From: Anadara kagoshimensis
Lineage: Eukaryota > Mollusca > Bivalvia > Arcoida > Arcidae
Direction of reading: 5' to 3'
Assembly: GCA_021292105.1 (NCBI GenBank)
Contig: CM037864.1
Location: 42,460,514 to 42,524,513, forward strand
DNA: 64,000 nucleotides
Shown: one piece after another, positions 1 through 64,000 of the stretch
Layout: every line of letters starts with the position of its first letter
Position numbering within the stretch: the first letter of the stretch is position 1
The notes under the pieces: generated by a model
Databases searched by the model: none
The model's input: the letters and a program-made list of their open reading frames with translations, nothing else
Told to the model about the DNA's origin: nothing
Translations under genes and position numbers: made by a program

Positions 1-1637
1 GGATGTAATGTCAGTCCATAATCAGGTTTACCCTACTATATTTGCTGGCACACACTCATTTGACAACTAGATGAACTACAGCAAGGAAGAATGTTATGTC
101 TTGCTGAAGGACTTACTACACAGCCAAGTTGGAACTTGAACCCACAACCCTTGATCCCAGACAGGCACTGGACATAATGACCAAATATTATAAATGTACA
201 TGGAAGGCCTTAAACCATTCCAATTTACTACTTAGTTTAAAATTGATTCCACAATGTGGCATACATGCACTACTACTTTTTCTCCCAAAGACCAACAAAC
301 AAAGGTGTTCAAGCACCAGCTAAATAGCGAGATTTCATTGAATACTTACTTGTTTGTACTGATATGGTACTTAATACAAATACACTTAAACCATACCACT
401 GGATAACACTTTGCCATTATGTTTGACGCCCATACAAATTCTGGGAGGGAGTTTTATAATCAGGGGATCTAAATTTTACTTTATCATAACCAATATCTTC
501 ATAAAATAGTAGCAAAAGTACAAAGTTAAAATATTATGACATGACCTTTACCTTTGACACATTAAGAAATCCATAATGAAACCCTTATGACATGTCAACC
601 ATTACAAACATTCAAGCTATAGAAATTAAGGTTATTTCACAAATCACCATTTTTGACATTGGTTCCAAATAGAAAACGGTGGTACAAAACAAAAAATAAA
701 TAAATCTGCATTGAAACATCTTAAAGGCGTGAAGCATAAAAGGTAAATAAAAATAACTTGGTCATGACCTTATCATTTCCGCCCATTCTGAAGGACATTT
801 CAAGAAATTATAAAAAAGAGAAGCGCATGTCAAAGCGTTTGCATGCTCACCTAATAGGTATCGCCTTAGCTAGCAATAGTTGTTTTGTGTACTCGCATAT
901 ATTATATTACCTATTGCGTGGTCAATCGAATGTTATCAGTTTTGCGTGAGTATGCGAAGAACTTTCACGTAAGAACGCAATAACGTTTGCGTTAGATCGT
1001 GATAACATTATTTTGCGTGAACACCCAATAACTTTCGCGGGAACATGTAATAACTTCGCATGGGAACGCAAAACCCCTCGTGAGCAGACAATATAAAAAT
1101 ACGTTTCGTGTTACCTTTGTGGCGCTGTAAATACCCTCTGAAATACCCAAAAATCACGGTAGCAAAAACACAAAGTTGTCCCATCTTCAAAGGTATTTCA
1201 AGAAAACGCAAAAACTGAAACATGTTTAGCAATTTACGAAGTTTTTGAAATATAACCCGAAAATTATTTTTCAGTTTTATGAAATGAACAAACTAAAGGT
1301 TTAAGACCCTATATAATCCAAATTTAACATCAGATTTTTTACCCATCTTTGGTCGCTATGGAGATGCTGCAAACAAATCTGAATTGCACCAGCCAAGTTA
1401 GCTTCTGACCAGGTTTCATTGAATTTTTCCGGTAGCAGTAAAAATTTAAGAAGTTAAATATCCTAACACAAACTTTTATTTTAACATACCCGTAGATTAT
1501 ACATTAATTATAGGACATATATTATTTCACACTATAACATTTGATGTATATAATATAACATTTTATTTCCATTTTTTCATTTTTTATGTTTGTAGTAATC
1601 ATCATCAATGATACTGTCCAAATATCTCTGTACAGAC
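1..1637. other. Non-coding flank downstream of the first gene
   Basis: No convincing exon was found in this AT-rich stretch. Short open frames at 129-323, 758-949 and 1008-1232 lack splice signals and protein-like composition. The only structured part is a CpG-bearing block at about 915-1078, listed separately. The 3' end of the minus-strand gene at 1638 faces into this region, so part of it is presumably 3' UTR. Confidence 0.6.
915..1078. repeat. Short iterated-word repeat (GCGTGAAC / GCAATAAC)
   Basis: The words TTTGCGTGA, AACGCAATAAC, ATAACTTTCGCG and AATAACTTCGCATG recur at roughly 20-30 bp spacing. CpG content is higher here than around it. The block resembles the ends of the iterated-word transposons elsewhere in the window, but no inverted partner or target duplication was found, so it could be one end of an element or a decayed minisatellite. 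Confidence 0.45.
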
Positions 1638-4600
1638 TTAATCAGCTGACATAAACGCAATAATGTCTTGTATAGATTTTTGTTTTCGCATTGGTAGTTT
1701 TCGCGGTTCCCTTGACGACTTGGTCGCACGGGGACAGAACGATTCATTTGATCTTGTTCTAGGTGGAGAGGAAGGCGCGATGAATTCACTAGATCTATAC
1801 CTCTCGGGAGTTGGCACAGGAACACATGCCAAATTATGTAAAACCTTGGGTTTATTCTTTATTCCAGATGACAGTTTTTGTGTTTCGTCATCCAGAGATA
1901 TTTTCTTTCTTCTATAGCCGACATTGGTTTGTCCAGACTTTATGTAGTTAGGAGTTTCATTATCACCAAACGGTCTTATAACATTTACGGGCATCCCGTT
2001 CCTACAATCTGTAGGGGTGTTGTTGGATTTGCACTTTTGGGTTTCTTTGCAAATTTATCTGCTGCAACCGGGAATTTATCATCTGTAACAAATTTTGAAA
2101 AGCATGTGTATTTTTGAATTGACGTTTCAACTGTCTGACATTTTGGTGTCTTTGGTATGGGTTGCTCATTTTTAAGATTTATTCCCAGTGTTTTGTGTTT
2201 GACTGGTTTTAACACACATTGTCCTTGAAGTTTTGAGATGTTGATATGTTTTGAAAGACGAGGTGATTTTTCTTCACGAGTTGATGTTGTTTCATTATTT
2301 TTAGCAAAAGACCTTTCCACTTTACGTTTGACGCCATCCTTTTCGTATTCCAAAACACTTCCGGTTTTCTTAAGATGCTGTTTATTTCTCATCTTTTCAG
2401 GTGCATACGGAGAATGACACAGCATTTTGTTGGTTTTCGAGTATGTGCCATCAGGATAAGTGAAACGGTGTTCTTTGAATTTCACCGGGACTTTGGGCTG
2501 CGTAGCAGACGATCTTGATTTTTCTAAAACTATGCTGTTGTCGCTACTTGATCTTTTAACATCTTTAATGTCAAGCAGAACACGTCTAGGCACCGGCGTT
2601 AACGATGTACGTTCGCGGCCTTGATCCCGTCCTACACATTTAGGACTGATAGTAACTGAAGCCATGTCCAATTTTGCTACCTTAGAACTAACTTTACCCT
2701 CCCTTGCATTTTGGACAGAGCGGTTAATATCTGATGGCGACTTTATGTCATTCCGTTGCCTGGGCGACCTAGATGTAGCTAAATCTGGACATGTTGTATC
2801 ATTAGACTGACTACTAGAAGAAGCTAAATCTTGACATGTTGTATTATCAGACTGACTACCATCTTTGTTATTGGTATCGTCGACCTTATACATTAAATCA
2901 TCGTCAACATCAGCTAGAGAATGTTCTGTATATACAATTTCAACGGACTCCGAGTCCGAATCGTCATCATCCGAGTTCATTGCAGCATCCATAAATAATA
3001 CATAATTTAACTGACGTTGTTCATCATAAGCATAGGGTTGAATATATTCACGTTTTGGGGTATCCGCGCTTGTTTTACTTTCCTCGGTTGTTTCAGGTGA
3101 GGCTTCTTGTGTTTCGTTTTCTTCGCTGCTTTTTATCATATGATACACATCAAAACAGCTTTCACTTGGTTTGAGCTCAAACGGCTCATAAACATGTTTG
3201 AACATAAAACGCAAACCTAAAGTACAATAGTATTTCAAATTCAAATGTGCCAACACAGGTGAAAATGTTATCGGTGGAAAAGTTGGAGGCCATTTATTCC
3301 TCAGCTCATTTTCCCGCCGAAGTTTGGGAATAATATTGGTTAAGAATTTCTGTTTCCATCGAAACCTGTTTAACCCTTTTACAAGTTCTTCTTGTGACCT
3401 CGCTACAATATCTCCAGATTCGTCAACCCGCACTGAGAATGGATACTCGTTAACAAGTTTTTCATATTCTGACTTCTTAGCAGCAAGATTATCCGTGGTA
3501 CTTTGTAGACTCTCTTTGTTTTCTTTAAGACTTTCTTCCTGTTTTGTAAGTGCAGCTTTTTCCTCTTCTTTCTGTTTCTTTAAGTTTTCTCTTTTCTTCA
3601 GATTTTCCTCTATAAGACTCTTCAAATTACTGATAAGTCTGTAAAACATAAGAAATTAGTTTTAACAAGAAAACACATTCATTATATACAAAAATGTATG
3701 TGCATGGTGTAAATAATAAAATATATCAATCTTACGAAAAACATTTTATGTACATGCGGGTTGTTGTCAGAACTTTGTACATTTTTCTTGATAAAAATTC
3801 TATTTTATCCGTTCTTTCATATATTCATTATATACAACAACAATATCAATAAATTTTATTGGAATACTGCAAATTCATATAAAATACCATCGAGTATATG
3901 TAATGTAAACAGTGTTCTCCATTATAACATGTAACAATTATAACATTATAACATGTAATATTAGCAAGTATGTAATATATGTACTAATACATGTATATCT
4001 AAATGTATATACAGTCTGTAGGTATAATAATAATACTGATAAACGGATTACTAATATTTGCATTTCTAGTAGCTTAAACGGCGTTTTGCATTTGCGCCAA
4101 TTTGCATTTCATTTGCGCCGATTTTTTTTTCATTTGCGCCGATTTTTTTTTTCATTTGCGCCGATTTTTTTACAGGTAAATCTCAGATAAAATAGGCAAT
4201 TTTTTATTATTTCATTGCCTGTTCGAAATCAATGTGAATAACATCAGGTGCAAAAGATAGTTGTTTTTCAGGACAGATACTGATAATCATTTGCCACATT
4301 ACTTCATAGCACTGTTGATCTTTAGCTGGCAAGAGGGCATAAATGAGTGGCACGTAGTTGCCATTTTTGCATCCATGTATGGTATATAACTGATAAAAGT
4401 ATTTCGGACAACACTTAAAAGTACCATCTATAAATAATGAAGACATGTCATTACTTAAAATATTATACCTAAAACATTTTACAGGTAATTACAGGTAAAT
4501 CAGCAAATAAAAATAATAATCGGCGCAAATGAAAAAATGAAATCGGCGCAAATGAAAAAATGGAATTTTCAAAATCGGCGCAAATGTCATACGCCCAGCT

Positions 4601-5392
4601 AAAGATTGTTTAAGGAATGAAGAGATCTTATACAATTCAGAATTCTGGGGATTTAATAATCTGGATATTTTCTCTTGGTTTGGTGAGGGATCTGCAAGAA
4701 TTTCCTTGTATACAAAAATGTATGTGCATGGTGTAAATAATAAAAATATATCAATCCTACGAAAAACATTTTAAATCATATAACAGATGTATGGGTTGTT
4801 GTCAGAACTTTGTACATTTTTCTTGATTAAAATTCTTTCATGAATTTCATGTTTTAAACTAAAACATTCAGTATTTTAATAGATTTTGCCTCATGTCCTT
4901 GAATGAAATTACTCATAGGATTTGTTAGTATGTTTTTTTTTTGTTTTTGATTATAAAAATAAAAGGATTCACATTTTTATTTTATTTTCACCAGATAACA
5001 ACATTTCCATTTTTGTAAAATTCGACATAAAGCAGAGCATTTGATATTTTATCAGTTCAAAGATTTAGTGACAGTATCCATAACGAAAATTTGATTTTGA
5101 TTGAAACTCACAAAAAAGATATAAAAATTAATTTTGAGCACATTTTTTATCTTATTTTAAATTATTTTATTTTTTCAAAATATTTGACATGGGGGTTCAA
5201 TACAAACGAAAGTCGCTAAAATCAATGCCTATCCTTAGGTGTTTTTTTTCGAATGCATGTATTTAAATAAGAAGCACCAACAACTTACGTTTTATTACTT
5301 TCAGTCAGATCTTTGGGTTTAACCATTTTATCTGATTTGTCACCAGAACTGTGGCGATTTTTCGTTGATTCTTTCTTCTGTGGTTTGCTCAT
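1638..5392 (-). CDS. Unidentified coiled-coil protein, two coding exons, 1-nt frameshift near 3' end
   Basis: Exon 1 is 5289-5392, starting at ATG 5392 inside an exon whose acceptor (TTACATTTCAG) lies at 5419, and ending at a GTAAGT donor. Exon 2 starts at 3638 after TTTTACAG; the junction is in phase (AC|A). The protein opens with a lysine/serine-rich stretch (MSKPQKKEST), then a charged coiled coil of about 70 residues (EENLKKRENLKKQKEEEK). Next comes a compact block containing RFRWKQKFL, NKWPPTFPPITFSP and LNLKYYCTLGLRFMFKHVYE, which looks like the folded, conserved part. An acidic run (NSDDDDSDSESVEIVYTE) and a long basic Ser/Thr/Pro-rich tail follow. The frame stops at 1985, but a neighbouring frame overlapping it continues to 1638 with the same composition, which suggests one missing G in the run at about 1995. 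I do not recognise the family; a nuclear or chromatin/spindle role is only a guess from composition. Confidence 0.75.
3684..3812 (+). repeat. Direct duplication, copy 1 (intronic)
   Basis: About 130 bp including ATGTATGTGCATGGTGTAAA and GTTGTTGTCAGAACTTTGTA recurs at about 4709-4836 in the same orientation with a few indels. The two copies bracket the MULE relic within the intron of the first gene. Confidence 0.8.
4080..4595. mobile_element. MULE-type DNA transposon relic with iterated CATTTGCGCC termini
   Basis: The left end starts GGCGTTTTGCATTTGCGCC and carries four copies of CATTTGCGCC(A/G)A separated by T-rich spacers (4088-4166). The right end carries the complementary GGCGCAAATG three times and finishes TACGCC at 4595. 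Between them lies a fragment of a MULE transposase on the minus strand. Flanks AGCTTAAAC and AGCTAAAG may be a diverged 9-bp target duplication, but this is weak. The element is a short internally deleted copy in an intron. Confidence 0.7.
4207..4446 (-). pseudogene. MULE transposase domain fragment
   Basis: A 79-residue minus-strand frame reads FIDGTFKCCPKYFYQLYTIH and later VIHIDFEQAMK. This matches the core of the MULE transposase domain: the DGTF motif carries the first catalytic Asp, and the D-F-E-x-A motif about 65 residues later carries the second. The third catalytic residue, the zinc-binding region and the C-terminal half are missing, because the frame stops just before the terminal repeats. 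It is a non-functional remnant that identifies the superfamily of the surrounding element. Confidence 0.7.
4709..4836 (+). repeat. Direct duplication, copy 2 (intronic)
   Basis: Second copy of the sequence at 3684-3812, about 1.03 kb downstream, differing by small indels (for example an extra segment after ACGAAAAACATTTTAAA). Such flanks could arise if the transposon inserted and the region was then partly duplicated. Confidence 0.8.
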
Positions 5393-5419
5393 TTTCTTTA
5401 TAAATCTAGCTATTTTATC

Positions 5420-6699
5420 TGAAATGTAATAATTACATAAAATAATGGGCTTCAGTTTTATTATTTTTGCACGCGTGGCTGGTGCAGCCAGCTAAACAGG
5501 AGATGCTTACCCTTCCGGAGCACCCGGTCTTACTCCCGTAATGGAAGTTCAAGAGTTTAACCTAATTTGCCAGTTTCAAAGTTTTTACTTTGCTTCTGGA
5601 TTTTGATTTTGGCATGGATCAATGTGGTTGTTTTTGATTTACACAGACTTCTTTATAATATTTTATTTCTTATTAGCTAATGGACATCAATTTCTAAATT
5701 CAAGTTTTTTCGTCAATACATCTATTTGAAAAATAAAACTAATCTTGTATGTCCACTTTCAAGGAACTCGGCCACGATTTCCATTTCAAAAAAGCACGCG
5801 GGAATAAAATGCCCGATTTCCAACATTCCTGAATTCATCAGATTATTTAACGCATGGTTTTGTTTCAAACCTATTGTATTTCAACACTTTATTCGGACAT
5901 CAAGCCAATTCGGGGATCAGACACATACCCTTAAGATCGAGAAAGCCAAGTTGATTTAGGCTGACGAAAATTTCAACAACACTTCGACCGGAGAGCATGA
6001 TTAAAACCAGAAAGATTTGGGATAAATTTAAGTATTCACTGTATTCCAATCGATCGCATTTTAAAGGGGCATAGGTCGTATGGGGAATAATATCCGAGAT
6101 TTCCCGCACTTCAGTCGGTTATTTTCTGCCTTCAATCGGGAATATATTGTTTCCTCGGATAAAAGTGGCACATTTCAGCCGAAAATCAAAGTAATTAGTC
6201 GGGAAATTCAGATGAACTTGCATGCAGCGGACTACAATCGGGAAATTTAACTGTTTTCCACACTTTTTATGGTAACCCGCATTTGCTTAGGGAATAAAAA
6301 CACTAGGATTTATATCGGGAGATCGAACTCGTGATTACCATGTACCAGTCACAGTGTCTTAATTTCCCGCATTTCGGTTGGGTAATCAATTCAATGATTT
6401 CTCGCGCTGTTCCGGAGTTTAACTTGCACCATGCTTAAAGCTTGCCGAGTTGGAAGATTCTGCAAACACACAGAATTTATAACAATTTTACAATGTATTA
6501 GAATACTCACAGCCAGACAAACATTAAAACTTCTTTCCGCTCTCCTCCTCTGTTGTAAACTGTGCATTGCCGCGAGCGTTGTCATGTGTACGGCAAATGT
6601 AGAACATATGACGTAATTCAATTGTTCAACATGCAACGAATGGGATATGACGCATTCTAATTGTTAAACGTCACCATAGTTTTCCCGCATTTTCACATT
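5420..6699. other. Non-coding region with dispersed repeats
   Basis: 5465-5560 contains GAGATGCTTACCCTTCCGGA, which I believe is part of a dispersed repeat common in bivalve genomes (from memory, not checked). From about 5720 to 6440 the words TCGGGAAAT and TTTCCCGCA recur in both orientations (for example 6099, 6200, 6238, 6363), another iterated-word pattern. No exon with supporting splice signals was seen. A non-coding first exon of the minus-strand gene ending at 5392 may lie here, because that exon begins at an acceptor. Confidence 0.5.
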
Positions 6700-7600
6700 G
6701 ATGTGCGAGATTCACGGGTCTGTTATTATTTTTATGTGCTATTCCAGCTTGCTGTCTTTATATTTATGTGCATCACGGTGATTTACGGATTTTGTTATTG
6801 AAGCTTTATATGCGTGATTTACGGAAGTTGTTTCAATTTTAATGTGCACCTCTATTTCAGTTTGACGTGCGTTGATATGGGTTTTCTATTCACGGGTGTT
6901 TCTATTTTGATGCGTGGTTCATGGGTCTCTTTCTATTTTGATGCGTGGTTCATGGGTCTCTTTCTATTTTGATGGGTGATATTTTGATGCGTGATTCATG
7001 AGTCTCTTTCTATTTTGATGTGTGGTTCATGGGTCTCTTTCTATTTTGATGTGTGGTTCATGGGTCTCTTTTTATTTTGATGTGTGGTTCATGTGTCTTT
7101 CTATTTTAATGTGTGTGATTTACGGGTCTGTTTCAATTTTGATGCCAGTGATTTACGGGTTTATTTCTATTTTGATATGCGTGTTTTTCGGGTCTGTTTC
7201 TATATTGATTTACGAGGTTCATGTGCGTGATGTACGGGTTTACTTCTTTTTAGATGTGCGTGATTCACGGGTTTGTTTCAATTTTGAAGTGCGTGATTTA
7301 CGGGTTTACTTCTATTTTGAAGTGCGTGATTTACCGGTTAACTTCTATTTTGATATACGTGATTCTCGGGCCTGTTTCTATTTTAATGCATGGTTCAAAG
7401 GTCTGTTTCTATTTTAATGCATGGTTCAAAGGTCTGTTTCCATTTTAATGCATGGTTCAAAGGTCTGTTTCTATTTTAATGTATGGCTCAAAGGTCCGTT
7501 TCTTGTTTGATGCATGATTCACATGTCTGTTTCTATTAAGATGCACACGATTTACGGGTTTACTTCTTTTTTATGTGCGTGATTCACTGATTTCTTTAAT
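6700..7600. repeat. Degenerate ~35 bp minisatellite
   Basis: Units of about 33-37 bp of the form GTGATTCACGGGTCTGTTTC followed by TATTTTGATGTGC are tandemly repeated more than 20 times. Two sub-families are clear: a central GTTCATGGGTCTCTTTC group (6905-7090) and a right-hand GCATGGTTCAAAGGTCTG group (7385-7480). The open frame across 7022-7417 is a by-product of unit length and composition. Confidence 0.85.
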
Positions 7601-8174
7601 CATTGGGTTTTGAAGCTGGCTGAATTGGGATTATTTTAGTTATAAAATAAGTAGATTTGTAAAGAGCCCTATAGTAGCCTACTGGGCATCACTTTGATTG
7701 CATCAATATGTCCAGCATACATCTTAAGACTGGGTTATATATAATCAGTAAGTTTTAATATGTACTGATCATATTTTTGTGTTTATTAATTGGCGAGTTT
7801 TTGTTGTGGTTTTCTTTTTGTCTATTGTAAAGTACATTGTATATATTATTCAGTTACCAATGTCACCATATGTATACATTCATTTGTCCACTTTAAACAT
7901 ACAATTCACTGGGGAATTAGCTCCATGTTCAGGTTTCACCAGGCTTTGTTGTTAGTTTTGTAACTGGGGTTACCTTAGAAGCAAAAACACCCATACCAAG
8001 GCTTCATCAGCAATTGTTAGTTATAAGTGACCGGGGAAGGCTTCATCTGCTTCAGCAGCCATAGTTGTGTGTTAAGTGACTAGGAGTTTCTTGAGAAACC
8101 AGTATATTTCACTTATATCAAGGGATCACAAGCCATTGTGTGTTTAGTGACTTGGTTTCTTTATCAAGGCATTA

Positions 8175-8348
8175 GAGATGTTTGGAAAATCGTATTATTT
8201 TTTAACCACTATAAATCTTGCTCAAAATCTATAATATCCGCTCCTGTTAAGGCTGAATGGGGGGATTTAACCAGTCTGTTACTGTAGTAAAACAGTAAAA
8301 CAATTGTGTATTTTAAAATCTTAGAGTTTCTATACTCAATTACACCAG

Positions 8349-8387
<39 letters not shown>

Positions 8388-9226
8388 GCGCACAAACAAA
8401 TGGAAGATTTGTAATGTAAATGTTGTTTCTGCAGCATATATGTGTTTCAAAACGTTAATGGGCTTACATATCACATATATTCTCTCTCTCTCTCTTTCTC
8501 TCCCTCTCTCCAGTTTGGTCTATCATTTGCTGTGATGTCAAAACTAGCATCTAGTCATTTAAGGGCTGATTAAAATATTTATCGGCGAAGAGAGAAATCT
8601 CGTGATTTTTATAAACAAACCCCTTTCTGAATGTAAATGCTTGTAATATAGTGTTAATTTTTGATGTATTTATGAATTTTAATTGACAGCTTTAAGTTCT
8701 CCTTTACAAAACAGTTTTTTTTCTGCAAAAATGGAACGAAAATTAAAATAAAGTTCACCGTTCAATGAGCAGTGTTCAGTCTGTTTTTTTAAAAACAAAT
8801 TTGAAATTTTAGGAAAATTTGACAAAATATGGCTGAGGTATTTAATGATTTATTTGCCTCCAAAAATGTGTTACTGAGGTGTGATACTGTATATTAGAAT
8901 ACATGTACTAAAATGATCATTTGTCCGTTCAACCGTAAACATAATTTTATTTTTTTTATGCTACATATTTATGATTTTCTATGATTAAATAACACATCTA
9001 GAGATATATTATAACCAGTTTGAATATGAAAATTAAACTTTTCTTCTTGTTAAAACTCTTATTTTATTCACCTTAAAATGTAACACACTGTTCACACACT
9101 TCGATAAATGCATATTAATTTCTCTCATCACCGCTATTTGACTCCCTGTCAAGGGAGAAGCTAGTAGTACATGTGGTCATTAAATTATCCTAAGTTAAAG
9201 AATCGTACAATTTTCCAAACATCTCT
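8175..9226. mobile_element. Non-autonomous inverted-repeat DNA transposon, ~1.05 kb
   Basis: The ends are inverted copies: GAGATGTTTGGAAAATCGTA on the left and, read from the right end, GAGATGTTTGGAAAATTGTA, with weaker similarity continuing for about 15 bp. ATTA flanks both sides (8171-8174 and 9227-9230). The uninterrupted target (GGCATTACCAGCC) is present in neighbouring repeat copies, which confirms an insertion. No transposase frame was seen. It contains (GA)n at 8352-8386 and (CT)n at 8481-8511 in opposite sense, so its interior could also fold. The superfamily is uncertain. Confidence 0.75.
8352..8386 (+). repeat. (AG)n microsatellite
   Basis: About 17 AG units inside the 8175-9226 element, followed by CGCGCACA. 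Confidence 0.95.
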
Positions 9227-10741
9227 ATTACCAGCCACTGTTTTATGTTTAGTGACTCACCCTTTCTTTAGAAACCAGTATATTTCACTTATATCAAGGG
9301 ATCACAAGCCATTGTGTGTTAAGTGACTTGGTTTCTTTATCAAGGCATTACTAGCCACTGTTTTGTTTAGAGAATATTTTACCGATATCAAGACTTCGCT
9401 GATCATAGTTGTGTGTTTAGTGACTGGGAGTTTCTTGAAAAGCCAGTATATCAAGGCATTACCAGTCATTGTTTTACATTTAGTGACTCATCCTTTCTTT
9501 AGAAGCCAGGATATTCCACTTATATTAAGGCTTCACCAACTGCAAGTTTTAAAGTAAACAGGGATTGAATATTCAAAGTCATGAATGTTTCACTTATATC
9601 TAGATGTCTTCAGCTATAGATGAATTGGTAAAACATTATACTTATACAGAATGTTTATAGCAATACACAGTAAGGTGGCTTTCGTGTCATCATGGCTGGA
9701 GTAAGATCAGACTTGAAGAAACATTAATTTTATTTCTAAATTAGTGATTGCAAAAAGAATAATGGTCAACCATTTTAAGTATCTAGTCCAAACCAAATTA
9801 AATCCACACAAGAGACAAAGTCGGGGTTTAGGGAGATTCTACTCTAGAAAGTACATAATGGTACAGTTTTTAACTTAAAAAAACCCATAAAATTTATTGT
9901 TCATTTTATAAAATCAAAACAATCTTTTTTGTTTATGAAACAAAAATAATAATAAACATTTAACCACATTGTATGTGTGCATCTACATGCATATGTAAAA
10001 CAAATGAACAATAGCAAACAGCACTCCCGAGTACAGCAGTAAACATCTCAACACTATTTTCAATATAAAAAATCATTTTTACACACACACACACGAATAA
10101 ACATGTTATCAAATAGGTCAAATAACATTCAATCAGATCTACAGCGACCTAATATTACCAAAATTTTGCACCAAATCAGGATTTTGCCAAAATGTTAACC
10201 ATTTCACACATATCAGTCAAATGAGCTTTTTTTTTTTTTTTTTTTTTTTTTTAGCTTTAAACATCATTCCTAAAATAAGATTTTCCTTGATTTTTCTCAT
10301 AATTAAAATTTTCAAAAAACTTTTCAAAATCCAGATAATAAGATTTCATGAACGTATGATAAGTTCTAAATTATACCCAGCATTTCTGTTTATCTTAAAT
10401 ACTAACAAAGTTAATCTGATTTTTGGTTAAGGGAAATCTTACTCTTAGATGAGGAATGCTTTTGAAACTGGTGCCAAAAATGTGGTGGGTAAATTCATAT
10501 ACAGTCATTGTGGAACCTGTCTAAATCAAAACAATTTCCAGGCAAATATTTTGTTCTTTTAGCCAGGTATTCAGAAAAAAAAACACAGGTAAACTTAACA
10601 TCAATATTAACAGTATGTTATGATAAAATAGTTCAGGGTGTAAACATGTTTTTGGTTATCACTGGAGGACAGCTTAGACAGGTTGAACTTTAATTCTTAA
10701 ATGCCACAATGATCTATGGTTGTGGAAAGAATAATTGCCTA

Positions 10742-10907
10742 TGTTTCCATTCCTGGTAGCCAAAATCGCCATTGGCTACTAATTTCTGAGGAATTCTTTT
10801 AAAAAGTAACCTATTTTAGCAAATTTGTGGAAAAATACTTTAAAAAGGACTATATTTTCACAAATTTTGGAAATTTGGCTACTACTTATTTTAAATTTGT
10901 GGAAACC
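10742..10907 (+). mobile_element. TA-flanked 166-bp MITE, copy 1
   Basis: Begins TGTTTCCATTCCTGGTAGCC, ends TTTGTGGAAACC, and is flanked by TA on both sides. The terminal inverted repeat is short (GTTTCCA / TGGAAAC). Three further copies occur at about 42885, 32582 and 58090 (the last two inverted). TA flanks and small size fit a Tc1/mariner-type MITE. Confidence 0.8.
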
Positions 10908-11696
10908 TAGTAATTGCTGTTATATTCTAACCATCAATCTGTCTTAAAGTACAAATAGACTGTATGTTATGTCCTGTGAACTCTACAGTCTCTATATGAA
11001 GGTCTTTGTTTCCAATAATGGGATTTGGTCTTTCACAGTCTTACAAAAATAAATTTTTGTAAACAGCTTTGGTAACTATATTTGCCAATTTATAGTATTC
11101 ACTGAATCATTGCTGGTACTCCACTGACTAGATCTTTAACAACAATAAAATATGACATATCTGTACACGATAAGTATTTCTTTATGTCTTTGGATAAGCT
11201 ATGTGTTTAACAAACAGTCAGACCAACAGTGTTACATTGTATACTAGTATGTGTATCCAGGGAGTAATGTAAAATAATATATTCTCCATAATTCAATTAT
11301 CCATGATGATAATCCATAAACAAACAGCTGAATTACACATCAGTAAACTTTATCTTGATCTCATCTACAACAACATAAAAAGATGGCATTATTGTCAAGT
11401 AATACAACATACATTGATGGTTAAGAGAGAGCAAGAGCATTTATCAATTAATTTGAGAAAGGGAGAGATTTTACAAACACTTGATCAAACAATAGCCATC
11501 AGATGGACAGGTAACCTCAACATCTAGCCTCTTAATAAAACAGTTTAAACTACCAGTAACAAACATCTAAAAAAAAGAACTCTCAGAAAGGTATGATAAA
11601 TTAAATAACACTTTATATAGGACACTTAACAATACAGAAACATGTCGAAATAAACCAAGTTCCATAACATATAGGAAATTATAAATAATTTTCTAT

Positions 11697-11716
11697 TGAG
11701 AGAGAGAGAGAGAGAG
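11697..11716 (+). repeat. (AG)n microsatellite
   Basis: Short AG run just downstream of the TDRKH stop codon on the opposite strand, probably within its 3' UTR. Confidence 0.9.
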
Positions 11717-11775
11717 ATAGATATAGAGCACATACCTATTAAAATGACATACCTATCTAATGACACAGAGAGACA

Positions 11776-14700
11776 TCAAGTTGTATCTGTTTCATCCCAT
11801 ATTGCAAATCCTCTTCTTACAAGTTCTTGGTTTATGTTCACATCCTATATCATAAACAATAATTAATTCTACAGAAAACTATCTACATAATTTAAAATGA
11901 TATTACAATCCAGGCTTTATAAACCAATGCTTAAGTTGGAGTCTAGAAGAGTAGAGTAATGTAGATTTACACCCAAGAAAAGATATTTTTTTACTTATAT
12001 CGAGGTGGTTAATTCTGGGATGTCTCATTAGAAAATACTATATGATCTATAACTTGATTGTATTATTGGATCATGTGATTAGGGTGGAGGAAACATCATG
12101 TTTCCCTCTGAAAACATCATATGCCATCCCTTCTGATGCCTTGAACAAAATCCTGCATGAGTGCTTCAATAAAAAAAGTTTGATGTGCTTAAATGTTTTT
12201 GTATACAAGATAACAAATTGGACTAGACAGACTTCAAGCAAATTTAAATGAATAAAAATTGTTGATGTTTCTTATGATTCAGTCTGCATAATAAATGTGA
12301 AGTACATGTATAACCCACTCTCACATGAAATATATAACAAGTCAGAATATGTGACTATCAATATAAAACTCTGACATACCTTTGTTCCGTTAGTGTCTAT
12401 CAGCTCTAGTACATATATAGCACCAGTATCAGTTAGTTTTTGTCCTATCTTCTTGGCCATTATAACCTTCCATTTAGCACAATATGTCAAATCTTCTACT
12501 ATCTCAATACAATCATCACTCCAATTACTACCTAAATAACATAATAAACTTATACATGTATCCAATTATTTGTAACTTAATGTTATTAATCCATGAGAAA
12601 TAACTCTGATATGGTTAAGTTCAGAAAACAGTTATATAATCTGCTATGTTGATTATAAACAATTCTAACTGTAATATTCTGTAAGATAATTAATACTGGA
12701 AGTTTAACATTTACTGCAAAATCATGAATAAATAATCACATCAAAAAAGTAACATCATGTTCTTGTCTTTACTCTCGTCTTTTGCAGATGGATTACCGTA
12801 AATTAAATGAATGGTTTTTACTCCTCAGTCAAGACTCTTAATTACAGGTAGTCAATTATAGTCAAACCTGTCTATAAAGACCACCAAAAGGAACCAGTTA
12901 AAGTGACCTTTATGGGCAAGTGGCCTTTATATACAGGTTCAAATAATATGAATAAAGCACAATTGGGATACAATTCTATTGGCTTTTATAAGCAGGTGGC
13001 TCTTATATAGAGGTGGTCTTTAAGGCAGGTACGGCTGTATGAAGTTTTGATGGAGAAGATAGAAATGTAAAAAGTATATGCATGACGCATGTCAGATAAC
13101 ACCATAGATGGTGAACTATCAAATGCATAAGTGAGCTAATCAAGTCAAATCAAAATATAACAAAATCAATATTATAAAGCAGAAAACTAAGCAATTTTTT
13201 ATATAAAACACATCTAAATATATATATCTAAATGTATATTAAACAAACCTGATGGCTGGATATTTGCAAAACAACACTCTATAGCTTGAAATGGTAAAGA
13301 CAAATACTGTGAACTGAAACAAAGAAATGAACATGTATACTACAGTAAATAAAATTCTAATTTTTTACATAAACATAAATTTTTCAATGATAATTATCAA
13401 TTAGGAACCAAGACACAAACTACTAATTAGCTAACCTATATGGAGGCATTATTTAATAAAGGTTGCTCCATACATTCAACACTGGATACTGGTGCCCACA
13501 GACACCATGGATATGACAATAGCTCTTTTTCACTTCATTCAGGGTGTTGTTATTAGTAAAATCAAAATAAAAAAACTGTATGTAATTTACCACCATGTCA
13601 CTTACCAAAGTTTTCGTAATTTATCTTTTCCTATATACACACTGTCACCATAATCAACATAAAATATATCTATTTTATCTCCTTCCACTCCCATAACTTT
13701 AGCTCTGTACCATGATGGATCATTCTCAAATGGTGCTGCTACCATGTCACCGACAGACAGCTCAGAGACTAAATAATCCTAAAACAACAACAAACAATTT
13801 CATTTTTTATCAATCTTTACACTGGCCTCTTTTAATGCCCCTCTCAACCCTTTCCCTCAAGGTATTTTTGATGTGCACTACATAGTCACTTAAAACTGAT
13901 TGCTAATACCTCAATATATGAAAAAAAACATCTTTACAAAAAGGCATTGGAATTTTTTTGTGGTTAATATGATATTTGAAAACAAGGACATAGACTATAA
14001 TGCTAAGTGATTACACAAATGTTAATTTTTACTAAAAAATAATTATAATGTAACTCAAGTATCCATCATTCAGGAATACTTAAATTCAAAATTGAGCTTT
14101 TATATATTAGTCAAACCAGAATTATAAATACCAGTATCAATAAAGCGTAGTAGTGTTGACCACTTAATCGATTTAATCGATATCTAATCGTTTGAGCGTC
14201 CAATTAGCGATAATCAATTCTAAAATTTAATAATCTATCAATTTCAATTATTTACTGAAGTTTGTTTATGGAACTTCTCTTATAAAATAAGTATGAAACT
14301 GTAGCTGAAATAAGTGTACTTGGAAAAGAAAACTAACACAAATGTAAGGAAGAGTAAATCATCAGAAAAATGGAGGATATTTTAAGTCTTAACTGAGATA
14401 CAAATATCTTGCAGATATTATCAAGACTAAAAGTTTAAAAGTTTAATTTACTGTGTAATTACTGCTTCAATTTATTAACCGATTATAATCGGAAAATCGA
14501 TCGAAATCATCTTCTGATTATAATCAATTATGAAAATGCAACAGATTCCCATCACTAATAAAGCAGGAGATGACAGTTTTAGCTAGGAAGCAAAAATATG
14601 AGAAATGGAAAGTAGACATTCCCAGAACTGAAGTTTCAAAATAATCACAATATACATGTACATGATATATGTGATGGAACACTAAGTGTAACACTTCATA

Positions 14701-17700
14701 AACATATGACACTCACTGTGGATATTTCTGATGAATATAAAGAGGTCATACTACTGACCAACTCGTCCAGTTGTACAGCCATTGATGTAAGGACCTGTAT
14801 CCAGAAGTTAGATGGACTGGCCACTGCTGATACATAAACCTCTACGAACTCCTTACCATCCGGCCACCTAAAACCACCCACAGCCACACTCTCTGTGGCA
14901 GCCGATTCTGAAATTAAATATTGTATATGTTAAACAGAAGATATTTGCATCTGAAAAAATATTTATTTGATGACAGCCAATATAGCTAAGATCATTAAAT
15001 GATAAACAAATAAAAGAAAACAAGAAAAGACGAATACTTATTTAAAGATAAAATTCCCGACTTTAAATGTCAGATTATCACCAGGAACACTTATTGTGAC
15101 ATCATGACAATATGTTTAAATATCTAGTAAAATCCTTGTATGAATATGGTAAAACTTTTCCTAAAACTTTTAAGCTATTGACTACAGATACTCCAATGTT
15201 GGAGACACCAATTTGCTATACATTTGTTTACCAAAATAAACACAGATTTCTTAAGACTAGTCAAAACAAATGCATCATTAGTGGGGCATAAAATGAGAAA
15301 GATGATTAACTAAAAAACCAACTTTAATATCTATGGAATGAACGTTAATCATTCCCATCTCTAACTTTTTTTTGAAATGTTTTAAATTTTCAATAACCAC
15401 CTGGTTAAGGTCAAGTGGTCTTCAACAACCAGGCTTATGATAAATGTATATACATGTATTACCCATTTGCCCCTCTGTTACATGTGTGGCCGCTCTGTTA
15501 ACTTGATTTTCTTTACTAGATTTACTTCTTTTATCTCTGTTAGCTGCCATTACTGCTGCCTTCGCTCTAAACACTTCCTCTTCCTGTAGTTTCTCGTCAA
15601 TGAAAGTCTGTAAATAGAGTGTAGTAAAAACCTCTTAAGGAGGCTCGAGTGAAAAAAAGTTTAATTACCATCATTGTGAATTTTATATATTTTGTAGAGC
15701 AAAATGTGTAGATTTGAAAAATAAAAAAATTAGTATAGGTCACCGGACTCCCTTTTTCTGTATCTGGCTTTAAAAGTAGCGGAAATTACACAGTTTTATG
15801 CATTTTTGAAGAATTTTTAGTGGTCCTCATAAGTTTTAGAGTGAACAATATGTTGCAGTGTTTAAACTCTTAAATGGTGATAAATTAATTTATTTTCCAA
15901 GACAGTTGAAAGACATAAATCTACTCTTTTGATTTAAGGAGATTTGAACAGTAACAAACTAAAACAAACACACAATCTAATAATAATTCTGTGGGCATTA
16001 GAGATTTATCAGAGTAATATTTAGCACTATTTTCAGATAACAGTAGGAACAAAAAATGGAATATTTTTAATAAGCAAATTACCAAAAGTTTCAAAATCTC
16101 CATGAATATAGCTTGACATATATTTCATAAAATAAGATATTAAAAAATATGGGTCACCGGATTCGTTTACTGTACAGTCGCTATGGTAACAACCCTACCC
16201 CTATTTTTATTTAGTATTTTGGGGGATTTATTTAGTTTAATTTTAAAATAAGTGATACTTTTGGTGTAATAGGTAATAAAAACGATTATTTACATTATAA
16301 ATTAACATTTTAGCCCAAGATGAATGAAAATCTACGATAAATTATCAATAATTTAGCAAAACCGGCGACATATATTTGTAATATAGTATGTGTTGCTAAC
16401 AGTTACTCAACTGCTCAAATGGTTTATCACATTTGTGTTGCAAGTTTGAAAAGATATCAATAAACATATGTTCATTACTTTTTAACTTGTACATTTAAAA
16501 ATATTATTGTGCATTTAGATCTTCTAAATTCAATGCTAATGCTATCAAAAGTAAAATCTTGATGAAACCGTGAATGATCCGGCGTTAACTTCCGGGATTC
16601 CGTTACGTATCCAATTTGTTTTTTATAACCTCTAACTTTATTCCGTGTCACATTTTTGCGTTGAAGACATGGGGAAACTATGCACAGAACTTTACAACAG
16701 AAACAAAGATGTTAAAAGATCGAATACAGTAGGTATATTATTTTCAATATGCTCCGTTCGGAGCCATGAATTTCAGGTCTACTGGCAGTTGGGTGTAAAA
16801 ATGAGTCCGGGCGAATTATAGTCATTTCGTACCATGACCATTTCGTACCATGACCATTTTGTACCATAATCTTTTACCATTTCGTACCATACAGTGCATA
16901 CACTCAAGCCATTTACCATTTACTACCATTTCGTACCATATTCTTCAATAAAAACTCGATAAGACGAACATCTTCAAATAAAAAACACTTGGACTTAGAG
17001 AATCTATGTTAAAAAACGATATTTTTTGCTGAACTAGGGCCATCAGATCAAAAACAAAGATCGGGTCACAAAATTTCCAAATGATAAAGTGGAGAATCTT
17101 ATCAATGTTCTTTTTCTTCCTGTTATTCATATCTGGCTTATTAATACATGTATTAATAAGTAACACTTTAAAAAAATCTTATCAATAGTCTACAATAAAG
17201 AACCTTTTTTTAAAATATAATCAACAAATAATGTTATTATATTTTATAAATATGGTACGAAATGTTAGTATTTTCTGGCATGTGCAGATTTTGAATGCAT
17301 TATTTTAATAAAATTTGCAAGTCATTTCGTACCATAGAAATGGAAAATTTGGGTACGAAATGGTTATGGTACGAAATGGTCATTTGGCATGGTACGAAAT
17401 GGACAGAGTTGGGTACGAAATGGTAAATTTGGGTACGAAATGACTAGCTTCGGTCCCGGCCATGATGATTTATTCCATTGTTAAATCTTATCAGATGAAA
17501 TTAAAATTACTTAAAATGATTATGCTGTGCATAGATTACTTTTCACCCAATATTCCATGGATGAGGGGGGTTAGTTGGGTTAAAATACTGTAAAAGGAAA
17601 TGGAAAAAATGCAACAGCCAAATTAGGACTTGAACCTGGTACCTTCCAAATACTAGAGGTAGTGTCTACCCACTGAGCTACCCAGCAAATTATCAAGTCC

Positions 17701-20700
17701 TGTCTGCCACATTCCTACCTTCCTTTTTGGGATTAACTCCATTGAATCGAAACCAGGCACCAGATTCCAACCTGTTTGTCTGCCACTTCCCAGAGTCGGA
17801 TGAGCCCCCAAATGTAAGAGGAAAGCAGAAAGGGGAAAATGTAGCAGCCAAACTGAGACTGGAACCTAGGATCTTCCCAATACTAGCAGAACGCTCCATC
17901 CATTGAGCTACCTGGCCACATATAGAGTCTGGTTTGCCACAATACTAAATAAACTGTTAATAGGTATAGAAAGATAATGGTCAGCAGTTAACCATGTTAG
18001 TCATTGTATATTATTTTAGGAAATTTACATGTGCATGTATTATGTAGCAGGACTGAGCAAGTCTTGATGTTGTTGTGTTGTATATAGTAGATATAATCAA
18101 GTGATTTACTGCCAGGCTTTGCGGTTTGGACCTATTAGCCTTGTGAAAAAGTGCCCGCTTTTCACCAGGGAGGGTGGGGTTCGATACTCAGTCAAGGCAC
18201 TTGGTGAGGAAGTGAATTTTCAGGTGTGTCCTCCCTCCTGTTGTATGTAACTAAGAAATCAGTAAGGTCCAAGAACAAGATTTTGACTTTTTGAGATGCA
18301 TGGATATTAAAGTGCTATCATACAAAGTGTAAATACTCAATATGTAATACTTAATATGTAAACAGAGCTCTGCTAAATGTGTGAATTTATATAATATTGT
18401 ATATGTTTTAAACAATCTTATGTGTTCATCAATGCATTCAAGACAGCATAAAGTACATTTTATTTCTCCCAGTACTAGTTTACTTTGGTGACAATTATGA
18501 TATGTTTTATATGTACCAGTATATTCAGTGTTCAGTTCTTGTGGATTGACCCCAAAATAATATTTTTGTCTCATAATAATACTGTCTGTTGACCAACACT
18601 GACCCATATTTTAGCCTAAGTTAAGTTTTGAATAAATTCAATTTCAACTCTTTCTTGTTTATATATTTTGAAATAGTTAAAAACATGGGCCCTTTTTCCA
18701 AGGCCTGGACCAGGATGACCTCACCCACTAGTAACGACTACAATACTGATATTTCTAATGTTAATTACCAGTACACATAATTGTATACCCGGTACTTACA
18801 ATTCAATTCAGCGGTACAATATATGTTTTAATTTGGGTGTGTGTAATCTTTTTACTTATATTTTGTCACAAATTGACACAATTCTTATAAAGTATTTTCT
18901 TTTATTTTTTAGGTATAACAGGATCTCATCTGCCATTTCATGGATATAAACAAAGCAGCAGACCAACTGTAGTTTCTGTAATAACTTGGCATCATATGAA
19001 TGGACTTGTCACATATTATATATATATGATACTTTGATATGCAAATATATTACAATACAGGGATAGTTGATCGTGTTTATAGGAGTTTCATCAATGTACA
19101 AACAATTTATGTGTGTTTATTTGAGGAGGCATGACAAGTGTATATTTTAGAATTACAGCAATGCATGTGGATAAGAGATACACATACGTTTCAAAGCATT
19201 ATACTTTACACATGTGTGGATAGTGAGAGATCATTTGTTAAAATGTAAAAACTGCAGTTGTGATTAAATATCAGATTTGCAATAAATATGTAAATTTGCT
19301 GTCATTTATTCAAAGTATTTAAGAGAGTTTTACCAGTTATTGCTTAGATTGGTCCAATTGGCCATCTGGGTTAGGCTATGTCACTTATATTGAGGTGTTG
19401 CCAGCTAAATAAGTTGTTGATTTTAAACCCATGCAATATACATGTTGTAGTGACTGAGGGTTCTATATAATGTCACTGTGGGTCATTGTTCATCTTCAGA
19501 TTGCTTGGTTCAATTCACTACCTTCATTCAGTTCTTGATCATGCCTAGTCAGCATTTTAAGACTCCACCCACCCTGACCCCACCCCCATTGCTTATTGAG
19601 TATATAATATTAACATTGCTTAGAGAAAACTGAGCTGTCATGTGAAAATTAGATTATAATAGTTAATTTTAATTTACCAATACATGTATTACACAGAAAC
19701 TTGGCTTCGCAGTCAAGATTATTTCTTTTTCATACAGAAATCAGCATCTGATTACTTGGCTTTTCTTACCCTTAATTCCCTCATCAAGAAATCACATTTT
19801 TTGTAGTCAGCATCTTTGTAGACTTTTGTAGTTTATTAAAAATCAGTTTTTAAAACATTCACTAATATGAAATAAATAATTAAGACAAATTCAAAATTTT
19901 GATTTTACTCTAGGCTTGTACTTTAATCACTTCCCTTATATCTGGGGCTAGTTTATCCTGTTCTGTGGTAGGAGGAACCAGTCATTCCATGCATTGGTCA
20001 CGAAAAGTAGAACACAGATGTTCCTTATTTTCTGGTTATATTTGGCAAGCATGTCAACAGTAAGAACATTAAGAGAGTCAGAGAGGGATTTGATCTGGAG
20101 ACTTCCTATACTCTATAAACAATTGCTCTACTTGTAGTGAGGTAACCACTAGCCACATTTCTCCTATTTTTTTTAATTAATGTTAAAGTCTAGATTTATT
20201 ATAAATTTTAAAACAAAATATGAATATCCATAATATAGAAAAGGAGTTTAGATCCAATACATTGTTTTTTAAATGAATCTGGTCCATTTATATTGAATGA
20301 ACCAATTCATCCTCATATCCACTCACAAGTCAACCACTTCCATTGATGTTGCAATCAAAATAAAATTTAAAAACACACACAATGCAGGTGGAACTGGGCA
20401 CATCTCATAGTCAGCTGATAGTAACTATTTCAGGGGTAACCCGAAATACCGGATCGGCCCTAATTTACCGGATCGACCATGCGATTTACCGGATCGGCGC
20501 CGGATCGACCCTTATATGTGGTTATATGGCCACATAGATTGAATTATAATGTTGATATCTTTAATAGAAGATGTAATCAATCTTATTTTGATTTTATTTA
20601 TGGTGTATTGACACAAAATCATTAAAAAAATCTTATTATAGTCAAGGGGAGATAAATCTTATGATGATTATTAATTGATTGGCACACTTTTAAGTGCGTA

Positions 20701-23700
20701 TCAATAAATAAAATAACCTAAAATAGTATTAATGTTATACTATTTTGATTTATATTATATATTGATAATTATAATCAATACGTCAATTTTTCTGACATGT
20801 ACACTCTTTTCCAATAAGTATATTATTGACTGGGAATAAGTATAATCTTGACGAGGAAGTACCAATCATTCGTTAAATGCAAAGGAATAACACTTCAGGA
20901 CTATACAAAAATAAAAGTAATAATTGAAATACAAATTGACACATAAATTCATTTATTTAGACAACATTAATTAAAGTAGCAAGTATAAATATAAAATTGT
21001 GGAAACAAACGTAACCGTGATTATATACATCGCCGGGAAACAAATAAAATACATAATTTAAAGATGAAATATAATCAGACAAAATATAATATTGATATAA
21101 GTTTAAGAAAAAAACATTGACTGGGACATATATATCTACATTTAATAAAACGTTGAATATATAGAAAACAACGTAAAACAATATCAAATTACCACATCAC
21201 AATAAAATCAATACACACAAAACGTAATTCAACAAACATAAAACTAGGGCGTATTTAATAGTTTTTCTAGAGTTTTATAAACGCGCGCGTCTATGCAAAA
21301 TGGAAACAGCGTGAAAACACTTGCGCACTAAAAATGTACCGATCTGGACAAATAAATAAACCTGCGATGCCTCCATACAAACTTTCGTTCATATGCGTGA
21401 TATTGGACGTATTTTCATCACATGTTGAGTCAATAATAATAATCTCAATCAATCTGGTCTCAGAACGCAGGGAACAAAGTGATTGGGTACGAACTCATCA
21501 CTATATCTTTTTAAAGACCATTTGTGTCCACATACATGTATAACCGTGGGTATTGGTGGAGCTGACGTATTTACCTACAACTTTTCTGGGGTGGTGTTCG
21601 GAAAAAAAAAAACTCACGGGAAAGTTGGGGATATATGATCTGATAGGATGTTTAAGAGCAGCAGTCAAGACATAATTTAAATCCATCATTATTGCAAATT
21701 TGTCAGTTTTCCTGGTTTCTTTTACTAGGTCGTTAAAAGGGATCTTAATTTGATTATATTGTACATGTGTCAGACCTTTATAATGTTAAATCAGTTAAAA
21801 GGATAATGGAGTGGTATAATGACAAAATTTCTTTGGAAACATGGTCCAACGACCAGGGGAATTACTTGGCAAATCGGAATTTCTATGTTATATGTTGTCA
21901 AGAAATTTGATTCAAAAGAAAGGGTTTCTTATTTCAGATTCCCATTGTTTCTTTCTCTGTTATTTCAGTCTGAAAAATAAATCATTAAAACAGTGAAAGA
22001 ATCATGACTCAATATGAATTAGTTCCAATTAATAAAAATTAAATGAAAAACATTATTTATCTGTGTAATGTAATTAAATATAAATTACTCTATCTCTCTC
22101 ATTTAATTTCAAATTAAAAATGAACAAAGTTTCACGCATTTTTAAAAGAAAGAATTCAAAAAAACATTATAATAATTTTAAATAACCAAATTTTTTAAAA
22201 AGTTACTTTTTGTGTCTTAATATTTTTATGACGTCGGGCCATTATTTTATCCGAGCAACATTATGTCAATAATAACTTTTTACGGACTTCATGGACAAAA
22301 GGCCGCCGCGTGCCGTCAATGAACTAATTAACGCCTCCTATTATTACCACTGATAGCGAAGCCCTGCTGAGTCAATTAAAGACATTAAATGGACTTACCT
22401 GTTGCGTCTCGTAACGGATCGACTTAAAGATTTGATTGGTCCAAAGTGTTAAAGGAAGGCGGTCCTTTTGCTTTGGCATGCCATTTATTATTACAACATG
22501 GCGATTTGCATAGTGTTGAACCTTAACTAAAAATTATAATGATATTTTCGAGCATCCATGATTAAAACAATTAAAAATGATATATATTTTTCATCATTGA
22601 TATCATATAAATATAATGCTGCCCTCATTTTGACTCTATGTGACAATATAAGGGTCGATCCGGCGCCGATCCGGTAAATCGTACGGTCGATCCGGTAAAT
22701 CAGGGCCGATCCGGTATTTCGGGTTACCGCTATTTCAGTACAAAACGGACACAAACAACACTGGTTGTGACCCCAAAATGTTAGACGCCACAGACACAAG
22801 TAAATATTCAATAAAACGGATGTCTTACTAAGTTTGTTTGTCTGCATACCTCGTTCAGTGTTAGCTGACTGACTAGCGTAAGTTTAACTCTCGGCCTGTA
22901 CCGAGGAAGATGACGGGAGTTGTGACCTTCGACGGTCGGTGCGTTTTGATGTCACTGATGTCGGCATTACAAGGAAAATCGCGGTAGATAAATCCGATGT
23001 AGCATAAACGTATGATTAAATAGATTTTAAGTACCATTCCTTGTGATTTTCGGCATTTTGGTTTTGTATTTAATCGTATTTTTCTTTCTCATGTTTAGTT
23101 TGGTAGCTGCTGTTTTGATGTATTAGTGCCGTAAAACGGCATATGTCGTACACGTATGTGACGTTATCACCGTTATTTTAAATAAAGTTGTAATTACATT
23201 TTTACGTGTGCTTTTGAACATATATCAGAATATTAACACGTATGTGTGTTTTATTTACTGATTAAAATAGTAGATAACAAAAAACGTTTTACGTCAACAT
23301 GTTTGGTGACGGGGACCAGTCTAGCGACTCGCTCCTAAAATTTATTTCACTCGAGCCTCCTTAAAAACCCCTCATTTACTAAGATACTTCCCTCACCTTT
23401 TAAAATTCCTAGTCGTTTTTTTCTCTACAAACCTCACTCACAAACACCACTGAAATTTTAAATTTATAAGTTCAATCTTTCTTTTTTTTCTGTAAGACAG
23501 GTATTCAGGTTAATAGGAATGCACTTACCTTGGCTAAATCTATCTGATCTCTAGTTCCCGTAATAGTCACAGATCTTGGCGTATCCCGCGATTCATCTTG
23601 TGTTCTTTCTATAATTATCTTAGCTTTTGATGACCTTGACATATGTTTAACACTTTCACCATTTCTTCCTGAAGTGAAGAAAAACATCCGTTACCTTTCA

Positions 23701-26700
23701 AATTACAACTACATGTACCGAGTGGTGTTCCAATTAATTGGAAATACCCCACACTTTTTAAAATACAGTAAAACCTTGATAAATTGCCACCATTTGTTCA
23801 TTCAAATGTTGCCGTTATAAAGGGAGTGAAGTGGGGTGGGGTAATGTTGTTTTACATCCAAATCAAAAATGTTTTACTTACAGTATATTTAGCATGTCAG
23901 TTCAGAAATGTAGAGGAAAGCTGGAGTACAAAGAGAACACCACTGATTGTCAGCAAGTGAAATGAGACACTTTTTCAAACTACAATCTGGCCGATCATGA
24001 TTCAAGCCTAGGCACTGAGAGGGGCTGTAGCCCTATAAGCCAACCAAGCCCTAAAATAAATGGGGACTTGATCACTTTTTTGTATTTTATTTATGACTCC
24101 ATTTAGATATAAGTTTTGTTAAGAGATATCAATCAATGATTATATTAACTGGCTTAAAATCCACCTCTATATAAGGGCAACCTGCTTATAAAGGACAGTA
24201 GAACTGTATCCCAATTGTTCTTTATTCATATTATTTAAACCTGAAGAGCCACCTGCCCATTTAGGCCCTTTTACAGGTTTCTTTTGGGTGCCTTTATAGA
24301 GAGGTTTGACTGTATATGATAGAGTTAAGACTGAAGAATTTCTATGTGTATAGATGATATAAACTTTGTACCTATAATCCTGCCTAGAGCTCTAGATGGT
24401 ACAAATATTTCTTCAGTAATTATAACAGGCATGTCAGCTATAATCTTCCTGATTAACAACTCTGCATTCTGAGCTGACTCCGTGTTCCCACGTATCACCA
24501 CCATTCTGTCTTGATCTTGTTTTGTAGTTTTATCATCCTGGAAATTAACACGAGCACCAGTTTCCTCCTGGATCTATCAAAATAAAATATATCAGTTACA
24601 ATGAGCTAGAGTAGGTTTTACATTCCATTCAAAAATACTGGTACTTCATTTTTATGAAGATTAAACATCTTTGAAATGCATTTATGGCAATTTACTTTAT
24701 ATTTGTGTAGAAAAGTGTTACTAAGCATAAAAAACTAATATATTACTATCTTTAAAAGTAACTAAAATATCAGCAATAGCTAGTACGGAGGTTTAGAGTT
24801 TCATGACGTTAACCTTTGACTTTGGCCAAAATTTTGAAAAACATTCCGAGAAATCATTAAAAATTGAAAACCCCATTTCAGTTTTTTTTTTAAAACAATC
24901 AAGATATAACAATTTAAAGCTAGCGAGTGTGATTTATTTGCTTTGTATAGCAATGGAAGTTAAACCATTTCTAGAAAGTTTAATGGTTAAATATATCTAG
25001 TAAACTTTTAGGCACTCAATACATTTAAACTTTTTCCATGAATAAAAACTGATAGATTTGTTTAAAATTTCCAGCTATAAAATCCATTCATTTTAAACAA
25101 TTAACTACATGTACATATATTTCACACATTTATAATACAGTATGCTGGTACTGTCAATAAAGTAAACTAGTTAATAAGAGATGACCCTCTATATAAAGTC
25201 CATCTGTCTATTAAGTTCATTTTTGCTTAGTCCCCTGGGTGGTCTTTATAACAGGTTATACTGTATTATAAAAATACAAGCTTATATGTTTTTGAAGATA
25301 TTGAAACTGCTAGTTAATGTAAGTATTTAACTTATAAATTCTCAAGTGTACTTGTAGTCTTTGGCATGCCTATATCTATATGAATGTTTTAAACCATACA
25401 AGTCACATTGCAATCATGTGACATAATAATGCATTGATCTGCACCAGGTGTAACTACCCTGCACAGTACAGTTAAATATAGAGTACTGGTACTATTATAT
25501 AAATTTACTTCCTTGTTTCCTGTTACCTGCCCATCTGTCTGTTCTTGTTTATACTTGTCATTTTTAAATGCGCCATTTTGATACTCAAAAGAAAGAAAAC
25601 TAAATTCATGTTTTACAGAAGAACCCAGGGATCAAAAATGTTTAGAGATTTAATAGAAAGCTGAATAACTGCTGATAATTCAGATACACACATCTCTCAC
25701 AGGTAGGAATTATAAAAATACAAATATATACATATAGAGAGTAAGCATGGGTTAATGATTTCATCAGTGAAAAAAATTCTTTACTTAATAAATTGAGAAC
25801 GTTTAACTAAGGTAAATATTGTAGTGTTTGAATGGGTAAGAATTTGGTAATAACATGTAAGATATAATATTTCTCCAAATGATGAACTAGAGATACCTAA
25901 AGGGGACAAACTGGTAACTACTTGATACAAGTACAGTAGCTTTAATCTATCAACATACAATTACAAAATTATTTCTGTGAATTCATCATGTGCCATCATG
26001 ATAAGCCTATTGGAGAGGACTTGTATATGGGCCAGTCTGATGAGCCTATTTACCAGTATGGTGAGCCTATAGGGAAGGACTTATATAAGGGCCAGTCTGA
26101 TGGGGCTAACAGGAAGAATTCATATAAGGGTAAGCCTGATGAGCCTATTGGGAAGGACTAACATATGAGCCTATTGAGAAGGACTTATATATGAGCCTAT
26201 TGAGAAGGACTTATAAAGGGCCAGTTGAATGAGGCTATTGGGAAAGACTTATATAAGGGCTAGACTGATTAGCCTATTGGGAAGGACTTTTATGTAGGTA
26301 AGCCTGGTGCCCTTATTTGGGAGGTTATACAAAGTATTACTGAATTAATGCCTAAATTTTTCATGTTTTTTTCCAGAAACTAATTTTATGAAGATGGCAG
26401 AGTCAGAAAAACCCATTGCTCAGTGGCCCGTTATCCTTGACCAGAAATGTGAGTTATGTGAAACCAATCATATTATGTTTAAGTGTTTAAACTGTGATGA
26501 AATGATGTGCGAGACATGTAAAAAAACACATCTGAAGAGCAAAGCATCAAAAGACCACAAAATGGTTAATTTAAAATCAGCAGAGATATATGAAAATAAT
26601 CAAATGGGAAAAAAATGTCAGAGTCATACAAAGGAGGATTTGCTTATGTTTTGTAATGCCTGTAATTGTCCAATCTGCAGAGAGTGTATTTCCAGTGGTG

Positions 26701-29700
26701 TCCATCGTAACCATGCCATGGTTAAAGTGGAAGAAGTTATAGATACCAAACAAAAACAATTATCAAATATCATCAGGCAGACAAACAAAGAGTCTAAAAG
26801 ATATAAAGATGTCATCAAAACTATCACACAAAACAAACTAGAATTCTCAGAGTCCATAACCAAAAAAATCAAGGAAGTGAAAGCTAGAAATAACCAGCTT
26901 AAAAGTAGACTAGACAAAATGGAATCTGACTTGATCCAACAATTACAAAATATAGACAAAGAGAATAAGAAAGCTATGACAGAGTTGGAGCAAATATTAC
27001 AACAAGAAATGTCTGATCTTAATCAACTGATTCAACAATGTGAGCAGAAACAGAGAGACAGGAATACAGAGATGGTCAAGTTTGTTACAGATGTAACACA
27101 AAGGTTAGATAAATACAGACCATGTGATCCACCAGACCCAGTAAGTCCACCCGACCTGATAACCAGGCCTGTGAATGATAAAGAACTAAAAGACCTGTTT
27201 GGACATCTTGACACGAAGACAACACCAAAACTTAATCAGCCATTACTACTAAAGAGACACATTCCATCAGTCAGTCCTACCACCAATGTCAAGATAGTCT
27301 GCAGTTTTGACAGTAAACACGACTGTGTTGTAACAACAGGTGGTAACCATGCTTGGTTATGGAACTGTGGTTGTAGGGGTTTATCATTGGTGACATCAGA
27401 TGGTAAAGTTATACAGGATATCAACACTGATTTTACACTGTTTGATGCTGCTGTGTCTACATCTGGAGATCTTCTTGTGACAAGTTGGGAGGGTAATAAA
27501 GTAAAGAAGTTGACAAGACATAACACATTTACAGACAAATATAAAGCAGATGACGGCTACAGAACACGAGGAATCACTGTGACAGATAAAGGGAATGTAC
27601 TTGTTGTGTTGGAAAAATACAGTAACAGTAAGATAGTGGAGATAACATCCAGGGGACAACACATCAGGACAATACAACACGACGCAGTGGATAACAAACT
27701 ATTGTTTAACGATCCCTGGTTTATCTGCACTAACATAAATGGTGACATTATAGTTAGAGACAGTGCAGAAGTTGTAGTTGTTAGCCAAAAGGGACAGAAA
27801 AAATTTATATATCAGGGTAAGGGGAGACAACTCTGGGAACCCTTTGATCCACGTTGTATAATCACAGACAAACATGGACATATAATAATCAGTGACTGTG
27901 ACAACTCTGTAGTACATGTCTTGGATATCGATGGCAAGTTTGTGCAATATCTGATAACACCTGAACAAGGGTGTAATGATCCAGTGGGATTGTCCGTAGA
28001 TAATCATGGTAGACTGTGGGTGTGTAATGATGAAAATGAGAAAATCGCCATAATGAAATACATGTAACAGATCTGGGACAAATATTTAACAAGATGTTGT
28101 GATTATTTAAGTAATGACATTGGCTTTTGCTATCAATGCAAGTATCATAGTTCACATATTACTTTTTTGAGTATTGAAGAAATGTTTTTGTCCAATAATT
28201 TCTGTTTGTGTGAAGTAGAATGAGGATTTGTAATGACCTTGTGCTTCATTTAGTTCAGGTGATCCTTATACAGAGGTTATGTAACCATTGAATTGTCTAC
28301 AAATGACATTTATAGTGCTATAACCTCTATGTAACCATTGAATTGTCTACAAATGACATTTATAGTGCTATAACCTCCAGTGCCTTACAAAGCAACTGAA
28401 TGCCACACCCTAACATTCATTGAGGACCTACTGGTACTGGTATATCCCTGAATAAACATGACAATGTCACAAGTAAAATTTATGGATTTGAATGAAACTG
28501 TTATGTTGTAAAATGAATCAAATACATGTAAAGGTATAACATCATTATTTTTATCTAAATATTTCAGAAAATGTTCATATAATAAAAGAGTGTAAATAGA
28601 AAACATTTTGTGAATAAACATTGAAATACTTTAAATAATATCTTTTATTTGATACTATGATGAGTATTAACCAAATGATGGTCAAAAGAAAACTATGGTT
28701 TGAGATTTTTAACTACGGCTTGAAAAAAATTAGTTGAAGGGAGGCTAAGGGGGTTAATGGGTATGGGAGAATGGTTCTGAAATAGGGGGTTATTGGGTAT
28801 AGGAGAATGGTTCTGAAATTTTCAAGTAAAAAGTGAAATTCAACCATCATTTATTTGATTTTCATTTTGGTTGGGACCTTGGTTCCTGAGTGGTATAGAG
28901 GACATACCTATGGATCACAATCTTTCTCACTGCAGGTTCATTAATCATACTTGGGCAGAATTACTAGTGAAAAAAAGTTTGTCAGTTCACTTGCCAAAGG
29001 TCTGGGGTTTTCTCCAAGCACTCTGGTTTCCTTCATCAATTTAATCCATCCACAGTTTAATTGGAGATGTCCATCAAGTCTGTCACTATTAAATTTTTAC
29101 CATACCCAGTTTAATTGGAGATGTTCATCAAGTAAATCTCAAAGAAATCTTACCATCTTAAGTTTAACTGGAGATGTCCATCTAGTCAGTCACTATGAAA
29201 TTTTACCATCTTAAGTTTAACTGGAGATGTCCATCTAGTCAGTCACTATGAAATCTTACCATCTTAAGTTTAACTGGAGATGTCCATCTAGTCAGTCACT
29301 ATAAAATCTTACCATCTCCAGTTTAATTGGAGATGTCCATCTAGTCAGTCACTATAAAATCTTACCATCTCAAGTTTAATTGGAGATGTCAATCTAGTCA
29401 GTCACTATAAAATCTTACCATCTCAAGTTTAATTGGAGATGTCCATCTAGTCAGTCACTATAAAATCTTACCATCTCAAGTTTAATTGGAGATGTCCATC
29501 TAGTCAGTCACTATAAAATCTTACCATCTCCAGTTTAATTGGAGATGTCCATCTAGTCAGTCACTATAAAATCTTACCATCTCAAGTTTAATTGGAGATG
29601 TCCATCTAGTCAGTCACTATGAAATCTTACCATCTCAAGTTTAACTGGAGATGTCCATCTAGTCAGTCACTATAAAATCTTACCATCTCAAGTTTAATTG

Positions 29701-30947
29701 GAGATGTCCATCTAGTCAGTCACTATAAAATCTTACCATCTCAAGTTTAATTGGAGATGTCCATCTAGTCAGTCACTATAAAATCTTACCATCTCAAGTT
29801 TAACTGGAAATGTCCATCTAGTCAGTCACTATAAAATCTTACCATCTCAAGTTTAACTGGAGATGTCCATCTAGTCAGTCACTATGAAATTTTACCATCT
29901 CCAGTTTAATTGGAGATGTCCATTTAGTCGGTCACTATGAAATCTAACCATCACCAGTTTAATTGGAGATGTCCATCTAGTCAATCACTATGAACTTTTA
30001 CCATCTCCACTTTAAAGATGTTAAAAAACTGAAGATGTTTAATTGGAGATGGTCATCTAGTCGATCTCAAAGAAATCTTACCATCTCCAGTTTTACTGGA
30101 AATGTCCATCTACTCCCTCAATATGAAATCTTACCATCCCAAGATTAATTGAAGATGTTCAACTTATCAGTCACTATGGAATCTTACCACCATCTCTAAT
30201 TTAATAAAACAGTGTTTTTGCTGGGCATCGTCAATTGTGATTTTTTTCTTAAAATTGGCACATGGCTGCCTGTCTGCCTATGACTGCTCCAACAGCTTTA
30301 GCAGGCATGAAAATTAATTACCTTTTTAATGTTGGCTCCCTGTCTGCCTATGACTGCTCCAACAGCTTCAGCAGGCATGAAAATATAATTACATGTACCT
30401 TTTTAATGTTGGCTCCCTGTCTGCCTATGACTGCTCCAACTGCTTCAGCAGGCATGAAAATGTAATTACCTTTTTAATGTTGGCTCCCTGTCTGCCTATG
30501 ACTACTCCAACAGCTTTAGCAGGAACATTTAGTTCTATTATTGTTTGTCTTGATGTTGTCACTCTTCTTTTCTCTTCTATTTCTTCTTCATCTAAAATAT
30601 AGAAATGTTTATAAGACATTTGTAAAAACAACATTGTTAAGGGTTATACCTGTCTGACCCGGGTGTGTTTTAACAGTTACTATAGAACCCCCATTTATAA
30701 TAATTGGAGATGTCCACCACCATGTTATAATTGACATTGCTGGTCCCATCCTGACAACTGTTTTATCTACACAGTTCAAAATTCCTATGTATTAAGATTA
30801 AGACCCCTTTTAGAATTTTCCCTATCAAATGCATTATATTTCATCCATACCTTCGTCATCATCACCTCTTAGTAACCAATATAATAGCAGAAACGTGCTT
30901 GGAACTCCCAACAATAAAATCAGTTTCCCACGAGTTGAAAATTCCAT
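11776..30947 (-). CDS. TDRKH: Tudor and KH domain-containing protein (TDRKH/Papi), 10 coding exons
   Basis: Exons: 30851-30947, 30470-30591, 24372-24573, 23529-23668, 15463-15607, 14717-14907, 13606-13778, 13249-13313, 12380-12531, 11776-11844. All junctions are GT-AG with consistent phases, giving 451 aa. Residues 9-26 form an N-terminal membrane anchor. KH1 has its GRQG loop at 65-68 and KH2 its GRNG loop at 141-144. A linker follows, then one extended Tudor domain (about 236-430) with core GDMVAAPFENDPSWYRAKV, FYVDYGD and LSLPFQAIECC. The C-terminus (FAIWDETDTT) ends soon after, about 110 residues shorter than human TDRKH (561 aa from memory). In the family the protein sits on the outer mitochondrial membrane, binds methylarginine tails of PIWI proteins and supports piRNA 3' trimming. 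The start lies 8 nt after a strong T-rich acceptor, implying a 5' non-coding exon, probably ending at 33013. Confidence 0.93.
12862..13041 (+). repeat. Dispersed inverted-repeat element (CTGTCTATAAAGACCACC type), copy 1
   Basis: Starts AGTCAAACCTGTCTATAAAG and ends with the related inverted GGTCTTTAAGGCAGGTACGG; internal words such as CTTTATATACAGG and CTTTTATAAGCAGGTGG repeat the theme. A reverse copy lies at about 24150-24320 and fragments at 25177, 51727, 57855 and 61877. The ends resemble pogo/Tigger-type termini. Confidence 0.65.
14147..14556. mobile_element. hAT-like MITE with 8-bp target duplication
   Basis: AATAAAGC occurs at 14139-14146 and again at 14557-14564. Inside are TAGTGTTGACCAC on the left and CCCATCACT on the right, a short imperfect inverted repeat of hAT type (TAGTG / CACTA). 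The left end has a few extra bases between target copy and terminus. Sub-terminal words ATCGATTTAATCGATATCTA and GATTATAATCGGAAAATCGA are self-complementary. It lies in TDRKH intron 6 and has no coding content. Confidence 0.7.
16669..16728 (+). CDS. Possible short first coding exon inside the TTAA segment
   Basis: An ATG opens a 20-codon frame beginning MGKLCTELYNRNKDVK and ending at a plausible donor (ACA|GTAGGT). The preceding 100 bp is unusually CpG-rich for the window (CCGGCGTTAACTTCCGGGAT) and could be a promoter. No downstream exon was recognised. It may be the 5' exon of a degraded transposon gene or chance. Confidence 0.25.
16807..17459. mobile_element. Non-autonomous transposon with iterated CATTTCGTACCAT termini
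   Basis: The left end reads CCGGGCGAATTATAGTCATT and then repeats CATTTCGTACCAT about six times, some degenerate, to 16940. The right end carries the complement ATGGTACGAAATGG or GGGTACGAAATGG about five times (17351-17443) and ends TAGCTTCGGTCCCGG. Outer termini are inverted with one indel. Internal sequence is AT-rich without transposase. No clean target duplication could be read. Architecture matches the elements at 4080 and 20434. Confidence 0.7.
17575..17945 (-). repeat. Two tandem tRNA-headed SINE copies
   Basis: On the minus strand two related units carry polymerase III box A (TAGCTCAGTGGGTAGA; TAGCTCAATGGATGGA) and box B (GGTTCAAGTCC; GGTTCCAGTCT), each followed by a shared tail (TTTGGCTG). 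Their acceptor stems do not pair, so they are SINE heads rather than functional tRNA genes. They lie about 240 bp apart in the same orientation. Confidence 0.75.
17946..20433. other. Non-coding intronic sequence
   Basis: No exon recognised. 19340-19600 carries fragments of the CAGTCAAGATT / CACTTATATTGAGGTG dispersed repeat. The minus-strand frame at 18251-18607 has no splice support and lacks protein-like composition. Confidence 0.5.
20434..22729. mobile_element. 2.3 kb transposon with 84-bp terminal inverted repeats of iterated ACCGGATCG
   Basis: The left (20434-20517) and right (22646-22729) ends are near-identical inverted copies of about 84 bp: G(G)GTAACCCGAAATACCGG followed by repeats of TTTACCGGATCG and GGCGCCGGATCGACC. 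A perfect 9-bp target duplication, CTATTTCAG, sits at 20425-20433 and 22730-22738. A 9-bp duplication with long inverted ends is typical of MULE elements. No transposase was found; the interior is AT-rich, apart from a richer block at 22230-22450 (GGCCGCCGCGTGCCGTCAAT) that could be captured sequence. Confidence 0.85.
24150..24320 (-). repeat. Dispersed inverted-repeat element, copy 2 (reverse)
   Basis: Reverse copy of the 12862-13041 element: CCACCTCTATATAAGGGCAA at its left, internal CACAATT-type core (CTGTATCCCAATTGTTCTTT), and GAGAGGTTTGACTGTA at its right. Confidence 0.65.
26000..26320 (+). repeat. Imperfect tandem repeat upstream of the TRIM-like gene
   Basis: GAGCCTATTGGGAAGGACTT followed by ATATAAGGGCCAGTCTGAT recurs about seven times with unit lengths of roughly 30-60 bp. 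It ends about 65 bp before the TRIM-like start codon, so it overlaps the likely promoter or 5' intron. The TATATAAGGG words are TATA-like but are part of the repeat. Confidence 0.75.
26388..28067 (+). CDS. B-box/NHL TRIM-like protein nested in TDRKH intron 2
   Basis: A single 559-codon frame. A consensus acceptor (TTTTTTCCAG) ends 12 nt before the ATG, so an upstream non-coding exon is likely. Two B-box zinc fingers: C21-x2-C24, C33-x2-C36, C41-x2-C44, H57 for the first, and C77-x2-H80, C89-x2-C92, C97-x2-C100, H106-x2-H109 for the second. A long coiled coil (about 120-250) and a linker rich in Pro/Asp follow. The C-terminal 260 residues form an NHL-like beta-propeller with repeats such as GNVLVVLEKYSNSKIVEI and GHIIISDCDNSVVHVLDIDG. 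There is no RING finger, so ubiquitin-ligase activity is not expected. Such proteins are strongly expanded in bivalves and are often proposed to act in innate immunity or RNA control. It lies antisense to its host gene. Confidence 0.9.
   Translation: MKMAESEKPIAQWPVILDQKCELCETNHIMFKCLNCDEMMCETCKKTHLKSKASKDHKMVNLKSAEIYENNQMGKKCQSHTKEDLLMFCNACNCPICRECISSGVHRNHAMVKVEEVIDTKQKQLSNIIRQTNKESKRYKDVIKTITQNKLEFSESITKKIKEVKARNNQLKSRLDKMESDLIQQLQNIDKENKKAMTELEQILQQEMSDLNQLIQQCEQKQRDRNTEMVKFVTDVTQRLDKYRPCDPPDPVSPPDLITRPVNDKELKDLFGHLDTKTTPKLNQPLLLKRHIPSVSPTTNVKIVCSFDSKHDCVVTTGGNHAWLWNCGCRGLSLVTSDGKVIQDINTDFTLFDAAVSTSGDLLVTSWEGNKVKKLTRHNTFTDKYKADDGYRTRGITVTDKGNVLVVLEKYSNSKIVEITSRGQHIRTIQHDAVDNKLLFNDPWFICTNINGDIIVRDSAEVVVVSQKGQKKFIYQGKGRQLWEPFDPRCIITDKHGHIIISDCDNSVVHVLDIDGKFVQYLITPEQGCNDPVGLSVDNHGRLWVCNDENEKIAIMKYM
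28273..28378 (+). repeat. 52-bp direct duplication downstream of the TRIM-like gene
   Basis: ATGTAACCATTGAATTGTCT through TATAGTGCTATAACCTC is present twice in immediate tandem with almost no change, suggesting a recent event in the 3' flank. Confidence 0.9.
28868..29045 (+). repeat. SINE-derived dispersed repeat
   Basis: Contains GTTTGTCAGTTCACTTGCCA and TCTCCAAGCACTCTGGTTTCC, shared with repeats at 62285, 34538 and 58010. A degenerate tRNA-like head precedes it (CTGCAGGTTCATTAATC). Confidence 0.6.
29043..30190 (+). repeat. 53-bp minisatellite in TDRKH intron 2
   Basis: About 20 tandem units of 53 bp: CATCTAGTCAGTCACTATAA then AATCTTACCATCTCAAGTTT then AATTGGAGATGTC. Central units are nearly identical and the outer ones diverged. 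Units reading ATCTCCAGTTTAATTGGAGAT contain 7-bp inverted arms (ATCTCCA / TGGAGAT) around a 7-nt loop. The array lies about 300 bp downstream of KH exon 2 in the host intron. Confidence 0.95.
30258..30455 (-). repeat. Three decayed copies of the 3' part of TDRKH exon 2 with splice donor
   Basis: Exon 2's last ~54 nt (encoding PAKAVGVVIGRQGANIKK) plus the following donor are repeated three times immediately downstream on the minus strand, at 30398-30455, 30322-30378 and 30258-30308, with a period of about 72-76 bp. Two copies keep AACATTAAAAAG|GTA; the last is truncated. The copies lack an acceptor and cannot be complete exons, but they place two extra donor-like sites at the start of intron 2. 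Confidence 0.85.
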
Positions 30948-32411
30948 GTTATAAGCTGAAAAAAAAAAAAAAATATTCTTAGTATATCATACTGCCAGTC
31001 TTGCGATAAAGTAGCGTATCACAGTTACCCATCAATGTGCTGACTATACTTGATGTTGCTTGACTTTAAGTGTTTAACAGGACACTCTACCAAATGAGCT
31101 AAATTTTACCCCAGTCAGTATTAAATATCCTTCCTATTAATAAATCCCCTGCAACTTTTAAGGCTAGCACGTTTCAGCCTTCAAACAACCACACCAGATT
31201 TGATTTTATACTCCCATGAGGTACCCCCATTTAATTTTCTGCCAGTAGTTCAGCAAACAAAACTGCAACCTCTCAACAGCACAGAACACCATGTCGACTC
31301 TTGTTATCAGAGCTGTCAACTGACCTGCAACCCACGGGTCCGACCCTCATTTGGACATGAATTCCTGCTGACCCGCCAAAAAGGGGACTGACCCACAAAT
31401 GACCAAAGAGCTTGAGGATTTGCAATGTTCATTCATTAGCTACCACTCAAATCATCTGTAATCGCTGTGAATTAAGAGTGATTTACACAGTTGGACTAAG
31501 GATGTAGTGGATTAATTTTGTGCCCGGGAACTGGTGAAAAATCACTACATGCATTACACTATATCCATTTCTCACATGACAATAAACCATATTTTTTTAT
31601 CAACTTTTTGTAGGGATGCACCCAGACATGGTTGGATTTTGCTTGGAACCGCAATTACACAAAATAGGGTTGGCAGCTCTGTGCTATGAACCATGGTCAC
31701 CCATCATGTTCCAACCACGCTCATCCTTGTTTAACTTACAGTAAACTGTATTCCACATTAATCAATGCATACATGGAGTTGTAGCTGCAATAGATCTAGA
31801 CAGTTTCAAGAATGCAGCCACTGAACACCATATTTTTTACTGCACACAAGAGACTCCACACTGCACACATGTACATAGTTTTTTCCTTGATGTCATGTCT
31901 GTGGATGTTATCAAGTACTGAGGTTGAAGTATACATATCTGCCAACCGTCCCAATATCAAGACAAAAATTTTGGAATCTCCCACTATCCCTGCTTCTCCT
32001 GCATGGGAGGTTAAAATCTCCTGACATTGAAAAGATATTACATTGACACTCCCTCATTGCAACTACCGTGAAGTCATACAGATTAATTAATTATCCCACT
32101 TTACGAGATCCCGGGCAATGATTGTTTGTGTATAGACACTAATTATTCTATCCTATGGTTGACCATTAATGGTTGAATAAACATCACGGGTACTGGCTTA
32201 CACCTGTGTATATTGGGTATAACATATTCTTGCACCCTAGATAGAAAAATCCATAAAAATAGCGGTACAAGATATCTCAATCTTGTACCCCCCCTGTGCA
32301 AGAAAGCCTACACGCCGTTAATTCCCGCAAAATTTTATCACAACAAAATCAGAGGTGTATCGAAGGTTGAAATTGATTTTAAATTGAAAAAATTGTAATT
32401 TTTGATGCAAG

Positions 32412-32577
32412 AAATAGAATCAATCACTACTTGTAGTGCCAGACAAGGAAATCTCAACCCTCGTTCTAATATATTTGGTCCAGAACTCAGCAAGCCTCGT
32501 TCTGGACCAAATATATTAGAACTCGGGTTGAGATTTCCCTATCAGGCACCACAAGTTGTGATAGGTTCTATTAAATT
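32412..32577. repeat. Fold-back palindrome, arms ~75 nt
   Basis: TTCTAATATATTTGGTCCAG on the left pairs with CTGGACCAAATATATTAGAA on the right across a loop of about 15 nt; AAATCTCAACC pairs with GGTTGAGATTT further out. The arms extend with mismatches to AATAGAATC / AATAGAACC. It abuts the TA of the neighbouring MITE. A transcript would form a long hairpin. Confidence 0.85.
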
Positions 32578-32581
32578 AATA

Positions 32582-32747
32582 GGTTTCCATAAATTTAAAA
32601 TAATTAGTAGCCAAATTTCCAAAATTTGTGAAAATATAGTCCTTTTTAAAGTATTTTTTCACAAATTTGCTAAAATAGGTTACTTTTTGAAAGAATTCAT
32701 CAGAATTTAGTAGCCAATGGCGATTTTGGCTACCTGGAATGGAAACA
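32582..32747 (-). mobile_element. TA-flanked 166-bp MITE, copy 2 (reverse)
   Basis: Starts GGTTTCCATAAATTTAAAAT, ends TGGCTACCTGGAATGGAAACA, flanked by TA. It is the reverse of the 10742 copy and has the same length. Confidence 0.85.
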
Positions 32748-32771
32748 TAGACTGTCATTGATAAAGTACAG

Positions 32772-32876
32772 TATAACCACAGGAGTTCGAAATTTTATCA
32801 ATAACGCATAGCTCATGGCTTGGTCAATCAAGTGATTTCTATTGACTTTATTGATAAAATTTCCTCCTGTGGTATA
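32772..32876. repeat. Fold-back element, arms ~30 nt
   Basis: TATAACCACAGGAG...AAATTTTATCAATAA on the left pairs with TTATTGATAAAATTT...CTCCTGTGGTATA on the right, separated by about 43 nt. Flanking AGTA / ATGC shows no clear target copy. Confidence 0.8.
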
Positions 32877-33013
32877 ATGCATGAGCTAAATAACCCGTCT
32901 TAATACCGGGGGTCAAATCATGCCTTGAACCACTTGTAAATTTCATTCTTTTGCACTGTAGACAATTATTTGTGAACATTTTTCGTAAAAATAAGAAATA
33001 CCAAAATCTCACC

Positions 33014-33344
33014 TGTGAATTTGACGTTATCACGTTACTTGCTACTTAACGTAAAGCGCCGCTGAATTATTCAGCGCACCTTGCGGTTGCCTAGACGGGA
33101 ATCATTTAAGTAAGCACTTTGTTCATTGTGCAATGACGCCCAAACTCGAACGGAACACCAGTCTAGATTGAAAAAAGAAAGGACAAATTCGATTGGCTTA
33201 CCTCTTTATGCTTTGTCCAATCAGACAACTCGATACATTATTTCTACTTTCATTTTGTATGGAAATTACAGTTCTCCACGTGCTGTAATAGAGTCGATTT
33301 TAAACTACCCATGTAAAGGCAATTATATAAAAACATTTACAGCA
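33014..33344. promoter_or_regulatory. Probable head-to-head promoter of TDRKH (-) and EXOSC8 (+)
   Basis: A minus-strand donor at 33011-33012 marks the end of a likely TDRKH non-coding first exon, and the EXOSC8 start is at 33345. The interval is CpG-richer than its surroundings (AGCGCCGCTG, GCGCACCTTGCGG). It contains a perfect odd palindrome, CGCTGAATTATTCAGCG, at 33060-33076. No TATA box or proven initiation site can be named. Confidence 0.5.
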
Positions 33345-34169
33345 ATGGCCGAAGATTTCAAAGCTGCTAGACCGATTGATTACTATAGGAAATTTTTAGA
33401 AAAGAATGTACGACCAGATGGAAGAGAACTGGGTGAATGTAGGGACACTTTACTAAATATGTCGTGTGTTACAACTGCTGAAGGCTCTGCTCTGGTGAAG
33501 CTTGGAAATACAAGTGTTATGTGTGGCATTAAAGTGGAACTGGCTAGTCCAAAAGCAGATGAACCAGAGAAAGGTTTTATTGTACCAAATGTTGAATTAT
33601 CTCCCCTTTGTTCACCAAACTTCAGACCAGGGCCACCAGGAGAACAGGCTCAAGTTTTAAGTCAGTTTGTTGCAGATTTTGTAAAAAATTCATCCTTTAT
33701 TGATCTTGAGAGTTTATGTATTGTTTCGGGGAAGTTAGTGTGGGTTTTACAGTGTGATTTAGTATGTTTAGACTACGACGGGAATGTTACAGATGCTTGC
33801 GTTCTGTCTCTAATGGCTGCATTCAAAAACACTTTATTACCAAAAGTAGAATTCAAAGATGAAACAGAACAAATTGTTACAGATTTATCACAGAAAAACA
33901 ATCTTCAAATCTCCACACTTCCAGTTTCTACCACATTTGCAATATTTGATGACAAAATCTTGATTGTTGATCCAACTGCTGAAGAGGAAAATCTCGCCAC
34001 TGGGATGTTGACAGTTGTCACTACAGAAAATAAACTTTGTATGGTACATAAACCTGGAGGAAGTCCAATGAAGGATAAACAGTTAACAGAATGTTTTAGC
34101 CGTGCTTTTAAAAGAACAAGTGAAGTTCAGAAACTGATAAATGATACTACTTGTAGTGTTGAAAGATGA
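33345..34169 (+). CDS. EXOSC8: Exosome complex component RRP43 (EXOSC8), intronless
   Basis: 274 aa, close to the human 276. The start MAEDFKAARPIDYYRKFL is followed by the family hallmark NVRPDGRELGECR, then TTAEGSALVKLGNTSVMCGI, FRPGPPGEQAQ, the strand WVLQCDLVCLDYDGNVTDAC and a C-terminal half ending near FKRTSEVQKL. This is the RNase PH fold of a ring subunit. In animals EXOSC8 has no catalytic activity and forms part of the hexameric ring of the nuclear and cytoplasmic RNA exosome. An upstream in-frame ATG at 33126 would add 73 residues without family resemblance, so 33345 is preferred. The absence of introns is unusual beside its multi-exon neighbours. Confidence 0.95.
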   Translation: MAEDFKAARPIDYYRKFLEKNVRPDGRELGECRDTLLNMSCVTTAEGSALVKLGNTSVMCGIKVELASPKADEPEKGFIVPNVELSPLCSPNFRPGPPGEQAQVLSQFVADFVKNSSFIDLESLCIVSGKLVWVLQCDLVCLDYDGNVTDACVLSLMAAFKNTLLPKVEFKDETEQIVTDLSQKNNLQISTLPVSTTFAIFDDKILIVDPTAEEENLATGMLTVVTTENKLCMVHKPGGSPMKDKQLTECFSRAFKRTSEVQKLINDTTCSVER

Positions 34170-34293
34170 ACTAGGAATAGATCTGCTCTCAGAAAGATGG
34201 TGAACTCTGTTCTAGTTACTGGATTTGCAATTAACTGATAAAAATGCACAAGTATCAGAATTGTAAATCATATACATGTATTAAGTTTTATTC

Positions 34294-34299
34294 AATAAA
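34294..34299 (+). terminator. Polyadenylation signal of EXOSC8
   Basis: AATAAA 125 nt after the stop codon, followed by a T-rich stretch (TTTGCTTTAATTTC). Confidence 0.6.
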
Positions 34300-34537
34300 C
34301 TCTTATAATTTGCTTTAATTTCTTATCTCTTTTTTAATTAATTTTCATGGTTAGCAGCAGCCAGCTAAAAGTGAAATTTGAAAATACATGTACTATTATT
34401 AATTCTTTTCCCACAAGTATTTCTGATTGTATAGTATTTTAAATGGCATTTGAAAATATTTTTTTCATGATTAAGACAACTGCAATGTACTGGTATTTTT
34501 CATTGCATGACACATGTCAGTTTAACATGTTATTTAG

Positions 34538-34790
34538 GGGCCTTGATGTCGAGTCATCCAAGGTGCCAGCTTACAGATAAGTGTTTCTTGCCTTCTAGGT
34601 TCAAATCCCATTCGGGCAGATCCTTGTGAGAGTTTTTTTCAATTCACTTGACAAAGGTTGGTGGTTTTCTCTTGAGAATGACACGCCAATGTCTTGCACC
34701 ACACTTAACTGACTGCCTTGATAGAAGTGAAATGCTATTGACTAGAGTTTCACTCTACACTTTTAGTTTACTCTGGTGAAACAGGAAAGA
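34538..34790 (+). repeat. tRNA-headed SINE
   Basis: A plus-strand box B (GGTTCAAATCCC) near 34598 is followed by the shared body CAATTCACTTGACAAAGGTTGG and TAGAAGTGAAATGCTATTGACT, also found in other copies in the window. Confidence 0.7.
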
Positions 34791-37700
34791 GGCTTAAGGT
34801 TTTCCATCAATCTGTATGTCCCTAAATGATTTTACAGACTTTTTTCCTTTATTTGTTGAGATATTCGGTTCATATTTGGTATGAACCTCTACATGTTATT
34901 AGTTGACTTACAAGTCCAGTTTGACCTGTGGTTTGAAGTTTTCACTTTAGTAACAGTTTTCCCTATACTGTAAATAAACTTTCACTCATGGATATTTACT
35001 TTCACGATTCTTTTGCCAAAACCATTTGGCAACCATACACTTATGATATTGACTATTGCTAAATATTTGATATAAATTATACCATTTTCAAAAACAAGTT
35101 AGTGAAGATTAATTTTCGTGATTATTTTGTCCACGCGTAACACATGAAAGTTAATTGCACACGATTAAAAGTTGGTTTACAGTATTTGGTGAGCTATTGG
35201 ATTCAAATTTCATATGTAATTTTTGTTGTTGACCTTCAAGCCAAGTTTGACCCTTTGAAATATTTACTTTTGTAAGTTTTGTAGACCTCTTGGTCCTCTT
35301 TATGCTGAGTGCAATAAACAGCATCTCAAATTTTAAAGCCTTACCAGCCAAGGATCAAACCCACAGCCTCTAGATTTGTTACCACTCGGCCACCAAAGCA
35401 GTGGTCCGGGAATGGACATTATTCTGTGTTAGCAAGGTTTCTTGTTCTGAAGTGCCATGCATACCATGACATGGGACACAAGTCTACAAAAGGACTTAAA
35501 TGTGGACTGGTTTTCAGAAAAATTCCATTGGTACAACATACAAATCTACTAGTTTATAAATAACATAACTATTTCCCACTTTGAACATGAAATTGCATTT
35601 ATTAATGTTGTGCAATGATGTAATTCATATATAATACATAATCTGTTATCACTAAATAAGTACATCTAAAACAACATATACCAGTATACTTCATAATTTC
35701 ATTTTACATATTCTGATAAACACTTATAGGTACAGCAATACATATTTGAAAAGAAAACAACAATAACATAACACAAGTATAGTCAAAACACTTCTATATA
35801 GATATAAGGGACCTCTGTAACCATGTGGTCTATAGCAAACACTTATGAATCACATAACCTCTCACCACCTGGTTCCAATCCTGCCCTTTAGATAATATTA
35901 TGCACAAGTTTGACAGTTTGCTTGCTGAAGATGGGTGTTTTTCACCAAGTATTCCTGATTTTTCCATCATCCAAGAGTTAACTGCCTCTATACAAACGGA
36001 AAGAATCTTGACTGGGCATGATCAAAATATAATTAAGTGGAAATAAAATGCAAACATCACTTAACCTAAAAATATGAGACATTAAATTCTTTAAAGCTTA
36101 AAAACATCTTGAATTTACATACAAGTTTGTATTTTGTCCCAACAAAATTGTTCAGCTAGTTTTGCAAAGACAATTTTAATACATTGTAAGTCAGTTTGAC
36201 CTAAAATTCAAGTTTATGAGATGTGTATGATCAAGTTCATTTACTTTACTTTGTGAGTGGTGGACAGAAAAACTATTACATCTAAAAGATTAAGGCCCAT
36301 AATAAGGGAAATGGACATATCTTACTAATGTAGGGTAAATATCTGTGGTGAGACACCTTTTGATTTTAATAATGTCTAAGCCACCCTGTAACCATGGCAA
36401 CACTTGTACATATATAAAAGCGGTAAACTGGTTAAACTGATACCATGTGATTTAGGGAAGCTAAATGACAGATCTTCTCTCTTTGTATTAAACCTATTAC
36501 ATGTACAAAGAAACATTGGCATGAGTAACACAATAAATTCACACTAAACTTATCTTGATAATGGTGAATAAATTCTACATAATTGCTTAACCTGAATATT
36601 AAATATTAAAGCAAAAACATTACACAACAACACAATAATGTCAAGGAAACAAAAAAGATAATAAAGAATGATGAATCAAGATCTATAAATAAGACACAAT
36701 TACTGCTTATCTGAATCTTGCACTGTTATACTGCCAATAGATATGGAATCTAATACAGGAAATGTAACAGTTTCTGTATTACCGGTAATGTACAACAATA
36801 TTTCTCTACGTAATGTCTGTACATTGTACCACATGGTACACAGGAGTTAAACCTCACTAAATGTAAACTAACTTATAATATGTATTCTGTATCACTTCAA
36901 CAGGGAAATAAAGAGCTAGTATAGTTAGATCACTGTGACCTACATTTTATTCTAAACAAATTCAATAAAGCTTAATCATAAATTACAACATAATTTAATA
37001 CCGGAAACGTGTCCAGATTATAAATTGAAAAGTAAGCAATATTACAATGATATATAGACATGCAACAATTTGTTGTCAAAATAAAATCCATACAGTGTAG
37101 CCTCTCTGAACTTTAATGGGATGCACTATGAGAACTGTTTTGTAAATTAAGTTCACACAATAATAATACCCATACAATAATAACATTAATAGCAATATTC
37201 AAATTGATGGCAACATTATAGGCAAATTTCAGGACTTCTGTGTATTATTCAATCAATGATATATTACCAATGATGATACCAAAATATGGAAGGTGCAGTT
37301 TATTTCAGAATTACAATATAATTTATTATTATCATAATTAGCCATCCAATTTGGATGATAGTATGGCTGGAGTTTGATTACCGGTAAGTAACATAGAACA
37401 TTACATTATCTTTTCTTTGATACATTTCATTTTTAACTATAATATATCCAATAATGAATTATACTGCAGTATACATGATACATAGGTAGATGAGAGATTG
37501 AGACAAATTTGTGGGTTATAAACTTTTTATGGAAATTTACATATTTATAACACATTCAGATGAGATAACATTTTATTTTTGTTAACAAAATGAAGACCTG
37601 TAACCATATCAAGTGGAGATTAGCCAAAATCATAAATTGTGAAATTTTGAATGATATCTTCATAAAGTCCTTAATATCCTGCATTCTGGGTGTTTACATT

Positions 37701-39028
37701 TAACCTCCCATATTGATCACTGTGTTCAGCTAGATGTTTTCACAATGTTTGAGACATATTGTTGGTTTGTTTCAATATAACCTCAAAGTACTAAAACCTG
37801 GAGATTTTAGCCTATTTTTATAGATTTTCTGACAAAATACCTAAACGTTAGTGGTTTTGACCAATACCTACTTGATACATTCAAATGCACAGTTAAATAT
37901 ATACAAGCATTTGTATTTATTATACAGATTAAGCTCATTTCCAATAATGAATGTGCTCTTTAGCTGAAAGTGCTATTGATTATTGAATGTCATAGTAATC
38001 CAAAGGCCAGCCCGCAATCAAGCAAATGTTTGAATTTTCATTTTAAAATGGTAACGTAGTTGTAATTACCATCCAGCGTAATAAGTCACTACTAATAAAT
38101 TAAATTTTTCTAAACTTGAAACTTTCTTAACTCAAAAGTACATAGAACCAGGTATTTATCAGGGTCCTTTGGGAAAAGGCCCTAAACTAAAAATTGGGAA
38201 AAACTATCAACTTTCTGCTCATTTTGGGAAAACTTCATATCAGAAGTCGGTTTACTCACAACCTCGGAAGCCTTTGATGTAGAAGCAGTATTTTCATCTT
38301 GCTTTTCAGATGTTGTTTTAAAATAATCTAGAATCCTTATTCTTGATTTTGCTGATTGGAGGGATTCACAAAATTAACTTTCGTTTTCGTTTAAAAACAA
38401 CACAATTTTCTAATTGGGAATTTTCTCAGCTAATTTTGGGGAAAAATTCACCATTTTCCCATTGGGAATGGGGCCGAATTTCGGACCTAAATAGGCCCTT
38501 GATAAATCCCTGATAGAACTATATGTTACATATTGCCATTGTGATAATTTCAATGAAAAAATCAAGATAACAATATCAGGAGCAAAGATCACGTATATAG
38601 GTACCGGTATTAAGAGAAAATCTTAGGAGCAACAGATAAATTTACGATATCACACATATCAATCATGTAAACTATCACATGTAAAACCCCTAAAAAGACT
38701 TATTATCAATTATCATATACCATATTGTATACTGTAATCTAACACATCAATGTGACGAAGTAAACATGACCAATGTCACCTAATCTAGTGATTACCCGTA
38801 AACAATTGGTGCTCCCAAACGGGCCTCTGTTAAATTATAGGTGTATAGATCTACACTTTGTTTATACATATAAATATAGCACTTTTAGAATCTAAAATAT
38901 GACATCAGTTTGTTATAAGGAACAGATGTTCTGAAAGACTTATATCTGAGATATTCCACATGCCCATACATCAAAAATAAAATATTTGTATGTATGTACA
39001 ATAAGTCAGGTTTTCTGTAGTCAACTGT
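34791..39028. other. Non-coding region between convergent genes
   Basis: No exon seen. 34800-35400 looks like a dispersed repeat (TTCCATCAATCTGTATGTCC, CTTTCACTCATGGATATTTAC). The remainder to 39028 is AT-rich and may include the long 3' UTR of the minus-strand ligase. The minus-strand frame 38410-38592 has no splice support. Confidence 0.5.
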
Positions 39029-42000
39029 CTATCCGATTCTTACTTCTACTCTACATATTGGACAAGTGGCATTTCCCTGTAAAAATAAATAAATAAATAC
39101 TCATAATCATTATTAATGTATGCCCTGCCATCCTGAGATGATGCATAAAATGCAGGAACTATGTAAAATCTGAGTTACTTCCCTTAGTACATGTTACAAG
39201 TAAAAACAGTACTGCTTACACAATGTTAAAACTTAGTCATTTGCCAGATTTGGCCCAATTCTCCTCCAGGAGAGATGAAATTTAGTCATTTGTTGGATAG
39301 AAAAACATTAAGCAACATTTGGGTAAAAAAGAACAGATTAATGAGTTATCACTTTTTTAATATACTGAAAGTGATGACAATCACAGATTTGAGCTTACAA
39401 TTAACACTTTATCAATACAGGAAATCATATTAATTTTGCTGATCAACCAAAAACTGTTCCATGAAATGAAATTTTTTCAATTTCACATTTTCCTGATACT
39501 TGTTAATGTTTGCAAGTCTAATATTTTTTGCATTGTTAGTGATTCTTAAGCACACCCTGAATTTTGGTAAAAACTAAGTGCTCAAAGAAAGTGATTTACT
39601 GTACATATGATCCTTTCTTGTAAGTTGAACTTACATCATATAGTCAAAACTTAATACATTCATTCAAATAATGTCACAAGATCATCCTTTGTCACATCAT
39701 GTATCACCACTCATTTTGACAGATGATATATCTTGATACTTACATTTAGCCATTTGTCTATACAAGGAGCATGGAATTCATGAAAGCATGGCAGTATTCT
39801 GAGATCGTCCCCTGTAACATATTCACACATACAGATCATGCACTCTTCCAGATCATCTGGATTGTTTCTGGTCTGAAATTTTCTTTTAGGAAGTCTAGCA
39901 GCTTCAGCCTGAGATATCCCCTTCTCCTTCACGTCACCCAACATATCTGCTAGATTCAATAAACCCTGAAACAAATCAAATAAAATCTTTAGTTTTAACA
40001 AGTGTAACAAAATAAATTAACCACAAACCCCTGAAAAATAAATACAACATTTACAACAAATGCTGAAAATGCTAGCTTCATCTTGGATCCGTTGTTGAGA
40101 GTACATTGAATTACTCTGTCACAGTCCAGTTTTTGTGGAATGGATAAAAGGTTCTTTTAACCATGTCAACAGTTATCGTAAACAATTTATTCTGAGAGGT
40201 GGCCAAGATGATTTTTTAAACATATACACTGCCTTCTTAATTTTTATTTTTGGTGTAAAATATGTAAGTTATTTGTGATAAAATACTGTATAGGTTAATG
40301 GTAAGCCATCTTTTTTTTGGCCGATAGCAGACAATTACTGTGAGAGAAAGTTGAACAGAACTTTGAAGAGAGAGTTCAACAGTGCAGTTAATTATCTGTC
40401 ATAGTCATTAAAATATGTGGTTAGTGCTTTCCATCAAACCATGAAAATTAATCCCCAAAAGAAATTAATGGTTTCAAAAATATTAAAATCTGTAACAACT
40501 TCTCTGGTGTATTAGAATAATCTTGATGCAATGTTTTACATTTAAACAAACTGTAGACCAAGTTGGCACATTATAAGAACCCGATTCATAGTTATAACAC
40601 TATACATAATCATCTACAGCTATTCCTGGACTCCTAAATAAGGGACTGTTAGAGAAAAAGGATCCACGTCTACCCCGCCAACGACTTGCAGTTATTGGCT
40701 GAAAATGAAAGAATGAATGCTGGTCACATTAAAAATAATATGATTTTATTATAAATTGTATTGATGCAGGATTTCACAGAAATCAACCCTATAACACATC
40801 TAAATTCTTGCCATATGACTACATGGCTTTCTAATTTCAAGGTACAGGAATAATCCAAGTCATTATAATTATTAACATGATCAAACCATGTTTTTAACCA
40901 ATTGACTTCCCAATGTGCTGTTAGGTTGCCCACATTTACTAGTTTCTCTATCTGCCCCTGTCCCACTTTTCTGTCTAGAAAATATTTTTATTAATTTTAA
41001 ACTTGAACAAATTTAGCCTCAACTCCATCTGATTAAATATAAAAACAATATTTACATTATGATAATTTTCTAAGCATTCGTGTTATATAGCAGTATTTAT
41101 TAATTCTTTGTTAAATTACTTACAAATCCAGCACTGGCATTTATCAAGGAGGTAATGTAGGATGAAGTCTCTCTGTTGGCTGGAAATAAAATCAAATCAC
41201 TAGATAGTGATAAACAAGGTGTAATACTTAACTAAAATATAGTAAACAAATCAATGTGTGGGCTTATATGTGTGCATGACTGTGTGTGCGTGTGTGTGTG
41301 TGACTGTGTGTGTACACACATGCCACTGTGTTTCATTCAAGGTCAATTGATCATACAAATGGTATAACTATTAAGATAAATTGCAGTAATTCCTCAGAAA
41401 AATCTAAAGACTAGTGAGAATGAATTTACCAATATGACTGCCATTTAAGCTTTAAATTTAAGCTGGTTGTCATTGCGTACATGAAATGTCTACAATTGCC
41501 TTTTCTGGGTTCCTTGGGGCAGGGAATTCCCTTGAGGCTAAAATAAGGGTAATGATACATGTTAAATTTGTCTGATAATTTATTTATATCAAAGGAACAC
41601 AGTTTTATTTCTTAAGCTTCATATACATGTTTGAGTCTGCCAGCAAAGTTTCAAACACCTCTAAGACAATGGCTGTCTCATAATGCATGTATCAATCAAT
41701 ATGATGGCATGGTTGCTATTTTTGCCATTTTGTTCTCTGCACTCTCTCTTATCCTTATGTGAATGGGGTCAGGCCCCTTGCAATTGAGAATATAAGCATC
41801 ACAATGGCCAAAATTGTGGAATGAAAACTCTCAATATACTGGTTTCAAAGCTGAAATTTCAGAAATTGTGAAAATTGGCAAAGTGATTGTGAAAAAAAAA
41901 AACAATAGGATTTTGGACTGTGATTGGGGCAGGATATCAGCCCTAAAACCGTCCAGTGAGAGCCCTAGTTCTTATCAACTAATTATACAAACATAATACT

Positions 42001-45000
42001 ATACCTATTGCATTCAGGTTATTCTGACTTCTCTGTGATCTACTTCTCTGAGATCTGGAGCGTAATCTTGGTGGTGATGTAACCATTGGCATTTGCTGTA
42101 AACACAGAATAAATGGTCAGAAAATACTTTAACATACAAATTTTAATTATTCGTGAATCCAACAGTAAAAGTTACTTTAACAATAAATCATTATGTGAAC
42201 AATAAAATGTTCTGGTTTGCAGACAAGACTACAAAGAGCAGATAGAAGCAAAATGTAGCTACACGTAATTTGTAATATAATGGCTGAGTGTTTTATAAAC
42301 ACCAAACAAGGTTATGATAGTGTGATGTCTTTTAAGAATAATCACACCCTGTTACAATATTCCTTATAATAAAACAGACTTGTCGTATACATTATCAGAT
42401 TGTGAAAGATTTATACCTACACACCCAGAAAACATTAACTGAAACCTTAATTAACAATGAATAATGACCATGGTCATGTAGATAGGTGTTGTTACTGCCA
42501 TTTGTTCTTCCACAATTCAGAGTTAAGTCCCTTACAATGATGTCACAGTTAATAGACCTTCTGTACTTCATTCAAAAAGTACCAGTATTTCAAGGAAAAT
42601 GTTTATACTTACAACAAAGGGTAAAGTATCATCTGTTGTATCTAGTAAAGCTTCTAACTCATCTATACCTATATTATCTACAAAACATAACAGAATACAT
42701 TATACCACTACTTATAAATCAATTTTAAGTTATCAAAACTTCATTGAATCTTTAAAGTTTTTATGGACAATAGGGAATCACGTTATGTGTTCACTTTTGT
42801 GTACACTTTTTGTATAGACAAACAGACACACACTTGTCAATGAAAATACAAGGTATTGCAAAAAACTTTGTCACATTGTAACTGGTTTCCATTCCAGGTA
42901 GCAAACATCACCTTTGGCAACTAATTTGTGAAAAAAAATTCAAAAGGTAACCTATTTTAGCAAATATGTGAAAAAATACTTTAAAAAAGGACTATATTTT
43001 CACAATTTTTGGAAATTTGGCTACTATTGATTTTGAAATTGTGGAAATCTAATGCATGGTGATATTTGAAAATCATACACCAGTAAGTAAATGTAAAAGT
43101 ACACAGGTCTCATATTACAAGAGTTCAAGAATTCAGTACTTGACTGGTGTTCCCAAGTAATGATCTTTGCTAGTACCTGATCGTCGTGGATTATGGCGAC
43201 CTCTTTGAACAACTGGATGTCTACTTTGTTGAGGAATTAAATGGTGGCTATGAATGTCCTGAGTTTCTGTAAAATGGTCGTGTGGTGCCCCTATGTACGG
43301 CTGAGGTGGAGGAGTGTTTTCCATATTGTGTAGAGACATTGCAAACTCTAAATCCATCTCTTCCTAAAATGTACAAATGTCATGTTTAAAATCAGAATCA
43401 AATTATATAAAATTACAATCAAGAATACTTTGAAATGGACTAATATAAATACTAGGGCCAAGATTGATTTTAACTTCCAAGTCAAGAATATTTCACTCCT
43501 ATTGAGATGTAACCAGCTATAGGCAAATTGTCAGAATTTTTTTACCTTTATATTGCCCTTAGGGCAAAGTGCAGGGAGGGTTCTTTAAAATGCCACACCA
43601 TGCCTTAACACAGGGCATTACAGTAGTTTATAAGATCTCTACTGAAGGACCCTGTGATTTTCATTTCTAAATGCTAAGTGTTTGGCGAAAGAACCGTCAC
43701 TACCTATTTTCAAGTCTTGGTCAGACCCGACTGGGGTTTGAAACAACGTTCCCAAATACTAACCAAGCACTCTGCCAACTGAGCTGCTGTAGTGGTTTAC
43801 TGAGGCCAAGAAATGACAAGTTTAATTACAATGCAAATGGATTGTCTGTTAATGAGGGAAAACATATTAATTGAGATAGTGACTTTTATTTTCTTGAATT
43901 TCTTTAACTTTTATTTGGTTATTTCAACCCTGATAAAATAATTTCTAGAAGACTTTTCAGAAATCTTTGATTCTGCACTTAAATATGAAAGTACCTAGAC
44001 CTGCATTTTTATGATTGATAAAAATATTGCAATCATTCATTTCATTGAGTACCGGTAATTTCGACACTCTTACACACACAAATTTATAAATGACACACTT
44101 CAAATGGCAAGACTTCAATTTACCATGATTATAGTTTGTGACTGCCAAATAATATACATGTACAAAGCATGCACAGTATGTTACTGTTACTGATAATGTA
44201 ACAGTTGAATTTGGACACTAGAAAACCCTGATTTGGAAAACAATGTGCCACATCCCTCCTCCAATATCAAATCAATTTTTAGGAACTGGGCAATATGACA
44301 ATAAGAATTAAAGGCCTAAATCAGATTTACTTGTAATTTTCTGGCATATTCTTCATCATTTTCTAATTGTTGTACCACAGTAACTGGATCAACTTCTCCT
44401 GGACTGTGCCGTCTTCTCAATGATGATGCTGGTGTGAAGCCGACAGCACCACCAAGTACCTCAGGAGAAACAGGAACATCAGTAGCCGCATGTCTGCTAG
44501 CACGCGAACGAATTGCTCTTCCTAAATAACATATAAATGAATGCTAGTAATGCAATGTAATTACCGGTAGCCATACTTTTAGATTATGAGAACGTTGATA
44601 CATTGAATTAGAATATGTTTTTTTTTATATTTAAAACTTGACAATAAGCAAAGATCAAGATGAATATTTCTTCTTATTTAAAATTAATGCATGTTTATTA
44701 CTACAGATTCATTTTAAAAACAATATAAATGTTATAATGTTGACCCTTAAAAAACCAGTTAAGTAATGTAGTTATACATCCCAGTCAAGATTCTTTCATT
44801 TAAATTGAGGCGGTCAGTTCTGGGATGGCGGAGGAAACTCCCAATACCTGGAGAAAACCACTGACCTTTGATTAGCGAACTAAATCACACTAGGATATGC
44901 TTGATGTGATTGGTTCTGAGATGGTGGAGGAAACCAGAGCATCTGGAGAAAAAACCACCAACATTTGGCAAGCAACTCATACTAGGGTCTGCAAGAGTGT

Positions 45001-47389
45001 GATTCAAACCAAGGTGGCGAGAGGTACTGTGATTCTTGTTGATAATAATCTGTATTTACAGTATATTATACCTTTAACACTATTTGTGGAACTTCTTGAT
45101 CGTTTAGGAATATTAGGACCTGATGTTCTAACTCTATTTCTTGCAGTATTAACCAATCCACCAGTGCTGGAAACCTGAGAACTCTGGAGCAACAAATGTT
45201 CAGTGGGATCACTAGAGGTAAGATGGCTGTCATAGCAACAGTTACTAGGGTGATCAACAGAAGGCATATCAAGGTCATCAATATTGTGTCGCACTGATCT
45301 AAAATTCAAATAGTCACCAGTGGAAGTAGGTCTATTTACAGTATAAGTTGCGTCAGGCCTTGACGATATCGGGGGTATAAAATCATCTGACATTATCTGT
45401 TCTAGTTGTGAGTCTGATATACAATCGCCATATAGTTGGTCTATACTGTCATCACTAGATATTGATATAACAGATGAAGATCGTAAAACTTTTACACGAT
45501 TTGGTGTTTTTGGAGTATCACCACCATGTTGATTGTCTTGAGCTGACGCACATTCATCCAAAGTCAGATCATTATTAACGGAGTCATCTTGTTTTTTAAG
45601 AACAGAATGTTTTTTCATTGTTGCTACACAATTTGATTTTTCTTCCATCTTCTTTTTATCAGATTTGTTTGAACTTAAGATTTCTCGCAATGGTATACAA
45701 TCGGAACAGTCTGAATCACTTTCTGATTCTGAGGGCCAACATAGAGATGTAAATTTTTTCGGAATAGTCTCAGCTGAATCTTTTTTATAAGAATCATTTG
45801 AAGATGTCTTGTCCCCCAATAGTTTTATCTTTTTTCTCTCCCTTTGCATTTTCAGTTTTTCCAATGCTGTTTGTCTACTAACAGATTCTGTCCTGTCTTG
45901 CCTGGAATCTATACAAGGTGATAACTTAGCTCCATCCCTAGAAGTTCTATTTCCTTCTTCATACTTTGAATTACAACTATTTTCTGACAATCTACTAGAC
46001 TGACTTTCTGACTGTCTATAGCAATTTCCACTAATTCTATCATCATTTCTGAGGTCAAGGTTTGAATCTACTACTGAATGCGCTGTACCACTACTAAAGG
46101 TCTCGTTGCTGAATTTAGAGTAAGAATAGCTTTCATTTCTCTTTTTAGCCTGTTTAGAATATTCTGTACCATCTTCACAGTTTACAACATCTTGGAAATA
46201 TCTTTTTTGTGCTGCTCGTCTATTTCTCACAGCCTTTATTTTTTCTAGTGCTATCTCCCTCGCAGTGTCATCTGTAACTGACCGGTCAACATCTGATGTA
46301 CTTGATGCTGTTATTTCATCCTGATTGTCTTGAGCCAAATTGATCTTGACCGATGATCTTGTATCAGTAAACATCTTGCTAGGTCTTGAACTTAATGTAA
46401 ATGTTTCATCAGGCTTAGTCCGATTTGAAGAATCAAAGTTACTTCCCTTTGATGTTGTACGACTCGGGTCATAAAAAAATTTTGTATTTTGCATATTGGT
46501 TTTATGCATCTGTGGAAATGTTGACTCTCTGCTGCATGTGTTTGGTGTTTCATGTTCTGGATTTGTAAAGGAAAATGACAAATTATATTTCTTGTGATAT
46601 CCATTTTGTACATGTTCCCCTTGGTCTTTTGCTTTAGTATTCACATTGTTGCTTCTTTGAGAGTTTTTCCCAACAAATCTGGAGAATACAGGACTGAAAT
46701 AAATACAACAAGATCCTTATAGATAATTAACAATGCAACATGTATTTAAACACTACTAATAATCATCAAGCTGATTCATAAGTCGGGTCATTTATAAACT
46801 TAATCTTAAATATGAACAACTGCGTTTGTATTCCAACAATAACATTGCTTCACATTTTTCAGAAAAATATTAGTACCCAGTATATCAAAGAAGAAACTGA
46901 ATATTAGATCCAGGCATAGTGATATTGTTGTCACATGCATCGATTCAAGCTCTTCTAACTAGGAGAGTGTGGAGTGAGGAAAATAGAATGCAGTGGAGTA
47001 ATGGTGTTTTTAACCCCAGTCTAGATTCTTTCACTAATGTCGAGTTGATGAGTTAAGGAATAGAGGAGGAAATAGGAGTGCTTGGAGAAAACCAACAAAG
47101 CTTTCTAAGGTATCAGTAATGGGGAGTTATGGTTTCTGCAAGTGGATCAGAGTTGTTACCTAGGTGTATCTGGTATCAAAATAATACTGTTGTTGGCATC
47201 TCTGATGTTGTCATGTTGTTGCTGCGGTGATGTTTTGCTTTCACTTTCTTGATGCTTTAAACCATTTGTTATCTTGTTATCCATATTAGTTATTAAATCA
47301 TCACTGTTTGCGTCTTCATTTTCAGAACCCTGTTGGCATAATAATTTGTCTTGCACTCGGGAAAATAAGCCTTTATCTAAATCCATCAT
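39029..47389 (-). CDS. RING-H2 E3 ubiquitin ligase, RNF38/RNF44-like C-terminus, SIM-bearing N-terminus
   Basis: Ten coding exons: 47160-47389, 45072-46693, 44331-44521, 43177-43363, 42613-42677, 42005-42095, 41124-41179, 40606-40698, 39744-39965, 39029-39076. All are GT-AG with matching phases, giving 934 aa. The start MMDLDKGLF lies directly after an acceptor (TTTTTTCAG). The RING-H2 is C887-x2-C890, C905-x-H907-x2-H910-x2-C913, C924-x2-C927 (CMICMCEY, CFHEFHAPCIDKWL, CPICR), split by the last intron. DDYGLLNLADMLGD before it resembles the NYEALLNLAERLG segment of RNF38/RNF44. Residues 69-72 (SIILIPDTP) and 485-492 (VISISSDD) look like SUMO-interaction motifs; NDEEYARKLQEEMDLEFAMS (671-690) looks like a ubiquitin-binding helix. 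The long Ser-rich exon 2 is probably disordered. It could be a SUMO-targeted ligase; this is inferred. Confidence 0.9.
41281..41312 (+). repeat. (TG)n-rich microsatellite
   Basis: Interrupted TG runs (GTGTGTGCGTGTGTGTGTGT) in intron 6 of the RING gene, between exons 42005-42095 and 41124-41179. Confidence 0.85.
42885..43049 (+). mobile_element. TA-flanked MITE, copy 3
   Basis: Starts GGTTTCCATTCCAGGTAGC and ends ATTGTGGAAATC before TA. It is more diverged than the other copies (the left TA reads TG). It lies in an intron of the RING ligase gene. Confidence 0.75.
43440..43800 (-). repeat. tRNA-headed SINE, about full length
   Basis: On the minus strand a head with box A-like CAGCTCAGTTGGCAGAG and box B-like GTTTCAAACCCC precedes a body containing GGTTCTTTCGCCAAACACTT and a tail GCCTATAGCTGGTTACATCTCA. 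It lies in the intron between the 44331-44521 and 43177-43363 exons. Confidence 0.7.
44765..45010 (-). repeat. Dispersed SINE-tail repeat, two partial copies
   Basis: CCCAGTCAAGATTCTTTCAT, GGCGGTCAGTTCTGGGATGG and CTGGAGAAAACCACTGACC, followed by a second partial copy (GGTTCTGAGATGGTGGAGGA). The same family is at 47005-47150, 50195-50400 and 59595-59780. Confidence 0.75.
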
Positions 47390-48067
47390 CTGAAAAAATA
47401 AAATATGTGGCACATCAGACTATTAAACCGACCAATGACATTATCATTATGTAAAATTTGTTCTTGACATCTTACCGTCAGGGGAAAAAATGCTGAGAAA
47501 AGTTGCTTAATTTATCTACCTGGTGATATTGGCTCTAGCATGTTGGAAATAAAGTGTGAAGATAATGATAAACTGCACTGGCTCATACATCATGCCTGTT
47601 TACATAAATTCTGGGTTCATTACGCAGAGATATAATTTGCATGAATCACGTATTGGGAAAGTGTGCCAATTATCCAAAAAGGTAATCACAAGACTCAAAC
47701 ACTGCTGGTTTAGAGACCAACGTGCTAAGTCAAAATCATAAAGGTAGATCGATAAATATAATATTATAGACCAACTTTTTGGCAACCTGTTGCTCAGAAT
47801 TGCTAGGTGTCAAATTTTAATTTGATTGATTTAGCGAGGTCGCCCATCGGTCCCTGAAATTCTACCGATTCAAATAGAAAATATCAAAATATCTGAACAA
47901 GATAGACTTTAACCATACCAATAGTCAAGTTTCTTCATTTATGACTGGCAAATGTCCACAAATACTCAATAACCAGTGTATCTCCAGGCCCTTATTTAAA
48001 CGCCATATTAGAGCTCTGCAAAATCGTTGAATTTATCCTTGCATATCTATGAACTTTGACACGCACC

Positions 48068-48200
48068 TTGTCCAATGAAATCACGTTGTTAAATGCAAGG
48101 TCTATGAAATGTATTTGTGGTAATGAAAAAGAACAGTAGTTCCAAACGTTTCATGGACGATGATTTGTTTACAAAATCTGCATGTTGGACTTCCGGAAGT
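48068..48200 (-). promoter_or_regulatory. Candidate promoter and non-coding first exon of the RING ligase
   Basis: The first coding exon starts at an acceptor, so a 5' exon is required. A minus-strand donor (GACAAG|GTGCGTGT) lies at 48065-48066. Just upstream is a perfect palindrome ACTTCCGGAAGT (48189-48200), which contains the ETS-type core CCGGAAGT common in TATA-less promoters. Confidence 0.35.
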
Positions 48201-48720
48201 GATAAAATACCGAATGGATGTTTTTGTTTGTTGCTGTTTGTTTACAAATGAAGCCAACACACGGGAAATAAAAGCTTATTGTTTTGTAAGAAATCCCATT
48301 ACACTAGCAATCAAAATCACAAATTAACAAGAAGTTTTAATGAAGCGTTTTCTTTCGATTTTTGATTGCTCATGTTTGGTGCGGTTTTATTCCATTTTTT
48401 TGAAAATTTCATAATCCTTTGTTCAAATGTGTATTGAAAAATATTCTTCATTTTACTAACATCATATTTAATCATTTTTATTTCTTTAGCTTTCTAAAGA
48501 CTTGATGCCTTTTTACCAAATCGATTTGTATTTCCCGCCAATAATGACGTGACGGAAAGATGCCACGCCCCCTAGCTAGACTTGGATACATGTAAACACA
48601 GAGGGAAAGATAGGTCCTACATGAGGATAAAATGAGTTCTGTTATGGTGATACAATTGTACATGTGAATGGGCATAAACCTAGCAACTTAGAGCGGGTAC
48701 TCCCCCACCCTGATTTAATT

Positions 48721-49960
48721 GTTTATATGTGTCTGGTAAGTAATTGATATTCTTAAAGGATCAAATTAATCAAGCTTTGATTATATCAGGTAGATATTAA
48801 TGTGATTAACATTTATTAGACAATTAGTTCATTAGCTGTTACTTCAACAGGAAGGTGTCTTCCATCACAGTATGGAGTCTGTTTGGCACATGTATACTAG
48901 TTTTGTAAGAGTAAAGTTTATTATAGTTGATCAAAGTATACATTAATTGTCACCATTGTCTGTATATAAACAACTTTGTAGTAGAATGTTAGATTACAAA
49001 TGTACCTGAAGAATCTGCCTCTGTATTCTCTTCTTTGTATGTTGCTGGTGAAAACTATGATTAATACTTTGTCAGATTTTGGCAATTTAGGCCTGTGTTA
49101 ATTCCCTTTCTACTCAAACAAGAGGAGGGCATACCTTTGGGAATAACTAGTTACTTATTGCCAAATGCTTCAAGATAGTTTTTCACATCCTGGTCATACC
49201 AGGCTTTAGATTTCTAAGTTTTGAACATGCTCATAGCCTGACAAGCACTTTATATATATGGGATAGCTTTTATTTCCTACATGTTTATATAAACATGTCA
49301 ATTTATTTTGTATATAGGCTTGAAATTTATAGCATGTTACACCCTACTACCCACATCATGTTTCTGTTGCTGTACCCATTTTTTTTCTGGGACTACCTTA
49401 AAGTTTTTATTTCCAATTTTGATACCAGTAAGCACTGTTGGGCATGAATTTTGCTGCATAAAGCTAATCTAAAAAACATAATTAAATTCTTCCTAGCCTA
49501 AATTGTTTTCGAAAAACAACAGAAAACACTTATTTTTTCTTTGGTATTAGCACAGTTGTCAGACTTCAGTTTCAGAAATCAAGGATTTTTATAAAATATA
49601 AGTACCCCTGTGCTATTAGAAGAAAAAGCAGGGAATGTGTATTTAACAATTTGTTACCTAAGCTTTCTCTTCAAAAAGCTTTAATACTGATTAATCTGTA
49701 TGTCCATCTTAAATCCTGCAGCACTTAATAAAGGATTAAGGGATACAAACTTTAAACTTTGCCATATGATTGCCATGAGAGCCATGCCAAACTTTAGGAA
49801 TTGTGATTTGACACTCAAGACGATATAATGTCCATGCACTGTTAAACTTTGGTTTGTTTTCTTTAAGAATTTTTTACCAGTTCTGGTTTCAAACCACAGA
49901 ACTATGGAACAACTAATAACATAATAACTCTTATGTTTAATGATAACAAGAATAGTCAAT
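48721..49960. other. Non-coding stretch
   Basis: AT-rich sequence without recognised exons or clear repeats. Confidence 0.5.
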
Positions 49961-49961
49961 T

Positions 49962-49963
<2 letters not shown>

Positions 49964-50019
<56 letters not shown>
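49964..50019 (+). repeat. (GT)n microsatellite
   Basis: About 28 uninterrupted GT units. Confidence 0.98.
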
Positions 50020-50020
<1 letters not shown>

Positions 50021-50194
50021 CAAGATGCATCATCACTGCAGTCTTCAGAAATACAAACCTCTATATCTCAAACTATAGAAATCCTTACTCCTACACCATA
50101 CACACATGTGCTGTGAACATGAATATTGGTATGCAACATTATTCTTGCACTTTAGACAAGTCCCCAGTCCCAAGCCAGTGTGGAGTTGAGTAAT

Positions 50195-50400
50195 GGAGCT
50201 TTATACCCCAGTCAAGATTCTTTCGTATGCAGTTCAGGGATGGTGGAGGTAACTGGAATGCCTAGAGAAAACCACCAATGTCCAGCAATTAAGCGAATTA
50301 ACAGATTTTCTCACTCTAAAGTCTCGATTGGGGTTTGTTCCTTAGAGGTAAGAGGTGCTGTGATTCTTAAACATGCCATTAAGATCACTTGGTCACCTGG
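50195..50400 (-). repeat. Dispersed SINE-tail repeat
   Basis: CCCCAGTCAAGATTCTTTCG, GGGATGGTGGAGGTAACTGG, AGAGAAAACCACCAATGTCC; same family as 44765 and 59595. Confidence 0.7.
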
Positions 50401-50679
50401 GCCCAATCCAAAGGACTATATCATCAAATATAAATTGTTAATAACTAATATATTATTTAACCCCCTGTTTAAAGCTATATACATTGTGTACATATATGTA
50501 TTTGCAATATACATCAAAACATAATTGTAGCATTAAAAAAATTGAAGGTGTATGGATATTTGATGAGATGTCATCAACAACATCTACTTTAGAAATAAAG
50601 GACAAGTCCCGCTAGTAAAAGCCAATATTGCTAAGAGCACATAAAGGTATATTATATTCATGATGTATACCTGGTAGTG

Positions 50680-51101
50680 TCATTCTATAAATGCAGTGTC
50701 ATTATGACTGAGGACAGAATCTTGATGTAGTTCGACTTCATCTACTGGTATATATAATTTTGCAATACATAACATAAAACCATGAGATGTTGAGTACACT
50801 TTTTTGTAATTATCATTATTACCAGTAACCTGCATCTATATATGCAGTCGCAGGCATCAACTGTAAAATGAAAAAGCAATTTCTTGCAATGTTTTAAAAC
50901 TAGAAAAAACCATGATAATATTTATTTAGGGAAAAAAATTAAAACAATTTAAAGGAATTTAAAATTGAAAATAAGAAAAAAAGAATTTAAGCATTTTGTA
51001 GTTATTACTTTCTGTAATTGGATTCCTGCTCATAGTAGTGTTGACAATACCAGGAATATCATCACATCCACTGTGCCACAATACAACAAGTACACCACTG
51101 T
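50680..51101 (-). CDS. Candidate last two exons of an unrecognised gene
   Basis: Exon 51009-51101 starts after TTTATTTTAG and ends ACAGAAA|GTAATA. Exon 50680-50744 starts after ATATACCAG and ends in TGA. The phase matches (A|TA), giving a tail DSGVLVVLWHSGCDDIPGI... then IDEVELHQDSVLSHNDTAFI. A possible 31-nt exon at about 50829-50859 would break the frame. The upstream part would have to lie beyond the 42-bp array and was not found. Identity unknown; the splice logic is suggestive only. Confidence 0.3.
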
Positions 51102-51726
51102 CTAAAATAAATGCAACGTTATGTAATATTTCAATGTATGTGTCAAAACTACTTTCTTGAAAAACTACCTGTATGAAGCAAAATGTTTCCTGTAACATAA
51201 ATTTGCAAATGAAAGAAGTTCATTTTTAATAAAGCTTAAATTTATTTCAAGATAGCAGTTTCTTTTTATGCCGATTAAACCAATTAACCTCTAACCAACA
51301 ATATCCAGTGTGTGTTCTGACTTGTTTAGTTTTTCAGTAAGATGTGTGGTAATTAAGAATATTTAAAATTGATTAATTTGATTGTTTTGTTGGTTCTGAT
51401 AGTTATCAATCTGACCCACATATACCAGTATAAAGTACAGGCCTGCTGGAAGTTAAAAACTAACAAATAAGTACTGAATCGGTTGGTAGTTCATCTAGAC
51501 CCCTCGTTAACTATATATCTGCAGCTGTTAACTAAATCTCGACAGCTGCTATCTATCTCTCTTGGCAGTTTTGTGGTCACTAGCTATCCATATCTCGGTC
51601 ATTCAGCAGTTGAGGTTTTTGTTAGCCCAGTGTTAAACATTTGACATACCTGTACTGTATTTATATATCACACTTGTGCAGCTATATATACCAGAAATGT
51701 TAAAAGGTAACAATAACATGATAAAC

Positions 51727-51850
51727 ATCTTAATACAGTCAACTCTGTGTTAAAGGCCATCTCTATATAAAGGCCACCAATCAATATAGGCCACGTTGAA
51801 TTCCACTGAAGACATTTTATTCATTATTTAGCTTTTAAATAAGGACTACT
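51727..51850 (+). repeat. Fragment of the pogo-like dispersed repeat
   Basis: ACAGTCAACTCTGTGTTAAA, GGCCATCTCTATATAAAGGC and CCACGTTGAATTCCACTGAA match the theme of the 12862 element. Confidence 0.55.
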
Positions 51851-51934
51851 GTCTAACCAAGCCAGATGCCACACTACTTTGATTCTGACTTTATAGTCAA
51901 CTACTGTAATACTGTATATTGCTTTATTTTCATG

Positions 51935-54283
51935 GTGTCAAATTTTCGCAGTTTGACAATGACTAGTGTATTCACAGTGTCAAATTTTCGTGGTTTGACA
52001 ATGACTAGTGTATTCACAGTGTCAAATTTTTGTGGTTTGACAATGACTAGTGTATTCACAGTGTCAAATTTTCGCAGTTTGACAATGATTAGTGTATTCA
52101 CAGTGTCAAATTTTCGTGGTTTGACAATGACTAGTGTATTCAGTGTCAAATTTTCGTGGTTTTAAAATGACTAGTGTATTCACAGTGTCAAATTTTTGCA
52201 GCTTGACAATGACTAGTGTATTCACAGTGTCAAATTTTTGCGGTTTGACAATGACTAGTGTATTCATTGTCAGATTTTGGTAGTTTGACAATGACTAGTG
52301 TATTCACAGTGTCAAATTTTTGCAGCTTGACAATGACTAGTGTATTCACAGTGTCAAATTTTCGTGGTTTGACAATGACTAGTGTATTCAGTGTCAAATT
52401 TTCGTGGTTTTAAAATGACTAGTGTATTGACAGTGTCAAATTTTCGCAGTTTGACAATGACTAGTGTATTCACAGTGTCAAATTTTCGCAGTTTGACAAT
52501 GACTAGTGTATTCACAGTGTCAAATTTTCGCAGTTTGACAATGACTAGTGTATTCACAGTGTCAAATTTTCGTGGTTTGACAATGACTAGTGTATTCAGT
52601 GTCAAATTTTCATGGTTTGACAATGACTAGTGTATTCACAGTGTCAAATTTTCGCAGTTTGACAATGACTAGTGTATTCACAGTGTCAAATTTTCGTGGT
52701 TTGACAATGACTAGTGTATTCACAGTGTCAAATTTTCATGGTTTGACAATGACTAGTGTATTCACAGTGTCAAATTTTCGCAGTTTGACAATGACTAATG
52801 TATTCACAGTGTCAAATTTTTGCAGTTTGACAATGACTAGTGTATTCACAGTGTCAAATTTTCGCAGTTTGACAATGACTAGTGTCTTCAGTGTCAAATT
52901 TTCGCAGTTTGACAATGACTAGTGTATTCACAATGTCAAATTTTCGCGGTTTGACAATGACTAGTGTATTCACAGTGTCAAATTTTCGCAGTTTGACAAT
53001 GACTAGTGTATTCAGTGTCAAATTTTCGCAGTTTGACAATGACTAGTGTATTCACAATGTCAAATTTTCGCGGTTTGACAATGACTAGTGTATTCACAAT
53101 GTCAAATTTTCGTGGTTTGACAATGACTAGTGTATTCACAGTGTCAAATTTTTGTGGTTTGACAATGACTAGTGTATTCACAGTGTCAAATTTTCGCAGT
53201 TTGACAATGATTAGTGTATTCACAGTGTCAAATTTTCGTGGTTTGACAATGACTAGTGTATTCACAGTGTCAAATTTTTGCAGCTTGACAATGACTAGTG
53301 TATTCACAGTGTCAAATTTTTGCGGTTTGACAATGACTAGTGTATTCATTGTCAGATTTTGGTAGTTTGACAATGACTAGTGTATTCACAGTGTCAAATT
53401 TTTGCAGCTTGACAATGACTAGTGTATTCACAGTGTCAAATTTTCGTGGTTTGACAATGACTAGTGTATTCAGTGTCAAATTTTCGTGGTTTTAAAATGA
53501 CTAGTGTATTGACAGTGTCAAATTTTCGCAGTTTGACAATGACTAGTGTATTCACAGTGTCAAATTTTCGCAGTTTGACAATGACTAGTGTATTCACAGT
53601 GTCAAATTTTCGCAGTTTGACAATGACTAGTGTATTCACAGTGTCAAATTTTCGTGGTTTGACAATGACTAGTGTATTCACAGTGTCAAATTTTCATGGT
53701 TTGACAATGACTAGTGTATTCACAGTGTCAAATTTTCGCAATTTGACAATGACTAGTGTATTCACAGTGTCAAATTTTCGTGGTTTGACAATGACTAGTG
53801 TATTCACAGTGTCAAATTTTCATGGTTTGACAATGACTAGTGTATTCACAGTGTCAAATTTTCGCAGTTTGACAATGACTAATGTATTCACAGTGTCAAA
53901 TTTTTGCAGTTTGACAATGACTAGTGTATTCACAGTGTCAAATTTTCGCAGTTTGACAATGACTAGTGTCTTCAGTGTCAAATTTTCGCAGTTTGACAAT
54001 GACTAGTGTATTCACAATGTCAAATTTTCGCGGTTTGACAATGACTAGTGTATTCACAGTGTCAAATTTTCGCAGTTTGACAATGACTAGTGTATTCAGT
54101 GTCAAATTTTCGCAGTTTGACAATGACTAGTGTATTCACAATGTCAAATTTTCGCGGTTTGACAATGACTAGTGTATTCACAATGTCAAATTTTCGCGGT
54201 TTGACAATGACTAGTGTATTCACAGTGTCATATTTTCGTGGTTTGACAATGACTAGTGTATTCACAGTGTCAAATTTTTGCAG
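51935..54283. repeat. 42-bp satellite-like array, about 56 units
   Basis: The unit reads TGTCAAATTTTCGCAGTTTG then ACAATGACTAGTGTATTCACAG (42 bp). Variants differ mainly at CGCAG / CGTGG / TGCAG and in a 2-bp deletion (TATTCAGTG). Each unit holds 7-bp inverted arms TGTCAAA / TTTGACA around a 9-nt loop. Because 42 is a multiple of 3, both strands stay open over long stretches (14-residue repeats TSVFTVSNFRGLTM and NTLVIVKPRKFDTV). The pattern of variants in 52186-52980 recurs at 53268-54060, so there is a higher-order duplication of about 1.08 kb. Confidence 0.97.
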
Positions 54284-54299
54284 GCTAATCTGATTAAAG

Positions 54300-55200
54300 G
54301 GAAAAGACTCTAGCAGGATTAATGGGTTGTTAATATCCATGTATTTTTGCAACTGTTTTATATTCATGGGAATACACTGGACCACAAATATAGGGAAAAT
54401 AAAACCACAGCGAAATATAAGTATTATACATTACATTGCAAGGAAAATGAATGTTAAGTTGCATATCTAATGGTGTATTTAATAGTTTTCAACTTTAATT
54501 TTTACTTTATTACATTCATCTCTGTAGATACCCTAACTTATTAGTTGTCCCTTCTTTTCCTACTTGTTGTGAGAAATGATATTCTTTGTATGCATACAAC
54601 ACAATTACACCATTACACCACTGCATTCCACTTCACTCTCCTGATTTTCTTGACTCATTGATATATAAAACCAAACACACACATACACAGGCAAACACAC
54701 ATGCATGCAAACACACACCAAGATAAACCCAGACAAGTACAAAAAATGCATACTTGCACAAAATACTTTTGTACCCTTGAAAAAAGATAAAATTATGTTC
54801 CATACAGTGAATAATTTGAAAAGTTCTGATGTGACACAAAACAACATGCAACCAGTCAACTAAATGAAATTGTTAATGGCCCTTCAATATTAATGTTATC
54901 AGTTATGCATGGATTGCATCATTAAAGAATTTGACTCCAATCTAAGCAAAATTGGCAAAAAATTATAAATTGTTAAGATTAAAATAATTCTGGCAGTTGT
55001 AAATAAATTTTTAGTAAATCTACTCATGTGTCAATACCAGGTAAATTACAGTTTTAACTTCATAGAGTTTTAAATAAAAATCTTGTTTTAAAATTTTTTT
55101 CACAACATGGCACAAGGCTTTAAGATTTAATCATGCAGTCTATAACAATAAGTTAATGAATATTGTGTTAATGATTTTAAAGCAAATCAGATATTTCTTG
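54300..55200. other. Non-coding stretch
   Basis: AT-rich, with a CA/GT-rich patch at 54670-54720. No exon recognised; the minus-strand frames around 54605-54859 are low complexity. Confidence 0.5.
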
Positions 55201-55214
55201 TCAAGGGTAGATAC

Positions 55215-55426
55215 CATACACGTTGCCCCTCGTATATGTTTGTTTATAGATAATTTAGTCGTTACTAGACAGGGTTTTTCGGGATATTTAGTCATGGCCT
55301 CGGTGGTGTATACTTTTTAGACAGTGCTGAGAATTGAGAGTTAAAGTTTGTTAATTTGTTATTCAGACACATAGATTATGAATTTTAATGACTTTTCAAA
55401 TCTTCATAAATGGAAAGGATAATAGG
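55215..55426 (+). promoter_or_regulatory. Candidate promoter and first exon of a plus-strand gene
   Basis: A locally CpG-containing stretch (CACGTTGCCCCTCGTATATG, GGGTTTTTCGGGATATTTAG) is followed by ATG at 55410 and a strong donor (AATAGG|GTGAGTG) after 17 coding nt. It could be a first exon whose gene runs out of the window. The minus strand also has a 49-codon frame here (MTKYPEKPC) with a donor-like site, so direction is uncertain. Confidence 0.25.
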
Positions 55427-57659
55427 GTGAGTGTAATTTTTTGTCATAATTTCTCCAAAGAAATTATGTATGATAACTACATATACCTGGTCCCATAATT
55501 CCACAGATTTTCAGGCAATGCAGGGTAATTATCTTTAAGTAAATATTGACTATAGTAATTATATCTTGTGTACTAACAAAAAGTCTAACTCTGTTTGAGT
55601 AGACATACTTTATATGCAGTGCATTTTTTGTAATTTACATTAAGACGCTTTTTAGCTCACCTGTTCAGAAGAAATTCTACTTATTCCTGGCTGGTGTAAT
55701 TATGATTGTTACAATAGTGCCAACGTTAAGTTTTAAGGTCATTGGTGAAAGAGATGCTAGTTTTAATCTCATTGGACAAGTCTTGAGATCTGCATTGCTT
55801 TCACTATAGCATCTACTTCCATACAAAGTTAAAGGTGTTATTCCATGTTTTATTTACATCTTATATTGTGAATTGGAAGGGATGGGGAGATCCAAAAAGC
55901 TACATTTTACTCTGACAACATTTGTCACTAGATACGCAGGTAAACTTTTTATGTTTAAGCAGCGCTTGTTAAAATATTTTAGCTTTGATACTGAGAGAAA
56001 CAGTTATTATATATTATTTTTTTATCCTTTGAAACTAAAAAAACTGGACATCCTATTGACTGAACACCTCTGTTGTCTCAGTACTTTTGCCTTGAATGAA
56101 AAAACCTCATTTAAACAGTTAATCAATCAGCATCTGTGTTCCAGACACCTCTGTTTTAGCTTCCACTCCAAATTTGGTTCTAATTGGCCTAGTGATTTCA
56201 GAGAAGAAGCTTACAATTGCACACATGCTTTGCTGTGCCATAACCTTAGCTGGCTATAGCCAGTTTAGCATAAAGCAAAAACTTCTCTGAACTAGGTAAA
56301 ATAAACCACCAAAAGCTGTAAGCTTTAGAGAAGTTTCACTTGACAATGGTCGATTCATTACCCATTGTGCCAGTTAATAACATTATATCTTCAGGTTTTA
56401 CATGCCATATGAAAAATACAAAATATACACATGAATTTCATACGGAAAACATTTTGAATTTTTTCTTTAATCTAAATGATTGACAGGTGTCCTGCGTATA
56501 CACTGTGTAAAGTAAAAATAAACGAGTGTCTGGTATACTTTTATTTAATTTATGAAAATGTCTTTGAAACCCAGTGGAATTCAGATCCATTCAACACCTA
56601 CACCCCCTCCCAAATATCATGACCGTCATCAGTTGCAGTAATGTAAGACTGTCATGTTGTGAAAATTTCAACAATAAGAAATACCATATTTAAACTGTCT
56701 TGAGTCAAACTATTTTTTCAAAAATTGACTGACATGTGCCCTGTGTATATACTGAGATAAGTAAGAACCAAATGTAAGTGTCGGGTATATTTAATGAGTG
56801 TAAGATAACTTTGAGTAGTTGTTGCTATACGGGTATAAGCAAACAACATTGACTTGTCTGCTTGACCTTTAATTTAAATACTTATTGTAGATGAGTTCAT
56901 TTATATAATAGGGAACACACATTTTTCTTTCATCAACAAAATGAGAAACTAAAACAAATGCTGTTCATGAATTAACTGTGAATCCTAACACTACCTGTGT
57001 ATTGGGTGGATTCTATATGAAATGAAAGGTCAAGCAGACAGGTCAATGTTGTTTGCCTATATATCAATATTTTGTTAGACTGATAACTTATTTACATAAA
57101 TAAATAAATACATGTGATAAATATATGCCTTAACCAGCTGGTTTCCTTATGGCAAAGTTATGCCTAACTTTGGTAACCCGAGGTACATAGGAATTCAGTT
57201 TTGATTTTTAGTTTGGGTGTTGGAGTAATAATCTTTGAAAGGAAGGCAAGAATAAATTATCCCTTTGAATTGTGATTAGCAATGGTTGATGCTTTAAATT
57301 CTTTGGTTTTGCCAATGCATTAAGCTTTCTCGTTTAGCAATGGTCAAGTCACGAAGCTCTCTCAGTACAGCGTACAGCTGAGTGAATTGTAAATAACAGT
57401 GGTTACAGTATTTAGCTTTTTCATTGCATTTTCCTCTTTATATTTTTATTGTAACAAACTATGGTGTTACATTTAGCCTATTTTAAACATGAGTATTAGC
57501 TTGTCTTCAATATTTATAGAGCTATGTCCTTGCCATTTTTATGCAATCAGTGGTTGTGAACAAGGTCTGTATGGACTAGATGTGCTGATAAGCTATACTG
57601 TTCTACTAAGATCCTCTTGTTATTTTGACATCATAGTTTTATCATAATTTTGTTTATAG

Positions 57660-57724
57660 AATCAGGAAAGTCTAGGTATGGATATATGAACCAATCAACT
57701 TATGCCATCAGTGACATACAAACG
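57660..57724 (+). CDS. Candidate internal exon of an unrecognised plus-strand gene
   Basis: Acceptor TTTTGTTTATAG, then 65 nt ending ACG|GTAACA. One frame is open and protein-like: SGKSRYGYMNQSTYAISDI followed by QT. The phase does not fit the 17-nt candidate exon at 55410 directly, so a further exon would be needed, or the gene starts at the ATG within this exon. Family not recognised. Confidence 0.3.
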
Positions 57725-58009
57725 GTAACATTCTATGTTTCTACCAGGTTTTGTTTATATTTTCCAGTGTAAATAATTGTTTTTGTAAATGTAACTGGTT
57801 TTTTTTCATTATCTTGGTTATTAGAATGGTTTCTTGGTTTGGCTTGTGCTTTACAGTAAACCCAGCTATAGTGACCACCATTATTTAAAAAAAAGACCAC
57901 TCCTCTATTCACACTACTATTTTAGGGTCACTTTCCTTCTTATTTTAATGAAAAAACACTGTATAAGGACCACCTATCTATAAAGGTCATATTTCTTAAC
58001 AGATCACAA

Positions 58010-58360
58010 CACCTCTTACAGTCTTGGTCAGATCCTGTTAGGTACAGATCCTAGTGTGAAAAATTTGTCAGTTTGCCTGCCTTATACTAGGTTTCCACAA
58101 TTTAAAAATTATTAGTAGCCAAATTTCCAAATTTTTTGAAAATATAGTGCTTTTTAAAGTAAATTTTGCACAAATTTGCTAAAATAGGTTACTTTTTGAA
58201 AGAATTTCTCAGAAACTTGTAGCCAATGGCGATTTTGGCTACCAGGAAGGGAAACATAGCTAATGTGGGATAGGGGTCTCCAGGTACTCTGGTTTCCTTC
58301 TCCCTCCCAGAACTGACGGCTTCTATTTAAGTGAAAGAATCTTGACTGGAACATAAAACT
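58010..58360 (+). repeat. SINE-type repeat split by a MITE
   Basis: The left part (AATTTGTCAGTTTGCCTGCC) and right part (GGGGTCTCCAGGTACTCTGG ... GTGAAAGAATCTTGACTGG) are contiguous in other copies. The MITE at 58090-58256 interrupts them. Confidence 0.75.
58090..58256 (-). mobile_element. TA-flanked MITE, copy 4 (reverse), nested in a SINE
   Basis: Starts GGTTTCCACAATTTAAAAAT, ends AGGAAGGGAAACA, with TA on both sides. Same family as 10742, 32582 and 42885. Confidence 0.85.
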
Positions 58361-59282
58361 CCACACTTACTGGTTGGTCTTATGGTTTGGTGGTCTTTAT
58401 ATACAGGTTTTACTGTATTTTCATTGATGGAAGGTGCATTTTTAAGCTTTTAATATATTTTTTTAAAAAGTTATTTCTTTTTAATGACTGATGGTAATGG
58501 CTATGTGCAAGGCTTATAATAGATATGTGTGTGAATGGCTTTTTGATTTGTCTTTAAATGGCTGTACTCCTGATTTTGAATTATGTGAGGTTTTATTGTC
58601 CAGAATTACAATGGATAGAAATACAATATAGCAATACTTTTTGCTTACTTTCAGTCTTAGTGCTTGGTGTGTGTGCTCCATCTTGGGACAGGTCTTTTCA
58701 CTTTTCTCCTAAGTAGTAAGTATCGTTGGCAATGACAAATTACTTTCAAAAATTTGCCTCTTAATAAACATATTGTATTTAAGATTATCCTGACATTGCT
58801 TGTGGTAGCTGGATTAAATTTCTTAATGATTTGTTTTTAATTTATGCTGATACTGCTTTTTTATAAATATTACTTATTCAATTGAATCGGATCAATAAGA
58901 AATATTTACTACATCTAATTTCATACATTTACACTTAAAACCCTCAGTTTATTGGTATTAATTTTATGTCATTTTTACACATTATGTGTAACTTGTTACC
59001 AAATACACCTTTTCTTTAAGACACAGACACTTTGCGTCAGTGTTTCAAGAATTTTAATTGTTTAGATACAGGGTTAAATCATCCAAAAATTTGTCAATGT
59101 CCCAAAATATTTGTACAGTGTTGATAGTTTGCCTAGATATGTCACATTAAGATTGACACAGTTATCTCCCTTGTATTACTAACACATCTTATCCAGATGG
59201 ATTTATTATTCTTCAGAAGATATTCAAAAGTTTAGTAATTTTCAAGGTTTGTTAATAGTGTTTTATGTAGTATATATATTTG

Positions 59283-59480
59283 TATGGATTGATTTATTGC
59301 CCAGTCAAGAATATTTCACTTATATTGAGACCTGGCCAGCTAAAGGTGAAGTGGCAGAAATTTTGACCTTTGCTGTGTGCTCAGGGCAATGTACAGGGAG
59401 TCAGTACATATATTTTCAAGTCTTGGTCAGACTTGGTCAAGGTTCAAACCCACAACCTCCCACATACGGAGCTACGGTGG
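59283..59480 (-). repeat. SINE copy
   Basis: CCCAGTCAAGAATATTTCAC, GACCTGGCCAGCTAAAGGTG, AAGTCTTGGTCAGACTTGGT and GGTTCAAACCC match the 43440 element. Confidence 0.7.
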
Positions 59481-59594
59481 TGGTATTTATATTTGTATGG
59501 ATAACATATTTACATGCCTCAGTTTTAGTTCAACAGATCTCATTTTTAAATGTGCGTGTTTAAGCTGTAAAAAAAGTGAAATGGCTTAAAGTAA

Positions 59595-59780
59595 TTGTGT
59601 TTGACAACCCAGTCAAAATTCTTTCACTTATATTCAGGTTGTCAGTTCTGGGATGATGGAGGAAACCAGAGTGCTCAGAGATAAATGTTGATCTTTGGCA
59701 AGCAAACTGACAAACTCTCCCAGATTGGGAACTTAATCTAAGCAATGAAAGGCACTGCTCACACTTTAGACCACTTGGCC
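59595..59780 (-). repeat. Dispersed SINE-tail repeat
   Basis: CCCAGTCAAAATTCTTTCAC, GTTCTGGGATGATGGAGGAA, TTGGCAAGCAAACTGACAAA; same family as 44765 and 50195. Confidence 0.75.
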
Positions 59781-60228
59781 ATGGAGGCCCTTGGAAATGG
59801 TTTAGGGTGAGATGAGTGCATATTATTCACTACTGATCAATACTTGATGGGTAGTGACTGTTCTTTCGCCAAGCACTCTGCATTACGAAATGAAAGTCAC
59901 GGTTCTTTCGGATGGGAACTTAAAATAAACGAGGTCCCGTGTCACAGTGGGCTTGGCACGCTAAAGAACCCTGCTGTATAATGCCATAAGCGCAACACAC
60001 AGGCAAAATTTCTCCACCTTCGCCTATAGCTGGCGACGTCTCGATATAAGTGAAATATTATTGACTGGGACGTTAAACACCATTACTCAACTCAACTCTC
60101 CCAGATTGGGAACTTAATCGAAGCAATGAAAGGCACTGCTCACACTTTAGACCACTTGGCCATGGAGGCCCTTGGAAATGGTTTAGGGTGAGATGAGTGC
60201 ATTTTATTCACTACTGATCAATACTTGA
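59713..60228 (+). repeat. 135-bp direct duplication flanking a 246-bp SINE-like insert
   Basis: 59713-59847 and 60094-60228 are nearly identical (CTCTCCCAGATTGGGAACTT ... ACTGATCAATACTTGA). Between them lies a SINE-like body (GTTCTTTCGCCAAGCACTCT ... GACTGGGACGTTAAACACC). Confidence 0.9.
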
Positions 60229-61269
60229 ACCACTTGACAAAATTTTGATTTTATATCCTTTAGTGTCTGTCTAAAATCAAGAATTTTATAAGTCAAATAT
60301 GGCTCAATATGTGTTTGTTTTTTGTATCTTGTCATTTTCATGTTGTGTTCATGTTGACTGTTGCCAAAGACAATGTATATCTTTTTCAGTTTCTATATGA
60401 CATTTTTTTTATTTATTTCACCTCGAAAGTGTGAGATATTGCTGTAATCTTTTTTAAAAAGAAATTGGCTTGTTAAAATTTATGTATAGACCTTCTCGAC
60501 CAGTTCATGTTACATGTACCTGTATTTTACGTATATTTAAAAATCAGCAGTTAAAGGTAGAGCTGCAGTTCCAAATTGTTTTACTGGATATGAAGCAGCA
60601 TCAATAATTATAAAAATAAGTTTTGTGATTAAAGGGAGATAACTGTTTCAGCACTATGCTGAGTTGTGTTTAATATTGGTACTATGGTTACAAATATGAT
60701 GATGTCAGTCACTCTGAGTCTGTTTAAATGTGATGTTAATATTAATTTGTATACCTTTTCATAAGCATTAAACTCCTAAAATAACCTCATATTTCACTAT
60801 TGAAACTTAATGTTGCGAAATTTCCTTTTAAAATATGATTTGATCATGAAATAATCTGTCAAGACTTGCTTGATGTATTGATTTATTTTTAATTTGATTA
60901 ATTTTTATATTTAAAAATATATCAAAGTCATTTAATATAATCTAGTGATAAACATATGTTTTATATACATTGGATTAAAGCTGTATGTCTGCCATCTCAG
61001 GTGTAGCACAATTATTTGACTGTTTTTTAAACCATTACCAGTAAACGAACAAGTAAATAGGATTCATTTGTACCAGTAAGAAGGCAAACATTTATAATAT
61101 GCCAAATTCCCAGAATGACATCATTTTATGGGAAATATTGAACAATGCGATTTTATGTCATTCCCCACCAATGTTATGGGGCCATGATCATGCATGCTAG
61201 CGATCCCAATTGTGATTTGTTAGTTTTATATTGATGTGGTAAATACAGTAATGTTGCTCAACTACTGTG

Positions 61270-61540
61270 ATAATTCAGGTGGTACAGTGCTGGCTTTGTA
61301 TGTGAGAGGTCATGGTTTGAGCCCCAGCTAGGTAGTGGCTGTTCTTTATACAAGCATTAAACCTTTCAAAATGGGAGTCATAGGGTTTTCAGAAGACCAT
61401 ATAAACTGATGCCCCATTTCACGGTAGTCATTGCAAGAATCCTGCCTGAACATTGTCCAGAGTACACTGTAATGGTCAAAATTTATGTCACTTCACATTT
61501 AGCTGGTGATGTCTCAATATACATTGTAAGCTTATACAGG
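61270..61540 (+). repeat. Diverged tRNA-headed SINE
   Basis: The head AGGTGGTACAGTGCTGGCTT with box B-like GGTTTGAGCCCC is followed by a body related to the 59848-60093 insert (TAGTGGCTGTTCTTTATACA; TTTAGCTGGTGATGTCTCAA). Confidence 0.7.
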
Positions 61541-62094
61541 TTTTCTGTTTTTGCTGGTTAGATTTCGTTTTAGTAAGGGGATTTGAAATATATCGTTATA
61601 TGTGGCTTTACAATTTATTGAGTGTTTAGGTGTTTATATACCTGGTGCAGGTGAGATGAGCAGGTATAAATCACACCTGATCAGACCTGTTTATTTGTGT
61701 TTTATCAGGTGAGATGAGCGCATATAAATCACACCCGATCACTGGGCGATCAGGCTTGTTTGTTTGTGTTTTATCGGAAGCTTTAGTCTCTGTTTATAGA
61801 AGATAAAGATTTAGAGTTATGATCCCTGTTTTATTATTAAAAGTTTGGATTAACATAGTAACGGTTATCAAACACAGTAAAACCTGTATATAAAAACTGT
61901 CATGGCAGATCTCAAAAAATGGTGTTACTAGACAAGTGAACTTTATACTAAGAGAAAGCTTTTGTCATTGTTTATAAAAAATAAGGATTCATGTTGAATT
62001 ATTAAAATAATGGTTTAAATCGACAGGTTGCCTTTACATGAAAAAAAGGCTGTATTTTATGTTTATGACATACCGAGTGGTCCAAAGCATAATA

Positions 62095-62280
62095 CTGTAT
62101 GTGTACTTAAATTAGCGCACTCAAATTTTAGCGCTCTGAGGGGGTGTAGACTAATTAGCGCATTTTAGGCAAGAATATGTTTCCCCTTCATATGGAGATA
62201 TTTTAGCGCTGCAATAACTGGAGTGCTAAAGGTGCTAATATTAGAATCCCACTAAAATTAGTAAACGTACAGTAGCTCAC
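62095..62280. repeat. Iterated-word repeat (TTAGCGC)
   Basis: AATTAGCGCACTC, TTTTAGCGCTCTG, AATTAGCGCATTTTAGG and TTTTAGCGCTGC recur within 130 bp, then GGAGTGCTAAAGGTGCTAAT in partial reverse sense. It may be a small element of the iterated-word type or one end of one. Confidence 0.5.
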
Positions 62281-62284
62281 ACAT

Positions 62285-62470
62285 CACAGTGCCTATCCCA
62301 ACCTTAAGGTTCAGATCCAACTTGAGCAGATCTCGGCCAGAAAAATTTGTCAGTTCACCCCTAGAAGTTCAGGTTTCTCCAGGCACTCTGCTTTCCTCCA
62401 CCATTCTGAATCTGATCACCTTGATGTAAGTGAAAGAATTTTTGACTGGGACATAAAACATAATTTTATT
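62285..62470 (+). repeat. SINE copy
   Basis: Box B-like GGTTCAGATCC, then AATTTGTCAGTTCACCCCTA, TCTCCAGGCACTCTGCTTTC and GTGAAAGAATTTTTGACTGG. Confidence 0.7.
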
Positions 62471-64000
62471 CCACTCCAATCTACTCAATCAACTCCATGG
62501 GGTCAACCCCAATTAACTGCATGTGAGAATATGTTTATCTATTTTATAGGTGTGGTGTTTGTTTAATGCTTTATGGATGGGGTTTTTTAAGGCAGGTTTT
62601 CCCTGTTTTACCTGAATAATATACTTCCCTTATGTGAAATTTTAAATTTTAATTATTTTCATGCGAAAAAGTTTATGGGATAATTGATTTAGAATATGTT
62701 TAAATGATTTTGCACGATATATGAACTCTGACAATCTCAGTCTTGCATACTTACGCTGCACCCCTAATGTACAATCTGTACTAAGGCACCTCCCCTCAGT
62801 AGTACCCCCTGGGTGTTGTGTTTTATGAAGTTAGTAGTTACAGTACTTGATAATGATAAGTACCAGTTACTGTTAATGTTTCTCCTTTGATGATCGGCTA
62901 GGTAAATACTTCTGACATGCAGAAGGGGTGGAGCTTAATTGTCCCAACGTTTTATTGTGTTATAATAGATATTGCGATCATGTGACTTTTAAAAGTAAAC
63001 ATATTTCAATGCGAGACATTTCTTTCGTTTGCAACATATATATTGAACATTTATTACTAGATAGTTAAAAAAAACTTTCTCTGGTTCAGTGACCATGGGC
63101 AAATAGAGTTTAAGTTTAGGTTTTATTGAGAAAAAGTTTCTAAAGGTTTAAACCGTCTATACATAATGGAATTATCTAATATGCTACTAAGTTAAAGTAT
63201 GAAATACGAATATAGATGAACCTGGTCATTTTTTGCAAAATAATTTGAAAAAGAAATCATGAGATTTTAGTGGTTATGGTTTTCCGTGCAGTTTTGTTAC
63301 ATTGAGTTTTCTGGCTTCAATAGAGGATTAGATAGTGGAATTAAGTTTTTATTCTAAAAATTTATTGACAAGGAAATTCCAGATGTCATTGTCACTGAGA
63401 ACATGTAACTACATTATAAAACTTAGCTTTTTATGATGTGGAAAATTCCAAATTACCTGGCAAGTTAGATACTGGATGCTATTAAAACTACTGTATACGT
63501 CTGTGACAGTTAAAATGTCATGTGTCTCTGATATTGAAGTTTTCAGACAGAAGTTTAATGAATAACATTGGAATTGCAAACATTCTAATTTCTGAATTAT
63601 GAAAATGATCACTTTTAAAAGTTGTGATTAAGGAGAAAAACTTAGTTTTCATTTGTTTGGAATGTAATTTGACAGAAAAGAGTTGAACTGATCATGCTGA
63701 TTAATGTCTGGATAAAATAGCAATATTATTGAATAATTCATTATCTGTTATCCATTAATTTTACCAGTCTGTGTTATTTTCAGTTCATGTTCTACAAATT
63801 AATTTATCTGATTGGATAATGACAGACAGAAGCTACAATCAGCTGTTATATAATGACATTCAATTACTAACAGTGATTAATTTCTATTGAACAGTTTATC
63901 CTTGATAGGAACTTTTTATCCTGTATAGGAAGTTCAGTAGGTACTAATTGTGTTTGATGCATTGTTGGAAAAATTAAAAAAAGTAACCCTGACACTAGGC
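62471..64000. other. Non-coding stretch to the window end
   Basis: AT-rich DNA with no recognised exon, repeat or RNA gene. It may be intron or flank of a gene outside the window. Confidence 0.5.

Follow-up and report, generated by a model that had tools for sequence, protein, structure and literature searches.

How can a transposon family change the sequence that its transposase reads and yet stay mobile, when both ends of the element and the protein must change together? This question is raised by a 64,000-nucleotide stretch of the Anadara kagoshimensis genome (contig CM037864.1; hereafter the window), in which a first-pass annotation had described several transposons with ends built from an iterated short word, a different word per element. 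The observation was partly confirmed and its interpretation partly supported. In the likeliest reading, two of the elements (A and C) are deletion derivatives of two different MULEs and a third (B) is similar; transposase binds the word arrays, and the words turn over behind a constant terminal box. A route to such a change could run through arrays of short words, in which one copy at a time is altered, under avidity.

Iterated Words at the Ends of Three Elements

The three word arrays are real. Word A (CATTTGCGCC), word B (CATTTCGTACCAT) and word C (ACCGGATCG) are present in the window in 7, 8 and 6 exact copies, respectively, all of which lie within the element of the same letter, while the mean count for each exact word in simulated windows (n = 50) was at most 0.02. 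A word-blind scan (8-mers, at least 3 per side) returned the three elements and one satellite at 29–30 kb, and nothing in shuffled sequences (n = 20). Both the scan and the exact counts agree with the annotated arrangement of terminal word copies facing inward, a single word in the right array of B excepted. Inverted-end scores of A, B and C were 86–155. All three have the inverted ends of short direct repeats that characterize Foldback-like structures, and these clear inverted ends depart from the short degenerate or missing terminal inverted repeats (TIRs) of VANDAL elements.

Three further blocks (915–1078, 5720–6440, and 62095–62280) had been assigned to the same style, which did not hold: the word-blind scan, at 3 words per side, found no facing clusters in them, and their inverted-end scores were 24, 19, and 25, respectively, vs. 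86–155. Their best 7-mer count of 4 was matched by 26/381, 251/372, and 31/360 real draws of the same length. Block 915–1078, inside which a 72% inverted pair was listed, does stand out against shuffles (P 0.000–0.010 for 6- to 8-mers), and 62095–62280 carries four same-sense copies of TTAGCGC, which are all four of the window, without an inverted cluster. On the scan, the inverted-end scores and the real draws, these blocks were rejected as members of the same kind as A, B, and C.

MULE Ancestry of Elements A and C

Element A (518 bp; 4079–4596; termini CGGCGTTTTG and GGGCGTATGA, reading inward) had been placed at 4080–4595; the element stands, and its ends were corrected to those common to most of 20 fetched copies. 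Its left array consists of four copies of word A at 21–22 bp spacing (4089–4162, forward strand) and its right array of three, facing inward (4522–4586, reverse strand). The spacers between these words are T-runs. The MULE transposase fragment that had been attributed to one of the elements is found here, as a PF10551 domain at 4210–4488 on the reverse strand (E = 4e-8, above cut-off), and is 90% identical over 69 aa to a 3.4-kb copy, L138. The DNA of A aligns with L138 over 243 bp at 98% identity, with flanking blocks at 93–94%. Four pieces of L138 were searched and gave FLYWCH at 1e-11 (above cut-off) and MULE (PF10551) at 4.5e-5 (just below it). Pieces of long-copy ORFs occur in 16/21 short A copies, and exact target duplications of 8 or 9 bp in 12/21 A copies; the window copy has no intact duplication. 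The best explanation is that A is a non-autonomous, internally deleted copy of a MULE DNA transposon, one with a FLYWCH domain, and the transposase domain, the 8–9 bp duplications and the inverted ends place family A in the MULE (Mutator) superfamily. With the A fragment, a PDB sequence search returned nothing convincing and an IMG/VR search no match. The FLYWCH domain of L138 and the 8–9 bp duplications also fit the values tabulated for the Phantom group in PMC6446971; the comparison covers these two features, and A is not filed as Phantom.

Element C (2296 bp; 20434–22729; termini GGGTAACCCGAAATACCGG and CGGTAACCCGAAATACCGG, reading inward) is a deletion derivative of a 7.5-kb element. Its left array (20448–20507, forward strand) contains three copies of word C and one CCGGATCG, as does its inward-facing right array (22656–22715, reverse strand). 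One element had been reported to have a 9-bp target duplication, and C is indeed flanked by CTATTTCAG at 20425–20433 and 22730–22738 (forward strand), a perfect 9 of 9 that only 1/297 random flank pairs reached. Duplications of 9–10 bp were present in 17/18 C copies, and of 9 bp in 3/3 C2 copies. Among long copies, L090 contains MULE (PF10551, 1e-10) and L096, whose transposase pieces are 57–74% identical to those of L090, contains OTU (2e-7); the extra genes of the long copies are OTU, NADAR, GDSL, and PHD-like (PHD below cut-off), and FLYWCH was absent from the 3 L090 ORFs and 5 L096 ORFs searched. The window copy retains of this coding content only a broken remnant of the OTU-domain ORF of L096 (21399–21913, reverse strand; tblastn E = 9e-24), and its 8 interior ORFs gave no Pfam match above cut-off. 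Pieces of long-copy ORFs were found in 14/18 short C copies. C is thus best explained as a non-autonomous, internally deleted copy of an OTU-bearing MULE DNA transposon, and family C belongs to the MULE (Mutator) superfamily by the transposase of its long copies, its 9–10 bp duplications and its inverted ends.

Genome-wide, facing clusters of word A occur at 121 + 117 places and of word C at 194 + 200, vs. 1 and 3 for the respective reversed control patterns. Words A and C hit 37 and 20 IMG/VR contigs, all but one in each set (36 and 19) through just one match, and these hits are taken for chance. The genome-wide copies gathered in this way, with ends and 8–10 bp duplications defined for A and C, uphold, for these two, the earlier proposal that MULE-like families each possess their own clustered word. 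The further proposal of one MULE-like clade comprising A, B, and C was not borne out. The transposase pieces of A and C gave no convincing match to each other (best blastp E = 0.97, in a tiny set), their accessory domains differ (FLYWCH vs. PHD-like/OTU), their termini are not alike and their words show no convincing likeness; B lacks a coding copy.

Element B and Families D, E, and F

Element B (640 bp; 16813–17452; termini GAATTATAGTC and CGAAGCTAGTC, reading inward) has no recognised gene. As a word-array element it stands as described, but its ends, formerly 16807–17459, were reset from copy L163 (86% identity over 523 bp). The left array comprises five words, each identical to CATTTCGTACC or one mismatch away from it (16823–16939, forward strand), and the right array (17252–17442) six words on the reverse strand and one on the forward strand (17323). 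The flanking 8-mers, GTCCGGGC (16805–16812) and GTCCCGGC (17453–17460) on the forward strand, are 7/8 alike at exactly the L163-defined termini, a match that alone means little, as 141/297 random flank pairs reach 7 or 8 of 8. Duplications were judged in the window copy, L163, and L066, leaving out L159–L162: L163 provides the single exact case for B (8 bp), and none was found in L066. Facing clusters of word B occur at 779 + 790 places, those of F type included, vs. 15 with the pattern reversed. A copy of B with a coding region was not found; two B-interior ORFs had no Pfam family at cut-off, tblastn of the A and C proteins against the B loci examined gave no match, and neither did an IMG/VR search with word B. 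B is a short non-coding element, and it looks as if its mobility is of the same type as that of A and C.

Two more families bear on B. Family D is inserted in C copy L106 with a 9-bp duplication; the corresponding place in the window's own C is the empty target site, ATAGCGAAG (22353–22361, forward strand). In F, two word types, one of which is word B, are interleaved in similar order at both ends of the one copy; the genome-wide search lists three more places of F type. B, D, and F have similar terminal boxes and different words (one copy each of D and F). The putative MULE ancestry of the three rests on duplications and termini, because coding copies of D and F were not found either. A further element, E (L121), has iterated words and a duplication of ~6 bp at most, read by eye, which shows that such arrays can also occur where the duplication is not 9 bp long; E was left out of the family list on account of its duplication.

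It had been suggested that words perhaps turn over rapidly. The shared box with different words and the mixed array of F favor turnover directly, though thinly, with one copy each of D and F. Tentatively, a MULE-like lineage (B, D, F, and possibly A) may keep its terminal box and swap its iterated word, with F as an intermediate in which turnover is perhaps caught midway, and with binding domain and array co-evolving until new families are mutually incompatible. It is also conceivable, again short of probable, that B, D, and F are alike only by convergence of short CG-bearing words and termini, without any turnover lineage. The termini compared are 10–11 bp long and were trimmed by eye, one copy each of D and F was examined, and the interiors of B, D, and F share no DNA similarity. 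The box comparison gave best P values of 0.0001–0.0007 among 45 pairs; for B's other box and A's X box, the best match to any other box reached P 0.019 and 0.04, respectively, and B's second box has no match among those of F or D (best P 0.054). Against convergence, the likeness extends to two independent pairs of ends (B_X and F_X; D_Y and F_Y), the left array of F holds the exact B 13-mer twice, with one-mismatch forms beside the second word at both ends, and the cores CGTACC and CGTCCC are close.

Proposed Role of the Word Arrays

In the mechanism proposed for transposase binding, each end has a terminal box of ~10 bp, to be recognised and cut by the catalytic core, and behind it 2–9 inward-facing copies of a family-specific word, which the transposase's own DNA-binding domain would bind weakly. 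In A this would be the FLYWCH zinc finger; for C the candidates are a PHD-like finger and a domain that escaped detection. The array may lend specificity and assemble several transposase molecules per end before cutting, with 8–10 bp duplications as the result. Repetition within the array would let a word drift and spread from copy to copy, through gene conversion or slippage, in step with the binding domain; the terminal box would stay, and related families would therefore come to have different words.

The words might instead be the targets of a second protein, encoded by the element or by the host, that maintains element activity, like the anti-silencing protein VANC of VANDAL elements. This is improbable, even though all words here contain CpG, the long C copies carry OTU, NADAR, GDSL, and PHD-like as extra genes, and the 8–9 bp motifs bound by VANC likewise form tandem repeats and vary among related families (excerpts of PMC5735166). 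The motifs bound by VANC are situated in non-coding parts of elements with short degenerate TIRs or none, whereas the words here stand at both extreme ends, directly behind the terminal box and facing inward, and they persist in copies of 0.3–0.8 kb with at most gene scraps. No VANC-like gene was seen among the ORFs searched, a part of all ORFs; the L138 pieces gave FLYWCH and MULE at the levels stated above. Persistence in copies with just gene scraps also led to the rejection of words as promoter elements only.

Alternatively, slippage and gene conversion could have inflated the TIRs in a Foldback-like growth, with the words having no binding role. The number of words per end differs among copies, A has its T-run spacers, and L096 has ~103-bp tandem repeats near one end, all of which would suit such growth. 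It nevertheless seems unlikely: outward-facing words were absent from the counted elements (0/105 in 20 A elements; 0/108 in 18 C elements), the same plan recurs in five families with 8–10 bp duplications (A, B, C, D, and F), and the two ends of a C element carry like words but different spacers. The last point is weakened by the choice of copies, as word conservation among them is partly built in because they were picked by exact word pairs. Word spacing is mostly 21–23 and 32–34 bp in A, 11, 19, and 21 bp in C, and mostly 14–23 bp in B, D, and F; helical phasing was rejected as a general rule, since A and C fit multiples of ~10.5 bp and B, D, and F do not.

Comparison with Known Systems

Transposase binding of the words remains the favored reading, and the end architecture itself is precedented in Aedes Muta and nematode Tm1. 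Muta1–14 are MULEs of Aedes aegypti with 8–9 bp duplications (PMC5225508), grouped with Phantom in excerpts of PMC6446971, whose table for the Phantom group gives FLYWCH, SWIM or no zinc finger and 8–10 bp duplications. In the portions of PMC5225508 consulted, the TIRs of Muta1 combine a terminal motif of ~10 bp with 9 copies of a 12-bp subterminal tandem repeat, Muta5 has an 8-bp motif and a 15-bp repeat, repeats of 9–15 bp are found in 10/12 long-TIR families, and many deletion derivatives have shortened arrays. The elements described here resemble Muta in duplication length, terminal box and subterminal repeat arrays, and in having deletion derivatives. They differ in host, in the OTU, PHD-like, NADAR, and GDSL genes of C, and in the first base, which is not the same at the two ends in C and most A copies; word turnover is not described for Muta in those portions. 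Tm1 of root-knot nematodes, a Mutator/Foldback element with a Phantom-like transposase, has composite TIRs in which a ~14-bp motif occurs 1–9 times; its duplications are 9 bp long, its terminal motifs asymmetric (CGGTTAA/CCTACCC), and its members both MITE-like and coding (excerpts of PMC3169594). The composite TIRs with word copies, the 9-bp duplications, the two sorts of members and the asymmetric terminal motifs recur here; Tm1 differs in its word and terminal sequences and in the single motif lineage described in those excerpts.

Galileo likewise has repeats inside long TIRs, and these hold several sites for the transposase DNA-binding domain, as seen by footprinting and EMSA (PMC3688188). 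Unlike the elements described here, Galileo is not a MULE and has a P-superfamily transposase with a THAP domain and long repeat units; for Phantom and Foldback repeats, transposase binding is called untested in the excerpts of that source. VANDAL elements of Arabidopsis are MULEs in which a family-specific short motif forms tandem repeats and evolves among related families; they differ as plant elements without clear TIRs, whose motif is bound by VANC (excerpts of PMC5735166). In other respects, families A, B, and C simply add members to a type of element already known. What is new here, on thin evidence, is the combination of a common terminal box with different words in B, D, and F, and the mixture of two words in F; families seemingly sharing termini but not words, together with a two-word element in one genome, make the proposed route testable.

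Word arrays in the window

The transposons A (4079-4596), B (16813-17452) and C (20434-22729) have ends made of a short iterated word private to each, as the first-pass annotation had proposed. The exact words of A, B and C occur in 7, 8 and 6 copies in the 64-kb window, each inside its own element only, while simulated windows contain a mean of ≤0.02 exact copies per word. A word-blind scan, which required an 8-mer to recur 3 or more times in 220 bp and its reverse complement 3 or more times over the following 6 kb, returned A, B and C together with one satellite at 29-30 kb, and 20 block-wise shuffles gave 0 groups. The 7-mer version picks up, in addition, a handful of A/T-rich words and a satellite at 52-54 kb.

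The first of these satellites (29046-30189) is an array of ~53-bp units with a facing pair, CATCTCCAG / CTGGAGATG, that the scan returned. The second (51935-54283; 2.3 kb) has 42-bp units in a 124-bp higher order, TGTCAAA and TTTGACA recurrent in both senses, and long open stretches on both strands. The window also holds a minisatellite with 31-33 bp units and higher-order periods (6899-7537), and long ORFs (26349-28067 and 33114-34169) that by eye resemble a B-box/NHL (TRIM-type) protein and an exosome subunit.

Three further blocks (915-1078, 5720-6440 and 62095-62280) had been assigned to the same style and are absent from the word-blind scan at 3 per side. When the scan is relaxed to 2 per side, one word of block 915-1078 emerges, at a setting where shuffles average 3.7 groups. 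The best 7-mers of the blocks have 4 copies each, and 4-copy 7-mers are found in 26/381, 251/372 and 31/360 same-length draws from the real window, respectively; block 915-1078 stands out against shuffles (P 0.000-0.010). The window's 4 copies of TTAGCGC share one sense, are confined to a 100-bp stretch (62112-62209) and have no inverted partner cluster; they may be what survives of one end of a further word-array element.

Genomic copies and target duplications

In the 1.115-Gb assembly, where the window occupies C8:42460514-42524513, the places with a word pair number 194 (forward) and 200 (reverse) for C, against 2 and 1 in the reversed control; the figures are 121 and 117 for A (control, 0 and 1) and 779 and 790 for B (control, 15 and 0). 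These are pairs, several per element, rather than counts of elements, and the B count takes in places of the F type described below. Twenty C-type and 20 A-type stretches were fetched, chosen as facing pairs among the first places listed. The B copies are loci returned with the B word search plus L066, met by chance; full-element evaluation covered the window copy, L163 and L066, with L159-L162 outside it.

The C set comprises 18 elements (the window copy and 17 fetched), the other 3 of the 20 being a variant, C2. Of the C elements, 13/18 satisfy a strict model in which a single terminal base is combined with an exact 9-bp duplication; in four more the 9-10 bp repeats are exact and their edge is shifted, and for the remaining one (L105) no duplication was found. 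All 3 C2 elements have a duplication. Among the 21 A copies, which represent 19 independent insertions because L140/L141 and L152/L153 have common flanks, 12 have an exact 8- or 9-bp duplication and one a single-mismatch duplication. No intact duplication was found in 8, the window copy included, of which L140 and L141 retain 7 bp. Two more of these 8 are L143, which has another element, E, in its target duplication, and L138, where one terminal box is missing. The exact 8-bp duplication of L163 sets the B termini, at which the window copy is flanked by GTCCGGGC/GTCCCGGC, a 7/8 match that weighs only through its exact position (7 or 8 of 8 match in 141/297 random flank pairs); in L066 no duplication was seen.

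The first base is C at one end and G at the other in 18/18 C, 3/3 C2 and 18/21 A elements. In family C (L088-L107 and the window), the 14 elements with a coding match all have the same polarity, with C at the end lying 5' of the coding remnants and G at the 3' end. The C family TIRs otherwise match, the asymmetry being this one base.

At each of its ends, element E (L121:2120-2808) has CGCATAAA words in the two orientations, and it lies inside an A element's target duplication. It may belong to another superfamily, because its own duplication, judged by eye, is only ~6 bp (CCGCTG) or less.

Transposases and cargo genes

The MULE fragment of window A is above cut-off (4e-8). L138, a 3.4-kb A copy that matches window A at its ends and with 98% identity over 243 bp, has coding sequence for a FLYWCH finger (1e-11) and, below cut-off, for a MULE piece (4.5e-5). 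Pieces of its ORF are present at E 1e-4 or better in 16/21 A copies, the match in one of these, L139, being weak (E=9e-5). L138 is the longest A copy seen, and a 50-bp minisatellite (L138:1022-2156) breaks its transposase region.

Coding pieces are present in 14/18 C elements. L096, a 7.5-kb C copy, has a PHD-like finger (below cut-off), an OTU domain (2e-7), transposase pieces, and an ORF with NADAR (6e-22) and GDSL (3e-12) domains. In L090, a 7.5-kb C2 copy, a MULE domain scores 1e-10 and a GDSL-like fragment falls short of cut-off; the transposase pieces of L090 are 57-74% identical to those of L096. Window C, collinear with L096, retains the OTU remnant (E=9e-24). The NADAR/GDSL-hydrolase ORF lies at L096:4832-5833 and the GDSL-like fragment at L090:3564-3836. 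Such NADAR/GDSL, OTU and PHD-like cargo in the long C-type elements is unusual for a MULE.

The elements had been taken for one MULE-like clade. By domain, A and C are both members of the MULE superfamily, but within the reach of the tools used they appear to represent separate lineages, because the best blastp match between an A and a C protein (set of 12 pieces) spans 45 aa at E=0.97.

Terminal boxes and possible word turnover

Two further elements, D and F, were each read in one copy. D (L106:1977-4362) sits within a C copy as an insertion that duplicated ATAGCGAAG, and the C element of the window shows that site unoccupied. The word of D is CAAAACGTACCC, and the 11-mer AAAACGTACCC occurs 9 and 8 times at ≤1 mismatch. 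F, 890 bp long (L158:1459-2348), has inserted into D-like sequence with the duplication GCCAAAACG. Its left array runs CGTCCC, CGTCCC, CGTACC, CGTACC, CGTCCC, CGTACC, CGTCCC, CGTAAC, and its right array has a similar, not identical, order. The exact B 13-mer occurs twice in the left array, with one-mismatch forms only in the right, a sharing partly due to selection, as F came from a search for B's word. Among the B places listed, at least four have the word pair seen in F (C1:3143856, C1:16414559, C1:42762013 and C2:7424804), the element itself having been read at the first only.

Outside the word arrays lie terminal boxes of ~10 bp, X and Y, which read inward GAATTATAGTC / CGAAGCTAGTC in B, GAATTACAGAC / GGGTGCAAGAC in F, GGGTTATAGAC / GGTGCAGGAC in D and CGGCGTTTTGC / GGCCGTATGAC in A. 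In a comparison of 45 pairs, with boxes trimmed by eye and 5000 random 11-mers from the window as background for each box, F resembles B and D (B_X-F_X, P 0.0004; D_Y-F_Y, 0.0001; D_X-F_Y, 0.0007; D_X-F_X, 0.0016), as B does D (B_X-D_X, 0.0022). The A_Y box resembles D_X (P 0.0015), F_Y (0.007) and D_Y (0.008); the C boxes match each other only. On this reading B, D and F, the latter two known from one opened copy each, are probably one lineage with changing words, which A may join, and C stands apart. Against this lineage count the second B box, whose best partners are its own first box (P 0.019) and F_Y (0.054), and the first A box, with no partner better than P 0.04. The interiors of A, B, C, D and F gave no match between families. 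The proposed word turnover is the freshest part of the analysis and the thinnest; the unmatched B box and the further F-type places pull its odds in opposite ways and leave them unchanged.

Comparison with known systems

The terminal box is probably read by the catalytic core of the transposase and the words by an N-terminal domain, with the array providing avidity. Experimental support comes closest in Galileo, in which footprinting and EMSA located several THAP sites in long repeat-bearing TIRs; the same paper describes repeat binding as untested for Foldback and Phantom (PMC3688188). Alternatively, the words could be the target of an anti-silencing factor, as in VANC/VANDAL (PMC5735166), or the arrays could reflect passive array growth. 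In the literature listings and passages searched, neither a two-word array nor a replaced word behind conserved terminal boxes turned up outside VANDAL.

MULEs are listed across molluscs in a paper whose text does not contain the word "subterminal" (PMC10294476). We class A and C as new MULE families whose ends are Foldback-like; B counts as MULE-like on its structure and duplication. The word-array-end architecture is already known: Aedes Muta has 9-15 bp subterminal tandem repeats and 8-9 bp duplications in 10/12 long-TIR families (PMC5225508), and Tm1 a ~14-bp motif in 1-9 copies (PMC3169594). By our comparison, the published termini of Tm1 also have the same C/G end difference as families A and C (PMC3169594).
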